DNA of 62,637 nucleotides from Chloroflexota bacterium. Lineage in GTDB: Bacteria > Chloroflexota > Dehalococcoidia > SHYD01 > JACQUQ01. Of this stretch, positions 1 through 62,637 are shown piece after piece. The notes beneath the pieces were generated by a model. That model did no database searches and had not been told where the DNA came from. It saw only the letters and a program-made list of their open reading frames with translations. The stretch is from NCBI GenBank assembly GCA_016210175.1, contig JACQUQ010000078.1:1-62637 (forward strand). The letters run 5' to 3'. The first letter of the stretch is position 1, and every line of letters begins with the position of its first letter. The position numbers were made by a program, and so were the translations under genes.

Positions 1-6
1 ATGTAA

Positions 7-490
7 CCCGGGCCGGGGGGCGCCTGGCGGCTCTTGCCCCACGATTTCCCCGCCTGGGGCACGGTGTACCATTACTTTCGGCTCTGGCGGAAGGACGGCA
101 CCTGGGAGCGCATCCATGCCGCCCTCCGCACCAAGCTACGGGTCCAATTGGATTGGGCCGAGAACCTACCCCTTCCGCCGGCGCGCTGGACTGCCAGTCG
201 GTGAAGACGACGCAAAAAGAGGGACCCACGGCTACGACGCCGGCAAGAAAGTCAACGGTCGCAAACGACACCTCCTGGTAGATACCCTGGGGTTCATCTG
301 GGCCTTGGCGGTTCTTGCCGCCAACATCCAGGACCCCCAGGGAGCCAGGGTGCTGCTGGAGCAGGTGCGGGGAACGTTGCCCCGCAGGAAACGCATCTGG
401 GCCGACGGCATCTACGCCGGGTCGCTGGTCGCCTGGGTCCTGGAGCACTTCGGCTGGGTGCTGGATATTGTGCGCCGCAGCGACCAGGTC
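7..490 (+). pseudogene. IS5-family transposase remnant
   Basis: Three reading frames together spell an IS5-type DDE transposase. Frame 1 gives [33 protein letters not shown], frame 3 gives [10 protein letters not shown], and frame 2 gives GYDAGKKVNGRKRHLLVDTLG followed by DIVRRSDQV. At least two frameshifts are therefore needed. The match ends at 490, exactly where the terminal repeat of the IS1-like element begins, and the usual C-terminal segment after SDQV is missing. The N-terminus is also missing near the window edge. This is a dead, truncated gene. Confidence 0.85.
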
Positions 491-1633
491 GGTGGTGACT
501 CCTAAGTGCCGTGATAGACTGGGTGGGTGAGAAACTCGGACCGGGACCAGGCATGGTCGGCCAAACCCAGCACCATCGCCGGGGTCCGCTGCTGGTAGCG
601 CCGCTGACCATCCGGCATTGCCAAGGGCACCCGTAAGGCCACGTGGGGCAGCACCCCATTGTGCTCAAAGAGCACCAGACTGAAGCAGGCCCTCCAGGTC
701 GCGACCACCTTCGCAAACGCATGGGTCTTGCGGGTCAGGCAGGCCAGCCGGTCCCGCAGCACCCCGTTCTGCCGCTCCACCTGCACGGTATAGGGCTGCG
801 CTGCTTGCTCCCCCAGCACTGCCCGCACCTCCACCCGCTTCAGCCGCCGACCCTGCCGGTACTTGACCGCCTGGGTCCAGGCTACCCCTGGCACCGGCAA
901 GAAGACTGGCCACGGCAAGCCTGTAGCTGGCGGCTGGTCCCACCCAGTACACCTCCTGGATGGCATCGCTGTAGGGCGTCCAGCCAGCGCTCACCCAGGG
1001 CATCCCGGCACGGCCCGCGGGGCGCTGCCGGGTCGTGTACACCAGCGTCCTCGCCAGCTCCGTATCGCGGCGACCGGAGGTCCAGGCCACGATGAAGCGG
1101 CTAGGCCGGTCGATGGTGAACGCTCCCCTGTGTTCTCCCCCCGCTGGGATCGGGACCGCGGCGTCCCCGCTCAGCGCCGTGAGCGCAACGGCCCCTTTTT
1201 TCGGACGAAGGACCAGAACTCGTCTACCTCTCCTGCGGTCAGGTGGAGCTCATGGACCAGCACCTCCGTCAGGGCTGCGGCGTGCGTTCCTGCTCGCCGC
1301 AGCCAGGCGCCAATCGTCTCGTACTTGTGGCCGGTGATCTCCTCCGCCGCACGCAGGCTGCCCCGGCGCAGCACCACCAGGAGCGTCCGGGCGATTTCCT
1401 CCACCGGGGTCTTGAGCCCCGCCACCGGGGTGCCCGTCGTCGCCCGGAAGGAACGACCACACTCCCGACAGGACCACTGATGGTGACCATGACTGCTGCC
1501 ATTGCTGACGGTGTGCAGCGATCCGCAATGCCTGCAAGCCGAGTGCGGCATCCTCTGCATTGCACGGTCCTCCTGCTGAACTTCCTCCCAAGCTCAGCAT
1601 AGCACACTCTCACGGCCTTGCAGAGTCACCACC
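491..1633 (-). mobile_element. IS1-family insertion element (defective)
   Basis: An 1143-bp element is bounded by imperfect terminal inverted repeats. The left end reads GGTGGTGACTCCTAAGTGCC and the right end, read inward, GGTGGTGACTCTGCAAGGCC. The first 11 bases are identical and a GCCGTGA block is shared further in. IS1-family ends characteristically start with GGT. The flanking bases do not form a target-site duplication, so one flank was probably rearranged after insertion. The element truncates the IS5 relic on its left and stops 18 bp before the CRISPR array on its right. Confidence 0.75.
502..1560 (-). pseudogene. IS1-family transposase, frameshifted
   Basis: The N-terminal part (1560 down to about 1171) has a CxxC zinc-ribbon (CRHCGS and CREC), a helix-turn-helix-like stretch and the first acidic motif VDEFWSFVRKK. 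The middle part is in another frame and contains RFIVAWTSGRRDTELARTL and VSAGWTPYSDAIQEVY. The C-terminal part, in a third frame (966 to 502), contains QNGVLRDRLACLTRKTHAFAK. Read together this is a full-length IS1-type DDE transposase broken by at least two frameshifts, presumably inactive. Confidence 0.8.
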
Positions 1634-1651
1634 CGGCGCGGCCTGTCCATG

Positions 1652-2210
1652 CTTTCAGTACCCTAAAAGCGGGTCGATTGATTGCAAGCGACGTGCCCGA
1701 GGAGCCAGTCCCGCAAAGGGTCCGGCTCTTTCAGTACCCTAAAAGCGGGTCGATTGATTGCAAGGGGGCAGGCAGTGACCGCCGGTGCAATGCCATGCGG
1801 TCTTTCAGTACCCTAAAAGCGGGTCGATTGATTGCAAGGCCTCCTAGCGTTAGGGTTGTGACCTGTGTTGCTATTTCTTTCAGTACCCTAAAAGCGGGTC
1901 GATTGATTGCAAGGGCACCCTGCGCAACTCCACGATGCGATCTCTAATTGACTTTCAGTACCCTAAAAGCGGGTCGATTGATTGCAAGGATGGTGCCTGC
2001 GGGGATATTTGCCTGCCGTCAAGGTCTTTCAGTACCCTAAAAGCGGGTCGATTGATTGCAAGATGCACTTATCGAGACCGACCTGGTGAAGCTCGATCTT
2101 TCAGTACCCTAAAAGCGGGTCGATTGATTGCAAGCACCGGGAGCGTTTGCTGCACCTGGCGGAGATCGAGGGCCTTTCAGTACCCTAAAAGCGGGTCGAT
2201 TGATTGCAAG
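1652..2210 (-). CRISPR. CRISPR array, 8 repeats and 7 spacers
   Basis: Eight identical 37-nt repeats, read on the plus strand as CTTTCAGTACCCTAAAAGCG followed by GGTCGATTGATTGCAAG, start at 1652, 1728, 1802, 1877, 1952, 2026, 2098 and 2174. Spacers are 35-39 nt. On the minus strand the repeat has a 5-prime segment, an ACCC/GGGT hairpin and exactly eight terminal bases ACTGAAAG. This is the layout expected of a Cas6-processed repeat leaving an 8-nt crRNA tag. The array is therefore assigned to the minus strand, co-directional with the cas operon, with the leader at the high-coordinate end. All repeats are identical, so repeat decay cannot confirm orientation. Confidence 0.97.
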
Positions 2211-2335
2211 TCCATCTGACTTCCCGGAGCGGGCGGGCTGGCAAGACCTCCGGAGATGGTTGAGGTCCTCTGGCGGGCATGCTGGGCCCTGCGTCCCTGA
2301 CGCCTACTATACTGGACGCGGCCATGAGTGCGCAA
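2211..2335 (-). promoter_or_regulatory. Putative CRISPR leader and promoter
   Basis: On the minus strand a TTGCGC box (2330-2335) is separated by 18 bp from TATAGT (2306-2311). A transcript would start near 2299 and run about 90 nt before the first repeat at 2210. The 286-bp gap between the Csa1 stop and the array holds no convincing gene. Position and direction fit a leader; the boxes are only a moderate consensus match. Confidence 0.45.
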
Positions 2336-2496
2336 GGTGATCTTCTGCACGGTTTCCCCTTGGGGTTGCGAAGGTCTCCAGACAGAACTCTCCATTCATT
2401 GATATATGATGCAGAATAATCGCTGCAACAGGTTCGACTGCCCGGCTGCTCCGGGCGATCCGGAAGCGGCGGGTTGCGAGGGGCCGGCGCACCGCC

Positions 2497-3403
2497 CTAC
2501 TCCGGATGGCACGCGCGGTAATAGGGGCAGGCCCGCGGGCACTCAGCCGGCATACCAGGATCGATCTCTTCCTCAACCAGCCGGGCTCGCTCATCCCGAG
2601 ACTCGATGAACCATTGTCGCAGCTCGTCATCAAGCGCATGGAGGTCGCGCTCGACCACCACGAGGCCATCCCGAAACGCGACATATACGACACAGCCCAG
2701 GTTCACCGAGTACTCGTAGATGCTCTCTATTGCCAGGGCATACCCCGTCGTGCTCAGCCGATGAAAGGCTTCCTTGCCGCCAAACTTGATATCCACCACC
2801 ATCTGCTCTGACCATACGAAGGCATCCGCAGAGAGCCGTGACGACAGGCCCAGCAAGGTACCATCCAAATCGTTGCTCGACGATGACCGGCAGGGCGAGG
2901 TGGGCCAGGGCATCGATGCCGATGCCGGGCTGGCGGGCCAGGGCCTCCTGAACCCGGGCGAGGATTCGCCGCTCCTCGAAGGCCCAGAGCAAGCGCCCGT
3001 GATCGGGGAGGCTCTCGTTGGTGGCTGTGGCGTCATCGGGAAGGGGGAGGTCCGGGTGCTGCAACGTGCGCAGCGCGTCCAGGGGATTGCCCTCCGCCGC
3101 GTACAACAGCCGCTTGGCCGCAACGAAGATGCGGGCGAGCACGTCGTGGAGATAGCTCCCCTGGACCATGCGCGGGCTGGGCGGCACCCGTACCTGGAGC
3201 ACGTGGCGCAGGTACAGGTCCCGCCCCGTCGGGCAGTACTGGCCGGCCACCGCGGAGACGCTGAGGCGGGTATCGTAGATGGGGCTGAGGGGCGGCTGGT
3301 GCCAGCTCCAGCCCCGCAAGTCTTCGGCCACGCCCCGCTGCCGGGCCTGGGGCGCCAGGTGGCGCTGGACCCACCGCTTTTCTTCATCAGCGAGGAAGTA
3401 CAT
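2497..3403 (-). pseudogene. csa1: Cas4-like nuclease of the Csa1 family, frameshifted
   Basis: The first frame (3403 to about 2875) reads MYFLADEEKRWVQRHL, then YCPTGRDLYLRHV with the first Fe-S cysteine, then ALPVIVEQ. The sequence then continues only in the next frame: DLDGTLLGLSSRLSADAFVW, the RecB-type nuclease motif VVDIKFGG, TTGYALAIES, and the cysteine-rich end CPRACPYYRACHPE. One extra base around 2870-2880 (near GTCGAGCAACGAT) explains the switch. Csa1/Cas4 proteins process prespacer ends and help set PAM and insertion direction. This copy lies between cmr6 and the array as the last cas gene. It may be a true pseudogene or a single-base sequence error. Confidence 0.8.
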
Positions 3404-3433
3404 ACCGACCTCCCGTTGGTGCTCTTCAGTCGC

Positions 3434-4381
3434 CTATCCTGAAGGGGTGAATAGCCCGTAGCCCACCGCCGTTTTGGCGCCTATGCCAAGGTTGCTCAAG
3501 GCATCATGCAGCCACCGCTCCGCCTGTGCGCGGTCTGCCGGCGCGGCATCCGGGCGCGTGTGGAGGGCGGTGCGGAACCGTGTCCCGGCAGGGACGGTTA
3601 GGAAGAAGACGGGTTGGGGTGCCAGCCAGTCACCCGGTTGTCTCACCTTGCCCTGGTAGTATTCAGCGAAGTGGGGGTTGAGTACATCCACGCGTACGCG
3701 CGGCGGCTCCACCGGATACAGGGCGTGGAAGACCACCGTGCCGGCGCCCCCCGCTTCGGCTGTCTCCGCCGGGCGGTCGCCAAAGGTGCGGGCGAGCGTC
3801 GGCCCAACCAGCCCCTCCCAATGCTGGGCCCAGGCGCGCGTCGCCCCCTTGAGGCTGCTGGCAGGGAGGAAAGGGACGCCCAGGTTGCGGTCCCATACGA
3901 ACCCAACCTCCAGGGCATGGGTCATGCCGGTGCCGCTCACGAGCGGTGTCGCTAGGGTCACGTCCACCTCGTGGGCATCCAGGAAACGCCAGAGGGCCGC
4001 CCTGCGCTCATGGAGCGCGCGGAGCAGCGATGCAAGCTGCGGAGCGACATCCTGGGCGTGCTGGGCCATCTCCTCCAGGAACCGTTGCCGCACCGATCCG
4101 CCGTCCCGCGAGGTTTGTGGCTCCCAGTTCCCGGCATCCCCAGACCAGATATCGGCATAGCGGTCGTACAGCAGGCCAAGGTTGGCGGTCGTGGGCGGAC
4201 GAGGTCGAAGGAGGTCGCGCGCCTCCCGGTACACGGGCCGTACCCGCGCCGGTGGCCCACCCCGGTCCTGCGGGCCTGCCCGTCGGTTGAGGCCCGGTGG
4301 CCTTCCGCCTCCGTCCGGACCCCGGATGCCGCCCCGCCCGCCCTGTGGGGACCGTTCCTCCCTGCGCGGTGGCCGGTTCAT
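3434..4381 (-). CDS. cmr6: Type III-B RAMP protein Cmr6
   Basis: The 315-aa product starts at the ATG at 4381, with GGAGG seven bases upstream; the longer upstream reading is a shadow of cmr5. An arginine-rich, probably disordered N-terminus of about 60 residues precedes the RAMP core: TPLVSGTGMTHALEVGFVW, LPASSLKGATRAWA, and the C-terminal glycine loop NLGIGAKTAVGYGLF. Cmr6 caps the crRNA-distal (head) side of the Cmr complex with Cmr1. It is the last intact subunit gene of the cmr run. Confidence 0.9.
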   Translation of the reverse strand: MNRPPRREERSPQGGRGGIRGPDGGGRPPGLNRRAGPQDRGGPPARVRPVYREARDLLRPRPPTTANLGLLYDRYADIWSGDAGNWEPQTSRDGGSVRQRFLEEMAQHAQDVAPQLASLLRALHERRAALWRFLDAHEVDVTLATPLVSGTGMTHALEVGFVWDRNLGVPFLPASSLKGATRAWAQHWEGLVGPTLARTFGDRPAETAEAGGAGTVVFHALYPVEPPRVRVDVLNPHFAEYYQGKVRQPGDWLAPQPVFFLTVPAGTRFRTALHTRPDAAPADRAQAERWLHDALSNLGIGAKTAVGYGLFTPSG

Positions 4382-4427
4382 CGTTCCTCCTTCAGCGCGT
4401 ACGCGCCAGCAAACGTCCGCATCTTCC

Positions 4428-4871
4428 CTATTCCTCGGCCCCCGGTACCGGGCGACTATGCTCCGGCAAGTACGCGTCGGCGAACTTCCGCATCCACCCC
4501 AGGAGCGCCAGGGCTGTCTGCTGTGCCTGTTGGTACTCGGCACGTGAGCCCGCCATCAACGCCGCCATGAGGTCGGTCCCTTCCCGGTATACCTGATCGG
4601 GCCGCTCACTCTGGTGGGATACCGGCCCCAGCCAGTCTTGCAGCTCCTCATACAGCGCCCGCGCTGCCTGTGCCTGCACGCCTTTTCCCCCGGTAGCGGC
4701 CAGCAAGTAGGCGAGGGCCTGGCCCAGCCCGTTCTGGAGCACCATGCTCGGCAGCGAGCGTACCAGGGTCCCGTACTGCGAGGCGTACTTGTCCTGGGCA
4801 TGACGCTGGACGGTCTGGAGGGCGTAGAGCGCCCGTTGCTGTTCCAGGGTCTGCCTAGCCAAGAGCGCCAC
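4428..4871 (-). CDS. cmr5: Type III-B small subunit Cmr5
   Basis: A 147-aa protein, predicted almost entirely helical (LARQTLEQQRALYALQTVQRH, LLAATGGKGVQAQAARALYEELQDWL), with the size and position of the Cmr small subunit. Cmr5 lines the inner filament of the complex and helps hold the target RNA. Its start overlaps the end of cmr4 by 17 bases, implying translational coupling. Confidence 0.88.
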   Translation of the reverse strand: MALLARQTLEQQRALYALQTVQRHAQDKYASQYGTLVRSLPSMVLQNGLGQALAYLLAATGGKGVQAQAARALYEELQDWLGPVSHQSERPDQVYREGTDLMAALMAGSRAEYQQAQQTALALLGWMRKFADAYLPEHSRPVPGAEE

Positions 4872-5844
4872 CTCCCTGTTCTAGCACCCGCACCGCGCAC
4901 CAACCGTGCCCCACTGTCTCGTTGCCGCCCACCTGGACGAAGAAGGGATCGCCGTGGACCAACTCCAGGAACTGGTCCCGTACCGCTTCGGCGCTGGGGG
5001 TACCGGCGCGCTGGCGCCGCTCCAGAGGCGTGCGTGGCTCTTCCGGGAGGACCAACGTCGTGAACAAGCTATCGGCGGGCACCGTCTCCTCATACCAGAG
5101 GTTCCCCCCGCCTCCGGTGGTGGTTTTGTGCTCATTGAGGGCGACACGTGCGGTCACCTGGGTCGCATGCTTCACGAGATACGCGAAATCACCGTCGCTG
5201 ATGAGCGCCACATGACGGGCAAACTTCTCCCGGTAGGTCCGGTGGGCCTCCCCGGCGGGCAGGAGCTCCGCCAGCCATGCCGCCAGATCGCTCCAGGCAC
5301 CGTCTCGGTCCACCTGGAACGAGAGGTCTTCCAGCACGACGGTGCCGGAGCGTTCGTCTGCGGCGATCAGCCGGCCCGGGGCGGGTTGGAGCTGATCGGG
5401 AGAGGACAGGTCTGGCGCCGCGGCAGCGGCCAGGCGCAGGTCCCGTGCCAGCCGGCCCAGCGCCAGGGGGCAGGTGACCCAGAGAAATACGTCGGTCAGG
5501 CTGCGCACCGGGAAGGCCAGCAGCCGGGCATCGCTGAAGGCCAGCGCCCCGGCGTGCAGGTCACTCCCACCACCGGCCTGGGGCCTGGGGCCGAAGAGCA
5601 GGTCCACCAGCCCATCCCGGCCCGACCAGCGGCCCTCCGCTAACCGGCGCAAGCTGCCTTTGAGGCTGGTGGACGGGATAATGGGGAAGTCGGTGTGGCG
5701 CTCCCGCTGCACCGGGAGGTCCACGATCCCCGTGCTCTGACCGGTCCCCGGGTGCAGGGGAGTTTCCGTGTACAGGGCCAGCACCACCGGGGCCGCGCCC
5801 GCGGCGCGCCCGGTGGCAGTGGTCTGGTGGGACGGTATGGTCAT
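4855..5844 (-). CDS. cmr4: Type III-B backbone RNase Cmr4
   Basis: The 329-aa RAMP protein starts at 5844, where the ATG overlaps the TGA of cmr3 (ATGA) and is preceded by GGAGG. Cmr4 forms the Cas7-like backbone and cuts target RNA at 6-nt intervals. The expected active-site loop is present as GIVDLPVQRERHT, with Asp42 the likely catalytic residue. It is followed by IIPSTSLKGSLRRL, the glycine-rich thumb HKTTTGGGGNLWYEE, and the C-terminal VGGNETVGHGWC. Target-RNA cutting therefore looks intact. Confidence 0.92.
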   Translation of the reverse strand: MTIPSHQTTATGRAAGAAPVVLALYTETPLHPGTGQSTGIVDLPVQRERHTDFPIIPSTSLKGSLRRLAEGRWSGRDGLVDLLFGPRPQAGGGSDLHAGALAFSDARLLAFPVRSLTDVFLWVTCPLALGRLARDLRLAAAAAPDLSSPDQLQPAPGRLIAADERSGTVVLEDLSFQVDRDGAWSDLAAWLAELLPAGEAHRTYREKFARHVALISDGDFAYLVKHATQVTARVALNEHKTTTGGGGNLWYEETVPADSLFTTLVLPEEPRTPLERRQRAGTPSAEAVRDQFLELVHGDPFFVQVGGNETVGHGWCAVRVLEQGGGALG

Positions 5845-6980
5845 CGCGTTCCTCCTTCGCTCCAATAGCCGACCACGACGTGGCCGAACCCCGCACGCCC
5901 CCGTGTACCGAGCTTCCGGTCGTGCCATGCGCCGAGGTCGGCGCCGTCCTGGGCGTGTAGGAAATAGACGCTGCCCGCAGGCACGCACGCTTCGGCGGGC
6001 TTGGGCCGCCCCGCGGCGATGTCCCAGCCACCGATACGCGCAGGCTTGTCCACTGCCGCGGAGACGATGGTCACCGCCTGCCCTTCCAGGTCGCCGTGCC
6101 ACCCGTCACCAGCTTGACGGAATTCCTGGGGGAGCCACCGGCCACCCCAGCGTGCCGGGGTCAGCAAAACCAGGCGGGCCCGCGCGCCGCCCGGCGTGAC
6201 CGGTGTGGAGGGCTCCTGATGCACCTCGACAGCGGCCAACCGACCTTCCCCACCCAGGCGGTGGAGGCCGGCGCACCGCTCCTGGAGCAGGGCATCAATG
6301 CCGTTCACCCGCAAGCCGATGCCCACCCGCCCGGCGTGGTCATCCTTGAGGCGGACAAAGACCGGGGCGTAGAGCATCCCTTCCTCGGTGGCGCGCGACG
6401 CTGGGTTGCGCCCGATACCGACCCGCCGCTCCTCGCAGAAAAACGCGGATGCCTTCGCGATCTGGCTATCCGGCACGAGATCCCCTCTTAGGTAGGCGGC
6501 GAGCCCTTCCTGGGAGATCCACATCCCGACCTTGGTCTCGCGGTCGCCCTCCTCCAGCTTCGGGAGGAAGGACACTGCCCCCAGGTCGCAGTCCAGAGGA
6601 TCGCCGGGGTTCGTCGGGTGCCATACGCTGCCTTCCCGTCCTCGCAGGTCCAGGGGCGCGGGGTACCAGCGCTGCACCACCCCACCCGCCTGCCGGATGA
6701 GGTAGGGGCCACGCAGGTCAAGCTGTCCCAGGTCATCCAGACCCCCCAAGAGCTTAATGGCCTCTGGCACCTCCGGGAAGCCGCCACCCCTTCCCTGCAC
6801 CGCAGCCGCATAGTCTTGGACGGCGACGCCCAGGGCGGCCAGCAACGCCGTCCGCACAAAGCCCTGCATGACCTCCGGGGAGGGCGGAAAACGGCTGTGG
6901 ATCACGGTAGCCTCGCCGGCGTTCATGGGTTCCAGGCCCCTGAAGAACAGCACGTCCAGGGGAAAGATGCGCCATTCCAT
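5841..6980 (-). CDS. cmr3: Type III-B RAMP protein Cmr3
   Basis: A 379-aa protein starting MEWRIFPLDVLFFRGLEPMN, a typical Cmr3 N-terminus. The C-terminus has the glycine loop LGTRGRAGFGHVVVGYW. Cmr3 binds the 8-nt crRNA tag next to Cas10 at the foot of the complex. The start at 6980 lies 3 bases beyond the cas10 stop (6983), and the stop overlaps the cmr4 start, so the run is translationally coupled. Confidence 0.92.
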   Translation of the reverse strand: MEWRIFPLDVLFFRGLEPMNAGEATVIHSRFPPSPEVMQGFVRTALLAALGVAVQDYAAAVQGRGGGFPEVPEAIKLLGGLDDLGQLDLRGPYLIRQAGGVVQRWYPAPLDLRGREGSVWHPTNPGDPLDCDLGAVSFLPKLEEGDRETKVGMWISQEGLAAYLRGDLVPDSQIAKASAFFCEERRVGIGRNPASRATEEGMLYAPVFVRLKDDHAGRVGIGLRVNGIDALLQERCAGLHRLGGEGRLAAVEVHQEPSTPVTPGGARARLVLLTPARWGGRWLPQEFRQAGDGWHGDLEGQAVTIVSAAVDKPARIGGWDIAAGRPKPAEACVPAGSVYFLHAQDGADLGAWHDRKLGTRGRAGFGHVVVGYWSEGGTR

Positions 6981-6982
6981 GA

Positions 6983-8839
6983 TCAATCCTCCTCTCCGGC
7001 GAGGAAGGCCGCCAGCAGCACCGGTGCCGTATCCCGCCAACCCACCCCGGCCAGGCGGCGCAGCACCACGACCCGCGCCTCAGCTTCCTCACGGGTGGCC
7101 GTCCGCTCTCGGCTCTTGAGGTACTCGGCCGCCAGCAGCTTATCTACCGTCTCCTCCGTCCATTCTGGGCTGGCGGCGGGGAGCAGGTCCCGCAGATGGT
7201 AGAGGAACCCGCGGCCGTACTGGTTCTTTTCCAGCTTCTTTCCCAGCCCATCCCTGACCGTCTCAATATCATCCACGAGCGGGATGTCCCCCTCCCGACC
7301 GCTGTCCCACTTCCTGGCGAACTCCAGGACGATGCCCGGCCGCTTCCACACCGCCACGGCCAGCGCATCCCGGCCCGCGGTGTCTTTGGCCTGCTCCTCC
7401 AGGATGCGGTGGGCAGTGGCGACGACCTCCCGCAGCGGGGCGTTCATGTGGGCGTAAACCAGCCCGGCGCTGATAGTCGCTTTCATCTCTGGCAGGTGCT
7501 TCGTGAACTCGTCGTGGTACGTCCCTCGGAGGTCTGCTGCGACCCGCAGCGCCGTATCTTTGGGCAGCAGGGCCAGCACATCGTCGCCTCCCGCATAGAT
7601 CAAGACCCCATTGGCCTCCCGCCCTTCTACGATCTCCGGCACCCGGCGGCTGAATGCTGCGAGGGCTTGGGAGATGTGCTCCTTCCGGTCAGCATGTGTC
7701 CGCAAGAGCTTTCCCATCGAGTCTCCGTCCATTGCCAGGAGTGCGTAGGACGTGCTCGGCATGGGCAGACGCACGGCACGCACTGCGTCCAGAAGCTCCC
7801 GCAGCGTCCCCAGGACCGCCGTCCGCTGGTCGCCCAGTTCCGCCTCCCGCTCGCGGTCACCTACCACCTCCGGGGAGAACCAGTCGCCGTCGATCTGGAT
7901 GAAAGCATCCGCGACTTCCCGGTCACTTGGAGACCAGGCATCGGCCGCGTCCCGGAGCGCCGGAAAGAACGAGCGCGGGATGCTGAGCGGGACCCTGGCT
8001 TCCTCAAGTGCCCACATATGCAGCGATACCGCATCCCGTAGCCGAGGGTCGGTCGCTCCGGCCTTCAGCACGCTGAGCCGCCAGGGAATGCTGGCCATCG
8101 TCGTTGTCGAAGGAAAGCCCGTGGGTACCGACCACCCAAGGGCGTCGGCCGCAATGTAAGGAAAGAATCGTTTGACCGTGCATAGCGTGCAGAGCCGTTC
8201 CTTGCCCTTCGGCTGCACATCGTGCAGCCCCCCGTGGTGTGCGACCTCCGTCCAGAAGTCACGCACCTCCTTGCGCGAACCGTCGCCGGCGTGCAGGGCC
8301 TCCCGCGCGCCGCAGCAGGTACACTTCTCCCCCGGCTCGTCCTCCAGTGTGAAGGCCCGTAGCGTCTTGCGGCGGGCCATCCCGGCTGGATCGCCCAGGA
8401 CCCAGGCGTGAGTCCAGACGCCAGCGACTTGTCGCTCCCAAACCTCACCCGTCGTTGCGGTCCAGGGGAGACGTCGCCGTTGCCACTCCGCCCGGACGGC
8501 CTTGCTCACGCGCTTCCACGCCTCCTGCCACCCAGCAACCGCCGCCTGGGCGACCTGGCCGGCCCGTTCCGCGGGAGCCCGCAGTTCTGCCACGTGCGGG
8601 ATCGATCCCACGCGGCTGCCGCTCTCCTGGGGCACGCCGCCACGCCTGAGCGCATCCATCAGCGGGTTGCCCTCGATGGCCGGGAGCACCATCTCACAGG
8701 AGTCGGCGACGCGTGCCAGCGCGCTGCCCGCCAGATAGGACAGCAGGTAGGACCCGGCCCACAGGTCCCGGGTGCGCCGGGCCTGGCTGATGAACTCCTG
8801 GACTGGGCCAAACGCGAGGTAGATGGTCTGTTCGCTCAC
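6983..8839 (-). CDS. cas10: Cas10/Cmr2, large subunit of III-B complex, HD domain absent
   Basis: The 618-aa product starts at a GTG at 8839 that overlaps the cmr1 TGA (GTGA). It opens directly with the first palm region (IYLAFGPVQEFISQARRTRDLWAGSYLLSYL), so the N-terminal HD DNase found in many Cas10 proteins is missing. A CTCCG/CTLC zinc-binding pair follows. The second palm has LLAMDGDSMGKLL and the cyclase motif YAGGDDVLALLP, with GGDD at about residues 417-420. The protein should therefore make cyclic oligoadenylates from ATP on target-RNA binding but not cut DNA. A CARF effector gene lies two genes upstream. Confidence 0.95.
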   Translation of the reverse strand: MSEQTIYLAFGPVQEFISQARRTRDLWAGSYLLSYLAGSALARVADSCEMVLPAIEGNPLMDALRRGGVPQESGSRVGSIPHVAELRAPAERAGQVAQAAVAGWQEAWKRVSKAVRAEWQRRRLPWTATTGEVWERQVAGVWTHAWVLGDPAGMARRKTLRAFTLEDEPGEKCTCCGAREALHAGDGSRKEVRDFWTEVAHHGGLHDVQPKGKERLCTLCTVKRFFPYIAADALGWSVPTGFPSTTTMASIPWRLSVLKAGATDPRLRDAVSLHMWALEEARVPLSIPRSFFPALRDAADAWSPSDREVADAFIQIDGDWFSPEVVGDREREAELGDQRTAVLGTLRELLDAVRAVRLPMPSTSYALLAMDGDSMGKLLRTHADRKEHISQALAAFSRRVPEIVEGREANGVLIYAGGDDVLALLPKDTALRVAADLRGTYHDEFTKHLPEMKATISAGLVYAHMNAPLREVVATAHRILEEQAKDTAGRDALAVAVWKRPGIVLEFARKWDSGREGDIPLVDDIETVRDGLGKKLEKNQYGRGFLYHLRDLLPAASPEWTEETVDKLLAAEYLKSRERTATREEAEARVVVLRRLAGVGWRDTAPVLLAAFLAGEED

Positions 8840-9873
8840 AGCCGCACCTCCACCGCATCGGGCTGCTGCTCGTCCAGGAAGTCCTGGACCACCTGCCGGG
8901 TATTGTCGGGCCAGCGCACGCCGTCCAGGTCGGGCAGCGGCGCGGGTAGGAAGAGGAAAGCCAGATGGTAGGAATGGCCCAGGCGCAGCACCCGCATGAA
9001 CAGCGGCGAGGCCATCCGTTCCTGGGACACCACGGTGAGCGGCAGTCCGAAGCCCACCCGTTCCGCGACCTTGACGCCACGGCGGAAGCGTTGCAGGCGT
9101 AAGCCCGCGTCGTCCAGCGCCCTTTCCCACGAGTCGAAGCCCTGCCGCAGCACCAACAGTCGCACACCAGGAGCGACGATAGTGTGATCGTTCCCCGGAA
9201 GAGTCGGGAACCAGCGGCGCAGGGTCAGGAGGCCGCTCCCAATCTGGGATTGCCAATCCTCTGGTGTTGCGGCCTGAGAGGGGAGAGGGAGGTCTCCACA
9301 GTCCGGCCAGCCTTCCCAGCCTTCGATACGCAGGCTGCCCAGCCCACGCCGGGAGCGGCTGCCCACACCACCGACATGGACCAGCAGCCAGAGCGATGCC
9401 AACCAGGCGCGCCGCACCTCCGGCGTGTCGCAGCCCGGGCGGGGCTGCACCTCCAGGGTGAAGGCGCTGGGGCTGGTAGGAATCGCCCGGCGGTCGTTAT
9501 CGCCCAAGACGAGGGAGTATCCCAGGTACACGATGCCATTCTCCGGGGGACGCCCGCCGCGTTGGAACCCTCCCCGGTTGACGGGCTGCGTATAGCGGTT
9601 TCGATCCCACCGGATCCTCCCTACCTGCCACTCGCTGACCCGCAGCAGGCAGGGGGATTGCCCGGCCTCCGTACTCCCGAAGAGCCGCGCTTCGCGGGTG
9701 GCGTACTCCCCGTCCAGTGCGGCGTACTCCCCGTCCAGTGCCCGGTACCAGTAGCGTAACAGACCCTTGAACGACGGTGGCCGCAGTTCGGCATACTCGT
9801 TGGGGTCGGCCCCTCCTAGAAACAGGGGCGTCACCGCCGACAGGGCCACGGTCAGTTTAGAGGGTGGGGCCAT
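8836..9873 (-). CDS. cmr1: Type III-B RAMP protein Cmr1
   Basis: A 345-aa protein with the Cmr1 N-terminal motif RPPSFKGLLRYWYRAL (residues 31-46) and the glycine/arginine loop GGVGSRSRRGLGSL. Cmr1 sits at the crRNA 3-prime end of the Cmr filament. The start at 9873 overlaps the effector gene end by 17 bases. Just after the first motif the peptide ALDGEYA is repeated twice (residues 45-58), encoded by a perfect 21-bp tandem duplication. Confidence 0.9.
   Translation of the reverse strand: MAPPSKLTVALSAVTPLFLGGADPNEYAELRPPSFKGLLRYWYRALDGEYAALDGEYATREARLFGSTEAGQSPCLLRVSEWQVGRIRWDRNRYTQPVNRGGFQRGGRPPENGIVYLGYSLVLGDNDRRAIPTSPSAFTLEVQPRPGCDTPEVRRAWLASLWLLVHVGGVGSRSRRGLGSLRIEGWEGWPDCGDLPLPSQAATPEDWQSQIGSGLLTLRRWFPTLPGNDHTIVAPGVRLLVLRQGFDSWERALDDAGLRLQRFRRGVKVAERVGFGLPLTVVSQERMASPLFMRVLRLGHSYHLAFLFLPAPLPDLDGVRWPDNTRQVVQDFLDEQQPDAVEVRL
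9700..9741. repeat. 21-bp perfect tandem duplication inside cmr1
   Basis: GGCGTACTCCCCGTCCAGTGC occurs at 9700-9720 and again at 9721-9741 with no mismatch. It encodes ALDGEYA twice and keeps the reading frame. The lack of divergence points to a recent event. Confidence 0.95.
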
Positions 9874-11587
9874 CCTCCTGTTCCTCCTGTTCTGCTTCCG
9901 TGCCGTCCAGCACGACCAGTTCCCCCAGCACGAAGGGGTGTGCCCGCTGCTCCTCCGGTGTGCGGCGGTCCACCACCGCCACCCGCCGCACCGCAACACC
10001 CAAGCTACGTGCTGCGCCCGCGATCTGTTCCACGACGTACTGGATGACGGTGGTGCCCCCGGTCAGGTTGACCACGACCTCGCTTGCCTCGACGAGGCTG
10101 CGACGGAACTCGCCATCCAGCAGCGCACGCCCTTCCTGAAAGCCGGTCATGGGGTCTCTCAGTTCCCGCACCACCACCGGAAGCCCCGCCACGTCCGCCG
10201 CAGCCAGCGCGTCCGGAAGCCGCTGCCGTCCCTCGGCCGAAGTGATGACCACGACCCGGTCGGGTCGGACGTGCTGTACCGCCGAGTACAGCACGCCGGG
10301 AGAAAGGCCCAGCGGAGTCACCAGCAGCCGCATGATCCTAGACCGTTGCTGGGCGAGGCGTGGAAGGTCAGGGTCGGCCAGCAGGGCGGCACACTGCTGG
10401 ATGAGGTGGCCCACTTCCGCCACGTCGCCGGGCGTGAGGCGCACTTCGTCCTCGGTCATACCGGCGTGCGCGAACCGGTTGCGACGCTGCGCCACTCCGT
10501 CCCAGACGGTCGCCAGACGCTGCTCGGTAGCCGTAGCCACCCCGCTCCGCACGCGCTGGACCATACCACCGAGCTGGCGCTCCGCGGCCAGGCGTTGGGG
10601 GCGGCCCAGCCACTGCCGGGGACCACTGCTGCGCAGCACCACCAAGCTGACCAGCCACTCCCGCAGGAGCAGCAGCGCCGTTGGCAGGGCGTTCCGTTCA
10701 GCGTACCATTGGACCAGTGCGAGCTGGCGTTGCAGTTCCTCATCAGAGAGTGGCAGGTCCCGCTTGGACGGAGCGGGACGCGTCGCCCATGATGCCACCG
10801 GCCCACTGAGGATCCCCAACGAGCGCCGCCCCACCGATTGCGGACCGGCCTGCTGGGCGAGGGTCTCAACGGCAGCGTGCAACCGCCCGGCGGCCAGCCC
10901 GACCTCTACCGGCAGCCCGGCGGCCAGCGCCGGCGCCAAGTCTTCGATCGCGTCCTTGGCGCGGGAGAGCGCATGATCGCCCTGCCGCTCCTGGAAGAGC
11001 CGGGCCACCTCCTGCCGCAAAGAGTGTGCCACTGGCCGCAGGTCGCCGCTTTCGCGCGCGCTCTGCACTGCGTGGAACCATTCCGTCAAATTGAAGAGGG
11101 CGGTCAGGTCGAGGATCGGCCGCTCTCCCGTCTCCGGGTCTGGCAGTTCGAAGGCCCCATAGTAAATGCCCCGGATCGTGACCCCCCGGTAGGCCGTCAG
11201 GTAGGTGAGCGCGGCCAAATAGACGAAGGGGAGGTGGCGCAGGGCAAAGGTCACGTCAAGGACTACGGACTCCCCCTCCCCTACAGCTTCCACCAGCCGG
11301 TGGAAGGTTTCGAGGAACTCCTCGCGCGTTTTGCCTTCCGGCATGTCCACCGCCTCGGGCTCCAAGCCAGCTTCTGCCAACTCTGCGGCTACTGCCGGAT
11401 ACCATTTGTCCCGAGCGCCGGACGTGACCAGGACACTGGCTTTCCCTCCACGCAGATCCCGCAGCCGCGCCAGGGCAACCGGTGCGAAGCGACTGGCCCA
11501 CGTGCGGTCGTCGAGGGCATAGACCGTCTCGGTGTAGTTGCCCGTTCCGACCGAGCAGACCAGGTGGGGTACCTCCTGCGTCATCAT
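9857..11587 (-). CDS. CARF-HEPN-CARF ancillary effector (TM1812/Csx2-like with second CARF)
   Basis: A 576-aa protein starting MMTQEVPHLVCSVGTGNY, with GAGGAGGG upstream. The N-terminal domain (about 1-160) resembles the DxTHG/TM1812 CARF family: VCSVGTGNYTETVY followed by DVTFALRHLPFVYLAAL, in which the usual His-Gly is Phe-Ala. A helical region follows, with the HEPN RNase motif RNRFAH (His near residue 374). The last 160 residues form another Rossmann-like unit, VVVITSAEGRQRLPDAL and VVNLTGGTTVIQYVVEQI, a motif seen in Csm6/Can1/Card1 CARF domains. Predicted role: RNase activated by cyclic oligoadenylate from Cas10. It sits between cas4 and cmr1. Confidence 0.8.
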   Translation of the reverse strand: MMTQEVPHLVCSVGTGNYTETVYALDDRTWASRFAPVALARLRDLRGGKASVLVTSGARDKWYPAVAAELAEAGLEPEAVDMPEGKTREEFLETFHRLVEAVGEGESVVLDVTFALRHLPFVYLAALTYLTAYRGVTIRGIYYGAFELPDPETGERPILDLTALFNLTEWFHAVQSARESGDLRPVAHSLRQEVARLFQERQGDHALSRAKDAIEDLAPALAAGLPVEVGLAAGRLHAAVETLAQQAGPQSVGRRSLGILSGPVASWATRPAPSKRDLPLSDEELQRQLALVQWYAERNALPTALLLLREWLVSLVVLRSSGPRQWLGRPQRLAAERQLGGMVQRVRSGVATATEQRLATVWDGVAQRRNRFAHAGMTEDEVRLTPGDVAEVGHLIQQCAALLADPDLPRLAQQRSRIMRLLVTPLGLSPGVLYSAVQHVRPDRVVVITSAEGRQRLPDALAAADVAGLPVVVRELRDPMTGFQEGRALLDGEFRRSLVEASEVVVNLTGGTTVIQYVVEQIAGAARSLGVAVRRVAVVDRRTPEEQRAHPFVLGELVVLDGTEAEQEEQEDGPTL

Positions 11588-11669
11588 CAGCCCTCCTCTG
11601 CCACCCACTTACCTCCAAGAGCAACACACTCAGTCCTCAGTCCTCAGCACTCAGCACGCATTTACTCGT

Positions 11670-12293
11670 TCACCACACATCCGGGCACAGATTGCGGAAC
11701 TCGCAGTCCACGCACCTCCCCCGCATCCGGGTGGCCTCCGGAAGCGCCTCCTGCGCGATCGCCGCCCGGATCTCCCGTAAAGCTTTCCGCACCCAGCCCC
11801 GCATGTTCGACGTGATGCGCACCTCCTGGGCCCGCTTCTGGGGGATGAGGTAGATGAAGCCCCGGCGCACCGGACGCCGCCAGACCTCCTCCACCAGCAG
11901 GGCGTACGCCGTCAGCTGGTACTTGTGGTTCAGCCCGACCGCACCCTCGGAGTTCTTGAAGTCCACCGGGATGACCTCCCCCAGCGCCTCGACGACCATA
12001 TCCAGCCGGCCCCGCAGGCCCAGCCGGTCCGAGGACACGGCCACATCGAAGTGGCGCTGACCCTCAGCGAGGCCGTAGGCCCGCAGGCTCCGCCGCTCCT
12101 CCAGCTCGGCGATACGCTCGTGCTCCCGCCGGCCCTCCTCCATCTTGTAGGTGGTGGGCCGGGCCCGCACCGGCAGCAAATACGAGTAGTAGACGATGCG
12201 CGGGCAGTAGGGGTACTGCTTCACGTCGCTCACCGTGAGCATGAGGGGAGCCTCCCCGACGAGGGAGGGGCTAGCGGTCCACTCGGTAGTCAT
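11670..12293 (-). CDS. cas4: Cas4 Fe-S exonuclease
   Basis: A canonical 207-aa Cas4. The first cluster cysteine is in YPYCPRIVYYSYL, the RecB-type nuclease core is IPVDFKNSE with QLTAYALLVEE, and the last three cysteines are in CVDCEFRNLCPDVW. Cas4 trims prespacers with Cas1-Cas2 so that spacers carry the right PAM. Its start overlaps the cas2 end by 23 bases. All catalytic and cluster residues look intact, unlike the second Cas4 (Csa1) near the array. Confidence 0.95.
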   Translation of the reverse strand: MTTEWTASPSLVGEAPLMLTVSDVKQYPYCPRIVYYSYLLPVRARPTTYKMEEGRREHERIAELEERRSLRAYGLAEGQRHFDVAVSSDRLGLRGRLDMVVEALGEVIPVDFKNSEGAVGLNHKYQLTAYALLVEEVWRRPVRRGFIYLIPQKRAQEVRITSNMRGWVRKALREIRAAIAQEALPEATRMRGRCVDCEFRNLCPDVW

Positions 12294-12537
12294 CGGTGAC
12301 CACCTCTTTCATGAGGCGGAGGTCCTTCTCGCACACGGGCACCAGCTGGATGCGCGCCGGCCGCTGCCCGATAATGCGGCGCAGGCGCAGCAGGATCTCC
12401 TGCTGGCGGTTGTGGTTGAGCTCGCCCAGGAAAGCGCTGTACTGGACGCGGGCCAGGCCGTAGTCCAGGCAGGCGTCGGCCACCTTGGCCCGCGTCCCGT
12501 CGTGGGGGATGTCGTAGAGGAGGAGCACGGTGGTCAC
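12271..12537 (-). CDS. cas2: CRISPR adaptation protein Cas2
   Basis: An 88-aa ferredoxin-like protein opening TTVLLLYDIPHDGTRAKVADACLDYGLARVQYSAFLGEL, the classic Cas2 strand-turn-strand with the conserved Asp after the first strand. Cas2 dimers bridge two Cas1 dimers during spacer integration. It is translationally linked to cas4 downstream but separated from cas1 by cas8, cas7, cas5 and cas3. Confidence 0.96.
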   Translation of the reverse strand: MTTVLLLYDIPHDGTRAKVADACLDYGLARVQYSAFLGELNHNRQQEILLRLRRIIGQRPARIQLVPVCEKDLRLMKEVVTDDYRVDR

Positions 12538-12555
12538 TGGACGTATCCTTGGCGG

Positions 12556-14883
12556 TCAGTCGGGAGACATATCGGTGCGCAGGCCGATTTCGGGATCGTA
12601 CGGGAGGTTAATGGTGTTCAGGAACCAATCCTTCTCCCACGACAAGTGCTCGCGGAAGCGGTGCTCTTGCCATTCGGCAATGGGGACGAGAAGCTCGTTG
12701 GCGTGAAGGACAGAGGCTTCCCGCCGTCGTTCGTATTCATTCCGGAGGGCGAGAGGAAGCACTTCTGTGCCCTCGAACAGGTCGTCAAACTGGCGGCCGA
12801 GATCTTCGTCGCTCGCGAACGCCCGCAACGTGTCCAGGCATCCTCGCTGAAAGGTCATGAGAGCGCCCTCCACCCGGCGGATCCATTCCTCCGCCAGACC
12901 ATCCTTATACGCCTGGTCCAGCCACTCGCTCAGGCGGGCTTCGTCAATGTCTTCCCCATCGTGGCCGGACAGGATATCCAAACAGTTCTCGACCAGCCCG
13001 TCGTCGTAAATCCGTTGCCCGCTGCGGGGCTGGGTAAGCACCGTGACCGGCACGATCCCTTTCCTGCCCCGGCGATTGACGCGACCGAAACGCTGGGCCA
13101 GCGCTTCCAGGGGGGCGGGCTCTGTGACGATCCCGTCGAAGTCCAAATCCAGGCTGACCTCAATGACCTGTGTGGCCACCACTGCCAAGGGCCGAGAAGT
13201 CCCCAGTCGGCTGCGGATCACCTCTTCCTTTGCCAGCCGGTCTTCCACGGTGAACCGACTGTGCAGGAGCAGCACGGTTTCGGGGCCGAGCCGGTCCCGT
13301 AGCTCCTGCCAAGCTGTCTGCGCGGTCCGCACAGTGTTGGCGGCGACCAGGAGACGCTGGTTCTTGCGGCAGCGCTCGGCAATATGGTCAAGGATGGAGG
13401 GCGAGAGCAACTCGCCCTCCATGAGCTCAATCCTGTGCCGGCGGAACTCAGCAAAGAGGGATGGTTCCACAGCGAGCCGCTGGAGGCCCAAGTGCTTATC
13501 GAGCAGCCCAGCGAGCCAGGTGGGTGTCGTCGCGCTCATCGAGCAGACGACGCTGCCCCATGTACGCTGGAGTTCGGCTACGAGGCCAACGAGCAAGCCA
13601 AGCCGCTCCGCCTCATACGCATGGACCTCATCGAGGAGAAGGATGCTTCCACTCATTGCAGTCCAGAGGGCTTCATAGCCTCGCACGCGGTAGGCCGCAC
13701 GCAGCAACTGGTACGGTGTCGTGACCCATATCGCAGGCTGGTGCAGACGAGTCAGGTCAGTAGCTCGACGCGCGGCCAAATCCGCCTCCCGCGCTCGGTA
13801 GCCCTTCTGCTCCGTCAATTCCTTGTACAAGACCTGTGCGCTCCTCCCGTGCATGAGCGCGATGGGAGCGCCGGTCAGCCGTTGCAGCCGCGTCCGCATC
13901 GCATTGATACTCGCCTGATAGGGCAGCACGTAAATAAGACTCGCGTGGTGCCGCTCCTCCGTCTGCCTGCGCGCCCAGAGGAGCGCGGCCTCGGTTTTGC
14001 CGCTCCCCGTTGGGGCGACGAACATGATCGGGCCGCTCTGCTGCGCGGCGTCCCGCTGGTGCGAGCGGAGTGCCGAGAGGTTCAGCGTACGCAGGGTTTG
14101 GTCGGCATCTGGAAGGACCAGAGGCGCCAGGGGCGAGGCGTGGGCAGAGCCGAGATGATCCGAGAGCAACACCAGACCGCGCAGCGCCACGGCAGCACGG
14201 TTTTCCGGGCTGTCGGCAGGTTGCGCTCCGAGGCGACGCCACAACCGCTCATAGGCCCGCAGCCCGCGCCGGATCACCGCACTCGCCTCTTCGCAAAAGC
14301 GCTTCGGGTCGGGTGAGGTCGGGACTGCCCTGGGCGCTTCAACGTGCTCCGCGAATCCGAGCTCCGTAATCCACGGGCCGCTCATCGCGGAAAGCCACTG
14401 GGCAACCCCCGTAATCCACTTGTGTTGGATGCTGGCGATCCATTGCTCGATGTCCCAGTCCTCGACAGGAAAGTTGGGATTATAGCGCTCCGCGATGATC
14501 TCCTCAGCATCTCGATGGTGCGAAGCGATTCCCGCCGCGATCCACGGGAAGTCGGGGCCAGTGGGGTCCGCGACCCAGGGGAGGAAGGCCAGCGAGAAGA
14601 CCTCGTGGCGGTGACCTCTCCAGGATGCGCCGGTGCGGAGGTAGTCTTGGAATCCTTGCGTAAGCTTGCCCAGGTCATGGAGCCAGCAGGCCCAGAAGGC
14701 ACGGTGCGATAGTCGAGGCTCGCCCACCAGCTCCGGAAGCTGGGGATGTCGTTGCGCAAGCTGTGCCAAGCGACGCAGCACCTGCCGGGTATGCTGGGTA
14801 ATGGACTCACCAGCCTGGCCGCCGGTACCGCTTTTCGCAAAGGCATCCGCCAGCAAGGTTTGCCAATCGGAGTTACGGACCAT
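12556..14883 (-). CDS. cas3: Type I Cas3 HD nuclease-helicase
   Basis: About 775 aa. The HD nuclease is N-terminal (CWLHDLGK, His69-Asp70; then HRHE and SHHRD). The superfamily-2 helicase has Walker A APTGSGKTEA (290-299), DEVH (418-421), SMSAT and the motif V-VI block QVIEVSLDLDF with QRFGRVNRRG. Cas3 unwinds and degrades DNA marked by Cascade. Three ATGs lie close together; the one at 14883 has GGAG at six-base spacing and was chosen (14886 and 14895 are possible). The start overlaps the cas5 stop by about ten bases. Confidence 0.95.
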   Translation of the reverse strand: MVRNSDWQTLLADAFAKSGTGGQAGESITQHTRQVLRRLAQLAQRHPQLPELVGEPRLSHRAFWACWLHDLGKLTQGFQDYLRTGASWRGHRHEVFSLAFLPWVADPTGPDFPWIAAGIASHHRDAEEIIAERYNPNFPVEDWDIEQWIASIQHKWITGVAQWLSAMSGPWITELGFAEHVEAPRAVPTSPDPKRFCEEASAVIRRGLRAYERLWRRLGAQPADSPENRAAVALRGLVLLSDHLGSAHASPLAPLVLPDADQTLRTLNLSALRSHQRDAAQQSGPIMFVAPTGSGKTEAALLWARRQTEERHHASLIYVLPYQASINAMRTRLQRLTGAPIALMHGRSAQVLYKELTEQKGYRAREADLAARRATDLTRLHQPAIWVTTPYQLLRAAYRVRGYEALWTAMSGSILLLDEVHAYEAERLGLLVGLVAELQRTWGSVVCSMSATTPTWLAGLLDKHLGLQRLAVEPSLFAEFRRHRIELMEGELLSPSILDHIAERCRKNQRLLVAANTVRTAQTAWQELRDRLGPETVLLLHSRFTVEDRLAKEEVIRSRLGTSRPLAVVATQVIEVSLDLDFDGIVTEPAPLEALAQRFGRVNRRGRKGIVPVTVLTQPRSGQRIYDDGLVENCLDILSGHDGEDIDEARLSEWLDQAYKDGLAEEWIRRVEGALMTFQRGCLDTLRAFASDEDLGRQFDDLFEGTEVLPLALRNEYERRREASVLHANELLVPIAEWQEHRFREHLSWEKDWFLNTINLPYDPEIGLRTDMSPD

Positions 14884-15640
14884 CATGTGCTCCATCGAAC
14901 CGGTGCCACACCACGATGCGGCGCAGACCATTTTCCTCCGGGCTCAGCGGGTCTATCGAGAAAATCTCGCCCGGATCGGGTCGCATCGCTGAGGTTCCCT
15001 GGGTTGCTCCCTCACGGACCGCTACCCGGCGCTCCAGCACGACGTAGGGAGCCCACTCCACCCGTCGGCGATCCGTCGGGTCGATGAACCGCGGCATGGT
15101 TGCCATAACACCCACCGGGGTGCGCAGCCGCCAAGTCCAGGGGAGCAGCGTCCCTTCGAGGTAGCCCGATGCGGCCGCTTCCAGGTCCACGACTTGGACG
15201 GTGCGGTAGGCCGCCAGGTCCTGGGACCGACCCAAGACCACCGGGTAGCAGGGCTCGCGGAAGGCGCGCTCCAATTGCTCCAGCCAGCCCGGTGCGTCCA
15301 AGTACAACACCATCCGAGGGAACAGCAAGACCTCCCGCAAGAGCGGGTTGATATTCCCTTCCAGGTTCTTGGTGAACCCCATCGCCCTGTCGAGGCGTCC
15401 GCTGGCCGCCTCCACCAGGTGGGTGTTTTCCAGGTCATCCCCCTTTCCGGCAGCGGTGAAGGAGTAGGCGAACCGCAGCGTCGCCCGGTCGGGGAACTCG
15501 CCGAGCGCGCTGGCACTGTGTCCGTAGACCGTGGCGGGCGGCGGCATGGGAAAGCTAGGCTGCCGCCCCACCAGGAAATGGGGATACCGGAAGGATGTCG
15601 TCGTCCCTTCCAACTCGATGCGGAGCACCTGGCCGGCCAT
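14873..15640 (-). CDS. cas5: Type I-B Cascade subunit Cas5
   Basis: A 255-aa RAMP starting MAGQVLRIELEGTTTSFRYPHFLVGRQPSFPMPPPATVYGHSASALGE, the Cas5 N-terminal pattern in which the first strand is followed by a proline-rich loop. Cas5 binds the crRNA 5-prime tag and anchors Cas8. The start lies one base after the cas7 stop, and its end overlaps cas3. Confidence 0.92.
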   Translation of the reverse strand: MAGQVLRIELEGTTTSFRYPHFLVGRQPSFPMPPPATVYGHSASALGEFPDRATLRFAYSFTAAGKGDDLENTHLVEAASGRLDRAMGFTKNLEGNINPLLREVLLFPRMVLYLDAPGWLEQLERAFREPCYPVVLGRSQDLAAYRTVQVVDLEAAASGYLEGTLLPWTWRLRTPVGVMATMPRFIDPTDRRRVEWAPYVVLERRVAVREGATQGTSAMRPDPGEIFSIDPLSPEENGLRRIVVWHRFDGAHDGP

Positions 15641-15641
15641 G

Positions 15642-16754
15642 CTAGGCCATCCACGCGCTGCTCTGCTCCCCCCCAAGGTCCTCCGTCAACTGCGACAGGA
15701 TGGCACGGGGGTGGTCGAGCCGGTATTCCAGAGGCGGCTGCCGCAGGTCGCTATCTTGGGCGATCTCCTGGAGCGCCTTTTCCAGCGCGCTCCGCTGGTC
15801 GTCGTAGAACCCCTGCACCCAGCCCGCATAGAGCGGTGAAATCATCTGGTCGCCCCAGGCGCGAACCATCTCCTTCAGGGCATCGGTATGGATCCGGAGT
15901 TGCCCATCGGGGCCTGCTCCCACTACATATTGCAGCGGGTCGTTCCCTCCTTTGAAGACGCCTGCCAGGATGACGACCGGTGAGACATCGGTGTAGTGGA
16001 GAGCCTGCTTTGCGCCCCCGGAGACCAGGGCAAGTCCTTTGAGAAGAGCGGCTACCCGCTCAATCCGATCATCGATTTTCAGGCGGTAGCTCTTTTCCTG
16101 TGCGATGTACTCCAGGCCCGCGTCTACCGCCTGCTTGACGCGGTTGTCATCCAGGTTGCGATAGCCTGAACGCTGCACTTCGCTAAAGGTGCCCACCGCA
16201 TGTAGGTTCAGGGAAATGAGGCCCTTCAAGACGGCACGATAGAACTGGTGCTCGTGGGGGACCGGATCCCCTTCGTGCCGGGACATGGTACCGAAGTCGC
16301 GGGTCAGCGTGACGGGTGCGATGGCAATGAGCGGACTCACCCGGAACGGAGACACACGGGTAATCTCGCCGGTCGTGGGCGTCTCGCGGCCTACCCGGGA
16401 CTGATCGGCTTGGCGCGCCGCCGCAGCTTCTGTACGTCGGGAAGGTGCGCGCATGTACCCGAAAAGGTCGTCTTCCCAATACTCAATGGGGTTGCCATCA
16501 GTGTAGGCGACCTTTTGCTCCCGGAAGATGGGTGAGTTGATCCACGGGAGCTCTCCAGCCGCCGCGGCGGAGGCAAGGGTGGTGCGTAGCCAATAGCGGA
16601 ACGCCTGGGCCGAGACATAGGGGTAGGCCCCGTGCCGTGTCTTGATGACCTTGGTTGCAACAGCATTGTCCGTGCTTGCCTCCGGATCTCCCCCGGAGTT
16701 GTTCAAGGCCGATGCCGGCGCATCGACGAGGATGATACCGCTAAGGTACGCCAT
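15642..16754 (-). CDS. cas7: Type I-B Cascade backbone Cas7 (Cst2/DevR family)
   Basis: A 370-aa protein beginning MAYLSGIILVDAPASALNNSGGD, then NAVATKVIKTRHGAYPYVSAQAFRYWLRTTL, the signature of the DevR/Cst2 branch of Cas7. Cas7 polymerises along the crRNA spacer. It lies between cas8 and cas5 in the usual I-B order. Confidence 0.93.
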   Translation of the reverse strand: MAYLSGIILVDAPASALNNSGGDPEASTDNAVATKVIKTRHGAYPYVSAQAFRYWLRTTLASAAAAGELPWINSPIFREQKVAYTDGNPIEYWEDDLFGYMRAPSRRTEAAAARQADQSRVGRETPTTGEITRVSPFRVSPLIAIAPVTLTRDFGTMSRHEGDPVPHEHQFYRAVLKGLISLNLHAVGTFSEVQRSGYRNLDDNRVKQAVDAGLEYIAQEKSYRLKIDDRIERVAALLKGLALVSGGAKQALHYTDVSPVVILAGVFKGGNDPLQYVVGAGPDGQLRIHTDALKEMVRAWGDQMISPLYAGWVQGFYDDQRSALEKALQEIAQDSDLRQPPLEYRLDHPRAILSQLTEDLGGEQSSAWMA

Positions 16755-16789
16755 GATCGTCTACCTCCTGTCTGTCCGATGTCCCGACG

Positions 16790-18328
16790 CTAGACCGTTG
16801 CTCCCACTTCTTCGGCTTGTTCGTCAGCTTCCTCCCGGTCAACCTCGCTCATGATCTCTCGCCCTTCGGGCCGCTGGAACCAGCCGAGCCTGCACAGCTC
16901 CTCGACCATCCGGATACGGAGCAAATCCCACGCCAGACGCCAGTCTGCGCGAGCGACCTCCTCCCCCTCTTCAAAGACCGTGAGGAAATCGTCCAAAGTC
17001 ACCAAGGGCTCTCCCAACCGCTGGACACGCCGCCGATCCGCCCGGATGAGCGTATCCCGGACGGTACGATAGTCAGTGCGACCGGAGAAGAACCGCCGGA
17101 AGATCTGCCGGTCGTTGGTGTCGGCAATATCGGCGGCCACTCGATCTGCCAGCGACCGGATAGCTGTGACACGGACCTGTTCCATTCTCAGCACCTCCTC
17201 AAGAAACATGACCACAAAGGGCCAGCGTTCCTGCTTCAGCAGGGTCTCCGGCGTTAGACCTGCGATCTGCTCAGGGCGCCAGTTGAACCAACGGCGCAGA
17301 AATACACCGGCATTGTCGGGGAGCGTAAACAGGTCGTCGTAAAACCGGTTGCGGAGCGCCCGACGCTCTTCTTCCGGTGGCTCCTCGCCTTCTCGCCGCT
17401 TGCCTTCCCAGGCCCGCCGCACCGTCTGGTTCCACACGCCCCGGTATCGCTGGCCCTGCGCCCGCTTCACGAATTGCACGACGTTCGATGGCAAGGGGTA
17501 GATTTCGATGCCCGGACCCTGCCCGCTGTTGGAGAGGTGGTAGACCGTCAGCGGGCCTGCCTTCTCCACTTCCTCATCTTCACCGTCAGGTGCGCGTTCC
17601 TGCTGCCAGCGAGCCAGTGCTTCGATGACGCGCGTGCGCGGCCCGCGGATGTTGGCGGGCTTCGCGTCGGTCTGCACGCTCAACAACCGCTGGAGGGTTG
17701 CGAAGCGGTCTTGAACCACCGCCCTCAGGATTTCCCTATCCGCGGGGGCGTCTCCAACCTCTACAATGACGGCCTTCCCTTCGCAGTAAGGCGCACCGAT
17801 GGAAAGCGCCTGTAAGGCCACGATGCAGAGGCCGCATAGAGCGAGCCCATGTTGTCCCTGGGGAAAGAAGTTTATGACATCGCGACCTGTAAGCATTGGA
17901 ACTAGGTCACGATACGCTCGGGTTACCCCTTCTTTCTTGCATGAAGGACAGATAGCTTCGTGGTGAACCTGATCGCATCTCCCGCATAGGTTGGCAGGTC
18001 GGACGGACGGGCGGTGACAATACGCACACATGGGTCCGGTCTCGTCGAGCGGCCAGTTGAACGCCCTGAGAACCGCTTGGGCGTACTTTACCTTCTGGTT
18101 AGGAGTCCAACTCGTGTTGAGAAAGTTAGACGTGAAAAGCACAGTAAGGTACCCTGACAGTACCTTGCTGAAGTACCATCGTTCAGCTTCCTGGGCCAAC
18201 CGCTCTAGGTCCTCGACGGTGATCTCCTCCGGCATCTCCTTCCTAGCATAGACCAAGATCGCCGCGATCCCCATGTCGGGGAGCGGGTGTCCCGTCCACC
18301 TCAATCCGGCATACTGCTCACTTACCAT
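16790..18328 (-). CDS. cas8b: Type I-B large subunit Cas8 (Cst1, CXXC-CXXC family)
   Basis: A 512-aa protein with zinc-binding cysteine pairs CAYCHRPSVRPANLCGRC, CPSCKKEG and CGLC near residues 80-190, defining the Cst1-type Cas8. The C-terminal half is helical and charged. Cas8 reads the PAM and starts target DNA opening in Cascade. The start at 18328 is supported by AGGAG eight bases upstream. An earlier in-frame ATG at 18352 would overlap the cas1 stop and has a weaker ribosome site. Confidence 0.88.
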   Translation of the reverse strand: MVSEQYAGLRWTGHPLPDMGIAAILVYARKEMPEEITVEDLERLAQEAERWYFSKVLSGYLTVLFTSNFLNTSWTPNQKVKYAQAVLRAFNWPLDETGPMCAYCHRPSVRPANLCGRCDQVHHEAICPSCKKEGVTRAYRDLVPMLTGRDVINFFPQGQHGLALCGLCIVALQALSIGAPYCEGKAVIVEVGDAPADREILRAVVQDRFATLQRLLSVQTDAKPANIRGPRTRVIEALARWQQERAPDGEDEEVEKAGPLTVYHLSNSGQGPGIEIYPLPSNVVQFVKRAQGQRYRGVWNQTVRRAWEGKRREGEEPPEEERRALRNRFYDDLFTLPDNAGVFLRRWFNWRPEQIAGLTPETLLKQERWPFVVMFLEEVLRMEQVRVTAIRSLADRVAADIADTNDRQIFRRFFSGRTDYRTVRDTLIRADRRRVQRLGEPLVTLDDFLTVFEEGEEVARADWRLAWDLLRIRMVEELCRLGWFQRPEGREIMSEVDREEADEQAEEVGATV

Positions 18329-18345
18329 TGCGCTCTCTCCTGTGA

Positions 18346-19359
18346 TTACCATCTCCCCACAAAGGGCGTATAGGGTTTCCCTTCGCCCCGTACGAAGGTC
18401 GCCAGGTGGCGGGCCTGGCTCATGAGGACCGTCCGCAGCTTGTGCTTCTTGCCCTCGTAGGGCTCTTCCCCATCCAGGCGCTCGTTCACCCGCTCCGCCA
18501 AGAGGCGGCGGGTGGGCTCGGTCAGGCGGCCCTCCTCTACCTCCAGCGTGGCGCCCCGGTTGAGCAGTCCGAACACCGTCCGGTCCACTACCATCTGCCG
18601 GAACTCCTCGATGAGGTCCAGCACCAGGGAGGGCTTGCCCGCCCGGTCGACGTGCAGATACCCGGCATAGGGGTCCAGCCCGGCCAGGAGGATGGCCCGC
18701 TCCACGTGGCTGTACAGGATGCCGTAGCCGTAGTTCAGCAGCGAGTTCACCAGGTCCGTAGCTCCCCGCGTCTCCCGGCCCTCCCAGCCCACGTCCGGCA
18801 CCAGCAGCTCCCGCATGGCTTCCCAGTAGAGCTTGGCCCCGTGGGCCTCCAGGGTCATCAGCTCCTGGCGCAGGGCGTCCACGGTCTCGCTCCGCAGCCC
18901 CTGGACCTGCCGCCCGTAGTCCTGGATGCGGAAGGCCGCTTCCCGGGCCTGGTCGTAGCGGTCGAAGTCCTTCTGCCGCCGGTTCTTGGCCAGGTAGCGC
19001 AGCAGGGTGGCCTGGTTGGCCAGCTTCCCGGCCACGAAGGCCTTGCACAGGGTGACGCCCCGCCCGTCCAGGTAGGCCAGCAGCTGCTCCCGCCGGGTCC
19101 GCACGGTGCCGGTGAGGGCCGGCGAGATGAGGCGGGCGTAGGGCACGCCGCTCCCGGACAAGAAGGTGATGTCGATGCCCCGCTCGGCGCACTCCCGGAT
19201 GACGTCGCTGGAGAGGGAGACGCCCCCGGAGAGCACCAGCACGTGCTCCAGGCCGTAGAGGGGCCGCTCCTCCACCACTTCGCCCTTGAGGGAGACCCGC
19301 ACCCGCTCCGAGTGCTTGCCCACGAAGGCCCCGTATCGCTCCACGATCAGCTCGGCCAT
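18346..19359 (-). CDS. cas1: CRISPR integrase Cas1
   Basis: A 337-aa protein with the three metal ligands in place: Glu in TLEAHGAKLYW, His in AGYLHVDR and Asp in LVLDLIEEFR. LLNYGYGILYSHVE, conserved in Cas1, is also present. The start overlaps the cas6 end by 13 bases. Cas1 sits between cas6 and cas8 rather than beside cas2 and cas4, an unusual split of the adaptation module within one operon. Confidence 0.96.
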   Translation of the reverse strand: MAELIVERYGAFVGKHSERVRVSLKGEVVEERPLYGLEHVLVLSGGVSLSSDVIRECAERGIDITFLSGSGVPYARLISPALTGTVRTRREQLLAYLDGRGVTLCKAFVAGKLANQATLLRYLAKNRRQKDFDRYDQAREAAFRIQDYGRQVQGLRSETVDALRQELMTLEAHGAKLYWEAMRELLVPDVGWEGRETRGATDLVNSLLNYGYGILYSHVERAILLAGLDPYAGYLHVDRAGKPSLVLDLIEEFRQMVVDRTVFGLLNRGATLEVEEGRLTEPTRRLLAERVNERLDGEEPYEGKKHKLRTVLMSQARHLATFVRGEGKPYTPFVGRW

Positions 19360-20303
19360 CGCAACCTCACCCACCCATCGCCCTTGGTACAGTCCTTGCC
19401 GATGTGCGTCACCTCGCTCCAGAGGAGCCAGGGCAGGAATGGCCGCAGGTCGCCCCGGAAGGTGATCTCCCCCACCAGCCCGCCGATGGGCGTGAAACGG
19501 CCCTGCCGGGACGAATAGCTGGGCACGTCCACCCAGCGGGTGCGGTCGTCGGCGACCTGCACCGCCTCGGCCTGCTGCAACAGCTCCTGGTGGTCGAAGT
19601 CGGGCCTGGTCCCCGTTGCCGTCTCGCTCAGGTCGGTCAGGCGACGCAGCACCCGCCGCATGAGCAGCGGGAACGTCAGGCGCTTGACCAGCCGCTTCTC
19701 GACGATCAGGCGCAGCGGGGTCAGCAGCGCGACGGTCACCGCCGGCGGGCTGCCCAGCCGCTCGCACGCCGCCAGCACCCCCGCATGGGTGACGGCCAGC
19801 CCCGGCTGGCGCACCACCCGCTCGCCTGCCTCATAGATGCCTTCCGACTCGCCCGATACCGGGACCTGGGCCGAGATGCGCGCGACAGCGAACCGTCCCG
19901 CGGCCCGGCCCCGGTTCCCGATGCCGCCCTCGCCCATACGCCGGACGCCCAGCACGATATAAGGCAGCAGCGGGCGAGCCTCGCCGAACAGCGTGACGCC
20001 GAAGCTGAAGGCATCGCCGGTCCGGTAGAGTGTCCGGTCTTCCAGCGGCGGCTCCACGGTGCAGGGCCGGGCGACCTCCACCCCGCGGGCGCTCTCCTCG
20101 TCGGCGGTGGCCAGCAGCGCACAGACCGGGCACGCCTGCCGGAGACGGCTGTCGGCGCAGGCGCTCCCGCGCTGGTCCAGGCAGAAGTCCCGGCGTAGGG
20201 CACCGAACAGCGCCCCCCGGAGCATGCTGCCCTTATAGGGCGGCGTGACCATGTCGGTCTCGGCTTTGCACGAGAACTGGAGGACGTGGGCCTGGAGGTT
20301 CAT
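19347..20303 (-). CDS. cas6: CRISPR RNA endoribonuclease Cas6
   Basis: A 318-aa RAMP protein. The N-terminal PYKGSMLRGALFGALRRDFC segment with nearby cysteines (CADSRLRQACPVCALL) and the C-terminal GRFTPIGGLVGEITFRGDLRPFLPWLLW with HIGKDCTKGDGWVRL match the Cas6 family that cuts pre-crRNA at the repeat hairpin. It is the only Cas6 in the window and could supply crRNA to both the I-B and III-B complexes. The repeat hairpin plus 8-nt ACTGAAAG tag fit this role. Confidence 0.9.
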   Translation of the reverse strand: MNLQAHVLQFSCKAETDMVTPPYKGSMLRGALFGALRRDFCLDQRGSACADSRLRQACPVCALLATADEESARGVEVARPCTVEPPLEDRTLYRTGDAFSFGVTLFGEARPLLPYIVLGVRRMGEGGIGNRGRAAGRFAVARISAQVPVSGESEGIYEAGERVVRQPGLAVTHAGVLAACERLGSPPAVTVALLTPLRLIVEKRLVKRLTFPLLMRRVLRRLTDLSETATGTRPDFDHQELLQQAEAVQVADDRTRWVDVPSYSSRQGRFTPIGGLVGEITFRGDLRPFLPWLLWSEVTHIGKDCTKGDGWVRLRWPS

Positions 20304-20343
20304 GGCGACCTCTCCTTGGTGCGGTGTACGCGCAGCAGTCGGC

Positions 20344-22197
20344 CTACTCCACCATCCGCAGCTTGCAGGGCGTCGGGTCCACCGCCACCAGGAGGGGCCG
20401 CGCCAGGCTGGTGAAGGAGACGATGGCCTGCCCCGGCGCCAGGTTGGGGAGCTGGCCCCACAGGGCGTCGTCGATGCCCCCGATGGAGCGCCGCAGGCGG
20501 CCCACCACGTTGGCGTCGTTGACCTTGTGGATCACCCAGTTGTTGATGAGCCCCAGCACCTCATCGGGCAGGTGCTGCGGCAACTGGGTGATGAAGACCA
20601 GCCCCAGCCACCTTTTCCGCCCTCTGCGGGCAATGCGCGCCACCTGCTGGAACAGCGCCTCCATCTGCGTGATGCGCTCCGCGGACAAGAACTCGTGGGC
20701 CTCTTCGATGAAGACCACGGTGGGCGTGGGCCGCTTCCCCTCGGCCAGGGCCTTCTGGTAGTTCTCATCCTGCTGGACTTGCACGCCCCGGAGGATCTGG
20801 GCGATGACCAGGTTGTTCACGGTGGGCGAGTCGGTATCGCTCAGGTCGATAATGGACACCCGGCCCGGCTGGAGCATCTTCTCGTAGGTGAGGCTGTGGG
20901 CGTTCGGGTTGTCGAACACCTGGAGCCGGTGCAGCCGCCAGAGCTTGCTCAGTAGCACCCGCCAACTGACCTCGCTGTCGGGCTTGACCGCCTGCACCAG
21001 CCGCTTGATCTGCTCCAGGTGGCCCGTAAAGGGCGCATGGTACAGCTTCGGCTCCCCCGCGGCCTTGGACACCAGGTGGAGGAAGACCCCGGCGATATCC
21101 AGGAGGTGGGAGAGGGTCATGCGGGGGTAGCCGGTCTCCATCTCGTCCAGCTCCTGGGCCTCCCGCTCCTCTCGCTGGTTCCCCCGCGCCGGGTAGATGC
21201 CCACGTCCCGCAAGACCTGCTTGCACACGTCGTAGGCCTGGAAGAAACGGCTTTCCTGAGCCGACGACAGCTCCAGGATCTCCTTCACCGCGTAGGGCGA
21301 CAGTGCCCCGAAGTCCAGCCGGAACACGCCGATGCGTGGATGAGCAGGGTTGGCGGTCTCCCGCCCCACCAGGTGGTAGACGAAGGTCCGCTCGACCCCC
21401 GCCGGCACCAGCCCCCGCCGCGCCAGGGCCCGCAGCATGGCCTCATCCTCGGTGGGCTGGTCGATGGCGGTATACTCTCCCTCGGTGTCGAGGAGGATGC
21501 AGGCCACCCCCGCCTGCTGCAACTGGGCGATGAGGCCGGAGACGGTGGTGGACTTGCCGCCGCCGGTGGTACCCAGGATGCCCGTGTGCCGGGGCAACAC
21601 CGCCTTCTTGTCCGCGGGCACCCGCACCTCGATCTCGTCCTGGCCCTCGACCAGGCCCAGGCGAATGGTCCCATCGGTCCGCAGCACCCTGGCCGTGTCC
21701 TCCGGCGTGAGCAGGAACACCGGGCTGTTGGGCACCGGACGCCGGCGGGGCGGCACCACGCTGCCGTCGTCCAGCTCTTCGCCGAGGATCTCCACCTGGG
21801 CACGCCCGTGGTACTGGGGCATAAAGATGCCGCCCCGCACAGTGGCCGTCACCACGATGGGCGCATCGGCCCGCAGGCCGTCCGGCTCGGTAAAGGGACC
21901 CTTCACCACGATCCCCAGGTAGGTGCTCCTATCGGGTCGGCTCTCGATGCGCACCAGGGACTGGTTGGGCACCACCCCGATGCACGCCAGAGGCAGGAGG
22001 ATGGTCACGGTGCCGTCGGTGCTGGAGGGCGTATCGAACATAGTGTAGGCGACCGCGCCCGCGTCGTCGGGATGGCCCTGCCACTCGCCGCCCGCCGCCG
22101 CGATCTCCTCATCCAGCGCGTCGAGGGCCTCCGCCGGGACGGCCTGCACGCCCTCGCCCATGCTCCCCAGGGGAAGCGGATCGCTCCTGTCCGCCAT
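20344..22197 (-). CDS. herA: HerA-like FtsK/HerA superfamily ATPase
   Basis: A 617-aa ATPase. A beta-rich HAS-barrel-like N-terminus (about 60-180) precedes Walker A ILGTTGGGKSTT (209-217), and Walker B is TVVFIEEAHEF (ending near 503). FITQLPQHLPDEVL and a C-terminal AIVSFTSLARPLLVAVD tail follow the HerA/DUF87 pattern. HerA hexamers translocate DNA and usually drive a partner nuclease. The start at 22197 has GGAGG eight bases upstream. It lies 40 bases before cas6 and 19 bases after the NurA-like gene, all in one direction. Confidence 0.88.
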   Translation of the reverse strand: MADRSDPLPLGSMGEGVQAVPAEALDALDEEIAAAGGEWQGHPDDAGAVAYTMFDTPSSTDGTVTILLPLACIGVVPNQSLVRIESRPDRSTYLGIVVKGPFTEPDGLRADAPIVVTATVRGGIFMPQYHGRAQVEILGEELDDGSVVPPRRRPVPNSPVFLLTPEDTARVLRTDGTIRLGLVEGQDEIEVRVPADKKAVLPRHTGILGTTGGGKSTTVSGLIAQLQQAGVACILLDTEGEYTAIDQPTEDEAMLRALARRGLVPAGVERTFVYHLVGRETANPAHPRIGVFRLDFGALSPYAVKEILELSSAQESRFFQAYDVCKQVLRDVGIYPARGNQREEREAQELDEMETGYPRMTLSHLLDIAGVFLHLVSKAAGEPKLYHAPFTGHLEQIKRLVQAVKPDSEVSWRVLLSKLWRLHRLQVFDNPNAHSLTYEKMLQPGRVSIIDLSDTDSPTVNNLVIAQILRGVQVQQDENYQKALAEGKRPTPTVVFIEEAHEFLSAERITQMEALFQQVARIARRGRKRWLGLVFITQLPQHLPDEVLGLINNWVIHKVNDANVVGRLRRSIGGIDDALWGQLPNLAPGQAIVSFTSLARPLLVAVDPTPCKLRMVE

Positions 22198-22216
22198 GGC
22201 TGTCCCTCCCCACACC

Positions 22217-23458
22217 CTAGCGCCGGGTCTGGCGCTCCGTGAAGTACCGAAACGGCTCGCCCGCCTGGAGGTAACCCAGCTGGACCGAGGCATCGAAGGC
22301 GTCCCCGCCGAACATCACCCCGCACACGGTGTCCGCCAGGCTGATGAGCATGGGGAACCCCCGGTGCTCCTGCAACATGCTGTCCGCCAGCGCGATGTGC
22401 GCCGCGCTGTGGGCGTGGTCGCGATGGGCGTAGAAGAGGTGGGCCGGGGCCAGCCGCGAGGTCCGGTACGCCCCGACCACGACCTGGGGGCCAACCTCGC
22501 CGAGAAACTGCCGCAGGCGCGGGAGCACCGCCGTCCACGCGCCCCGGTAGTGCCCCTGGTCCACCAGCCGGCCCATCCAGTCCTCCAGGGTGTCCACGAT
22601 GGCGTACTCCAAAGGCCGGAGCGCATTGCCAATGGTGAGCCAGGCCCGCTCCTTGGGTGCGCTGGGCACGAACACGAACCTCCGGTGCCCCACTACCAGG
22701 TCGTGCAGCAGGTCAAGGCTCTGCTCCACCAGTTCGCTCATGCCGGAGCCGGTCAGCAGCTCATAGGCCAGGGGGTTGCCGTGCCCCATGCGCCAGGGGG
22801 CGGTGGACTTCTGGAGCAGCGCCGCCCGCTCGGCATAGGTCATGATGCCCCGGCGGGCCAGGTCGCTGAGGGTGTCGCTGGGGCTGGTCATGTCATACCC
22901 CGCGCGCTGCTGCCGACGCTCCAGCACCGCCAGAGTCTCGCCGACCGGGTCCACCCCGCCCGCCCGGACGTCGCGCCGGTACACGCGGTGGACCCAGGAA
23001 CCCTGGTCGCCGTGGTAGGCCACCAGGCTCACCCCGATCTGGTGGATGGTGACGGGCAGGGTATCGTGGGTAACGCTGGTGCCGTCGCACGCCTCCACGT
23101 TCCCCGTGAACAGCAGCCCCCGATGGACACGCGCCACCTCCTCGGCGGTGGTCTGGTAGACCCCGGCGCCCGGCGGGGCGTGGGCGCGCTCGCGCAGTCG
23201 GGGAAAGACCTGCTGGCGGATGCGCTTGGTGTACGCGCTCTCCTGCCGGACCGCCAGCGCGATCTCCCGCTCCGTGCGACCATAGAGGCTGAACAGGTCT
23301 TCCCCTGGACGCCAGCTGCCCAGGTCCAGGGTCTGGGACAGCGGTTCCCCCGTTGCGGCCTGGTAGTCATCGGACCCGATCATCACCAGGTCCGGCGGTA
23401 CCGGCGGCACGCTAAGGTCTCCCATCCCGGTATGTTGCTCAGGACTACGCGGGTGCAT
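22217..23458 (-). CDS. Putative NurA-like nuclease partner of HerA
   Basis: A 413-aa protein without a clear family assignment. The stretch NVEACDGTSVTHDTLPVTIHQIGVSLVAY (Asp near 125) resembles the first active-site motif of NurA nucleases (a strand ending in Asp-Gly-Ser/Thr), and ALRPLEYAIVDTLEDWM holds a later acidic pair. NurA normally sits next to HerA and resects DNA ends together with it, and this gene is immediately upstream of herA in a likely operon. The nuclease call rests on context plus this partial motif. Confidence 0.5.
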   Translation of the reverse strand: MHPRSPEQHTGMGDLSVPPVPPDLVMIGSDDYQAATGEPLSQTLDLGSWRPGEDLFSLYGRTEREIALAVRQESAYTKRIRQQVFPRLRERAHAPPGAGVYQTTAEEVARVHRGLLFTGNVEACDGTSVTHDTLPVTIHQIGVSLVAYHGDQGSWVHRVYRRDVRAGGVDPVGETLAVLERRQQRAGYDMTSPSDTLSDLARRGIMTYAERAALLQKSTAPWRMGHGNPLAYELLTGSGMSELVEQSLDLLHDLVVGHRRFVFVPSAPKERAWLTIGNALRPLEYAIVDTLEDWMGRLVDQGHYRGAWTAVLPRLRQFLGEVGPQVVVGAYRTSRLAPAHLFYAHRDHAHSAAHIALADSMLQEHRGFPMLISLADTVCGVMFGGDAFDASVQLGYLQAGEPFRYFTERQTRR

Positions 23459-23553
23459 GCGCGTCCTACCTGTCCTGGAGGTCCGTGTGCCCTCCTTCTA
23501 GGGAGTTCCCACCATACGAGCGAAGTGCGACACCCCACACCGCGGCCCGCCCG

Positions 23554-24300
23554 TTAGCGGCCCAGCCATTCCCGGAAAGACGGCCCGCCCCACCAGGCGC
23601 GGGCCAACCCCGCGCCGTAGGACGCCGCCACCGCCTGCGGCAGTCCGAAGTCGGTGGTGAGCGCCGCGACGAGGTGCCGTCGTCCCGCAGCAAACGCCAC
23701 CGGGCGCCCTGACAGGGCAACGCGCCGCTCCACCTCGGCATCCGGCGCCAGCAGTTCCAGGGCCAGCCGGTCGGCCTGGGCCTCGGCGTCCGCCACGGGG
23801 CCACAGCCCAGGACGCCGTCCGGTCGGCGCTCCATCAGGTGCGTGTGGGCGCCCATGGGCGCCTGGCAGAGGATGGCGTCAATCCGCTCGGTTGCCGTGG
23901 GTGGCCGCCGGCCGTCGAACACCTCCAGGAGAGACCGGCCCAGCCGCTGGACCGCGCGCCGGCGCGGCTCTTGGTAGTCCAGCAAGAAGTGGGCGACTTC
24001 GTGGGCGAGCGAGAACCGCTGTTCGTCGGCAGGGTCGGTCCCGTCGAGCAGCACGCACCCGCTCCCCCCGTAGGCGACCAGACAGCCGTGTAGCGGGCGG
24101 TCCGGCCCCCCCGCGCAGAAGGGGAGACCACGGGCGCGCAACCACGCCTCGGCATCCCGCACCCACAGGCGCGGCAGCTTCGCCACCATCAGGGGCAGCG
24201 CCCAGAGGACGGCCCCCTCCAGGCGACGCGGGAAAGGCTCTGGCCCGCCCGCAGCAGCCCAAAACTCCTGTGCGATGCGCTCCAGCCGCGGCTCCGTCAT
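23554..24300 (-). CDS. ImmA/IrrE-family metallopeptidase
   Basis: A 248-aa protein with the zinc-protease motif HEVAHFLLDY and a downstream acidic AEAQADRLALELL helix that supplies the third ligand in this family. ImmA/IrrE proteases cut or inactivate repressors after a DNA-damage or invasion signal. The ATG at 24300 overlaps the stop of the HTH-type gene (ATGA), making that protein the probable partner. It ends 95 bp before the NurA-like gene, in the same direction. Confidence 0.85.
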   Translation of the reverse strand: MTEPRLERIAQEFWAAAGGPEPFPRRLEGAVLWALPLMVAKLPRLWVRDAEAWLRARGLPFCAGGPDRPLHGCLVAYGGSGCVLLDGTDPADEQRFSLAHEVAHFLLDYQEPRRRAVQRLGRSLLEVFDGRRPPTATERIDAILCQAPMGAHTHLMERRPDGVLGCGPVADAEAQADRLALELLAPDAEVERRVALSGRPVAFAAGRRHLVAALTTDFGLPQAVAASYGAGLARAWWGGPSFREWLGR

Positions 24301-24773
24301 TGCTGCTCCGGCGGCCCGCCCTCCGCGCCCGGTGCGGCGGCATCCTCCGTCGGCGCGCCGGAAGCCCCTGGCTCTGTGGGCCCGGCCTCCGGGGCCGCGC
24401 TCGCGCCGCGGTCGCGGGCGGCCAGCAGCATCCCCCGGTCGTCGCAACGGTCCTGCTGCGGCCCGGCCCGGCGCAGGGTGCGGACCACGTCTACCTCCCG
24501 CAGCAGTTGGGCCAGCCGTTCGGCGCGCGCCCCCACGTGCTGCGCAATACGCTCAACCTCGCTGCGGAAGTCTGCTCCCGCAGGGTCCGGCCGCCGGCAG
24601 AGCGCGAGCCGGGGCAATTGTTCCGGTGAACAGCCGAGCAAGTCCGCCAGGGCTTCCTCTCCCACCTGATGCAACTCCATGTATGCGGCCAGATCGCGCG
24701 CGACAAAAAAGGGACGCGCTGCCGCCCGCTGCGCCGCCCGCCGGAGGAACCCGAAGTCGCGACGTTTACTCAC
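24297..24773 (-). CDS. Putative HTH regulator paired with ImmA/IrrE
   Basis: A 158-aa protein. Residues about 25-60 (YMELHQVGEEALADLLGCSPEQLPRLALCRRP) resemble an XRE-like helix-turn-helix. A helical segment follows, and then a low-complexity tail rich in Ala, Pro, Gly and Glu from about residue 120. It overlaps the sigma-factor gene by eight bases and the protease gene by four. Role inferred from the pairing: DNA-binding repressor or antitoxin that the protease inactivates. Confidence 0.6.
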   Translation of the reverse strand: MSKRRDFGFLRRAAQRAAARPFFVARDLAAYMELHQVGEEALADLLGCSPEQLPRLALCRRPDPAGADFRSEVERIAQHVGARAERLAQLLREVDVVRTLRRAGPQQDRCDDRGMLLAARDRGASAAPEAGPTEPGASGAPTEDAAAPGAEGGPPEQQ

Positions 24774-25386
24774 GGAACTGTTCTCCCCATCGCTGGAGGC
24801 GCTTCTTGATCCGGTCCTTGTGCCGCTTCACGATCCTCCGCTGCTGTGCCACGTCGAGCCGTTCCAGTCCCAGCACCGCGCTATAGGCGGCGGTGCGGCG
24901 CTCCCCCTCGAAAATGAGTTGGAGAAGCTGGCGGTCCAGCGGATCGGGGAAGGCTTGGAGCAGCCGCTGCTCCCACTCCCTCGCCGCCCACTCCCTGGCA
25001 ACCACCTCGGCGGGGTCGGTCGCTTCCTCTATGAGCGTATTCCGGTCTCCTCCGCGTTGTGCGACGTCGTCCAGGGGAAGGGTCCGTCCGGAGCGCCGGT
25101 CCTCCCGCGCCCAGGCGTTCTGGAGGTCACGCCAGGCGGACATTGTGAGGTAGGCCAGGAGGCTGCCCCTGGTGGGATCGTAGTGGGAGGGGCCTTCGAT
25201 ATAGTCCATGAGGGCATCCGTGGCGGCGTCATACAGTGCCATGTCGTCCCACGGCCCCCGCAAGCGGGCGCGCAGTCGCCGTATCAGGCGCTCCAGATAC
25301 GCCTCAGCCAGGTCCTCCGGGGCGACCGGGTCGCACGCGCGGAGGCGCTGATGGATCTGAAGCTCGAACGGCGTTGGTGCGGTCAT
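24766..25386 (-). CDS. RNA polymerase sigma factor, ECF-like
   Basis: A 206-aa protein with a region-2-like block (ALYDAATDALMDYIEG, YDPTRGSLLAYLTMSAWRDLQNAWARED) and a region-4-like C-terminus (PLDRQLLQLIFEGERRTAAYSAVLGLE, VKRHKDRIKKRLQRW). It is the first gene of a three-gene overlapping run (sigma, HTH, protease) immediately upstream of the HerA/Cas operon. No separate anti-sigma gene is visible; the HTH protein or protease could fill that role. Confidence 0.8.
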   Translation of the reverse strand: MTAPTPFELQIHQRLRACDPVAPEDLAEAYLERLIRRLRARLRGPWDDMALYDAATDALMDYIEGPSHYDPTRGSLLAYLTMSAWRDLQNAWAREDRRSGRTLPLDDVAQRGGDRNTLIEEATDPAEVVAREWAAREWEQRLLQAFPDPLDRQLLQLIFEGERRTAAYSAVLGLERLDVAQQRRIVKRHKDRIKKRLQRWGEQFRE

Positions 25387-25447
25387 GGTCGTGCTCCGCC
25401 AATCTGGTAAAGGGCAACCCGACCCGGCCTGATGAGCGCCATGCGGT

Positions 25448-25559
25448 CTAGTGTTCTGTCAGCCGTGACCTGATGGGTGAGACCGCCGCCGTGAACGGCG
25501 GGCCCGCCCTTCAGGGCGGCGGGATGGCACCCATCACAGGAGGATTGACAGAGCACTAG
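25448..25559. mobile_element. MITE-like element
   Basis: A 112-bp stretch bounded by near-perfect 14-bp inverted repeats, CTAGTGTTCTGTCA and TGACAGAGCACTAG (one mismatch). The TA at each end would suit an IS630/Tc1-type TA target duplication. The interior carries GC-rich palindromes (CCGCCGTGAACGGCGG and CCGCCCTTCAGGGCGG) and no ORF. It lies 61 bp upstream of the sigma-factor gene. Confidence 0.65.
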
Positions 25560-26064
25560 CCGTACCCTCGACAGGGCCCGCGCCTTGCGCTCCCGTCTCC
25601 ACCGGAAACGGCGCCCACGACGCCGGGACCAGGCCGCGGCACCCGCCAGCACCGCGGCGCAGTCCCGGCCGGCGTCACCGCGTCGATCTCATCCGAACCG
25701 CCGTCGTGGTCATCTGAGGTCCAAAAGGGACCAATTGCGATAATTTTACGCGAATAATGCCACGCTGCGCAAGTCGTCGCAAGTGGAGATGGAAAACTTC
25801 TTCCCGCTATCGATCCCTCCAGGGTGTCGTGGTAGATGCACCATAGTGTGGAAAGCTGCGCGCGCGCTCTGTTATGAGTTCAGCGAAGCATCCGTCCTCC
25901 TGGCGCTCCAACGCACGGGGGCCACGGACGCTTCGGCCTCCGACCTCAGCACGACACCATGCGCCCCGGCCTCTCTCCAGGGTGGCGCGCCCGACTGTTA
26001 TGCCGTCGCGATACTTTCCCGGCGAAATGCGAGAGATTTTCTGCAAATTGACGGCCTCTGAGAC
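25560..26064. other. Intergenic region, no gene recognised
   Basis: About 500 bp between the MITE-like element and the marR promoter. Short ORFs on both strands (92 and 79 aa) have no family features and mutually overlap, so neither is called. The stretch from about 25730 is less GC-rich than the surrounding genes. Confidence 0.5.
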
Positions 26065-26093
26065 TTGTTGCTCAGGTCCGGCTGGTATATACT
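26065..26093 (+). promoter_or_regulatory. Sigma-70-type promoter of marR gene
   Basis: TTGTTG (26065-26070), a 17-bp spacer and TATACT (26088-26093), about 80 bp upstream of the MarR start. Confidence 0.6.
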
Positions 26094-26172
26094 GGGAACG
26101 TTTCGATGTGCGCTAAATACTAGGTGAAATCCCGCAGAAGGCAGGCGCCTCCCGCAGCCGAAGGAGTTCACG

Positions 26173-26652
26173 ATGGACGATGAGAAAACGCGCCTGGTGC
26201 AGCGCATTCTCGACCTGACCGAAAGCCTCCAGCACATCCTGCGCCGCGTGCTGCCCACCAATTGGAGCACGCTGGACCTGACCATGTCCCAGTTGAAGGT
26301 GGTCTTCCTGCTTTACGCCCAGGGGCCAGCCCACATGAGCCGCCTGGCCACGGCCCTGGGGGTGTCGCTGCCCACCGCCACCGGCATCGTGGACCGCCTG
26401 GTGGAGAGAGGGCTGGTCACGCGCGAGGAGTCGCCCGGCGACCGCCGCCTGGTGGTCATCCGGCTGTCAGAGCACGGCGAAGGTATGATCCTTCGGTCCT
26501 GGGAAGCCTTCAAGCTGAACCTCAGCGATCTGCTGCACGCCGCTGACCCCCAGGACCTTGAGACCCTGGCCGAGGGCCTGGACGTGGTACGACGCCTGGC
26601 CGCGCAGCGCATCGGCGCCCCCGAAGAAGTGCCAGACGCCTTCCCACGCTAG
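26173..26652 (+). CDS. MarR-family transcriptional regulator
   Basis: A 159-aa winged-helix protein. The recognition-helix region is MSRLATALGVSLPTATGIVDRLVERGLVTREESPGDRRLVVIRLSEHG, with the DRR wing typical of MarR. Helices at both ends would form the dimer interface. AAGGAG lies upstream of the ATG. It is transcribed alone, with its own promoter and a 220-bp gap before the TetR gene, and its target is unknown. Confidence 0.92.
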   Translation: MDDEKTRLVQRILDLTESLQHILRRVLPTNWSTLDLTMSQLKVVFLLYAQGPAHMSRLATALGVSLPTATGIVDRLVERGLVTREESPGDRRLVVIRLSEHGEGMILRSWEAFKLNLSDLLHAADPQDLETLAEGLDVVRRLAAQRIGAPEEVPDAFPR

Positions 26653-26811
26653 CCGCTGGCACCCTCACCTGTTCCACCCTGGCGCGCCTCCCGCCCACGC
26701 CCAGGCAGTAGCCACCGGGTTCGGCGCGCCCTGCACTCCTGCTGCCGTTCGTCTCCCTTGATGGTCCTGCTGGCGCGCACAACTCCCTGAAGTATCGGCG
26801 CTCGTGGGCTA

Positions 26812-26854
26812 TTGACACGGAGCATCCACTCCCGTATACTGACTGACGAGTCAG
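26812..26854 (+). promoter_or_regulatory. Consensus promoter with overlapping palindromic operator, tetR gene
   Basis: TTGACA (26812-26817), a 17-bp spacer and TATACT (26835-26840). The inverted repeat CTGACT-GACG-AGTCAG (26839-26854) overlaps the -10 end and the expected start site. A repressor bound there would block initiation, so autoregulation by the TetR protein encoded 20 bp downstream is likely. Confidence 0.75.
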
Positions 26855-26872
26855 CCAGCACGGAGAGGGCCT

Positions 26873-27496
26873 ATGCACACCGACTCGCGGACGGAGCAGC
26901 GCCGGGCGTCGCTCCTCCAGGCGGCCCTGGAGCTGTTCGTCGAGAAGGGCTTTCACGAGACCAAGGTCTCGGAGATCGTCGAGCGCGCCGGGGTAGCCCA
27001 GGGCACCTTCTATCTGTACTTCTCCAGCAAGCGCGAGGCTTTCAATACGCTGATGGGGCTGTGGTTCGACGCGCTGTGGCGCGTCCTGGAGGAGTCGTCC
27101 CGCTTTCGCCCGGCCACTCTGGAAGAAGCCGCCGCCCGCGCCCACGCCGACGTGGCCACGGTCTTTCGGCTGTGCGCCGACCGTCCGCTCCTGGCGCGTC
27201 TCATGCTCAAGCAGGCCGAGGGCGTCGGCCCCGACGTGAGCGAGCGGCTGGAGGACTTCCGGGTCCGGGTCGCGGCCCATATCGAGCAGACCTTCACCTT
27301 GCGCCAGGAAGCTGGCCTCGTGCGGCCCTTCAACGCCAGGGTCCTGGCCCACAGCCTGGTCGGCATGGTGGAGCGGGTCGCCTTCCGCTGGTTCGTCATG
27401 GGAGAGACGCCGCCCCTGTCCCCGGAGGACCTGGCGGAGGAGTTGGTCCAGTTCCAGGTCCGCGGCATCGCGCGGGACTGGCCGCCCGCGGTGTAG
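26873..27496 (+). CDS. TetR-family transcriptional repressor
   Basis: A 207-aa protein with a TetR DNA-binding domain: LLQAALELFVEKGFHETKVSEIVERAGVAQGTFYLYFSSKREAF (about residues 14-57). The helical ligand-binding region follows. It precedes the RND pump and adaptor genes in the same direction and is the likely local repressor of the operon. Confidence 0.92.
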   Translation: MHTDSRTEQRRASLLQAALELFVEKGFHETKVSEIVERAGVAQGTFYLYFSSKREAFNTLMGLWFDALWRVLEESSRFRPATLEEAAARAHADVATVFRLCADRPLLARLMLKQAEGVGPDVSERLEDFRVRVAAHIEQTFTLRQEAGLVRPFNARVLAHSLVGMVERVAFRWFVMGETPPLSPEDLAEELVQFQVRGIARDWPPAV

Positions 27497-27595
27497 GGCA
27501 CGGCCGGCACCCACCCCGCTCTGGGCCAGGTGTCGGGCGCCGCGCGGCGGGGAACGGTGCCGGGGCATCGCAGATCGCTGGGAAAGGAACCGGTC

Positions 27596-30500
27596 ATGTG
27601 GCTGTCCGACCTCTCCATCCGCCAGCCGGTGTTCATCAGTATGGTCCTGGCCGCGGCCGTGGTGCTGGGCGGTATGTCCTACAGCCGGATGGCCGTGGAC
27701 CTGTTCCCCGATGTGGCGTTCCCGGTGGTGGCGGTCCGCACCACCTTCCCCGGCGCGGGGCCGGCTGAGGTCGAAACCCTGGTGACCAAGCCCCTGGAGG
27801 ACGCCCTGGGCTCCATCAGTGGAGTCGAGCACGTGCGCTCCACCTCGTCGGAGTCGGTCTCCCTGGTGGTGGTGGAGTTCGACCTGGGCCACCCCGTGGA
27901 AGAGGGGGCTAACGCGGTGCGTGACCGGGTGGCCGCGGTGCGGCCCCTGCTGCCCGACGGCGCAGACGACCCGGCGGTGCTCCGCTTCGACCCTAGCCAG
28001 ATGCCCATCATGTCCATCGCGGTGTCCGACCGCTCCGGACGACTCGCCGCACCCCAGATCCGCAAGCTGCTGGAGGACGCCGTGGAGCCCCGGCTGGAGC
28101 GGCTGGAGGGTGTGGCGGCGGTGACCGTGGAGGGCGGCGGGGAGCGGGAAATCCAGGTGGCCCTGAGCCTGGATGCCACCCGCGCGCGCAACCTGTCCGT
28201 CCCCCAGATCGGTGCGGCCCTGCGCGCCGAGAACCAGAGCATCCCCGGCGGCCGCCTGGCAGAGCGCCAGCAGGAGTACCTGCTGCGGACCACCGGCGAG
28301 TTCTCCTCGGTGGCCGAGATCGGCAGCGTGGTGGTGGGCACCCGCAACGGCGTGCCCGTCTTCCTGCGGGACATCGCTACCATCTCCGACGGGTTCAAGG
28401 AACAGCGCACCATCAGCCGCCTCAACGGCCAGGAGGCCGTGGCCCTGGCCATCACCAAGCAGTCCGGGGCCAACACGGTGCAGGTTGCCGAGCAGGTCAC
28501 GAAGGAGCTGGCGGCCGTCGGCGCACGCTACCCCGACCTGGACTTCGCCGTCGTCCGGGACGACTCCACCGCTATCAAGGAGGCCAACGACGATGTGCGC
28601 CTGGCCCTGGTCCTGGGCGCCCTGTGCGCCACCGTGGTGGTGTACCTCTTCTTCCAGGACTGGCGCAACACCCTGGTGACCGTTGCCGGGCTGCCCATCA
28701 TCGTCACCAGCACCTTCGCCGTCATGCACTGGCTGGGCTTCAGCCTGAACATGCTGAGCCTGCTGGGGCTCTCCCTCTCCATCGGCATCCTCATCGATGA
28801 CGCCATCGTGGTGCGGGAGAATATCTTCCGCCACACTGAGCAGGGCGAGGAGCCCGTGGTGGCGGCGAGCAAGGGAACGCGGGAGATCGCCTTCGCCGTG
28901 CTGGCGACTACCTTCTCTATTGTGGCGGTCTTCCTGCCGGTGGGCTTCGCCAGTGGGATGATCGGCCAGTTCTTGCGGGAGTTCGGCATCACGGTAGCCG
29001 CGGCGGTGCTGATCTCCCTGGTGGAGGCCTTCACCCTGGCCCCCATGCTCTCGGCCCACTTCTTTCACCGCACGCAGCACGGGCGGGAGCGCCGCGCCGG
29101 TGGGCTGGGCGCCCGGCTCGGCCGGGCCTATGACCGGGTGACCGTGGGGTACGGCCGGCTGCTGGGCTGGAGTCTGGGCCACCGCCGCGTGGTGGTGGGC
29201 GTCGGCATCACAAGCCTGGCGGGGAGCCTGGCGCTGGTCTCTCTGGTGGGCGTGACCTTCTTCCCCCGCACCGAAGAACGACAGTTCACCATGAGCCTGG
29301 AGCTGCCCGCCGGGACCACGCTGGAGGAGACCGACCTGGCCGTCCGCTACCTGGGCGAGGTGGTCGCTGCCCAGCCTGAGGTCCGGCACGTCTACACCCG
29401 CACCGGCGCCTCCGACGGCGCGCCGGAGCGGGGCTCGGTGTACGTGCGTCTGCACGAGCACGCCGAGAGCGCCCGCGTCCAGGAGCGGCTGCGGGAGCAG
29501 CTGCGCCACCTTCCAGGGCTGACCTTCAGCAGCCAGGACCCCATGGGCGGCGCCACCACCTCGGTGGCGAACCGCCCCCTGGTGCTCGCGGTCCAGGGGG
29601 GATCCTCCCTGGCGGACCTGGATGCGGCCTCCCGCAGCATCCTGGAGGCCATCCGGGAGGTCCCCGGCCTGCAAGACCTGGACCGCACCTACAAGCCCGG
29701 CAAGCCGGAGCTGCGCATCGTGGTGGACCGCCAGCGCGCCGCCGACCTGGGCCTCAGCGCCGGCACCCTGGGGGCCACGGTTCGCACCCTGGTCAATGGC
29801 GATGTCCCCAGCACGCTGCGGGAGGGCGACACCGAGACCGACATCCGGGTGCGCCTTCGGGAGCAGGACCGGACCCGCCTCAACGACCTCCTCCGCCTTA
29901 CAGTTCCCACAGCCCAGGGCGTCGCGGTGCCCCTGAGCGCCGTGGCCCGGGTCGAGATCGCCGTCGGGCCGGTGCAGATCGAGCGGGAGGACCGCCAGCG
30001 GCAAGTGCTGGTCGGGGCGGAAACCGGCGGGCGGCCCCTGGGCGACGTCGCGGCGGAGGTGCGCCAGCGCCTGGAGCAGGTGGCCCTGCCGCCCGGCGTG
30101 ACGTATGCCTTCACCGGGAACACCCAGCAGTCGGAAGAGTCTTTCGGCTCCCTCCTCCAGGCGCTGCTGCTGGGCATCGTCTTCCTGTACATGGTGCTGG
30201 CGTCCCAGTTCGGGTCGTTCCTGCACCCCTTCACCATCATGCTCTCGCTGCCGCTGTCCCTCGCCGGGGCCTTCCTGGGGCTGCTGGTCTTCGGCAAGCC
30301 CCTGGACATCATGGGCATGATTGGTATCATCATGCTCATGGGGCTGGTGACCAAGAACGCCATCCTGCTCATCGATTTCATCCTGCGGCTGCGGCGGGAT
30401 GGCTACGACCGGCGCACCGCCATCATGACCGCCGGGCCGGTCCGCCTGCGGCCCATCCTGATGACCACGCTGGCGATGGTCTTCGGCATGGTGCCGACGG

Positions 30501-30724
30501 CGCTCTCGGTGGGGTCAAGCTCCGGGTTCCGGGCGCCCATGGCTATCACCGTCATCGGCGGTCTCATCACCTCCACCCTGCTCACCCTGGTGGTGGTGCC
30601 CGTCGTCTACACGCTGCTCGACGACGTGCAGGGGTGGCGTCCCCGGCGCCACAGCCGGACGGCGGGACCGGAGTGGTCGGCGTTCGCGGGCGAGGAGATG
30701 GTCGGCGCCCGGCGGGACGGTTAG
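27596..30724 (+). CDS. RND-family efflux transporter, inner-membrane pump
   Basis: A 1042-aa pump of the AcrB/HAE1 type. The N-terminal first membrane helix (LSIRQPVFISMVLAAAVVLGG) is followed by the porter domain FPGAGPAEVETLVTKPLEDAL, a membrane block with IGILIDDAIVVREN, and the repeated C-terminal half with MGLVTKNAILLIDF. ATG 27596 was chosen because MWLSDLSI is the family N-terminus. It lies between tetR and the adaptor gene. The acidic residues of the proton relay appear in the first DD motif. Substrate cannot be inferred. Confidence 0.93.
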   Translation: MWLSDLSIRQPVFISMVLAAAVVLGGMSYSRMAVDLFPDVAFPVVAVRTTFPGAGPAEVETLVTKPLEDALGSISGVEHVRSTSSESVSLVVVEFDLGHPVEEGANAVRDRVAAVRPLLPDGADDPAVLRFDPSQMPIMSIAVSDRSGRLAAPQIRKLLEDAVEPRLERLEGVAAVTVEGGGEREIQVALSLDATRARNLSVPQIGAALRAENQSIPGGRLAERQQEYLLRTTGEFSSVAEIGSVVVGTRNGVPVFLRDIATISDGFKEQRTISRLNGQEAVALAITKQSGANTVQVAEQVTKELAAVGARYPDLDFAVVRDDSTAIKEANDDVRLALVLGALCATVVVYLFFQDWRNTLVTVAGLPIIVTSTFAVMHWLGFSLNMLSLLGLSLSIGILIDDAIVVRENIFRHTEQGEEPVVAASKGTREIAFAVLATTFSIVAVFLPVGFASGMIGQFLREFGITVAAAVLISLVEAFTLAPMLSAHFFHRTQHGRERRAGGLGARLGRAYDRVTVGYGRLLGWSLGHRRVVVGVGITSLAGSLALVSLVGVTFFPRTEERQFTMSLELPAGTTLEETDLAVRYLGEVVAAQPEVRHVYTRTGASDGAPERGSVYVRLHEHAESARVQERLREQLRHLPGLTFSSQDPMGGATTSVANRPLVLAVQGGSSLADLDAASRSILEAIREVPGLQDLDRTYKPGKPELRIVVDRQRAADLGLSAGTLGATVRTLVNGDVPSTLREGDTETDIRVRLREQDRTRLNDLLRLTVPTAQGVAVPLSAVARVEIAVGPVQIEREDRQRQVLVGAETGGRPLGDVAAEVRQRLEQVALPPGVTYAFTGNTQQSEESFGSLLQALLLGIVFLYMVLASQFGSFLHPFTIMLSLPLSLAGAFLGLLVFGKPLDIMGMIGIIMLMGLVTKNAILLIDFILRLRRDGYDRRTAIMTAGPVRLRPILMTTLAMVFGMVPTALSVGSSSGFRAPMAITVIGGLITSTLLTLVVVPVVYTLLDDVQGWRPRRHSRTAGPEWSAFAGEEMVGARRDG

Positions 30725-30815
30725 GTAGGCGGTCCGCCGGGCTTGCCGGAGCGGAGTCGGGGTTGCCTCCAGGAGCCGAGTCCCCGTGGAGATCTCCCAG
30801 GAAGGGAGGAGCGGT

Positions 30816-33059
30816 ATGCGTCTCCGGTTTTCTCGTTGGTTGGGCCTGGCGCTGGTGTCCCTGGTGGCCCTCGCGGCCTGCCAGGGACAGGGCGACGGCC
30901 AGCAGTCCGCCGGTGCGGTGGCCGTGCCGGTGAGGGTCGCGTCGGTCCGGGAGGGCGCCATCAGCGCCACATTGTCCTTCTCCGGCTCTATCCAGGCGGC
31001 GGACCAGGTCGAGTTGCTGCCGGGCACGTCCGGCAGGATTGAGCGCATCCTGGTGGATGTGGGCTCCGTCGTCCGGCAGGGGGAGCCCATCGCGCAGTTG
31101 GAGACCGATACCCTGCGGGCCGCGCTCAAGTCGGCAGCGGCCACTCTCCAGAGCGCCCAGGCCCAGCTGAATAATGCCCTAGCGGGAGCCCGGCCTGAGC
31201 AGGTGGCGGCGGCCAGGGCCGGTCTGGAGGCGGCGCGCGTCAAGCTGACGGACATGCGCGACGGCGGGCGCGCCGAGCAGATCGCGACGGCAGAGGCCAA
31301 CGTCGCCCGCGCCCAGGCGCGGCTGTATGAGCTGCGGGCCATCTCCCAGGCCCAGGTGGACAAGGCGGCAGCCGACCTGGCGAGCGCAGAGGCCCGGCTG
31401 AACCAGGTGCTTAACCCCACCCTGGCGGACCTCCAGGCGGCGGAAGCCGCGGCGGGCGCGGCCCAGGCCAGCCTCCAGAGCGCCCAGGCCGGTCTCGACC
31501 GGCTGTTGCACCCGGGCCCCGGCGACGTGGCGGTGGCGGAGGCGAATCTCGAAAGCGCACGGGCGCGGCTGGCCGCGGTGCGAGAGCGTCCGACCATCGG
31601 CATCATTGAAGAAGCCCAGCGCGCGGTCGAGGGCGCACGGGAGGCGCTGCTGGAGGCGCAGCGGCGCCTCGCCGGGTTCGATAACCAGCTCCGGGATGTC
31701 TCGGGTGGGGCGGCGTACCTCGCGGCCTGGTCGGCCCTGAACACGGTCCGGACCAGGCTGGAGCAGGACCTGGCCGGCAATGTGCCGCCCACACAGCTCC
31801 AGGCGGACCAACTCGCGGTCGAGGCTGCCTGGCAAGGGATAGAGAACGCGGAGCGGGACGTGGTCTGGAGCAAACTGGGATTCACGGCGGGGGAGTACAC
31901 CGCCGCGCAGTCGGGAGTGAAGACCGCGACCCAGAACCTGAAGGATGCCCGGAAGACGCTGGTGGACCTGGACCCGGCGCCCAAGGACGAAGAGTTGCGC
32001 GCCGCAGAGGTGGCGGTGCGGTCGGCCGAGGCGAGTCTGGACCGGCTCGTGAACCCGTCGGCGGCCGATGTGGCGGCCGCGCAGGCGGCCGTGGATCAGG
32101 CGCGGTCGGCGCTGGCCGCGGCCCAGAACCGGCTGACGACCCTCAAGGACCCCACGCCCGCCGACGTTGAGGCGGCCAGGGCCGCCGTCGCTAGCGCGCG
32201 GGTAGCCTTCCAGGCCGCGCAGGCCAAATGGGGCCAGCCCAAGGATGGGGTCTCTCCCTCCGAGCTCCAGGCAGCGGAGAGCGACCTGATCCGGGCCCAG
32301 AATGACCTGGCCCTGGCCCGCAACCCCTTCACCGCGGCGGACCTCCAGGCACAGGAGCAGCAGGTAGCCCAGCTCGCAAACCAGGCAACCCTGGCAGAGA
32401 ACCCGTACACCAGCCACGACCTCCAACGGCTGACGGCTGGGGTCGCAGTGGCCGAGGCCGCGGTGGAGCAGGCCCGGCTCGTGCTCGACCAGGCGACGGT
32501 CACTGCCCCCTTCGATGCCATCGTGGCGAAGAAGTATCTGTCCAGGGGTGCGCTGGCAGGCCCCGCCACCCCCATCGTCTCTCTGGTGTCCTCGCGCGTC
32601 GAAGTGGTCTTCCACGTCGAGGAGGCGGCGCTGGGCCGCATTGGGACCGACCAGGCCGTTACCTTCACCGTACCGGCCTACGAGGAGCGCGCCTTTATGG
32701 GACAGGTGAGCAGTATCGCCCCCATTGCCGATGCGGCCAGCCGCACCTTCACGGTCAAGATCACGCCGGAGGACGCGGCGGGCCGGTTGAAGGCCGGGAT
32801 GTTCGCCAACCTCCAGGTCATCGTCGCCGGGAGGGAGCGCGCGCTGGTCATCCCGCGCCCGGCGGCGCTGGAGCGGCCCGACGGCCCGGTAGTCTTCGTG
32901 GTCCGGGATGGCACGGCGGAAATGCGCCGGGTGCGTTTGGGGCTGACCGGCGACAGTGATGTGGAAGTGCTGGAGGGCCTGGCCGCGGGCGAGGCAGTGG
33001 TGGTGCAGGGCAACCGCACCCTGCGGGACAACGACCCGGTGAAGGTCATCGAGCCGTAG
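30816..33059 (+). CDS. RND efflux adaptor lipoprotein with expanded coiled-coil repeats
   Basis: A 747-aa periplasmic adaptor. The signal peptide ends in a lipobox (LVALAAC, Cys near residue 22). The split lipoyl/barrel-sandwich parts are QVELLPGTSGRIERILVDVGSVVRQGEPIAQL at the front and VTAPFDAIVAKKYLSRGALAG towards the back. Beta-barrel and membrane-proximal domains follow. Between them lie about 450 residues of helical repeats with the theme NP-x2-ADLxAAxAxVxxAxxxLxxAQ. Usual adaptors are about 350-450 aa, so the hairpin is greatly extended. It is the third gene of the tetR-pump operon. Confidence 0.9.
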   Translation: MRLRFSRWLGLALVSLVALAACQGQGDGQQSAGAVAVPVRVASVREGAISATLSFSGSIQAADQVELLPGTSGRIERILVDVGSVVRQGEPIAQLETDTLRAALKSAAATLQSAQAQLNNALAGARPEQVAAARAGLEAARVKLTDMRDGGRAEQIATAEANVARAQARLYELRAISQAQVDKAAADLASAEARLNQVLNPTLADLQAAEAAAGAAQASLQSAQAGLDRLLHPGPGDVAVAEANLESARARLAAVRERPTIGIIEEAQRAVEGAREALLEAQRRLAGFDNQLRDVSGGAAYLAAWSALNTVRTRLEQDLAGNVPPTQLQADQLAVEAAWQGIENAERDVVWSKLGFTAGEYTAAQSGVKTATQNLKDARKTLVDLDPAPKDEELRAAEVAVRSAEASLDRLVNPSAADVAAAQAAVDQARSALAAAQNRLTTLKDPTPADVEAARAAVASARVAFQAAQAKWGQPKDGVSPSELQAAESDLIRAQNDLALARNPFTAADLQAQEQQVAQLANQATLAENPYTSHDLQRLTAGVAVAEAAVEQARLVLDQATVTAPFDAIVAKKYLSRGALAGPATPIVSLVSSRVEVVFHVEEAALGRIGTDQAVTFTVPAYEERAFMGQVSSIAPIADAASRTFTVKITPEDAAGRLKAGMFANLQVIVAGRERALVIPRPAALERPDGPVVFVVRDGTAEMRRVRLGLTGDSDVEVLEGLAAGEAVVVQGNRTLRDNDPVKVIEP

Positions 33060-33077
33060 CCCGCGAGCGGGCGCCCC

Positions 33078-33560
33078 TCAGCCCAGGCGGACGTAGCGTC
33101 TGCCGTAGAACACCAGGGGCGCGTCGGCGGCGCCCACCCCCGCGGCCTCTACCTGGCCCAGGAAGATGGTATGGTCGCCGCCGTCGTACTCAGCAGCCAC
33201 GCGGCAGTCCAGCCAGGCCAGGGCCTGCCCCAGGAGCGGGACGCCGGTTGCCGCGGTGCGGTAGGGCACGCCCTCGAACCGAGGGCTCACCAGGGGCGCC
33301 TGGCCCGAGAAGCGGTCGGCCAGAAACATCTGGCCGCGGCCCAGGATGCTGACCCCGTAGACGCCGCTCTCCCGCACGTAGTCGTGACTCAGGCTCAGGC
33401 GGTCGAGGCACACCAGCACCAGGGGCGGCTCCAGGGACACCGAGCAGAAGGCGTTCACCGTCAGGCCGTGGAAGCCCTCCGGCCGCAGGGTCGTGACCAC
33501 CGCCACCCCGGTGGCGAAATGGGCCATGACCTCCCGGAAGGTCTGGGCATCAACCGCCAT
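33078..33560 (-). CDS. Flavin reductase-like FMN-binding protein
   Basis: A 160-aa protein of the split-barrel flavin reductase family (HpaC-like). Characteristic features are FATGVAVVTTL, HGLTVNAFCSVSLEPPLVLVCL and SGVYGVSILGRGQ. Such enzymes reduce FMN/FAD with NAD(P)H for a monooxygenase partner, but no partner lies next to it. ATG 33560 is preceded by GAGGGGG; a GTG five codons earlier is possible. It converges with the adaptor gene 18 bp away. Confidence 0.88.
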   Translation of the reverse strand: MAVDAQTFREVMAHFATGVAVVTTLRPEGFHGLTVNAFCSVSLEPPLVLVCLDRLSLSHDYVRESGVYGVSILGRGQMFLADRFSGQAPLVSPRFEGVPYRTAATGVPLLGQALAWLDCRVAAEYDGGDHTIFLGQVEAAGVGAADAPLVFYGRRYVRLG

Positions 33561-33591
33561 CGGCCCCCTCAGCACAGCGAGACGCTCTTCT

Positions 33592-33691
33592 CACCACAGA
33601 GTATACAGAGATGTTGTTAAGAGGGCCAGAGAGAGAACGCTGATGCGCCTCTCCTTTTTCTCCCTCTGTGTCCTCTGTGATCTCTGTGGTG
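33592..33691. repeat. Intergenic CACCACAGAG inverted-repeat element
   Basis: CACCACAGAG (33592-33601) pairs with CTCTGTGGTG (33682-33691). Between them are further CTCTGTG units. It lies between rtcB and the flavin reductase gene. A related sequence ending CTCTGTGGTG is found at 35708-35805, so this is a dispersed repeat. Confidence 0.7.
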
Positions 33692-33709
33692 CATCCTGCT
33701 CGTCCGGTG

Positions 33710-35176
33710 TCAGCCCTTGATCACGCCCATCGGCCGGGCGCGGGCCACCTTGCGCGCGATGCCCGCCTGCTCCACGACGTCCACCACATCCGCAACGTCT
33801 TTGTACGCCTCGGACGCTTCCTCCGCCAGGAGCTTCATGTTCTCGGCGCGCACGATGATGTTGCGCTCCAGCATCCGGGCCGCGATGTCCACGCCCTGGA
33901 GCATGCGCTTGGCCGCGCCCCGGCTCTGCACCCGTCCCGCCCCGTGGCAGGTGGAGCCGAAGGATTCGCCCATCGCGGTCCCGGTGCCCACCGCCAGGAA
34001 GGAGTAGCGTCCCATGTCGCCGGGGATGATGACCGGCTGGCCCACCTCCCGGTAGGCCGCGGGGACCTGGAGGTGGCCCGGCGGGAAGGCGCGAGTAGCG
34101 CCTTTGCGGTGGACGCACAGGGTTACGGCGCGGCCGTTAACCTGGTGCTCCTCTCGCTTGGCGATGTTATGGCACACATCGTAGATCAGGCGCATGCCCA
34201 GGTCGTGGGGCGTCTTGCCGAACACCTGGCTGAAGCTCTCCCGGACCCAGTGGGTAATGCACTGGCGGTTGGCCCAGGCGAAGTTGGCGCCGCAGGCCAT
34301 CGCCCCCAGGTACTCCTTGCCTTCGGGGGAACTCACGGGCGCGCAGGCAAGCTGGCGGTCCGGCAGTTCGATGCCGTACTTGCGGGTGGCCGCCTCCACC
34401 GTCTTGAGGAAGTCCTGGCAGACCTGGTGTCCCAGGCCGCGCGAGCCGCAGTGGACCATGATCGTCACCTGGCCGGGGCCGGTAATGCCCAGGGCCTGCG
34501 CCACTTCCGGCAGGTAGACCTCATCAATGACCTGGACCTCCAGGAAGTGGTTGCCGGAGCCCAGGGTGCCCAGCTCCGGCGCACCCCGGCTGCGGGCGCG
34601 CTCGCTCACCTGGGCGGGGTCGGCGCTCCGCAGGCAGCCGCCCTCCTCCATGTGCTCCAGGTCCTCGGGCCAGCCGTACCCCTGCGCCACGGCCCAGGCC
34701 GCGCCCTGCGCCAGCACCTCCGCGATCTCGTGCCCCTTGAGCCGGATGCGGCCGTGGGACCCGACGCCGGAGGGCACGTTGCGGAAGAGGGCGTTGACCA
34801 GCTCCCGCAGGCGGGGCCGCACCTCGTCCTCGGTCAGGTCGGTGCGGAGCATGCGGACACCGCAGTTGATGTCGAAGCCCACGCCGCCGGGCGAGACCAC
34901 GCCATCCTCCCAGCGGGTGGCAGCCACGCCCCCGATGGGGAAGCCGTAGCCCCAGTGGATGTCGGGCATGGCCAGGGAGTACTTGACGATGCCGGGCAGG
35001 AAGGCGACGTTGGCGACCTGCTCCAGGGACTGGTCCTCGCGCAGCTCGCGGATGATCCGCTCATCCGCGATAATCCGGCCTGGCACCCGCATCCCAGGCT
35101 TGTAGTCCTGGGGGATCTCCCAGTGGTACTCGTCCACCCGGACGAGACGCTCCCACGCGTGCGCTTTGGTGGTCAT
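33710..35176 (-). CDS. rtcB: RNA-splicing ligase RtcB
   Basis: A 488-aa RtcB ligase, which joins RNA 2-prime,3-prime-cyclic phosphate or 3-prime phosphate ends to 5-prime hydroxyls using GTP and Mn2+. Metal-binding and guanylylation motifs are present: MPDIHWGYGFPIGGVAA, VGFDINCGVRML (Mn-ligand Cys), GSGNHFLEV, HCGSRGLGHQVC and YDVCHNIAKREEH. GGAGGAGGG precedes the ATG. It lies downstream of the archease gene, its activating partner. Confidence 0.96.
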   Translation of the reverse strand: MTTKAHAWERLVRVDEYHWEIPQDYKPGMRVPGRIIADERIIRELREDQSLEQVANVAFLPGIVKYSLAMPDIHWGYGFPIGGVAATRWEDGVVSPGGVGFDINCGVRMLRTDLTEDEVRPRLRELVNALFRNVPSGVGSHGRIRLKGHEIAEVLAQGAAWAVAQGYGWPEDLEHMEEGGCLRSADPAQVSERARSRGAPELGTLGSGNHFLEVQVIDEVYLPEVAQALGITGPGQVTIMVHCGSRGLGHQVCQDFLKTVEAATRKYGIELPDRQLACAPVSSPEGKEYLGAMACGANFAWANRQCITHWVRESFSQVFGKTPHDLGMRLIYDVCHNIAKREEHQVNGRAVTLCVHRKGATRAFPPGHLQVPAAYREVGQPVIIPGDMGRYSFLAVGTGTAMGESFGSTCHGAGRVQSRGAAKRMLQGVDIAARMLERNIIVRAENMKLLAEEASEAYKDVADVVDVVEQAGIARKVARARPMGVIKG

Positions 35177-35190
35177 GACACCCTCCTCCT

Positions 35191-35230
35191 CCCCCTTCCC
35201 TGCGAGGGAAGGGGGCTGGGGGGTTAGGTC
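35191..35230. repeat. Palindromic intergenic repeat, copy 1
   Basis: CCCCCTTCCCTGCGAGGGAAGGGGG forms an 11-bp stem with a 3-base loop (35191-35215), followed by TTAGGTCTG. The same 25-bp palindrome with the same TTAGGTCTG tail recurs at 37059-37098. This copy lies between the archease stop and the rtcB ribosome site. Confidence 0.9.
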
Positions 35231-35233
35231 TGC

Positions 35234-35680
35234 TCAGATATCCAGCACGACGCGCACCCAGGCGCCTTCAGGGGTTTCCTGCACTGCCAGCAGGTGGTAG
35301 GTCACGCCCTTGATAAACACCCGTAGCTCGTGGCGGGTGGGGTCCATCGGCTCCCCGTAGGCCGTAGCCCGGAGCTCCGTATCTGTCAGGTGGTCCACCG
35401 CGAAGCGCCGGAAGAGCAGGCGGTCCACCTCGAAGCGGTAGAGGAGTTCCGTTAACCATTCGACCAACAGCCCCTCCCGGTCCTCCGCCTGCACCTGGAT
35501 GGGCACGGCCTGGCGCTCCTGCACCGTGTCCAGGTCTGCCAGGACGCTGAAGGTGGCGAGGGCCGCCCGCTCGAAGACCGTCTTCAGGTCCGGGCCCCGG
35601 ACCTCAAAGCCCACGTCGGCGGTGATATCCAGGAAGGTCACGCCGGGCAGGTCCGACGCAGGAAGGGGCGCGCTGGTCAC
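35234..35680 (-). CDS. Archease (RtcB cofactor protein)
   Basis: A 148-aa protein with the archease pattern FLDITADVGFEVRGPDLKTVFERAALATFSVLAD near the N-terminus, LLVEWLTELLYRFEVDRLLF in the middle, and RHELRVFIKGVTYHLLAV with a final Asp-Ile. Archease promotes guanylylation of RtcB and multiple turnover. A GTG start at 35680 is chosen because GGAGGG sits about seven bases upstream and the conserved region starts soon after. It directly precedes rtcB. Confidence 0.9.
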   Translation of the reverse strand: MTSAPLPASDLPGVTFLDITADVGFEVRGPDLKTVFERAALATFSVLADLDTVQERQAVPIQVQAEDREGLLVEWLTELLYRFEVDRLLFRRFAVDHLTDTELRATAYGEPMDPTRHELRVFIKGVTYHLLAVQETPEGAWVRVVLDI

Positions 35681-35707
35681 GGTCTCTCCCTCCTGCCGTG
35701 GGGTCCT

Positions 35708-35805
35708 GACGCACCACCGAGCGCATAGAGGAAGGAAGGAAGCGGACAGAGGGGCATCTGTCCCCCGCAACCCCTCCGTGGTCTCCGTGCTCTCTGTGGT
35801 GCGTC
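35708..35805. repeat. Intergenic inverted-repeat element, GACGCACCAC ends
   Basis: Perfect 10-bp ends GACGCACCAC (35708-35717) and GTGGTGCGTC (35796-35805) bracket CTCCGTGGTCTCCGTGCTCTC. It resembles the 33592-33691 element and lies between pncB and the archease gene. Confidence 0.7.
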
Positions 35806-35816
35806 TGGAGTCTGCC

Positions 35817-36995
35817 TCACACGTCCAGCCGGGCTACCTGGGAGGGCACGAAGTCCCGGATCTCCCGCACCGACGTGAGGGGACGGACGACCCGCCCGTT
35901 CTCCACTAGAGGCGTCAGCAACTCCGCGAAGGTCCCGTCGCAGCCGGGGTGCTCCGGGCGCAGCCCCAGGGGCGTCACCGCATCGGCCAGGCAGACCGGA
36001 CACCGCCACAGGCTCTTGGCGCCGGAGCGCTTGCCCCGCTTGGCGCGGGGCCGGCCCTCGACTTCAACGATGTCCATAGAGTAATCAACGATGGGCGCCG
36101 CCGCGATGTCGGCTCCCACGCCGTAGGCGTCTACCAGGTCGTTCAGCTCCCGGATGGTAGTCTCGGTGATGCCGCCGCTGACGAACAGCCGGACGTGCCG
36201 GTAGCCCCGCAGGTCCAGCTCCCAGCGCACTTCCTCCAGGATCTGGCGGAAGTTGCCCCGGCGGGAGGCCGGCGTATCCAGGCGCACCGCGAAGAGCCGG
36301 TCTCCCAGGGCCTCGGCCACCCGCACCGCCTCGAACTTCTCATCGTTGAAGGTATCAATAAGGGCCACCCGCCGCACCGCCGGATCGATCACCTCATCGA
36401 AGGCCCGGACGGCCTCGACCGTGTCGCCCAGGAGCAGGATGAGGGTGTGGGGCATGGTGCCGGTCGGCGGTGCGCCGATAAGGTCGGCGCTGGCGATGAC
36501 GGAAACCCCGTCGCAGCCACCCAGGTAGGCGTTGCGCTCGATCATGGGGGCCAGGGCCGGGTGCATGCGCCGGGCGCCGAAGCTGGCCACGATGCGGTCT
36601 CCCGCCAGGCGCTTGCAGCGGGCCGCCTGGGTGGCGATCCCGGAAGCCTGGCAGAAGAATCCCAGCAAGGCCGTCTCGAACACCGCGAAGGCGGAGTAGC
36701 GCCCGGTGATCTCCATGACCGGCTGCCCCGGTCGGAAGACCGTCCCCTCTTCCAGGCAGCGCACCGTCACCGGCAGGTCCGCCAGCACGGTCAGGCACTC
36801 TTCTACCCCGGCGAAGACCGCCCAGGGCCAGCCCTTGGGCAAGCTCTTAGCGAAGAACTCGGCCCGCACGTGGGGGTCCACGCCCCTGGCCCGCAGGACA
36901 CGCATGGTGCGGTCGAAGTACACATCGGTCACCCGACCGGCCTTGATGTCCTCCAGGGATGCCACCTGGAGCCGTGGTCCGGCGGCAACTTCCAT
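35817..36995 (-). CDS. pncB: Nicotinate phosphoribosyltransferase
   Basis: A 392-aa enzyme that makes nicotinate mononucleotide from nicotinate and PRPP in NAD salvage. Family features are the early VTDVYFDRTMRVL, FCQASGIATQAARCK, SFGARRMHPALAPMIERNAYLGGCDGVSVI, GTMPHTLIL, ALIDTFNDEKFEA and VRLFVSGGITE. The C-terminal CPVC...PGCDG cysteines suggest the zinc-ribbon seen in the archaeal-type group. Confidence 0.93.
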   Translation of the reverse strand: MEVAAGPRLQVASLEDIKAGRVTDVYFDRTMRVLRARGVDPHVRAEFFAKSLPKGWPWAVFAGVEECLTVLADLPVTVRCLEEGTVFRPGQPVMEITGRYSAFAVFETALLGFFCQASGIATQAARCKRLAGDRIVASFGARRMHPALAPMIERNAYLGGCDGVSVIASADLIGAPPTGTMPHTLILLLGDTVEAVRAFDEVIDPAVRRVALIDTFNDEKFEAVRVAEALGDRLFAVRLDTPASRRGNFRQILEEVRWELDLRGYRHVRLFVSGGITETTIRELNDLVDAYGVGADIAAAPIVDYSMDIVEVEGRPRAKRGKRSGAKSLWRCPVCLADAVTPLGLRPEHPGCDGTFAELLTPLVENGRVVRPLTSVREIRDFVPSQVARLDV

Positions 36996-37022
36996 AGCTG
37001 GCTCCCCACCTCTCTCCCCTGA

Positions 37023-37098
37023 CCTCTCTCCCCTGGTAGGGGAGAGAGGAGATCAGTTCCCCCTTCCCTGCGAGGGAAGGGGGAAGGGGGTTAGGTCT
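37023..37098. repeat. Palindromic intergenic repeats, copy 2 plus a second hairpin
   Basis: Two hairpins lie side by side: CCTCTCTCCCCTGGTAGGGGAGAGAGG (37023-37049, 11-bp stem) and CCCCCTTCCCTGCGAGGGAAGGGGG (37059-37083) with a TTAGGTCTG tail. The second is identical to the 35191 copy. They lie between ffh and pncB and could end or process the ffh transcript. Confidence 0.9.
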
Positions 37099-37109
37099 GT
37101 CTCTCCAGG

Positions 37110-38468
37110 CTAGCGCCGGAACATATCCATCATTTGGGCACGGGACATGCGGGACCCCTTGCCGCCCCGCTGCGCCTGGGTCAGTTGCTGGATGAGCTTG
37201 CGCATCTGCTGGAACTGGTTGAGCAACTGGTTCACATCCTGGGGCGTCGTACCGCTGCCCCTGGCAATGCGCCGCCGCCGGCTGCCGTCAATGAGGTCCG
37301 GGTTGCGCCGCTCGGCCATAGTCATGGAGAGGATGATGGCTTCCACCTTCTTGAGGGCGCCATCGTCCAGGTTGGCCCCGGCGGGCAGGTTGCGCGCGAC
37401 CTTGTTGAACCCCGGCAGCATCTCCAGGATCTGGGTCAGCGGCCCCAGCTTCTTGAGCTGGCGCAGTTGGTCCAGGAAGTCCTCCAGGTCGAACCGGGCC
37501 TGGCGCAGCTTCTTCTCCAGCTCGCGGGCCTTGGCCTCGTCGAAGTTCTCCTGGGCCCGCTCGATAAGGGTGAGCATGTCGCCCATACCCAGGATACGGG
37601 ACGCCAGGCGGTCCGGGTGGTACGGCTCCAGGCCATCGGTCTTCTCGCTGGTGCCCAAGAACTTGATGGGCACTCCCGTCACCGACCGGATGGAGAGGGC
37701 CGCTCCACCCCGCGCGTCGCCGTCCATCTTGGTGAGGATGAGGCCGGTCACGCCCACCTTGGTATTGAACTCCTCGGCGGCGCGCACCGCATCCTGGCCG
37801 GTCATGGCGTCCACCACCAGCAGCACCTCGTGCGGCTGCACGGTCTGCTTGATGCGGGCCACCTCCGCCATCATCGCCTCGTCGATGTGGAGCCGGCCGG
37901 CGGTGTCCAGCAGGACCACCGTGGAGGCGGTCTCGGTGGCGCGGCGGACCCCGTTGCGGCTGATGGCGACTGGATCCGCCTGGGCGCCCTCCTCGTACAC
38001 CGGGATGTTCAACTGCTTGCCCAGGGTAACGAGCTGGGTGATGGCCGCGGGCCGGTAGACGTCGGCGGCCACCAGCAAGGGGCGCTGCCCGTTCTTGCGC
38101 AGGTGGAGGGCCAGCTTGGCCGCGGTGGTAGTCTTGCCCGAGCCCTGGAGGCCCACCAGCATCACGATGGTGGGCGGGGTATTTGCGGTGTTCAAGCGGC
38201 CGCCCTGCCCTAGCATGGCGATCAGTTCTTCATGGACGATCTTGACCACATGCTGGGCCGGCGTCAGGCTTTGCAGCACCTCCTGACCGACCGCGCGCTC
38301 GCGGACGCGGCCGACGAACTCCCGGACCACCCGGAAGTTGACATCCGCCTCCAGCAGCGCCAGCCGCACCTCCCGCAGGGCTTCCTCGACGTCCCGCTCC
38401 GTCAGGCGGCCCTTACTCCCCAAGCGGTTGAAGATACCGTCAAGTTTTTCCGTTAATTGCTCGAACAT
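37110..38468 (-). CDS. ffh: Signal recognition particle protein Ffh/SRP54
   Basis: A 452-aa SRP GTPase. The N domain is followed by the G domain (GLQGSGKTTTAAKLA, DVYRPAAITQL, DTAGRLHIDE, TKMDGDARGG) and the methionine-rich M domain (LEMLPGFNKVARN, RIARGSGTTPQDVNQLLNQFQQMRKLI). It targets nascent membrane proteins to the translocon. ATG 38468 is chosen for the MFEQLTEKLDG start with GGAGG upstream. Confidence 0.97.
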   Translation of the reverse strand: MFEQLTEKLDGIFNRLGSKGRLTERDVEEALREVRLALLEADVNFRVVREFVGRVRERAVGQEVLQSLTPAQHVVKIVHEELIAMLGQGGRLNTANTPPTIVMLVGLQGSGKTTTAAKLALHLRKNGQRPLLVAADVYRPAAITQLVTLGKQLNIPVYEEGAQADPVAISRNGVRRATETASTVVLLDTAGRLHIDEAMMAEVARIKQTVQPHEVLLVVDAMTGQDAVRAAEEFNTKVGVTGLILTKMDGDARGGAALSIRSVTGVPIKFLGTSEKTDGLEPYHPDRLASRILGMGDMLTLIERAQENFDEAKARELEKKLRQARFDLEDFLDQLRQLKKLGPLTQILEMLPGFNKVARNLPAGANLDDGALKKVEAIILSMTMAERRNPDLIDGSRRRRIARGSGTTPQDVNQLLNQFQQMRKLIQQLTQAQRGGKGSRMSRAQMMDMFRR

Positions 38469-38484
38469 ACGCCCTCCATGCCCC

Positions 38485-38514
38485 ATTGTAGCTTCCCGCA
38501 AGGGCAGGGGTCAA
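38485..38514 (-). promoter_or_regulatory. ffh promoter
   Basis: On the minus strand TTGACC (38509-38514), an 18-bp spacer and TACAAT (38485-38490), about 17 bp before the ffh ATG. This gives a very short leader. Confidence 0.55.
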
Positions 38515-38549
38515 TGCGGGGCGGGGCCGGGCACGCCCCACCACCCACT

Positions 38550-38578
38550 TTGACAGGGCGGATCGTGCCCGGTATAGT
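38550..38578 (+). promoter_or_regulatory. acnA promoter
   Basis: TTGACA (38550-38555), a 17-bp spacer and TATAGT (38573-38578), about 120 bp upstream of acnA and divergent from the ffh promoter. Confidence 0.7.
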
Positions 38579-38697
38579 ATGCTGGGCAGGCGCTTCGTGT
38601 GCAGGGGCTCACGTCCTGGGCCGATGCCACGCCCGGTCCGAGCAGACCATCGAAGGTGGGCCACGTTCTGGCGTTGATGGTACGTAAGAGGGGTGCG

Positions 38698-41451
<2,754 letters not shown>

Positions 41452-41482
41452 ACGCTGGGTCGCTGCCCATCACGCTGCAATC

Positions 41483-41517
41483 GCGAGGCCACCTCTCCTG
41501 AGAGGTGGCCTCGCTTT
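41483..41517 (+). terminator. acnA terminator hairpin
   Basis: GCGAGGCCACCTCTC and GAGAGGTGGCCTCGC pair perfectly over 15 bp with a 2-base loop (41483-41514), followed by TTT, 31 bp after the acnA stop. Confidence 0.8.
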
Positions 41518-41619
41518 CCAGATCCCTCCGTCTCCGCCTCGCGCTTCCCCCGCACCCCCCTTTGTATGCGCCCCTTCGGTGACCGACTCCGAAGCGGTCT
41601 CCTGATCCTGTGCTCGGCG

Positions 41620-42570
41620 CTAGAGTGGTCCCGCCGCGCAGCGCCGCTGGAGGCGCTCCCAACTGTCGTCTACCCAGCGCTGGATCTCCTCCACCAGCGC
41701 GACGTTCTCGGGCCGGAGCAGGTGGGAGAACCGCCCCTGGGAGCGCAGCCACTCGACGATAGGCCGTCGCTCCCGCGGCTGGTAGTTCAGCTTCCAGGTC
41801 CCGTTCTCCACCTCGTAGAGCGGCCAGATGCAGGTCTCGGCCGCCAGCTTGGACACCGCGATGGTCTCCTGCGGGTCGTGGCGCCAGCCCCGGTTGCAGG
41901 ATGCCAGGATGTTGAGGAAGGCGGGACCATCGGCTGCGGCCGCTTTGCGGACCTTGGTCATGAGGTCCTTCCTGTTGTGGGGCGAGGCCTGGGCCACGTA
42001 GGGGAGTTGGTGGTCGGCCATGATGGCCGTCAGGTCCTTGCGGTGCTCGGTCTTGCCGGGGACCTGCGCGCCCACCGGGGTGGTGGTGGTCCAGGTGCCC
42101 AGGATCGTCGCGCTGCTGCGCTGGATCCCCGTGTTCATGTAGGCCTCGTTGTTGAGGCAGACATAGATCATCTTGTGGCCCCGCTCCATAGCACCGCTGA
42201 GGAACTGAAGCCCGATGTCGTAGGTAGCGCCGTCCCCGCCGAAGGCCACGAATTGCACGCCCCGCTCGGGGATCTTGCCCCGGCGCACCCAGGAGCGGTA
42301 GACCGCCTCCACCGCACCCAGGACCGTGGCCGCGTTCTCAAAGGCAACGTGGATCCAGGGTACTTTCCAGGAGGTGTAGGGGAAAGGCGAGGTGCCGATC
42401 TCCAGGCAGCCCGTGGCGGAGGCCACCACCACCGGGGCATCGAGGGCGAGCAGGACCTGACGGACAATGATGCTCTCGCCGCAGCCGGCGCACAGGCGAT
42501 GGCCGGGAGCCAGCCGGTCGTCGTGCTGCGCCAGGTCCCTCAGGTTCAGACTGGCGACGTTGGTTGCCAT
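41620..42570 (-). CDS. porB: Pyruvate:ferredoxin oxidoreductase beta subunit
   Basis: A 316-aa thiamine-diphosphate subunit. It has the cluster/TPP-region cysteines LCAGCGESI, ASATGCLEIGTSPFPYTSW, and the TPP-Mg motif GGDGATYDIGLQFLSGAMERGHKMIYVCLNNEAYMNTGIQRS. It pairs with PorA to oxidise pyruvate to acetyl-CoA with reduced ferredoxin. It is the last gene of the por cluster, ten bases after porA. Confidence 0.92.
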   Translation of the reverse strand: MATNVASLNLRDLAQHDDRLAPGHRLCAGCGESIIVRQVLLALDAPVVVASATGCLEIGTSPFPYTSWKVPWIHVAFENAATVLGAVEAVYRSWVRRGKIPERGVQFVAFGGDGATYDIGLQFLSGAMERGHKMIYVCLNNEAYMNTGIQRSSATILGTWTTTTPVGAQVPGKTEHRKDLTAIMADHQLPYVAQASPHNRKDLMTKVRKAAAADGPAFLNILASCNRGWRHDPQETIAVSKLAAETCIWPLYEVENGTWKLNYQPRERRPIVEWLRSQGRFSHLLRPENVALVEEIQRWVDDSWERLQRRCAAGPL

Positions 42571-42580
42571 TGCTGTCTCC

Positions 42581-43816
42581 TTACCGCGCGTCGTAGGGCG
42601 GAGGCCCGTCCAGAAAGCGCATCGGCCGCGTCACCGGGTGGCCCCTGCCGATGGCCAGCAGTTCCTGGAACACCGCCCGGATGTGGCCGGGCACGATATC
42701 CCGCCCGCCCAGGCCGCCGATGTAGTTCACCGTCTGCGGGGCGAGTCCCCGCTGGTACAGCGCGGTGCAGGTGTCCAGGAACAACGGTCCCCCTTGCCCG
42801 CCAAAGCACGAGGAGCGGTCCAGCACCCCGACCACCGTGGCCCCACGCAGGGCGTCCGCCACGGCCTGGGCCGGGAAGGGTCGGTAGCAGCGGATCTTCA
42901 GCAAGCCAACCTTGACCCCCTCGCTCCGCATCTCCTCCACCACCATCCTGGCGACCCCGGCCACCGAGCCCAGGACTACCAGGACCACCTGGGCGTCGTC
43001 CAGCCGGTACCCCTCGAAGTAGCCATAGGGGCGGCCAGTCAGCTGGCCGTAGGCTGCCCCGATCTGGGGGATGACGTCCAGGGCATGCTCCAGCGCGTCC
43101 CACTGCTGGCGCTTGTGCCAGAAGAAGTCGTTGCGGTCGTCGTTGGCGCCGAAGGATACCGGATGGTCAAGGTCCAACAGGGAGTGTTCAGCCTGATAGT
43201 CGCCGATAAAGGTCCGCACCGCCTCGTCCGGCAGGAGCTGCACCCGCTGGACCGCATGGCTAATGGTGAACCCGTCCTGGCACTCCATGACGGGCAGGAG
43301 GACCTGGGGATGCTCGGCGATGCAGAGAGCCTGAATGGCGTTGTCGTAGGCCTCCTGGGCGTTCTCGGCGTAGAGCTGGACCCAGCCGGTGTCCCGGCAG
43401 CCCATCGCGTCGGTGTGGTCGCCCAGGATGTTGAGGGGAGCGGAGAGGGAGCGGTTGACCACGTGCATGACGATGGGAAGGCGCATGCCCGAGGCGCACC
43501 ACAGCAGCTCCCACATGAAGGCGATGCCCGCCCCGGCGGAAGCCGTCTGGGCCCGAGCGCCCGCGGCCGCGGCCCCGATGCAGGCGCTCATGGCGGCGTG
43601 CTCGCTCTCCACCGTCAGCAGCTCCGTGTCCACCAGGCCATCGGCCACGAACTGGCAGAACAGCTCCATGAGCACGGTCTGCGGGGTGATAGGGTAGGCT
43701 GCCACCAGGTCGGGGTTCATCTGGCGCAGAGCGTGGGCCACCAGTTGGCCGCCGTTGAGGGCGACGTCCTTCCCCTGGACGTACTTCGTCCGTTGCTGGG
43801 CAGTCGTCAGGGTCAT
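42581..43816 (-). CDS. porA: Pyruvate:ferredoxin oxidoreductase alpha subunit
   Basis: A 411-aa subunit with VALNGGQLVAHALRQMNPDLVAAYPITPQT, VESEHAAMSACIGAAAAGARAQTASAGAGIAFMWE and a C-terminal RCYRPFPAQAVADALRG. The start at 43816 has GGAGGG seven bases upstream. It lies four bases after porD. Residues that would separate pyruvate from other 2-oxoacid specificity were not decisive, so pyruvate is the likely but not proven substrate. Confidence 0.9.
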   Translation of the reverse strand: MTLTTAQQRTKYVQGKDVALNGGQLVAHALRQMNPDLVAAYPITPQTVLMELFCQFVADGLVDTELLTVESEHAAMSACIGAAAAGARAQTASAGAGIAFMWELLWCASGMRLPIVMHVVNRSLSAPLNILGDHTDAMGCRDTGWVQLYAENAQEAYDNAIQALCIAEHPQVLLPVMECQDGFTISHAVQRVQLLPDEAVRTFIGDYQAEHSLLDLDHPVSFGANDDRNDFFWHKRQQWDALEHALDVIPQIGAAYGQLTGRPYGYFEGYRLDDAQVVLVVLGSVAGVARMVVEEMRSEGVKVGLLKIRCYRPFPAQAVADALRGATVVGVLDRSSCFGGQGGPLFLDTCTALYQRGLAPQTVNYIGGLGGRDIVPGHIRAVFQELLAIGRGHPVTRPMRFLDGPPPYDAR

Positions 43817-43820
43817 ACCT

Positions 43821-44120
43821 TTACCCTCCTCCCCGTACGGCCATTTCCTCGACCATCTCAATGCACTGCTTGGGGCACTCCACGGCGCAGATGCCGCAGC
43901 CCTTGCAGTGCTCCAGGTCCACCCCGATCAGCAGCTTCCCTTCGGTCAGGAAGGCGCTATCGGGGCAGAAGAGCCAGCAGATCATACAGTGAGAGCACGC
44001 ATCGAAGTGAATGATGGGACGCAGGGTGCGCCAGCTTCCCGTCTCATACAGGACCGAGTTCCCGGCCTGCGTCACCACCCCCCCAGGGGAGATCGTTCGC
44101 CAGCCTGCTCCAGTTTCCAT
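43821..44120 (-). CDS. porD: Pyruvate:ferredoxin oxidoreductase delta subunit (2x[4Fe-4S])
   Basis: A 99-aa ferredoxin-like subunit with two cluster motifs, CSHCMICWLFCP and CKGCGICAVECP. It passes electrons from the catalytic subunits to ferredoxin. It lies between porG and porA. Confidence 0.93.
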   Translation of the reverse strand: METGAGWRTISPGGVVTQAGNSVLYETGSWRTLRPIIHFDACSHCMICWLFCPDSAFLTEGKLLIGVDLEHCKGCGICAVECPKQCIEMVEEMAVRGGG

Positions 44121-44146
44121 GTCTTCTCCTTCTGCCTGCGCCGTGG

Positions 44147-44256
44147 CAGCGCCGTCGGACCGTGGCGGATCCCCCGCGTGCCTTCAGGGACTGGGGGTTG
44201 CTCCGGTGGGCATCTCCGAGCAGCGCCGCCGGACCGCGGCGGATCCCCCGCGTGCC
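44147..44256. repeat. Two 36-bp direct repeats between porG and porD
   Basis: CAGCGCCGTCGGACCGTGGCGGATCCCCCGCGTGCC at 44147-44182 recurs at 44221-44256 with two C/T differences. The 166-bp gap separates porG from porD in an otherwise tight cluster. Confidence 0.85.
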
Positions 44257-44286
44257 CAGAGGTCTGCCGCAGCCCCCGGAGCATCC

Positions 44287-44859
44287 TTAGCCTGCCTGGG
44301 TCTCCGCAAAGGCCCGCTTCAGGGCCTGGACGTTCCCCTCGACCACTTTGGCAGCCACCCGGGATCCCAGGCGGCTCTGCACCGTCTGCACGACTCCGGC
44401 CAGCTCTACGACGGGACTCGCCCGGAGCAGGGCGCCCAGCATAGGGGTATTGGGGATGTTCCGGCCGTAGGCGTCCAGGGCGATGCGCGTGGCATCGACC
44501 GTGTAGACCCGGCCGGTGTGCAGACCCAGGCGCTCCCGGAGCTGCTGCGGCGAGAGCGTGGTGTTGGCGACCAGCGTTCCGTCGGGTTTGAGTCCTTCGG
44601 TGACCTTGACCACGCCCAGGAGCGTGGGGTCGAGCACGACGACAATATCGGGGTTTGTGACGGAACAATGGAGGTGAATGGGGGAAGAGCTGAGGCGAGT
44701 GTAGGCTCTGAGGGGCGCCCCGCTGCGCTCCGCACCGAATTCTGGCAGGGCCTGGAAATACTTTCCTTCCACCAGGGCCGCTTCTGCCAGCAGCTCGCTG
44801 GCAGTCACGACTCCCTGTCCACCACGCCCGTGCCATCGGATCTCGACGACGTCAGCCAT
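44287..44859 (-). CDS. porG: Pyruvate:ferredoxin oxidoreductase gamma subunit
   Basis: A 190-aa protein beginning MADVVEIRWHGRGGQGVVTASELLAEAAL, with FGAERSGAPLRAYTRLSS and the later NIPNTPMLGALL, as in the gamma subunit of four-subunit 2-oxoacid oxidoreductases. ATG 44859 has AAGGAGGAG upstream. It is the first gene of the cluster porG-porD-porA-porB. Confidence 0.92.
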   Translation of the reverse strand: MADVVEIRWHGRGGQGVVTASELLAEAALVEGKYFQALPEFGAERSGAPLRAYTRLSSSPIHLHCSVTNPDIVVVLDPTLLGVVKVTEGLKPDGTLVANTTLSPQQLRERLGLHTGRVYTVDATRIALDAYGRNIPNTPMLGALLRASPVVELAGVVQTVQSRLGSRVAAKVVEGNVQALKRAFAETQAG

Positions 44860-45186
44860 ACCGCTCCTCCTTGCCGATCCCAGGTGCTGACGCTCAGGAG
44901 GTCTGAGCGATGCGCAGCACCCATTGCGGGCTCCGGTGCGAGGTGCGCACGTGCGCCGGAGGCCATCCCATCGCGGCGTCCGAGCACGCTCCGCCAGCGT
45001 TGCAAGGGATATATTGATTTTCCCTATAGATAGTATCAGCTGCCATAATACCGCGGTGGCTGAAAACCCCATGAAAAACCTTGCACCTGACGTCACGGTT
45101 GGGGAGATCTGGTCAGAACGCTTGCCCCGGGGCGGATGCGTCCGCGCTGGCTACCGACACTGGTGATACTCTGAACGGATGGTCTG
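44860..45186. other. Intergenic region upstream of por cluster
   Basis: This 327-bp gap has no gene. An AT-rich island at about 45005-45065 stands out from the GC-rich surroundings. It contains GGGATATATTGATTTTCCC, an inverted GGGA/TCCC pair, and several weak -10-like sequences on the minus strand. It is the probable por promoter region; exact boxes cannot be fixed. Confidence 0.4.
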
Positions 45187-46404
45187 CTAGCGCGGCTCCA
45201 CCCGGCCAGCAACGACCCGGTAGCAGGTCGCATCGGCCAGGAAGTTGGCGGGGAACTGGGCGGGGTCGGTCGTGGTGATGAGGACTTGCTGGAAGGACCG
45301 GGCGGCGGCGGCCAGGGCGGTCCGCCGCTCGCTATCCATCTCGGAGAGCACATCGTCGAGCAAAAGCACGGGGTCGTCGCCGGTCTGGCGGCGCAGGTGC
45401 TCCGCCTCGGCCAGCTTGAGCGCCAGAGCCGTGGTGCGCTGCTGGCCCCGCGAGCCGAAGGCTCCCACCGCAGCGCCGTTCACCAGCAAGTGCAGGTCAT
45501 CCCGGTGCGGGCCGACCACGGTCTGCCCCTGGGCCAGTTCCCGCCGCCGGGCGCGCTCCAGGGCTGCGGCGAGACCCGCCCGCACCTCGGTCGGGGTGCC
45601 GGCACCCGCCTCCGGCAACACTGCTTCTGCGGCCGCCGCGTACCGGGCTTCCAGGATATCGCGGCCGCCGGTGAGTTGGGCCTGGATGGCGGAGGCGAGG
45701 GGCGCCAGCCCGGCCAGCTCCTGGAGCCGCCGCCACACGATCGCCGCGCCCAGGTCCAGCAGCGCCCCATCCCAGAACGCAAGCTCCCGCTCCTGGGCCT
45801 GGCCCTCGTGTACCAGGCGGAGCAGGTGGTTGCGCTGAAGGACCACCCGCTGGTACCGCTGCAAGGTGCGAGCGTAGCCCGGATCAAGCTGCGAGAGGGT
45901 AATATCCAGGGCGCGCCGTCGCACGACCGGCGACCCCGTCACCAGTTCCAGGTCTTCCGGGCTGAACAGCACCGCGGGGAGTTGGCCGACGAGGTCCAGC
46001 AGGCGCCGGGGCGTGCCGTTCACCCGCACCCGCTTCTGCACGTTCCCGCCGGACCCCACGCGCGATCCCGCGGCCAGGGGAGCCGAGGCCTTCCCTCCCC
46101 GTGCTGCATCGGCCCAGTCCTGCGCCAGGAGCACCAGCTCCAGCTTGAGGGGACCGGCCGCACGCTGCACCTCCGCGGCCAGCCTGGTCATGGGCAGGGC
46201 CTCGGGCGGGAGACAGCGCGTCATGAACTCCCGGTCTGCCGTGGCCCGCGGCGAGCGCCCTGTGGACAGCAGGTACACCGCCTCCAGCAGGTTGGTCTTG
46301 CCCTGGGCATTGTCGCCCCAGAGTACCGTGGGACCGGGCGCCAGGGCCAGGTCCAGGGCCGTGTAGTTGCGAAAGTTTTGCAGGGAGAGATGGGTCACCA
46401 GCAA
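45187..46404 (-). CDS. recF: DNA replication/repair protein RecF
   Basis: A 405-aa SMC-like ATPase that loads RecA at gaps. The opening is VTHLSLQNFRNYTALDLAL, with Walker A WGDNAQGKTNLLEAVYLL, signature region FGSRGQQRTTALALKLAE and Walker B PVLLLDDVLSEMD. A TTG start at 46404 (MLVTHLSL) has AGAGG at seven-base spacing; a GTG at 46398 is the alternative. An extended -10 (TGCTACAAT, 46495-46500) lies upstream. dnaA, dnaN and gyrB, its common neighbours, are absent. Confidence 0.93.
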   Translation of the reverse strand: MLVTHLSLQNFRNYTALDLALAPGPTVLWGDNAQGKTNLLEAVYLLSTGRSPRATADREFMTRCLPPEALPMTRLAAEVQRAAGPLKLELVLLAQDWADAARGGKASAPLAAGSRVGSGGNVQKRVRVNGTPRRLLDLVGQLPAVLFSPEDLELVTGSPVVRRRALDITLSQLDPGYARTLQRYQRVVLQRNHLLRLVHEGQAQERELAFWDGALLDLGAAIVWRRLQELAGLAPLASAIQAQLTGGRDILEARYAAAAEAVLPEAGAGTPTEVRAGLAAALERARRRELAQGQTVVGPHRDDLHLLVNGAAVGAFGSRGQQRTTALALKLAEAEHLRRQTGDDPVLLLDDVLSEMDSERRTALAAAARSFQQVLITTTDPAQFPANFLADATCYRVVAGRVEPR

Positions 46405-46604
46405 GCGAGCGCCTCTTTCCGGGACGGCGACCGGGCCTCGTGGCTGGCGGCGGGAAGACGGAGGGGGCACCAGCCAGTACGCACTCCTGCTTCCATTGTA
46501 GCATAGGCGCCATTCCGGGCGCCGTCATGCGGCGCTCCTGCGCCGTGCCAGCGCGCCGGGATCTCACCCACAGCATCACTGTCTCTGCACCATGCTGGCG
46601 AGGA

Positions 46605-47342
46605 TCAGCGGCCGACACTCAGCCGCTGCGCCAGGAAGGTGGGCAGCCCGGCCGCTGCCATCTTCTGCAGCACCGCGGGGATGTCGTATGCCACCCGGTA
46701 GCCGGTGATGGTCCTCGCGGCGTCGTCATAGAGCGCATAGGCGGCCCGCGGGTCGCCGTCCCGCGGCTGGCCCACGCTCCCCGGATTGACGATCCAGCGT
46801 CCTGTGCTGAGGGAAACGGCCTCCTCGGAGGTCAGGGCCGTGCGGCGGGGCCGTGTGCCCACAGTCTCCTGGCGAAAAGCCAGGGCCACGTGGCTGTGTC
46901 CGACGAGGCCGTGGAGGGTCAGCAACAACGTGAAGTTATCCCGCGCGTCCTCCGGGTCCAACAGGTACTCCCAGATGGGCTCGCGCGGGCTGCCATGGGC
47001 GAGGGTGAAGGGATCGCACCGTATCGTGGTGGTCAGGTTGGCGAGGTAGCGGGACTGCTCCGGGCTGATCTGATCCACGGTCCAGCGGATGGCCGCCGCC
47101 GCGTAGGGGTTGAAGTCGGACAACGGTACCTTGCCGACCACCGCCCAGTCATGGTTGCCGGCCACGCTGATCCCGCCCAGGTCCCGTACCAGGTCCAGGC
47201 ACGGGCCGGGGTCCGGCCCATAGCCCACGATGTCGCCCAGGCACCAGACGACATCCCACCCACCACGGGCGCGGGCATCCGTGAGCACGGACCGGAAAGC
47301 CTCAAGGTTGCTATGGATGTCCGACACCAGCAAGGCACGCAT
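46605..47342 (-). CDS. Metallophosphoesterase (calcineurin-like, YfcE-type)
   Basis: A 245-aa protein with the dimetal motifs DIHSNLEAF, LGDIVGYGPDP, AGNHDW and GHSHVAL, plus NPGSVGQPRDGDPRAAYAL, a feature of the small YfcE-like phosphodiesterase group. The natural substrate is unknown. Confidence 0.88.
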   Translation of the reverse strand: MRALLVSDIHSNLEAFRSVLTDARARGGWDVVWCLGDIVGYGPDPGPCLDLVRDLGGISVAGNHDWAVVGKVPLSDFNPYAAAAIRWTVDQISPEQSRYLANLTTTIRCDPFTLAHGSPREPIWEYLLDPEDARDNFTLLLTLHGLVGHSHVALAFRQETVGTRPRRTALTSEEAVSLSTGRWIVNPGSVGQPRDGDPRAAYALYDDAARTITGYRVAYDIPAVLQKMAAAGLPTFLAQRLSVGR

Positions 47343-47476
47343 CGGCGGTCCCCCAGCACGCGGCGCAGGTAGTTCCGTTATACCAGGTTTCGGTCCCAGC
47401 GCCTACGTGAGCGCGTGGGCCTGGCGCTGCGGCGGGTATGGGAGAAAGGTGGTATACGGTAGGTACGCGCTCGTCC

Positions 47477-47506
47477 TTGTGAGGGCGGGGACCGGCCCGG
47501 TATAAT
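47477..47506 (+). promoter_or_regulatory. thiL promoter
   Basis: TTGTGA (47477-47482), an 18-bp spacer and perfect TATAAT (47501-47506). The -10 ends only seven bases before the thiL ATG at 47514, so transcription should begin at or next to the start codon. Confidence 0.65.
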
Positions 47507-47513
47507 GAGGACG

Positions 47514-48566
47514 ATGAAGGCCGCAGTATTGGGCGAATTCGGGCTGATTGCGCACCTGGCAGAGGTCATCGCCAGCGAGGAGCGCGCTGCCTCGCTCGGG
47601 GCAGCCGCTCCCGGCCCTGCTGGCACGCCGCCTGCCCGCCTGCTGCTGGGCATCGGCGACGATGCTGCGGTATGGCAGCTGGGGGATGTGCTGGAGCTGG
47701 CGACGACGGATACCCTGGTGGAGAGGGTACACTTTCTGCCCCAGCGCACCCCCTGGCGCGACCTGGGGTGGAAAGCCCTGGCGGTCAACCTGAGCGACAT
47801 CGCGGCGATGGGGGGCATCCCTCTCTATGCCCTCATCACGCTGGGCCTGCCCCCGGATGCCGAGGTGGAGCACCTGACGGATCTGTACCGGGGGATGCTG
47901 GAGGCGGCCCACACCTACGGCGCCCGGCTGGTGGGCGGCGATATCGTCCGTTCTCAGGTTTTCTTCCTGACCGTTGCCCTGCATGGCGTTGCCGCGGGCG
48001 CGGGCTACCCGGAAGGTGTGCTACGGCGCGCCGCAGCCCGGCCAGGGGAGGTGGTGGCCGTGACCGGCTCGCTCGGCGCTTCCGCCGCGGGGCTGGAGGT
48101 CCTGCGCTCGGGCCGGCCGCTGTCCGATGAGGCGGCCGCGACGCTGCTGAGGGAGGCCCACCTGCGGCCCCGGCCGCGACTGGCCGAAGGCCAGGCCCTG
48201 CTCCGGGCGGGCGTGCGCTGCGCGATGGATATCTCGGATGGGCTGCTGGCGGACCTCAGCAAGCTGTGCGCCGCCAGCGGTGTGGCCGCCCAGGTGGAGT
48301 TGAAGCAGGTGCCGGTCCTTCCCGCGGTCCGCCAGCACTTCCCAGCGTGGCAGTCCCTCGCCCTGTCGGGTGGGGAGGACTACGAACTGCTCTTTACCGC
48401 TCCCGCCGCGATCCTTGCCGAACTCCAGCGGCAGGCCGCGTTCCCAGTCACAGCTATCGGCACCATCGCAGCGGGAACGCCGGGGCAGGTCACACTGGTG
48501 GATGCCGCAGGCGAGCCGGTGCCCTGGCAGAACGGCGGCTGGGACCACCTCGCACGGGAGACGTGA
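47514..48566 (+). CDS. thiL: Thiamine-monophosphate kinase
   Basis: A 350-aa kinase converting TMP to thiamine diphosphate with ATP. Motifs are GIGDDAAVW, VNLSDIAAMGGIP, GGDIVRS and DISDGLLADL. The track ORF starts at 47505, inside the -10 box. The next in-frame ATG (47514) is preferred and would be leaderless, as there is no Shine-Dalgarno sequence. The stop overlaps the tsaE start (TGATG). Confidence 0.92.
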   Translation: MKAAVLGEFGLIAHLAEVIASEERAASLGAAAPGPAGTPPARLLLGIGDDAAVWQLGDVLELATTDTLVERVHFLPQRTPWRDLGWKALAVNLSDIAAMGGIPLYALITLGLPPDAEVEHLTDLYRGMLEAAHTYGARLVGGDIVRSQVFFLTVALHGVAAGAGYPEGVLRRAAARPGEVVAVTGSLGASAAGLEVLRSGRPLSDEAAATLLREAHLRPRPRLAEGQALLRAGVRCAMDISDGLLADLSKLCAASGVAAQVELKQVPVLPAVRQHFPAWQSLALSGGEDYELLFTAPAAILAELQRQAAFPVTAIGTIAAGTPGQVTLVDAAGEPVPWQNGGWDHLARET

Positions 48567-49063
48567 TGACGCTGACGTTGGAGACCTCGAGCCCGGAGCA
48601 GACCGCCGCGGTGGGCATCGCCCTGGGACGGCTGGTCCAGCCGGGCGACGTGTTGCTCTTGCAGGGACCCCTGGGCGCCGGGAAAACCCAACTCACCCAG
48701 GGCTTGGCCCAAGGGGTGGGTATCCCGGAAGAGGTGACCAGCCCCACCTTCATCCTGGTCAATGAGTACCGGACCGGGCGTCTCCCCCTCTACCACGTGG
48801 ACCTGTACCGTATCGAACGGGTGGAGGAAGCGACCGACCTGGGCCTGGATGAGTACTTCTTTGGGCCGGGGGTCACGGTAGTGGAGTGGGCTGACCGCGC
48901 GCCCGCAGCCATGCCCGACGAGCACCTATTGGTTGAACTGAGGTACGTGTCCGGCCAGGAGACCGACCGCCGGCTGCGCCTGACGCCCCGCGGGGAGCGG
49001 TACGAGCAGCTGCTCGCAGCCCTGAAAGCCGCGATCCCTGCGGCCCTGGTCGCCTCCGGGTGA
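48566..49063 (+). CDS. tsaE: tRNA threonylcarbamoyladenosine ATPase TsaE
   Basis: A 165-aa P-loop protein: GPLGAGKTQLTQGLAQ, TSPTFILVNEY, YHVDLYRI and VVEWADRAP. It works with TsaB and TsaD in t6A37 tRNA modification. The ATG shares its A with the thiL TGA, so the two are translationally coupled. Confidence 0.94.
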   Translation: MTLTLETSSPEQTAAVGIALGRLVQPGDVLLLQGPLGAGKTQLTQGLAQGVGIPEEVTSPTFILVNEYRTGRLPLYHVDLYRIERVEEATDLGLDEYFFGPGVTVVEWADRAPAAMPDEHLLVELRYVSGQETDRRLRLTPRGERYEQLLAALKAAIPAALVASG

Positions 49064-49094
49064 GACCGCCACGGGGAGCAGGAACCGGGGGGAG

Positions 49095-49490
49095 ATGACC
49101 AGGGAAGCACGAAGGGCGCTGCTGGTGCTGGTGGCGATGCTCAGTTTGGGCGTGGCCGCGTGTGGTGCGCCGCCGCTGGTGTACCCGGACCAGGCCCCCG
49201 GCGTGCCGCGTGAGGCCCTGCGGCGGCTGAAGACCCAGGCCGGGCAGCCCTTCAAGCTCCGGCGGCTCGCTTACCTCCAAGTCACCGATGCAGAGATGAC
49301 GGGTGACACGCCGGACCACGTGAAAGGTACCGTGGTGTTTCGGACGCTCTTCGGCATCCCCTTCGGAGTGAGCTCTGTCTCCTCCCGGGACCTTAATTGG
49401 AGCATACCTGCGGTAACCTGGGCAGTGTTTCTCCTGGCTGAGACGGTGCTGGGCATCGTAGTCCTGAGGCGGCTCTGGGACATGCCCTGA
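49095..49490 (+). CDS. Small lipoprotein with C-terminal membrane helix, unknown function
   Basis: A 131-aa protein. The N-terminal signal ends in a lipobox (LSLGVAAC, Cys near 23). The C-terminal segment VTWAVFLLAETVLGIVVL is long enough to span a membrane. The middle has no recognised domain. It sits between tsaE and tsaB in the same direction, although those genes usually adjoin each other or other t6A genes. Confidence 0.6.
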   Translation: MTREARRALLVLVAMLSLGVAACGAPPLVYPDQAPGVPREALRRLKTQAGQPFKLRRLAYLQVTDAEMTGDTPDHVKGTVVFRTLFGIPFGVSSVSSRDLNWSIPAVTWAVFLLAETVLGIVVLRRLWDMP

Positions 49491-49544
49491 CCGCATCCGG
49501 CGAGCAGGTGACTCCTCGATCGGGCGACGGAAAGCGAGCGAAGC

Positions 49545-50258
49545 GTGGCCGACACCATCCACCTGGCGATCGATACCTCGACGGTCTATGCGGGGCTGGC
49601 GGCCAGCCGCGCGGGGACGGTCCTCGCGGAGTACACCTGGCGGGCCGACCGCGACCACACCCGGACCCTGATGCCGGCCATCGTGCGTGTGCTGGAGTTC
49701 CACGGGTGGAAGCCGGAAGACTTGGCGGGCGTGGTGGTCGCCATCGGGCCGGGGAGCTTCAACGGGCTGCGGGTGGGGCTGTCGGTGGCCAAAGGGCTGG
49801 CCCTTGCTCTGGAGGTGCCCCTGGTGGGCGTGAGCACTCTGGCCGCGTCCGCCTACGCCCATGTGTCGGGCGGGCTGCCCGTCTGCGCCATCCAGGACGG
49901 CGGTCGGAAAGAGCTGGCCGTTGCCATCTACCAGCAGCAGGGCGAGCGCTTCGTCTGCCTGCTGGAGGAGCAGATCCTCGCCCCCGAGGCCGTCGCGCGC
50001 CAGGTTACCGGCCCGACGGTGGTGACCGGCGAGGTGCCGGACTGGGCGGCGTCCACGCTGCGGGAGCGCCTCGGCGACCAGGCCCGCTTCGTTCCTCCTA
50101 TGATAGCCGTGCGGCGGTCGGCGGCCCTGGCGGCCCTGGGGTGGCAACGGCTCGCGGCGGGCGACCACGACGATCCCGCTGCGCTGCAACCGCTCTATCT
50201 ACGGCGGCCCCCTATCACCCCGCCCAAGCACGCCGCCGGGGGACACTCACCATCCTGA
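49545..50258 (+). CDS. tsaB: tRNA t6A biosynthesis protein TsaB
   Basis: A 237-aa ASKHA-fold protein: IHLAIDTSTVYAGLA, VVAIGPGSFNGLRVGLSVAKGLALAL and VPLVGVSTLAASAY. It forms the TsaBDE complex for t6A37. GTG start at 49545. TsaD is not in the window. Confidence 0.92.
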   Translation: MADTIHLAIDTSTVYAGLAASRAGTVLAEYTWRADRDHTRTLMPAIVRVLEFHGWKPEDLAGVVVAIGPGSFNGLRVGLSVAKGLALALEVPLVGVSTLAASAYAHVSGGLPVCAIQDGGRKELAVAIYQQQGERFVCLLEEQILAPEAVARQVTGPTVVTGEVPDWAASTLRERLGDQARFVPPMIAVRRSAALAALGWQRLAAGDHDDPAALQPLYLRRPPITPPKHAAGGHSPS

Positions 50259-50267
50259 GGAACGCCG

Positions 50268-51008
50268 GTGTACTTCATCGTGATTGGCGGCGGCTGGTAC
50301 GGCAGCCTGCACACGCGGCAACTGTGCAAGGCGGTGGCGCGGGGCAAGACCGCCTGTGACGGCATCATCGTTGTAGACCGGGACCCGGCCTGCGCCGCGG
50401 CCCAGGAGTTCGCCGGGAACGCGGTGGTGCGCCTGGTGACCGCGGACTGGCTGGCCTTCCTTGGTGCCTATTTTCCTGACGGGGACACCCACGCCGACGA
50501 CCACATCGTTCCCGCCCCCTTCGCTCCCCACCTCGCCTTTGACTGGCTGGTGACCAGCGTCCAGACCGCCTGCCCCGGCGCGACGCTCACCCGTGGGGCC
50601 TTCGACCTGGAACTGGGCCTGCCCTTCGAGAAGCTGGATGCCCAGGGCAACCGCTACCTCAGCGCGGCGGACTGGGTGTGCCCCGTGACTTGTATTGAAC
50701 CCGCAACGTGTCCGGCCATCCGGGGGCCGCGCACCTGGGAGCTGGGCGACCTCCTCGCGACGCACGCCACGCCGGAGCAGGGCTACACGGGACTGGAGCT
50801 CTTCACTTGCCGCCATGCGGTCTACGGTATTGGCACCATCCCGGCGGCGCGGCTCCTGGAGGCCCGCGCCCACGTGCTGGAGGCCCTGGCTCGCCGCCAA
50901 CCGCAGCGCATCGCCGTGGCTACGGTCTCCTCCTGCCACGGTGTGGTCGCCACGCTCCACGCCCTTCCCGCCGAGGATGCCATAGCACCGCCTGGTTGTC
51001 CTCACTGA
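50268..51008 (+). CDS. Unknown protein, Rossmann-like with Cys cluster
   Basis: A 246-aa protein, GTG start, nine bases after the tsaB stop. The N-terminus YFIVIGGGWYGSLHTRQL has a glycine-rich dinucleotide-type loop, followed by IIVVDRDP. The centre carries CPVTCIEPATC, which could bind metal or an Fe-S cluster together with a later Cys. No family is recognised. It converges with the threonine dehydratase gene six bases away. Confidence 0.65.
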   Translation: MYFIVIGGGWYGSLHTRQLCKAVARGKTACDGIIVVDRDPACAAAQEFAGNAVVRLVTADWLAFLGAYFPDGDTHADDHIVPAPFAPHLAFDWLVTSVQTACPGATLTRGAFDLELGLPFEKLDAQGNRYLSAADWVCPVTCIEPATCPAIRGPRTWELGDLLATHATPEQGYTGLELFTCRHAVYGIGTIPAARLLEARAHVLEALARRQPQRIAVATVSSCHGVVATLHALPAEDAIAPPGCPH

Positions 51009-51013
51009 CCCCC

Positions 51014-52006
51014 TCAGGCCGGGGTAGCTCCGTTGGTCTCCTGGTCGTGCTGGATGAGGCGGGCCAGCACCGGCAGGCTCACGTTGCCGCCGCTCAGGAC
51101 CACCGCGATGCGCTTGCCCGGCCGCGCGATGCGCCCGGCGGCCAGGGCGGCCGCGCCCACTGCGCCCGCCCCTTCCACCAGCAGCTTGGCCCGCTCCGCC
51201 AGCAGCACCATGGCGTGGGCGATCTCGTCCTCCGTGACGGCCACCATGTCGTCCACGTAGCGCCGTATCATCCCCAGGGTGATGTGGCCGGGGCGGGAGA
51301 CCGCCACCCCATCGGCCAGGGTGGGCGTGGGCCGCACCGTCTCCAGGTGACCGCTGCGGTAGGAGCGCAGCGCCGCGGGCGCGGCCGCCGCCTGCACCCC
51401 GATCAATTCCACCTGGGGGCTCAGGGTCTTCAGCACCAGCCCGATGCCGCTGATAAGCCCGCCGCCACCGACTGGCACCACCACCACCTCCACGTCCGGC
51501 AGCTCGTCCAACACTTCCAGGGCGATGGTGCCCTGGCCGGCGATGACGTAGCGGTTATCGTAGGCGTGGATGAGGGTTTTGCCCTCGGCCCGGCTCAAGC
51601 GTTCGGCGTACTGGAAGGCTTCGTAGTAGTTCTCGCCGTGCAGGATGACCTCGGCGCCGTAGCCGCGCGTCGCCTCAAGTTTGGGAAGGGGCGCGGTACG
51701 GGGCATGACGATGGTCACGGCGATCCCGGCCGCCCGGCCGCCCAGGGCCACCCCTTGGGCATGGTTGCCCGCGCGGGCGGCCACCACGCCGCGCGCCCGC
51801 AGCTCCGGGTCCAGGTGGGCGATCACGTAGAGCGCGCCCCGCAGCTTGAAGGACCCGGTGCGCTGGAGGTTCTCCGGCTTGAACCATACCTCTGCCTCCG
51901 CCAGGCGGCTGAAGGTCTGGGAGCGCAGCAGGGGGGTATGGTAGACCGTCGTCCGCAGAGCGACCCGCGCGGCCTGGACATCGGCAATGGTGGGGGCCGT
52001 CGTCAT
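51014..52006 (-). CDS. Threonine/serine dehydratase-type PLP enzyme
   Basis: A 330-aa fold-type II PLP enzyme with the lysine motif NLQRTGSFKLRGA, SAGNHAQG-like AARAGNHAQGVAL, and the PLP phosphate loop PVGGGGLISGIG. No C-terminal ACT regulatory domain is present, as in catabolic (TdcB-like) or short IlvA forms. ATG 52006 (MTTAPTIADV) was chosen by alignment sense; the ribosome site is weak. Confidence 0.87.
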   Translation of the reverse strand: MTTAPTIADVQAARVALRTTVYHTPLLRSQTFSRLAEAEVWFKPENLQRTGSFKLRGALYVIAHLDPELRARGVVAARAGNHAQGVALGGRAAGIAVTIVMPRTAPLPKLEATRGYGAEVILHGENYYEAFQYAERLSRAEGKTLIHAYDNRYVIAGQGTIALEVLDELPDVEVVVVPVGGGGLISGIGLVLKTLSPQVELIGVQAAAAPAALRSYRSGHLETVRPTPTLADGVAVSRPGHITLGMIRRYVDDMVAVTEDEIAHAMVLLAERAKLLVEGAGAVGAAALAAGRIARPGKRIAVVLSGGNVSLPVLARLIQHDQETNGATPA

Positions 52007-52088
52007 GCTGTCCGTCGTGGGGAGAGAAAGGGGCGCGCTGCCCCGGCGCTGCCGCATAGCTCCCTCGGTTCAGGAGGCAGGAGCAGCC

Positions 52089-52127
52089 GGCAGAAGGCAG
52101 AGAACCGATAGGGAACTGCCTTCTGCC
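52089..52127. repeat. Intergenic inverted repeat GGCAGAAGGCAG
   Basis: GGCAGAAGGCAG (52089-52100) and CTGCCTTCTGCC (52116-52127) are perfect inverted copies with a 15-base loop. They lie just after the E2 stop on the minus strand and could end that transcript or be another dispersed palindrome. Confidence 0.75.
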
Positions 52128-52143
52128 CTCTGCCTGGTGCCTG

Positions 52144-53505
52144 CTAGACCATCATCCCCGGCTGCATAGCTTCCAGGCGCCACCGGACCGCCTGGAGGAA
52201 GGCAAGCGCCTCCGCACCGTCCAGGATACGGTGGTCGAAGGACAGGCACAGGTTTATCATGGCTCGGATGGCGATGGCATTGTCCCGCACCACCGGGCGC
52301 TTGATGATGGCTTCCATGTTCAGGATAGCCGCCTGGCCCACCGGGACGATGGGCTGCGACAGCACCGAGCCGAAGGTGCCGGGGTTGTTGACGGTGAAGG
52401 TGGACCCCTGGACGTCGTTCAGGCTCAGGTTGCCGCGGCGCGCCCGCTCGATGAGATCGGAGCAGGCGCGCGCCAGCCCGGCGATATTCAGCTCGTCGGC
52501 ACGGCGGATCACCGGCACCAGCAGCCCATCGGGGCGGGACACGGCCACGCCGATATGGATACCCCGCTTGCGGATGATGTGGTCGTCGCCCCAGGCCGAG
52601 TTGACCATGGGGTTTTCCCGCAGGGCCTCGGCCACCGCCTTGATCACGAAGGGCAGGTAGGTCAGGTCCAGGCCGGTGCGCCGCTGGAACTCCTCTTTGG
52701 CCTGCGCCCGCACCTGCACCAGCCCGGTCACGTCCACCTCCACCATGGTCCAGGCGTGGGGGATGGTGCGCGCGCTGCGGGCCATGTGCTCGGCGATGGC
52801 CCGGCGCATGGGCGTCAGGGGGATGATCTCCTCCTCGACCGGCGCCTGGGGGGGCATGGCGACCCGCTCCGAGGCCCAGGGCTGGGGGGCGGAGGGAACC
52901 GGCGCGGTCAGTTCGATATGGGCTGCGGCCGCGGCGATCTGCTCCGGCAGCGGCGTCTGGGGCGAGGGCGGCGGCGGGGCCGTGGGCCGCTCGATCTCCT
53001 GCTGCTCCTGGAGGTAGCGCAGCAGGTCCTCCTTGGTGACCCGGCCGCCCAGGCCGGTGCCGGGCACGTCCTCCAGGTTGACGTGGTACTGCTGGGCCAG
53101 GCGCACCACCACCGGGGTGTAGCGGCGAGCGCCGGGGCCGTCCGCCGGCGGGACCACGGGGATCGCGGTCGCCATCGCGCTCACCAGGGCCGGTTCAGGC
53201 GCGCGCTGCGCCTGGGTGCTGGCGGCCCCGACCGGCTCCGGCTCCCGCCGCGGCGCGCCGACCTCCCCGGCCTCCAGGATGACCGCGATCTCGGTCCCGA
53301 CGGGCACCGTCGCGCCCTCCGGCACCGCGATACGCTGGAGGGTGCCGGCCACCGGGGAGGGCACCTCCACGTTCACCTTCTCCGTGATCACCTCGACCAG
53401 GGGCTCGTACTTCTGGATGGTCTCGCCTTCCCGCTTCAGCCAGCGGGCAATGGTCCCCTCGACCACGCTCTCGCCCAGTTGGGGCATGGTGATGCTGGTC
53501 GCCAT
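52144..53505 (-). CDS. 2-oxoacid dehydrogenase E2 (dihydrolipoamide acyltransferase)
   Basis: A 453-aa E2. The lipoyl domain is N-terminal (ITMPQLGESVVEGTI; lipoylated Lys in VITEKVNVEVPSP). A linker, a peripheral subunit-binding domain (YTPVVVRLAQQYHVNLEDVPGTGLGGRVTKEDLL) and the catalytic core ending in SFDHRILDGAEAL follow. It transfers acyl groups to CoA. E1 alpha and beta lie upstream; no E3 is in the window. Pyruvate versus branched-chain specificity cannot be settled. Confidence 0.93.
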   Translation of the reverse strand: MATSITMPQLGESVVEGTIARWLKREGETIQKYEPLVEVITEKVNVEVPSPVAGTLQRIAVPEGATVPVGTEIAVILEAGEVGAPRREPEPVGAASTQAQRAPEPALVSAMATAIPVVPPADGPGARRYTPVVVRLAQQYHVNLEDVPGTGLGGRVTKEDLLRYLQEQQEIERPTAPPPPSPQTPLPEQIAAAAAHIELTAPVPSAPQPWASERVAMPPQAPVEEEIIPLTPMRRAIAEHMARSARTIPHAWTMVEVDVTGLVQVRAQAKEEFQRRTGLDLTYLPFVIKAVAEALRENPMVNSAWGDDHIIRKRGIHIGVAVSRPDGLLVPVIRRADELNIAGLARACSDLIERARRGNLSLNDVQGSTFTVNNPGTFGSVLSQPIVPVGQAAILNMEAIIKRPVVRDNAIAIRAMINLCLSFDHRILDGAEALAFLQAVRWRLEAMQPGMMV

Positions 53506-53617
53506 TCCCCCTCCTCCCCTCCGGAGCCATCCCTTGTCCGTGTACCGTTGTCCGTCCCCCCACCCCGGCCCGCTCTGAGGGAGGGGGGGCGGGGAGCTGA
53601 TGACTGACGACTGAGGG

Positions 53618-54601
53618 CTAATACGCCGCCAGACGGCGCAGGGCCTGCTCGATGGTATCCACGTTCGGCATGACGTGGCGCTCCAGGGGCGGGCTGAAGG
53701 GCATGGCCGGGACATCGGGGGTGGCTACCCGCAGGATCGGCCCGTCCAGGGAGTCGAAGGCTTCCTCGGCGATGAGGGCGGCCACTTCCGCCCCGGCGCC
53801 GATGCTCTTGTTGTCCTCGTAGGCGATGAGCACTTTGCCGCACCGCTGCGCCCACTCCAGGATGGTCGGTCGGTCCAGGGGCGCAATGGTCCGCAGGTCG
53901 ATGACCGCGGTGTCGATGCCGTCCTGGGCCACCCGCTCGGCGGCCTCCAGGGCGTAGTGCAGCATCAGGCCGTAGCTGAACAGCGCGATGGTCCGGCCCT
54001 GCCGCCGTACCTCGGCCCGGTCCAGAGGGACGGTGAAGCTGCCTTCGGGCACCTCGCCCTTGATGAGGCGGTAGGTGCGCTTGTGCTCCAGGAAGATCAC
54101 CGGGTCGGGGTCGGCGATAGCGGCCCGCAGCATACCCTTGGCATCGTAGGGCGTGGCCGGGGCCACCACCTTCAGGCCGGGGATGTGGCCCAGCAGCGCC
54201 TCGATGCTCTGGGAGTGGTAGAGCGCGCCGTGGACCCCGCCGCCGTAGGGCACCCGGATGACGAGCGGACAGTGGAAGTCGTTATTGGAGCGGTAGCGGA
54301 TCTTGGCCGCCTCGTTCATGATCTGGTCGAAGGCCGGGTGGATGAAGTCCGCGAACTGGATTTCGGCCACCGGCAGCAGGCCGTGCAGCGCCGCGCCGAT
54401 GGCTACCCCCACGATACCCGACTCGGCCAGGGGCGCATCGATGACCCGCTCCTCGCCGAACTCCTGCATCAGGCCCTCGGTGATGCGGAACACGCCGCCC
54501 CGCAGGCCCACGTCCTCCCCGATGACGATGATCCGGTCGTCCTGCTGCATGGCCTCGCGCAGGGTATCCCGGACCGCTTCGGCAATAGTCTTGACGGCCA
54601 T
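53618..54601 (-). CDS. 2-oxoacid dehydrogenase E1 beta subunit
   Basis: A 327-aa transketolase-like subunit: TIAEAVRDTLREAM, IGEDVGLRGGVFRITEGL, DAPLAESGIVGVAIGAALHG and PVIFLEHKRTYR. It makes the alpha2beta2 E1 with the upstream gene. It lies between E1 alpha and E2. Confidence 0.93.
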   Translation of the reverse strand: MAVKTIAEAVRDTLREAMQQDDRIIVIGEDVGLRGGVFRITEGLMQEFGEERVIDAPLAESGIVGVAIGAALHGLLPVAEIQFADFIHPAFDQIMNEAAKIRYRSNNDFHCPLVIRVPYGGGVHGALYHSQSIEALLGHIPGLKVVAPATPYDAKGMLRAAIADPDPVIFLEHKRTYRLIKGEVPEGSFTVPLDRAEVRRQGRTIALFSYGLMLHYALEAAERVAQDGIDTAVIDLRTIAPLDRPTILEWAQRCGKVLIAYEDNKSIGAGAEVAALIAEEAFDSLDGPILRVATPDVPAMPFSPPLERHVMPNVDTIEQALRRLAAY

Positions 54602-54740
54602 ACCTCCCCCCTCCTCCCTGAGGCCACCAGCGGTCAGCGTGCAGCCGTCAGCTTCCGGCCTGGGGACCACATGCTATGGGCTGCCTGGTCACGCGCAAGG
54701 GGGGTCGAGGGTCGGGGACTCCCCGCCCCCCACACCAGGG

Positions 54741-55775
54741 CTACGCCACCCGCGGCGCACCATCTCCGTAGACGTGGCGCAGGGCATCCTCCGGCCGGGG
54801 CAGGGGCGCGCGCTCCGCCGCGTCCGTGGCCTCGTCCACCTGCTGCGCGACCCGCGCGCGGATGGCCTGGTCCAGCTCCGGCGTCAGGATGCCGCCCTCC
54901 TCCAGAACGGTCTTGAAGCGCACGATGGGGTCCTTGGCCCGCCAGGCTTCCACTTCCTCCCGGCTGCGGTAGGTGCGGTCGTCGTCGTCGCTGGAGTGGG
55001 GAGTGAAGCGGTAGGTCTTGGCCTCGATGAGGGTAGGGCCGTCGCCCCGCCGGGCCCGCTCGACCGCCTCTTTCATGGCCCGGTAGACCGCCAGCACGTC
55101 GTTGCCATCCACCGCCACCCCAGGGAAGCCATAGCCTTTGGCACGGTCCGCCACGTGGTCGATCGCCATTTGCTTGTGCCGGGGGACGGAGATGGCGTAG
55201 CCGTTGTTCTCACACACGAAGATCACCGGCAGCCGGTGGATGCCCGCGAAGTTCAGCCCCTCGTGGAAGTCACCCTTGCTGGTCGCGCCGTCACCGAAGT
55301 AGGCGACCGCGACCCCCGCCTCCCGTCGGTACTTCATCGCCAGGGCCACCCCCGCGGCATGGGGGATCTGGGTCGCCACGGGGCTGGAGCCGGTGATGAT
55401 GTTCAGGCGGCGGCTTCCCCAGTGGGCCGGCATCTGGCGGCCGCCGCTGCTGGGGTCCTCGGCCCGCGCCAGCAGGCCCAGCAGGACCTCCCGCGGTGTC
55501 ATGCCCATGACCAGCACCACCCCCAGGTCCCGGTAGTAGGGTAGCACCACATCCTGGCCCCGCTGCAAAGCCCAGGCCGACCCGACCTGGCAGGCCTCGT
55601 GCCCCTGGCACGAGACCACGAAGGCCGCCTTGCCCTGACGCTGGAGGATCCACATGCGCTCGTCCAGGGCGCGGGCCAGCAGCATCGCCTCATACATGCC
55701 CAGGAGATCCTCCCGGCTCAGCCCTTGCTGGCCGGAGCGTACTGATGCTTTTGTGGGGGTACGGGTGCTCGCCAT
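54741..55775 (-). CDS. 2-oxoacid dehydrogenase E1 alpha subunit
   Basis: A 344-aa subunit with the thiamine-diphosphate motif YFGDGATSKGDFHEGLNFAGIHRLPVIFVCENNGYAIS and the phosphorylation-loop-like region TYRFTPHSSDDDDRTYRS. ATG 55775 follows GAGGAGGAGG. It is the first gene of the E1 alpha, E1 beta, E2 operon. Confidence 0.93.
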   Translation of the reverse strand: MASTRTPTKASVRSGQQGLSREDLLGMYEAMLLARALDERMWILQRQGKAAFVVSCQGHEACQVGSAWALQRGQDVVLPYYRDLGVVLVMGMTPREVLLGLLARAEDPSSGGRQMPAHWGSRRLNIITGSSPVATQIPHAAGVALAMKYRREAGVAVAYFGDGATSKGDFHEGLNFAGIHRLPVIFVCENNGYAISVPRHKQMAIDHVADRAKGYGFPGVAVDGNDVLAVYRAMKEAVERARRGDGPTLIEAKTYRFTPHSSDDDDRTYRSREEVEAWRAKDPIVRFKTVLEEGGILTPELDQAIRARVAQQVDEATDAAERAPLPRPEDALRHVYGDGAPRVA

Positions 55776-56062
55776 ATCCTCCTCCTCACCCACCGCCCTG
55801 CTGGGCGCGACCGCCCTCATGCTTTCCTGTTTCTATTGTACCTCTATCGTTCGTCTGTAGGTAATAACGAAAGAACTCCCTCTCTGTGGCGCCGTCGTCC
55901 AAGATTCTGGGCCATTCGCCATGGTCGTGGCGATGCACCGTCTCCATGGCGTGCCGAGGGCCGGGGACGGTACCCCGGCCCTCTCCGGGCGCTCGCCTGC
56001 GGTGGTACGGGCACCCAAGGCGGTCTGGAGGGCTCCCAGCGCACTGAGGCCACAACACGGCC
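55776..56062. other. Intergenic region upstream of E1 alpha
   Basis: A 287-bp gap. On the minus strand TACAAT (55835-55840) sits about 60 bp before the E1 alpha start, with only a weak -35 (TTACCT, 18-bp spacing). Nothing else is recognised. Confidence 0.4.
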
Positions 56063-56143
56063 CTAGAACACCTGGCTCACCACCCAGATGAGCACGAGCA
56101 CACTGAAGGGAACGCCCAGGAGCCATGCCAATATGTACTTCAT
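56063..56143 (-). CDS. 26-aa single-helix membrane peptide
   Basis: Too short for the ORF track. It encodes MKYILAWLLGVPFSVLVLIW followed by VVSQVF, a single hydrophobic helix, and GAAGGAG lies about eight bases before the ATG. It is 46 bp downstream of the four-helix membrane protein gene in the same direction. Similar tiny membrane peptides are common but uncharacterised. Confidence 0.6.
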   Translation of the reverse strand: MKYILAWLLGVPFSVLVLIWVVSQVF

Positions 56144-56189
56144 GACCGCATCTCCTTCGCAGTAGTCCTCCAGGGTCGGGAGCGCGTGC

Positions 56190-56804
56190 TTACGCGACCC
56201 GGCGCTCTACCCTTTCCTCTCGGGTGCGGTACGCGGTAAGCGTCATCGGCTCTCCCGATGCCATCCACCCACCGATCACGCTGCCGACCAACCCCAGCAG
56301 CAGCGCCGTCACCGCGCCGAGTGCGCTGTTGCGCGCGACCACTGCGGCATTGGGGTCCACGGTCGCAGGCGGGGCGACCGCCCAGGCGGGTGTTCCGGCC
56401 AGGCCGCCAATCCACCCGCCGAAGTAGCCGCCGGCGCCCCAGGCTGCCAGGGCAAGCAGCAGCGGCACCGTCACCAGCCAGACGATAGCGCCGTGGAGCA
56501 TCGCCGGCTCGGACCGGTGGAGGCCCGCGATCCGGCCCGCAATCCATCCGCCGACCACGAACGACAAGAATGCCCCGAATACACTGAAGGCCAATACCCC
56601 CAGGCCGACACCACCCCAGTCGGTGATGCGCTGGGCCGGGCCGAGCTGGTGCGCCCCCAGCGCGATGCCGACCAGGCCGAAGACGAGAGCGGTGGCGAGC
56701 GCAGCCAGCGCTCCCACCCAAACGGCGCTCCAATTGACCGGCCATGGCTGCCAGCGTTCCGCGGGCAGCACGGTAGCCGGGAGATCACCCCGTACAGTAG
56801 TCAT
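56190..56804 (-). CDS. Four-helix membrane protein, unknown function
   Basis: A 204-aa protein with four hydrophobic segments rich in Gly and Ala: WVGALAALATALVFGLVGIAL, GVLAFSVFGAFLSFVVGGWIAG, GAIVWLVTVPLLLALAAWGAGG and LGAVTALLLGLVGSVIGGWMA. GxxxG packing motifs are frequent, and the C-terminus is charged. GAGGAG precedes the ATG. No function can be assigned. Confidence 0.75.
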   Translation of the reverse strand: MTTVRGDLPATVLPAERWQPWPVNWSAVWVGALAALATALVFGLVGIALGAHQLGPAQRITDWGGVGLGVLAFSVFGAFLSFVVGGWIAGRIAGLHRSEPAMLHGAIVWLVTVPLLLALAAWGAGGYFGGWIGGLAGTPAWAVAPPATVDPNAAVVARNSALGAVTALLLGLVGSVIGGWMASGEPMTLTAYRTREERVERRVA

Positions 56805-56838
56805 CGCAATCTACTCCTCAAGCCCATTGAATTATCAT

Positions 56839-56857
56839 TGGTATAACAGAAATACCA
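56839..56857. promoter_or_regulatory. Operator-like palindrome in promoter region
   Basis: TGGTAT-AACAGAA-ATACCA (6-bp arms, 7-bp centre) overlaps a minus-strand -10-like TATACC. A TTACTT box lies 18 bp further upstream in an AT-rich patch 35-60 bp before the membrane protein gene. Confidence 0.45.
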
Positions 56858-56925
56858 CATACTAAGTAAATCATTTGCTGTATGCTCTAGCGCATCTGTT
56901 CCCGTTGCGCCCATGTACAACGCCC

Positions 56926-56952
56926 GTGGGGGCTCCGCAACGGAGCCCCCAC
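56926..56952 (-). terminator. Strong hairpin after the PRC/CBS gene
   Basis: GTGGGGGCTCCG and CGGAGCCCCCAC form a perfect 12-bp stem with a 3-base loop, 51 bp past the PRC/CBS gene stop. There is no T-tract of note, so it may be a hairpin-only terminator. Confidence 0.6.
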
Positions 56953-57003
56953 GTTTCGCCAGCCTGGTCGGCGTGGTGGTCTACCGGAGAGGCGCGCCTG
57001 CCG

Positions 57004-57675
57004 TTACGCGGCCTTCGACCGGCCCTCCCACTCTTCCCGCTCCGAGGCTATCTCCGGCGCTTTGGGCCGGATGCGCTCCTCTTCAACCTGGGAGCGAGCC
57101 TCCTCGTGGCGCCGCTCCGTGATCTTTCCCTGACCGAGCGTCACTTCCGCGAGGTTCTGCGCGGTGATGAGGCCCAGGTAGCGGCCCTGCTCGTCCACGA
57201 CCGGTACGGCCATACCGCCCGCGCGCGCCAAGATCTCAGCTGCCTCGCCAATGAGCGCATCGGCATGCACCGCCGCCACGTCCCGCGTCATCAGGTCGCC
57301 GACCCGCCGCTCCTGCACCCGGTAGCCGGGCTGCTCCCAGTAGGGCGTGATCTGCCAGAAGTCACAGAGTTTGCGCTCGTACTCCCGATTGAACTGGGGC
57401 GGCTGGTACGGGCTGAAGGAAGGCGCTTCTTTCAAGATATCCCGCGAGGCCTCAAGCCGCACCCGGTCCTCGCCGATGGTGATCCGATCGCAGGGGACAG
57501 CAAAAAGCTTATCTTCGATGCCCAGGGCGGACAGCACGCCGCCCGTGCCGACCAGGGCGTAGTGGACGCATCCCTCCTGGGCGTCCAGGACAACATCGCG
57601 GATATTGCCAACCCGCTGGCCCTCGCGGTCATACACATCCATACCCTTCAGCCGCTCCACGGATAGCACCGCCAT
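57004..57675 (-). CDS. PRC-barrel and CBS-domain protein
   Basis: About 223 aa. The N-terminal PRC-barrel reads SVERLKGMDVYDREGQRVGNIRDVVLDAQ, with GIEDKLFAVPCDRITI. A CBS motif lies in the middle: VGDLMTRDVAAVHADALIGEAAEILARAGGMAVPVVDEQGRYLGLIT. A charged helical tail follows. CBS modules usually sense adenylates. ATG 57675 or 57678 follows GGGGGG. It clusters with small stress-type genes. Confidence 0.8.
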   Translation of the reverse strand: MAVLSVERLKGMDVYDREGQRVGNIRDVVLDAQEGCVHYALVGTGGVLSALGIEDKLFAVPCDRITIGEDRVRLEASRDILKEAPSFSPYQPPQFNREYERKLCDFWQITPYWEQPGYRVQERRVGDLMTRDVAAVHADALIGEAAEILARAGGMAVPVVDEQGRYLGLITAQNLAEVTLGQGKITERRHEEARSQVEEERIRPKAPEIASEREEWEGRSKAA

Positions 57676-57744
57676 CATGTCCCCCCGCATATTCGTGAGA
57701 TATCGTAGCTCAGCAACGCCGGGGCTCGGCGGCAGGTTGGGTCC

Positions 57745-57876
57745 TTATTTGAGGGCCTGTTTCCCCTTCTCGGTGACATCCTTCGCTTTTTCCTCACCAT
57801 GCTCGGTCGTCACCTTGGTCTTCTCTTTGACCTCCTCCGCCCCCTCTTTGATGGTCTGCCCGATCTTCTCGACCAT
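57745..57876 (-). CDS. 43-aa charged helical protein (CsbD/stress-like)
   Basis: The ORF track gives 108 aa, but the upstream part is implausible. ATG 57876 has GGAGG at eight-base spacing and gives MVEKIGQTIKEGAEEVKEKT followed by a Lys/Glu-rich amphipathic helix. It resembles small CsbD-like stress proteins in composition only. It is 69 bp upstream of the PRC/CBS gene. Confidence 0.6.
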   Translation of the reverse strand: MVEKIGQTIKEGAEEVKEKTKVTTEHGEEKAKDVTEKGKQALK

Positions 57877-58159
57877 GTCGTTCACCTCCGCCAAATAGTG
57901 TGCCAGCCGCATTATTGTAGAGCGTGCGGCCAAGAGCACAGGCTCACCGCTGCACGCAAGAGTCTCGCAATTGTATGCCAGTACCCGGGAAGACCGCGTA
58001 CCAGCGCCATGCGGAACCGGCGCGGATGACCTGCCTGGCCGCGACACACGGCAAGCACCGGGAGGAGCCACAGCCAGGTGGGAGAGCCGCGTAAGGCGCA
58101 GGTGATGGGCGGCCCGGCTGCCCGCCGGAAAAGCCGGGCATTACCGGCCCCCCGGACAC

Positions 58160-58198
58160 AAAAAGGGAGCGGGCAGCCAGTGTAGGCTGTCCGCTCCA
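58160..58198 (-). terminator. Rho-independent terminator of tRNA-Glu
   Basis: On the minus strand, GGAGCGGACAGCC pairs with GGCTGCCCGCTCC (13-bp stem with one G-U pair), followed by CTTTTTG. It begins about 15 bp past the tRNA 3-prime end. Confidence 0.85.
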
Positions 58199-58212
58199 AG
58201 GGATAAGTGCGT

Positions 58213-58289
58213 TGGTAGCGCATGCGGGATTCGAACCCGCGATCTCCGCCTTGAGAGGGCGGTGTCCTGGGCCGCTAGACGAATGCGCC
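58213..58289 (-). tRNA. tRNA-Glu (CTC anticodon)
   Basis: The minus strand reads GGCGCATTCGTCTAGCGGCC, an anticodon arm CCGCC-CTCTCAA-GGCGG with anticodon CTC, and a T arm GCGGGTTCGAATCCCGC. The acceptor pairs GGCGCAT with ATGCGCT (one G-U), then discriminator A and an encoded CCA. Confidence 0.96.
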
Positions 58290-58536
58290 ACCCAAAAGTC
58301 CAGGGCCTTTGCCGGACATGGTTAGCATACCATACTTACCGGGCGGTGGGCAAGCCTTTCCGGGACAGCATCCCTACTTGGTCCGTGATTGAGACGGCCG
58401 CCCTGGGGAAGCAGCCCTCCTGGACCACCACACGGCCACGTCCAGGACCACCCAACGTCGCTCCACCCAGCATGGTAGGCCGTGGGCGGTGCCCGGAACT
58501 GCCGCGCTCCCGCCGGCACCGGCTGGGAAAGGCGCG

Positions 58537-60093
58537 CTACGTCAGACGTAGGGCCCGACCAGGGAAGGCTCCGGTGTGCTGCCCCTGATCGATGACCAAC
58601 CGACCGTTGACCAGCACATAGTCAATGCCGATGGGAAACTGCTTGGGATCCTCAAAGGTGGCCGTGGCCTGCACCGTGTCGGGGTTGAAGATGACGATGT
58701 CCGCTTTCATGCCATCCCGCAGGATGCCCCGGTCCTTCAGGCCCAGGCGCTGGGCCGGGATGGCGGTCATCTTGCGCACCGCCTCCTCCAAGCGCAGGAG
58801 CTTCTCCTCGCGCACGAACTGGCCCAGGACGTAGGGGAAGGTGCCATAGGTGCGGGGGTTAGGTTTGTCCCCGGTGAGCAGGCCATCGCTGCTCACCATC
58901 TGGGCAGGATGCCGGAGGATGGTGCGGATGTTGTCCGGGTTGCCCGTGCGGGCAACAAAGGCCACCCCCAAGTTCTCCTCGATGAGCAAGTCACAGATGG
59001 TATCCACCAGGCGCTTGTCCTGGGCCTGGGCCATCTCCACCAGCGACCTGCCCTCCCATTCCTTGTTCTTCTCGGAGTTGATGTGGCTGAAGATGTAGCC
59101 GTCCAGGGTGCCGCTCCGGGGATAAATGTCGTCCTGGATCTGGTCCCGTACCTGGCGGCGCTGGATGCGCTCCAGAAGCGCCTGCGGGCCACCGGCGTGG
59201 ACCCAATAGGGCAGGAGGGAGTGCAGCAAGGTGCTGCCGGCGGCATAGGGATACTGGTCGAAGGTGACATCAACGCCGGCGTGGCGACTTTCGTCGATGA
59301 GGGCGAGCATCTTCTCCCCCATACCGTCCACGGGGTTATGGTAGTGGGAGATCTGCACCGGAACGCCGCTCTGCCGGCCGATGGCGATGGCCTCACGGAA
59401 GGGATCCAGCAGGGTATCGCCGAGAGAATACCGACAATGAGTCACGTAGATGCCGCCGTATTCGCTCACCGCCCGGCACAGCTCCACCACCTCGTTGGTA
59501 TCGCTATAGGCGCCCGGAATATAGGTCAGTCCGGTAGCGAACCCGAACGCGCCATCCCGCATCCCCTGGCGCACCAGGTCCTGCATACGCTGCAGTTCCT
59601 CTGCGGTGGGGAGTCGGGCCTCCCAGCCCATGGCCTCGATGCGCACCGCCGCGTGGGGAAGAAAATAGACCACGTTGCAGGAGGTGCGCTGCTCAAAGAG
59701 CGCCAGGAACTCCTTGACGGAGCCCCACCGGACATCGGCGGGCGGATAGCCATTGAGCGCCGCCAGATAGTCCAGGAGCGGCCCCAGGTTCTGCGGTGAG
59801 ATCGGGGCATAGGAGAGGCCGTCCATGCCCAGGGCCTCGGTGGTCACGCCCTGGCGCACCTTGGGCTCGTGGCGGGGGTCGGACAGCATCGCCAGGTCGG
59901 AATGGGAGTGCATGTCAATGAAACCCGGACACACCACATACCCCGTGGCATCGATGACCCGCCCCGCCAGTACGTGAGCGGTATCCCCGCGCAGGATGGT
60001 CAGGGTGTCGCCTTGTATACCAACATCGGCGCGAAACCAGGTCTGGCCCGTGCCATCGACCACACGACCGCCGCTGATGAGCAGATCAAACAC
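58537..60093 (-). CDS. D-aminoacylase-type amidohydrolase
   Basis: A 518-aa metal-dependent hydrolase of the N-acyl-D-amino-acid deacylase family. It has DLLISGGRVVDGTGQTWFRADVGI, the metal motif GFIDMHSHSDL, TGLTYIPGAYSDTNEVVEL, VQISHYHN and the late SSDGLL. The C-terminal beta-sandwich segment LKDRGILRDGMKADIVIFNPDTV closes the fold. Exact substrate is unknown; dihydroorotase/hydantoinase-like relatives are less likely. Confidence 0.88.
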   Translation of the reverse strand: MFDLLISGGRVVDGTGQTWFRADVGIQGDTLTILRGDTAHVLAGRVIDATGYVVCPGFIDMHSHSDLAMLSDPRHEPKVRQGVTTEALGMDGLSYAPISPQNLGPLLDYLAALNGYPPADVRWGSVKEFLALFEQRTSCNVVYFLPHAAVRIEAMGWEARLPTAEELQRMQDLVRQGMRDGAFGFATGLTYIPGAYSDTNEVVELCRAVSEYGGIYVTHCRYSLGDTLLDPFREAIAIGRQSGVPVQISHYHNPVDGMGEKMLALIDESRHAGVDVTFDQYPYAAGSTLLHSLLPYWVHAGGPQALLERIQRRQVRDQIQDDIYPRSGTLDGYIFSHINSEKNKEWEGRSLVEMAQAQDKRLVDTICDLLIEENLGVAFVARTGNPDNIRTILRHPAQMVSSDGLLTGDKPNPRTYGTFPYVLGQFVREEKLLRLEEAVRKMTAIPAQRLGLKDRGILRDGMKADIVIFNPDTVQATATFEDPKQFPIGIDYVLVNGRLVIDQGQHTGAFPGRALRLT

Positions 60094-60494
60094 GGTCTCC
60101 CTCCCTCACATACGAGCGCGGGTGACGGTGGTGCGTTGGTCCACCATCCTGTCGGCCACGGCTGCCTTCCTTCTGCCGCAATGCTCTCCTTCGGCTGATC
60201 TTCTGCTGTCAAGAGCGACCGAAGAGCACGGTTGGAATGTACCACAGGCCCTGAGCCATTGCAACGTCAGGCCGCGATGGTTCCCTGGGGCTGCCGCTTG
60301 GTGCCCGCTTTGCCCGGCGTTGCCTCCTGACCCCACCACAACAGCACGCCCCGGCGCTGCTATCACAGCCCAGGGCGTGGTCAGGCAGGACACCCGGAAA
60401 GGCGTCCGACGGGAGCATGGTACCGCACGGGAGGGGAGCGCAAGGAAAGCGCAGCCTTCTCAGGCAGCGCTTGGTGCGCCGTGCTCAGCGCACC
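60094..60494. other. Intergenic region between FAD oxidase and amidohydrolase
   Basis: About 400 bp. A minus-strand TTGCAA (60259-60264), a 17-bp spacer and TACATT (60236-60241) could drive the amidohydrolase. A 184-aa plus-strand ORF across this region has no recognisable features and mostly overlaps the antisense of real genes, so it is not called. Confidence 0.4.
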
Positions 60495-61889
60495 CTACAG
60501 TCCCAGCTTGCCCGGATTCAGGATGTGGTTGGGGTCCAGGGCCCGCTTGATGGCCCGCAGCACGTCGATCCCCTGGCCGTGCTCTCGCTCCATGAGGTGG
60601 GCCAGGCGCACCCCGACCCCGTGGACGTACTCCATGCTGCCGGCCATATCCTGGGCCAGCATCAGCACGGCATCGACGGCGGCAGCCAGGGCCGCCCGGT
60701 CCTCCTGCGCCGTACCCCGGCGCGAGAGGCTCATGCTGAACAGCTCCGGCTGGTTCCAGAGGCCGTACTCCCGGACCCGCACGCCGTGCCGGTGCAGGAG
60801 GTCACGGCAGCGGTCCCGGTACGCCAGCACTCGCGAGGCCGGCAAGGCCACGTGGACGTAGTCCCAGGTCTCCTCCGCGCCCACCCAGTGGGACAGGTCC
60901 TCGCCCGCGGAGCGCCGCGCAGCGAAGCGTTCGGCGATGGCATGCCGGGTCGTCCAGAACTCCTGGGCCACGGCCTCCGGCAACTCCTGCCCTCTGTGAT
61001 CGCGGCACACCAGCAGGGCCCGGCCCTCCTGGGCCGCCACCTCCTCCCGAAAGCCCTCGAAGCCCAGGTAGAGGGTAGCCGTGGGGTCGTCGTCTCCCTC
61101 GTCGCCGTAGTCCACCAGCGCGGGCGTGAGCCCGATGTGGAACATAGCGTCAATGGCATGGAAGCCCGCGGCGAAGTCCGGGAAGGTGAAGGCGTGCAGC
61201 GCGCGGGCCTCGGGCTTGGGGAACGCCCGCAGGGTGGCCGCGGTGATGATGCCGAAGACACCCTCCCCCCCGATGAACAGGTGGCGCAGGAGGGGGCCGG
61301 TGCTGGAGCGCGGGACGGGACGAAGGCGCAGCACATCGCCCATCGGGAGGACGACCTCCAGCCCCAGCACCTGGTCACCCATGGAGCCGTAGCGGGCGCC
61401 CCGGTAGCCCAGGCTGTTGGTGGAGATGGTGCCGCCGACGGTGGCAATGGGGACGGTCCAGGGATCGTGGCCCAGGATGAGGCCGTGCTCCTGGAGCGCC
61501 AGGTCCAGGTCTTTCAGGACCACCCCGGCCTGGGCGGTGGCCGTGCGGTCGCCTGGCTGTATCTCCAGGATACGGTTCATCTCGCTCAGGTCGAGCACAA
61601 TGCCCGGCTGCACCGTGAGCGCGCCGCCCATCAGCCCGGTGCCGCCGCCGTAGGGGACGATGGGTATCCGCTCCCGGTTGGCCAAGGTCACGACCTGGAC
61701 CACGTCTTCGGTGGAGCGGGGACGGACGACGACCAGGGGGCGGGTGGCAAGCTCCTGGTAGGCCAGGAAGGACCGGCCGGGGGCCAGGGCATCCCGGCCG
61801 TACCGGGACAGGGTGGGTTCCTCGTGGTGGACTTGGCCCGGGCGCAGCAGCTTGCCCAGGGCCTTGGCTAACTGATCTTCAGAGCGCAT
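60495..61889 (-). CDS. FAD-linked oxidase, GlcD-like 2-hydroxyacid dehydrogenase
   Basis: A 464-aa flavoprotein. The PP-loop FAD-binding domain has PIVPYGGGTGLMGGAL, TVGGTISTNSLGYRGARYG and IGGEGVFGIITAATLRAFP. The FAD-oxidase C-terminal domain ends KRALDPNHILNPGKLGL. It probably oxidises a 2-hydroxyacid such as glycolate or D-lactate. No GlcE/GlcF partner is adjacent. Confidence 0.9.
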   Translation of the reverse strand: MRSEDQLAKALGKLLRPGQVHHEEPTLSRYGRDALAPGRSFLAYQELATRPLVVVRPRSTEDVVQVVTLANRERIPIVPYGGGTGLMGGALTVQPGIVLDLSEMNRILEIQPGDRTATAQAGVVLKDLDLALQEHGLILGHDPWTVPIATVGGTISTNSLGYRGARYGSMGDQVLGLEVVLPMGDVLRLRPVPRSSTGPLLRHLFIGGEGVFGIITAATLRAFPKPEARALHAFTFPDFAAGFHAIDAMFHIGLTPALVDYGDEGDDDPTATLYLGFEGFREEVAAQEGRALLVCRDHRGQELPEAVAQEFWTTRHAIAERFAARRSAGEDLSHWVGAEETWDYVHVALPASRVLAYRDRCRDLLHRHGVRVREYGLWNQPELFSMSLSRRGTAQEDRAALAAAVDAVLMLAQDMAGSMEYVHGVGVRLAHLMEREHGQGIDVLRAIKRALDPNHILNPGKLGL

Positions 61890-62012
61890 CGTCGGCCTCG
61901 CTTCTCCTGATATCGGGTGGCTGGCTCCCTGTGCTTTCAGCCTACCCCAGGCCAGCCTGGGGCGCAAGGGGCATGCGGCACCCGCAGCACAGACTCCGTC
62001 GGACCAGGCTGC

Positions 62013-62040
62013 TTGACATTGTTCCTTGCACGCGTATAAT
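62013..62040 (+). promoter_or_regulatory. Promoter of enoyl-CoA hydratase gene
   Basis: TTGACA (62013-62018), a 16-bp spacer and TATAAT (62035-62040). The leader before the ATG at 62145 would be about 98 nt. Confidence 0.75.
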
Positions 62041-62144
62041 GAGGCCGATTCTCATCTTCCACCGGGCCTACGCACCGGGATGCGCAGGTCCACGGCGAGG
62101 GACCCGCGGGAGCGAGTACCCCTGGAAAGGGAGGGACGGCTGCG

Positions 62145-62637
62145 ATGGCGTTTACCGGGAATGAGGCGGTCCTGTACGAGAAGCGGGACAGAAAAGCATA
62201 TATTACCCTGAACCGGCCGGAAGCGATGAACGCGCTCAACACCGCGGTCCGTCAGGGCCTGCGCGCGGCCATGGAAGACCTGCGGGATGACGATGACATC
62301 CTGCTCGGCATCGTCACCGGCGGGGGTGGTCGGGCCTTCTCTGCCGGCATGGACCTCAAAGAGCGGACCCAGTTGGACCAGGCCGGCGGCCTCCAGCAGC
62401 GAGAGGCGCCCCGGGACGGCCGCTTCACGGAACTGGGGGTCTGGAAGCCGCTCATCGCCGCGATTGACGGCTACTGCCTGGCGGGGGGCCTGGAACTGGC
62501 CCTGGAGTGCGACATCCGCATTGCCACCCAGCAGTCCCGCTTCGGCCTGCCGGAGCCGCGGCGCAGCCTGCTGGCCGGCTACGGCCTGCACAACCTGTCC
62601 CGCATGATCCCCCTGGGCCACGCGCTCTACATCCAGC
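62145..62637 (+). CDS. Enoyl-CoA hydratase/isomerase (partial, runs off the window)
   Basis: 164 codons are visible before the edge. The crotonase fold shows YITLNRPEAMNALN, the first oxyanion-hole loop GGRAFSAGMDLKE, and IAAIDGYCLAGGLELALECDIRIA with GLPEPRRSLLAGYGLHNLSRMI. The residue normally Glu in the ECH catalytic helix can be compared only with the full protein. GGGAGGG lies upstream of the ATG. The C-terminus is missing. Confidence 0.92.
   Translation, partial: MAFTGNEAVLYEKRDRKAYITLNRPEAMNALNTAVRQGLRAAMEDLRDDDDILLGIVTGGGGRAFSAGMDLKERTQLDQAGGLQQREAPRDGRFTELGVWKPLIAAIDGYCLAGGLELALECDIRIATQQSRFGLPEPRRSLLAGYGLHNLSRMIPLGHALYIQ

Follow-up and report, generated by a model that had tools for sequence, protein, structure and literature searches.

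The HerA-NurA pair functions in DNA end resection, and the HerA-NurA-like pair TdpAB is linked to phosphorothioate. An association of HerA and NurA with CRISPR is already known. According to the accessible portions of the respective reports, Csa3a of Sulfolobus activates herA and nurA together with cas genes (PMC10013973), a Pyrobaculum nurA-csm6-herA cluster was proposed to act in adaptation (PMC3396285) and the FLSHclust survey places NurA and HerA among putative CRISPR auxiliary genes (PMC10910872, Fig. 6D). Excerpts of two further reports describe a PprI/IrrE-type peptidase that senses ssDNA in Deinococcus (PMC10904395) and CapW/BrxR and CapH+CapP families that occur on BREX, Pycsar, CBASS and DISARM (PMC13373217).

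Here, we analyzed a window of 62,637 nucleotides from a Chloroflexota contig. Like the HerA-NurA complexes of T. kodakarensis, D. radiodurans and Sulfolobus, it encodes an adjacent HerA-clade ATPase and a protein of predicted NurA fold, which retains the Asp-Gly of motif I (fold comparison, Z 12.7-17.4). Unlike in them, the NurA-fold protein has no PF09376 or profile-profile match to NurA, a sigma/HTH/peptidase cassette and a private element are added, and the unit is patchily distributed and apparently mobile. TdpB (8wfd) is among the nearest solved folds, but its gene neighbors differ. As in the CapH/CapP and DdrO/PprI(IrrE) switches, an HTH protein is adjacent to an M78 peptidase with intact HExxH and Glu; here, however, the pair comes with a sigma factor, and the effectors are the NurA-like protein and HerA (and cas). 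The Pyrobaculum cluster and the Csa3a-controlled genes likewise tie a herA-nurA paralog to CRISPR genes, by linkage or by shared regulation, but these systems are archaeal, that of Pyrobaculum includes csm6, and the accessible text on them describes neither a sigma/HTH/M78 cassette nor the element. The FLSHclust survey also ties HerA and NurA to CRISPR loci, and these may or may not be the families of the module; gene order, regulator and promoter are given here and not in the accessible part of that survey. Neither the five-gene unit nor the element was found described in the literature covered (titles and abstract beginnings, with subscription journals, preprints and supplements outside this scope).

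The five-gene module and its spread

A sequence-only reading of this DNA had placed herA and a 413-aa NurA-like partner directly upstream of cas6. Both genes lie where it put them, on the minus strand, the 413-aa open reading frame at 22217-23458 and herA (617 aa) at 20344-22197. The herA stop at 20344 is indeed 40 bp from cas6 (19347-20303, minus strand; PADLOC Cas6, 4.4e-79), and the 19-bp spacing between the nurA-like gene and herA holds with the natural herA start, the ATG at 22197, in a reading frame that opens at 22293. Beyond cas6, and also on the minus strand, follow cas1 (18346-19356; PADLOC Cas1b, 2.6e-93; PF01867 at 18490-19350), the contiguous type I-B genes cas8b, cas7, cas5, cas3 and cas2 (12319-18343) and a III-B block with cas4, csx1 (CARF-HEPN), cmr1, cas10, cmr3, cmr4, cmr6 and a second cas4 (2497-12293). 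A CRISPR array of 8 repeats, spaced by 72-76 nt and given without strand, occupies 1648-2223.

The pair forms the end of a conserved five-gene module, a unit larger than first noted. On the minus strand, it starts with an ECF-like sigma factor (sig, 206 aa, 24766-25386; Sigma70_r2 E 1.8e-4), a small HTH protein (158 aa, 24297-24773; Xre-like-HTH E 0.2) and an M78/IrrE-type zinc peptidase (23554-24300; PF06114 E 9.3e-7), followed by the NurA-fold protein and HerA. All five genes were found in this order and on one strand in 41 of 47 distinct genomes, and the named members cover 11 phyla. Among the other six, the HTH protein and the peptidase were fused and sig was not found (L053), frames were broken (L063), the module was degenerate (L064) or split across two contigs (L102), or it was cut by contig ends (L052 and G287). 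Median gaps in the 41 modules were -8 (sig-HTH), -4 (HTH-M78), +79 (M78-nurA-like) and +21 (nurA-like-herA), the first three genes forming a block of overlapping reading frames whose matches occurred in order in 41 of 42 loci. These three same-strand genes, part of the unit, had been missed by the earlier reading.

The distribution of the module was patchy (4/59 other relatives; 20/400 genomes), and phyla are intermixed on the tree. PLSDB plasmids contained no relative. We consider it probable that the module is a horizontally mobile unit of two blocks, a switch (sig, HTH and M78) and an effector (NurA-fold nuclease and HerA), which would support CRISPR.

Predicted nuclease, HerA and putative switch proteins

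By itself, the 413-aa protein had no match in Pfam, NCBIfam, PADLOC, PHROGs or PDB sequences. None of 31 family members matched Pfam, including PF09376 (NurA), and a profile of 31 relatives retrieved nothing credible from the PDB sequences. A PF09376 search of the window's genome picked a different gene, a canonical NurA (G000:C272, E 5.1e-24). A structural model built from 31 sequences reached a pLDDT of 87.2 and a pTM of 0.84 (5 sequences had given a pLDDT of 51). Among the solved matches listed, the best was NurA 2ygk (Z 17.4, 280 residues, rmsd 4.7), with T. kodakarensis HerA-NurA 9x1m (Z 17.2), TdpB (Z 14.2) and D. radiodurans NurA (Z 12.7) further down and endonuclease V (Z 11.2) as the first non-NurA fold; no viral structural relatives were found at E 0.001. 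The HMM-HMM comparison proposed by the sequence-only reading gave no profile link (hhalign against 20 canonical NurAs, probability 2.7%), whereas the predicted fold did match solved NurA. The suggestion of that reading that the partner may be a divergent or new nuclease type is in agreement with a predicted NurA fold that PF09376 does not match. The model indicates that the protein has the NurA RNase H-like fold; its sequence is divergent.

The EACDGT motif corresponds to residues 122-127. D125 was present in 35/35 relatives and G126 in 34/35, and D125-G126 aligned with NurA D88-G89 in all four alignments. With regard to the second and third acidic motifs of NurA, E210 was found in 35/35 relatives, and by secondary structure the third position falls on H226 (34/35), a placement on which the alignments disagree.

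HerA belongs to the HerA/FtsK clade of translocases (PF01935 E 3.2e-19; PF05872 3.4e-12; PADLOC HerA, best, 1.3e-29). The HerA central domain is present and has both Walker motifs, A and B, and the Walker A GxTGGGKST and the EEAHEF motif are conserved across relatives (G209-T218 and E498-E499).

Sigma70 region 2 was matched by 16 of 27 sig family members (best 5e-10), and the sig profile matched solved ECF sigma factors with E values of 0.002-0.94. Among the families listed there was no match to Sigma70 region 4; a conserved C-terminal block is present. The HTH reading frame overlaps both sig and the peptidase gene. HTH_31 was weakly matched by 6 of 29 members of this family (best 3.4e-5), and fusions to the M78 peptidase occur in L053 and L056. 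The peptidase has an intact active site, with H100, E101 and H104 (HExxH) and the third ligand E173 each conserved in 33/33 members, and a search with its profile retrieved IrrE (E 0.0043) and CapP (E 0.031).

A directional element within and outside the modules

The gap before the nurA-like gene harbors a directional element, TGTCG(A/C)ACTT-N13/14-GGAA, which scored at least 12 of 16 in 27 of the 41 gaps, the same gaps from which the consensus was derived. The window copy (23505-23532, minus strand; TGTCGCACTT-N13-GGGAAC) scores 14 of 16, a value reached by 0/100 shuffles. In module loci amounting to 845,742 bases, we counted 61 element matches compared to 3 for the backwards control.

A second copy sits inside the sig coding sequence (25036-25065, minus strand, sig nucleotide 322), where it is degenerate in the window. 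The valine codons under this copy were GTC in 23/23 cases, compared to 15/27 for the invariant Val186, and the third codon positions of sig residues 107-110 and 115-116 were among the ten most conserved in 27 relatives. The internal element thus fixes codon choice in sig. When the gap was compared with the region before sig of the same locus by longest common substring, little shared sequence was seen (mean 6.0 versus 4.2). We read the element as a putative promoter that the module's sigma factor itself recognizes; peptidase cleavage would free this factor, as in CapH/CapP. Alternatively, the HTH protein or another factor might bind to the element.

Exact copies outside modules were no commoner than those of the control (32 versus 67). 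At 8 of 21 sites examined among these 32 copies it preceded cas genes. It lay directly before cas2-cas4 (G243 and G095), cas4-cas1 (G462), cas6-cas2 (G454) and cas1 (G129), and also before the effector genes cas3 (G028) and cmr1 (G047); those in G243, G129, G028 and G047 are on contigs other than that of the module. The copies that lay upstream of Cas1/Cas2 at a distance of up to 1.2 kb were 5/32 in module genomes versus 0/40 in 139 module-minus genomes (Fisher p 0.014; 0.08 once a copy found by reading in G181 is counted). This copy, the one read out of the 40, is located just before cas8b in a module-minus genome that is 82% complete. In contrast, 20 cas loci of module genomes that had not been selected for the element contained 7 matches versus 6 for the backwards control, with one weak copy in promoter position (L209, before cas3). 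On these counts, we rejected the idea that every cas operon of a module genome is marked by the element; most cas operons lie outside any such regulon.

Linkage to CRISPR and proposed function

A cas operon follows herA in 12 of 47 genomes (40 evaluable), and Cas1 lies within 15 kb of the module in 10 of 46 other genomes versus 0.33 expected. The co-occurrence with I-B/III-B loci that the sequence-only reading had raised was borne out as linkage above chance, but not as a restriction to these types, since I-A-like, I-G and V-B operons or adaptation genes alone also occur behind herA. On the tree, the linkage changes state at least 8 times. The same reading named absence of the pair from the cas loci of close relatives as a refutation. 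Such absence is seen within the class, where no cas operon follows herA in any of four relatives, but not across phyla. The four relatives had suggested an incidental CRISPR neighborhood, which we rejected in view of the recurrence in 12 genomes. Consistent presence in cas loci, as for a cas gene proper, was not observed (12/47 genomes; 0/4 in the class). Linkage of the module to CRISPR is hence recurrent, not obligatory.

Most likely, the module is a DNA-stress-induced DNA-degradation unit in support of CRISPR. DNA stress, such as ssDNA during phage attack, would activate the peptidase by analogy with PprI/IrrE and CapP, and the peptidase would cleave the HTH protein, which may restrain the sigma factor or its promoters. 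The sigma factor would then fire the element, the internal copy driving the HTH protein and the peptidase and the gap copy driving the NurA-like protein and HerA, from where the transcript could, in the window, continue through cas6-cas1-cas8b-cas7-cas5-cas3-cas2. A HerA hexamer would feed dsDNA to a cutting NurA-like dimer, so that invader DNA is destroyed and fragments are possibly left for Cas4-Cas1-Cas2; prespacer supply is a possible role. We tentatively propose that an immunity-dedicated ECF-like factor, kept in check by an HTH protein that a protease cleaves, acts on a private promoter and thereby turns on a NurA-like-HerA shredder and, in some hosts, cas adaptation and effector operons of unrelated types. 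If this is true, spacer capture comes on at the same time as innate DNA degradation, and each module has two copies of the promoter, one of them within the coding sequence of its sigma gene. This touches on two open questions, the timing of the CRISPR adaptation machinery and the source of prespacers outside the RecBCD/AddAB model. A unit that combines a DNA-stress sensor with a dedicated sigma factor and a DNA-shredding pair, and often with cas operons, makes both directly testable, and the element provides a simple DNA search string for regulon members.

It is conceivable, although we rather doubt it, that the module is a nuclease system of its own against phages or plasmids, with an inducible switch, its cas neighbors reflecting defense clustering and read-through and no shared mechanism. 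No cas operon follows herA in 28 of the 40 evaluable modules, other neighbors resemble defense or recombination genes (UvrD helicases in L043 and L049, TmtA in L049, DEAD/RNase H and DprA-like in L067, AddA/AddB-like in L014), and CapH+CapP-kind switches are reported on immune operons (PMC13373217). However, cas operons recur directly behind herA and co-directionally, with gaps of 3 (L048), 5 (L036), 45 (L093), 118 (L050), 137 (L044) and 283 bp (L042), and the element also stands before cas genes elsewhere, in G243, G129, G028 and G047 on other contigs.

A dedicated adaptation helper, in which the pair makes prespacers or mends the array after insertion and is co-induced with cas4-cas1-cas2, appears unlikely. 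What many linked loci share is adaptation genes, with cas4-cas1-cas2 alone behind herA in L044 and L096 and cas4/cas1-cas2 first in L048 and L058; the element directly precedes such genes at five of the sites above, and Csa3a and the Pyrobaculum cluster offer precedents. However, a PF01867 search gave no Cas1 for 10 of 53 genome entries with the family, so adaptation cannot be the module's only role, and element copies also precede effector genes.

It is less likely still that the element is not this promoter but serves as an operator of the HTH protein or as a nuclease mark. Promoters do not usually lie within a coding sequence, as one copy does, but the element is asymmetric, its spacer is 13 or 14 nt in 26 of 27 scoring gaps, its exact copies in 46 loci are co-oriented with genes in 43 cases and opposite in 0, and its first box, GAACTT, resembles ECF -35 boxes.

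Finally, a role in repair, as a second, damage-inducible end-resection pathway with no relation to immunity, is improbable: HerA-NurA is a known resection pair and the peptidase resembles the Deinococcus ssDNA sensor IrrE/PprI (PMC10904395, in excerpt), but the window's genome already encodes a canonical NurA, and the patchy distribution and phylum-mixing tree fit mobile defense genes better.

The herA module and its distribution

The herA gene (20344-22197, minus strand, read from a natural ATG) and the 413-aa NurA-like gene (22217-23458, minus strand) that the sequence-only reading had placed by cas6 (19347-20303, minus strand) proved to be genuine and correctly placed, and profile searches identified HerA unambiguously. 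The 413-aa family was found in 5 of 60 genomes drawn as relatives, including the window's own, and all four others, of the same class, encoded an ECF-like sigma factor, a small HTH protein and an M78 peptidase upstream of it. A phylum draw gave the family in 20 of 400 genomes (one match, a weak 88-aa fragment, was left out), and a species-genome scan gave 32 named loci with it, 2 of which duplicated genomes already included.

All five genes (sig, HTH, M78 peptidase, nurA-like and herA) stood in this order on a single strand in 41 of 47 distinct genomes. The other modules were split across contigs (L102, with its sig-HTH-M78 part on L199), cut by contig ends (L052 and a fragment in genome G287), interrupted by broken frames (L063) or degenerate, with the upstream genes absent (L064). 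The last one, in a Geodermatophilaceae locus (L053, 7990-9843), encodes a 617-aa HTH-M78 fusion, and no module sigma factor was detected there. The N terminus of this fusion, with a CxxC stretch and a nearby His, resembles a zinc anti-sigma domain. In the 41 complete loci, median spacings were -8 (sig-HTH) and -4 (HTH-M78), both overlaps, followed by 79 (M78-nurA-like) and 21 (nurA-like-herA).

Going by record titles, the named loci came from 11 phyla (Chloroflexota, Acidobacteriota, Actinomycetota, Bacillota, Bacteroidota, Lindowiibacteriota, Myxococcota, Nitrospirota, Planctomycetota, Pseudomonadota and Thermodesulfobacteriota), which were intermixed in the module tree; individual placements may err because most of these genomes are metagenome assembled. 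We conclude that the module is real, conserved and mobile, a unit of the HerA-NurA type that brings its own regulatory cassette. No description of this unit, its switch or its element was found in the open-licence papers searched. HerA/FtsK capture systems (PMC10853773, PMC12839542) differ from it in build, and NurA does not occur in the main text of either paper. A divergent module (L103, genome G079) has all five genes in the usual order; its profile scores are weak and its branch is the longest in the tree. It may belong to a second subfamily.

The NurA-like protein and the regulatory genes

Sequence searches with the 413-aa protein returned no match in Pfam, NCBIfam, PADLOC, PHROGs or PDB sequences. 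None of 31 family members matched PF09376 or another Pfam family at a credible level, and a PF09376 search of the window's genome picked another gene (G000:C272). The predicted structure was good (pLDDT 87.2, pTM 0.84, 31 relatives as input), and all 10 Foldseek matches at E 0.001 or better were NurA chains. After realignment, NurA 2ygk scored Z 17.4 (280 residues, rmsd 4.7), HerA-complexed Thermococcus kodakarensis NurA 17.2, TdpB 14.2 and Deinococcus radiodurans NurA 12.7. Endonuclease V came next with 11.2, and Argonautes scored about 10. D125-G126 (motif I) and the C-terminal GFP/GYP aligned with NurA in four of four alignments, and E210, kept in 35/35 members, lies in the expected helix. 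By secondary structure, the third acidic position of NurA corresponds to H226 (34/35), where the alignments disagree. The suggestion of a divergent NurA-type partner was thus borne out by the fold, while profile comparison (hhalign, 2.7%) gave no sequence link to NurA. Judged by its fold and its partner, the protein would work like a NurA, but by sequence it falls outside the Pfam family. The structure and mechanism of HerA-NurA have been described (PMC12977600).

The M78 peptidase retained HExxH and the third ligand in 33/33 members, and its profile matched IrrE at E 0.0043 and CapP at E 0.031, as well as IrrE relatives fused to an HTH. The HTH protein was weak in Pfam (6/29 members, best 3.4e-5). 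Sigma region 2 was found in 16/27 sig members, and the sig profile matched ECF structures. Since single-stranded DNA triggers HTH-repressor cleavage by PprI and CapP (PMC10904395; PMC13373217), we infer by analogy that the peptidase/HTH pair may respond likewise.

A promoter-like element

The M78-nurA-like gap carries TGTCG(A/C)ACTT-N13/14-GGAA(TA), which scored at least 12/16 in 27 of 41 gaps, a count that is partly circular because the consensus was first taken by eye from them. The spacer was 13 or 14 in 26/27 scoring gaps; with 100 shuffles each, none reached the score in 26 of these gaps and 5 did in L096. Other observations support the element independently of this count. A second copy lies within the sigma gene, about 320-380 nt past its start. 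There, 23/23 Val codons are GTC, versus 15/27 at the invariant Val186. The element letters at the third positions of codons 107-110 and 115-116 rank among the gene's ten most conserved third positions. Exact copies in 46 module loci were co-oriented with the genes in 43 cases and opposed in none, and at 14/16 the 845,742 bases of module loci gave 61 matches versus 3 for the backwards control. Because it is asymmetric, fixed in spacing and oriented with the genes, we consider the element promoter-like: it is very probably the module's private promoter, and the simplest inference is that the module's own sigma factor reads it. In the window, a single transcript driven by the gap copy (23505-23532) could span nurA-like, herA and the cas genes contiguous with them.

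Of 74 exact copies in the 47 genomes, 42 belong to modules. The 32 outside them are mostly chance, because the backwards control yielded 67. Eight of 21 examined outside copies stood just before cas genes: cas2-cas4 (G095, and another contig of G243), cas1 (another contig of G129), cas6-cas2 (G454), cas4-cas1 (G462), two cas3 operons (G028) and cmr1 (G047), those of G028 and G047 being named from protein sequences, not profile matches. Among 139 module-minus genomes, none of 40 copies lay upstream of Cas1 or Cas2 at a distance of 1.2 kb or less; one such genome (G181, 82% complete) had a copy just before cas8b. Twenty module-minus cas loci gave 2 matches versus 3 in the control, and 20 unselected cas loci in module genomes 7 versus 6, one before cas3 (L209). 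These counts and controls thus place the element on some cas operons, not all.

In two species of one genus (L169 in G047, L171 in G007), the element precedes orthologous proteins of ~142 aa without known function, possible additional regulon members. The window's genome has a second exact copy (L159, G000:C116) before ORFs of 67 and 106 aa, the latter perhaps antitoxin-like. A module remnant (L198, 9716-11100, and L175 in G121) has a sigma N terminus beside a HerA C terminus, as if the middle had been deleted; it sits upstream of type III-B-like genes, with an element copy ~390 bp before cas6.

Coupling to cas operons

Past cas6, the window continues on the same strand with cas1-cas8b-cas7-cas5-cas3-cas2-cas4-csx1-cmr1-cas10-cmr3-cmr4-cmr6-cas4, therefore a I-B set and then a III-B set, with an 8-repeat CRISPR array beyond. 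The terminal cas4 (Cas4a/Csa1-like, 2497-3403, minus strand) is split into N- and C-terminal reading frames, which suggests a frameshift or assembly error.

A cas operon followed herA in 12 of 47 genomes, 40 being evaluable (7 contigs stop before, at or within 500 bp past the herA end): I-B (window), Cas8a (L036, L050), I-B/MYXAN-like (L042), cas4-cas1-cas2 (L044, L096), cas4/cas1-cas2-cas12b of V-B (L048), cas6-cas3 (L054), I-G (L058), WYL-cas3 with cas6 and cas1 further along (L066), cmr1-cas10 of III-B (L093) and cas6-cas1 (L101). Cas1 lay within 15 kb of the module in 10 of 46 other genomes versus 0.33 expected (Poisson p 3e-12), an excess to which defence-island clustering would also contribute. 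Parsimony required at least 8 cas-state changes on the module tree. The expectation that close relatives would carry the pair in cas loci failed within the class: none of the four same-class relatives had cas genes near the module.

The module is repeatedly coupled to CRISPR. Putative CRISPR auxiliary genes named in PMC10910872 include NurA and HerA, an adaptation role was proposed for a Pyrobaculum nurA-csm6-herA cluster near CRISPR arrays (PMC3396285), and Sulfolobus Csa3a co-activates adaptation genes with herA and nurA (PMC10013973). Immunity is the likeliest purpose of the module, and prespacer supply, one of the roles offered by the sequence-only reading, is an attractive putative one.

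Directly behind herA, L014 (1329-7786, G058) carries AddA/AddB-like helicase-nuclease genes on the same strand, named from protein reading. At L049 (9986-17034), a TmtA-like protein of 1489 aa occupies this place together with a UvrD helicase, a possible further defence partner.

Follow-up and report, generated by a model that had tools for sequence, protein, structure and literature searches.

We analyzed a stretch of DNA of 62,637 nucleotides (the window), in which minus-strand genes for a sigma factor, an HTH-like protein and an IrrE-type protease precede a HerA gene and a CRISPR-Cas operon. The order of transcription is sigma, HTH, IrrE, a 95-nt gap, a gene in the position where NurA would be expected (NurA-position gene), HerA, and then cas6 onward. 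The features are as follows.

24766-25386, minus strand: ECF-type sigma factor, 206 aa, regions 2 and 4 (Pfam, AlphaFold2 model, PDB fold matches; kept in relatives)
24297-24773, minus strand: HTH-like protein, 158 aa, predicted helical domain and disordered tail with AARD (alignment, AlphaFold2)
23554-24300, minus strand: ImmA/IrrE (M78) zinc protease, 248 aa, HExxH (PF06114, PADLOC capP)
22217-23458, minus strand: NurA-position gene, 413 aa, fixed partner of HerA (no family match)
20344-22293, minus strand: HerA-type DNA translocase (Pfam: DUF87, 70 bits; HerA_C, 46 bits)
19347-20303, minus strand: cas6, first gene of the docked CRISPR operon (Pfam/NCBIfam)
18346-19362, minus strand: cas1, after cas6 (Pfam/NCBIfam)
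14873-18352, minus strand: cas8b-like (Cst1), cas7 (Cst2/DevR) and cas5t, type I-B effectors (profile matches)
11670-14931, minus strand: cas3 and cas4 (PADLOC)
9857-11608, minus strand: Csx1/Csm6-like CARF-HEPN-CARF ancillary nuclease (PADLOC)
3434-9999, minus strand: type III-B module of cmr1, cas10, cmr3, cmr4, cmr5 and cmr6 (cmr1, cmr3 and cmr6 by PADLOC)
1652-2210: CRISPR array, 8 repeats CTTTCAGTACCCTAAAAGCGGGTCGATTGATTGCAAG

Proteins encoded at the locus

The first-pass annotation had described a trio of overlapping genes for a sigma factor, a putative DNA-binding protein and a repressor-type protease. The three minus-strand ORFs are present and overlap by a few bases, and their codon-position GC is as expected for coding sequence. 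The sigma protein scored 21.7 bits (E 1.8e-4) against Pfam Sigma70_r2, under the cut-off of 24. Its AlphaFold2 model reached a pLDDT of 90, and when Foldseek was run against the PDB, the top matches were essentially all sigma factors, mostly ECF. The protein has the sigma fold with regions 2 and 4 only, as is characteristic of ECF factors. As modeled, it is a sigma factor, weakly so by sequence and clearly so by fold.

For the 158-aa HTH-like protein, Pfam and NCBIfam scans returned no family above threshold. Its AlphaFold2 model consists of six confident helices (pLDDT 96-98 for residues 11-100, and 56-69 in the tail). The fold matches are XRE-like and weak (Z 3-4), and they include the N-terminal domain of CapH and the restriction-modification (R-M) controllers C.BclI and C.AhdI. 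None of them reached E <= 0.001, and a stable XRE assignment was dropped. An alignment of 33 rows revealed an AARD motif near the C-terminus, preceded by a variable linker and located at residues 118-121 of the window protein; Ala-Ala is present in 33/33 rows, and Arg and Asp each in at least 90%. We consider AARD a candidate IrrE cut site or sigma-docking site.

The protease had earlier been assigned to the 158-aa protein; it is in fact the 248-aa protein, which scored 29.8 bits against Pfam Peptidase_M78 (PF06114; cut-off 22) and 1.4e-7 against PADLOC capP. It contains HEVAH, and HExxH and a downstream Glu, the hallmarks of M78, are invariant. Its best sequence matches in the PDB, both weak, are IrrE and CapP.

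The next gene had been labeled NurA-like. This label found no support: the 413-aa protein matched no family in Pfam, NCBIfam or PADLOC, including the Pfam NurA family PF09376, and had no profile similarity to NurA, so that a NurA identity was rejected on sequence. Neither Sir2 nor DUF4297 was detected in it by PADLOC and Pfam. Residues E210, H345 and D359 are invariant. A recognizable NurA gene stands elsewhere in the same genome (G000:C272:2808-3722). The HerA protein contains the DUF87/HerA ATPase domain and is best matched by archaeal repair HerA (Sulfolobus HerA 4d2i, E 8.7e-21).

Downstream of HerA, Cas8b1/Cst1, Cst2, Cas5t and Cmr proteins identify CRISPR-Cas types I-B and III-B; cas10, cmr4 and cmr5 were named from position and sequence only. 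Three further observations concern the surroundings. Between cas1 and cas8 (18346-18352), we noted that the window has no Cas2 ORF. At 2497-3403 (minus strand), a Cas4/Csa1-like PD-(D/E)XK gene is split over two overlapping frames, as if frameshifted. Between the sigma gene and a divergent MarR-type gene lies an imperfect palindrome of ~112 bp (25448-25559) with ~40 copies in the genome, which looks like a MITE-type repeat.

A five-gene cassette and its neighbors

A genome scan with the single protease sequence gave no match. When a protease alignment was used, 44 loci were retrieved (Chloroflexota, Planctomycetota, Myxococcota, Deinococcota, KSB1 and others), and practically all have the five genes collinear and on one strand. 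A separate search with the NurA-position protein returned the same fixed gene order. Altogether, about 60 loci, with Chloroflexota, Planctomycetota, Myxococcota and Deinococcota among their hosts, nearly all show the order sigma-HTH-IrrE-NurA-position-HerA. Among 400 genomes of the phylum, 19 contain both the protease and the NurA-position protein, and one, at a contig edge, contains the protease alone; the NurA-position protein was never clearly found without the protease. The distribution is patchy (20/400 of these genomes). The fixed order in both searches and this co-occurrence show that the trio is the front of a five-gene cassette, which is a fixed, horizontally spread operon across many bacterial phyla.

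Plasmid searches gave no match. Two IMG/VR contigs, putatively viral or mobile (L122 and L123), carry the whole cassette plus a methyltransferase, and on L122 we also noted, by eye, type I R-M-like genes beside the cassette and recombinase-like genes. A distant version of the cassette (L016 1755-11225, genome G011) has Mre11- and Rad50-like genes behind it.

At 10 loci or more, herA is immediately followed by same-strand cas genes, and several subtypes are represented. The first genes are cas6-cas1 in the window, L020 and L098; cas1 in L084; cas4 in L091 and L093; cas4-cas1 in L034 and L039; a type I-G-like cas3 in L026; and cmr1 in L059. Outside the window, these calls were confirmed by PADLOC, except in L020, where they rest on similarity to the window genes. 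At another locus (L023), Cas3 is encoded somewhat farther downstream. Cas1 lies within about 12 kb of 10 cassettes versus 0.4 expected (P 2e-11), and at least 6 changes of the CRISPR label are needed on the tree built from the NurA-position protein. The cassette has been placed ahead of CRISPR-Cas genes repeatedly.

The first-pass annotation had seen the trio as heading a defense island of HerA and Cas genes and as a possible invasion-triggered switch for the whole operon, a reading that our results support in part. The trio does recur ahead of HerA and, in the 10 or more loci listed above, ahead of cas genes. Its constant companions are the NurA-position gene and HerA and not a CRISPR island: cas genes are missing from the vicinity of most cassettes, and a CRISPR-specific island was therefore rejected. 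A trio found mainly beside housekeeping genes, with no promoter, would have argued against the annotation; instead, it stands beside HerA, and the gap behind it carries a conserved promoter-like motif. Other neighbors include an N4/N6 DNA methyltransferase, which adjoins the cassette in about 24 loci in an upstream, divergent or downstream position. No adjoining methyltransferase was found in Myxococcota s.s. (Myxococcaceae, Archangiaceae) or at the window, and the nearest homolog in the window genome is encoded elsewhere (37% identity). Behind herA, some loci carry AddAB-like genes, UvrD with an exonuclease, or an Hsp90-like ATPase.

A promoter-like motif at two sites

The gap before the NurA-position gene (23459-23553), which had been proposed for reporter tests, contains a conserved ECF-like promoter motif, and a second copy lies within the sigma gene.

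23506-23531, minus strand: intergenic promoter-like motif GTCGCACTT-N13-GGAA (window sequence GTCGCACTTCGCTCGTATGGTGGGAA), ahead of the NurA-position gene
25038-25065, minus strand: internal motif copy GTCGCACAACGCGGAGGAGACCGGAATA within the sigma gene, at the linker between the two sigma domains

The bipartite consensus is GTCGAACTT-N13/14-GGAA. It is ECF-like and non-palindromic, its spacer varies by one base, and it contains GAACTT, which is typical of known ECF -35 boxes. The intergenic copy was found within 200 nt upstream of the NurA-position gene in 27 of the 38 non-myxococcal loci, with 0.011 expected per 200-nt window; with one exception, it is located 35-75 nt ahead of the start codon. 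The Myxococcota loci are without a gap before the NurA-position gene, and there the motif is upstream of sigma (15/16).

At the sigma linker, 42 of 44 loci carry the internal copy in frame. In a synonymous-codon shuffle, its conservation gave a Fisher combined p of 1e-22, a value that ignores shared ancestry; for the window alone, p was 0.06. The shuffle indicates that the DNA, and not only the protein, is conserved at this site. Moreover, the two copies co-vary: a C at position 5 of the intergenic motif tends to go with a C in the internal one (p 0.001). The sigma factor is predicted to recognize the motif.

One genome (G240) has a strict motif copy directly ahead of a separate cas6 gene. In the window genome, 2 strict sites were found, about the number of control matches. 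A wide sigma regulon was rejected, as strict matches elsewhere in genomes are about as frequent as control matches, and most of the non-cassette matches examined (C116 of the window genome; G079 C79; G437 C23) precede unrelated genes. In Calidithermus, a motif close to a type I-C-like cas operon was left out of the count because it falls within cas3, at the 3' end of that gene and a long way from the next start.

Proposed regulation and relation to known systems

The recurrent placement of the cassette suggests a protease-triggered switch for DNA-targeting defense or repair. With moderate confidence, we propose that IrrE inactivates the HTH protein as an inhibitor and that the freed sigma factor drives the HerA module and the docked genes. 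At rest, the ECF-type sigma factor would be kept inactive by the HTH-like protein. DNA ends, single-stranded DNA (ssDNA) or an invading genome would trigger the IrrE protease, which would cut the HTH protein, with the C-terminal AARD or its close surroundings as the most likely site. The freed sigma would then fire the promoter within its own gene, giving more HTH protein and protease (feedback). It would also fire the promoter ahead of the NurA-position gene, giving the NurA-position protein, the HerA DNA pump and the docked genes, which in the window genome are the type I-B/III-B CRISPR-Cas operon.

This proposal is based on the AARD conservation, the PprI/IrrE-DdrO precedent and two CRISPR precedents that combine a protease with an ECF sigma factor. 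It is further favored by the constant gene order, the motif at both sites and the recurrent docking on cas operons; the lack of a wider motif regulon in the window genome and the absence of cas neighbors at most cassettes weigh against it. In Deinococcus, ssDNA activates PprI/IrrE, which cleaves DdrO within a loop that has a critical Arg (PMC10904395). In two CRISPR-linked cascades of protease, anti-sigma factor and sigma factor, CalpL-CalpT-CalpS and Csx29-Csx30-CASP-sigma, the protease cuts the inhibitor and the ECF sigma factor is released (PMC11417357, PMC10028731).

The HTH protein could be a repressor instead of an anti-sigma factor, because its weak fold matches (Z 3-4) point to XRE-type DNA binders. 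It would then act like DdrO, ImmR or CapH on the conserved sites, IrrE cleavage would derepress them, and sigma would be an auxiliary activator. The matches to CapH, C.BclI and C.AhdI agree with this, and the partners of IrrE and CapP are HTH repressors or transcription factors (PMC10904395). We regard this version as rather unlikely: the conserved site is asymmetric, with a variable spacer and an ECF-like -35, and the XRE-like matches are weak. XRE dimers usually bind palindromes, which also counts against a repressor. An unlikely alternative to a defense role is a DNA-repair operon, in which damage induces HerA-driven end processing and the CRISPR neighbors are bystanders. PprI/IrrE does control the Deinococcus damage response (PMC10904395), archaeal repair HerA is the best match of the translocase, Mre11 and Rad50 follow the distant cassette version, and AddAB-like or UvrD partners lie downstream in some loci. 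A repair operon accounts poorly for an association with cas operons far over chance, for the frequent DNA methyltransferase, for the two putative viral or mobile contigs and for the patchy occurrence.

The methyltransferase at about 24 loci could also point to a self-standing R-M-like defense, made up of this enzyme, a NurA-position nuclease and HerA with their own controller, and found near CRISPR only since defense genes cluster. Controller proteins near R-M genes are a familiar theme, and type I R-M-like genes do stand beside the cassette on L122. We doubt this explanation. Island clustering predicts less order than we found, since the cas genes are directly behind herA and on the same strand in all ten cases and a separate cas6 bears the motif; in addition, the window cassette has no methyltransferase nearby. 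Weak PADLOC RmrA matches and a described Xre/zinc-metalloprotease toxin-antitoxin pair in Brucella (PMC10538038) would fit an HTH/IrrE pair that is a toxin-antitoxin-type or RosmerTA-like unit hitch-hiking with HerA. In this family, the pair is essentially always accompanied by sigma and the HerA partner, making such a unit highly improbable.

Beyond a few models, little is known about how cells under attack turn on CRISPR-Cas expression. The cassette supplies a sigma factor and its putative inhibitor, a protease, and a promoter sequence that is conserved across phyla, and with all four at hand its wiring is directly testable. A broader idea, which we put forward only tentatively, is that the sigma/HTH/IrrE unit, with the promoter hidden in the sigma gene, is a portable alarm head through which proteolysis, set off by DNA ends or ssDNA, controls HerA effectors as well as CRISPR-Cas operons of various subtypes. 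If true, adaptive immunity would be linked to DNA-damage sensing. No earlier description of a sigma-HTH-IrrE-HerA cassette or its promoter was found in the searchable literature, within the reach of which two CRISPR-linked gene-neighborhood surveys did not fall.

HerA and NurA near CRISPR have been noted before, in the nurA-csm6-herA clusters of Pyrobaculum (PMC3396285) and as putative CRISPR auxiliary genes in FLSHclust (PMC10910872). Our loci likewise link HerA and a partner to CRISPR; in contrast, no sigma/HTH/IrrE was described in those cases, and the window partner is unrecognizable as NurA. The Sir2-HerA and DUF4297-HerA defense pairs also combine HerA with an upstream partner in one operon, whereas here the partner is without a PADLOC match and the sigma cassette is the predicted regulator. 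With CapP-CapH of CBASS, the cassette shares an IrrE-family protease and a small HTH protein predicted to control a defense operon. Unlike CapP-CapH, it has a sigma factor and HerA in place of a CD-NTase; Pfam, NCBIfam and PADLOC scans of window proteins detected no such enzyme.

As in PprI (IrrE)-DdrO of Deinococcus, an IrrE-type protease stands beside an HTH partner in a DNA-damage logic (predicted here), and a candidate Arg-containing cleavage region lies near the HTH-like C-terminus. The cassette differs in its dedicated sigma factor and HerA operon and in a shorter protease with no GAF-like domain evident, and its HTH partner is at most a putative repressor, given the weak XRE-like folds. 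CalpL-CalpT-CalpS and Craspase (Csx29-Csx30-CASP-sigma) of type III CRISPR resemble it in bringing together a protease, an inhibitor (putative here) and an ECF sigma factor beside CRISPR. Unlike CalpL and Csx29, the cassette protease is M78, not Lon-SAVED or TPR-CHAT, and unlike those systems the cassette occurs mostly apart from CRISPR and, where docked, accompanies several subtypes. If the proposed switch is correct, IrrE damage sensing and protease-released sigma factors would be joined in one horizontally spread unit.
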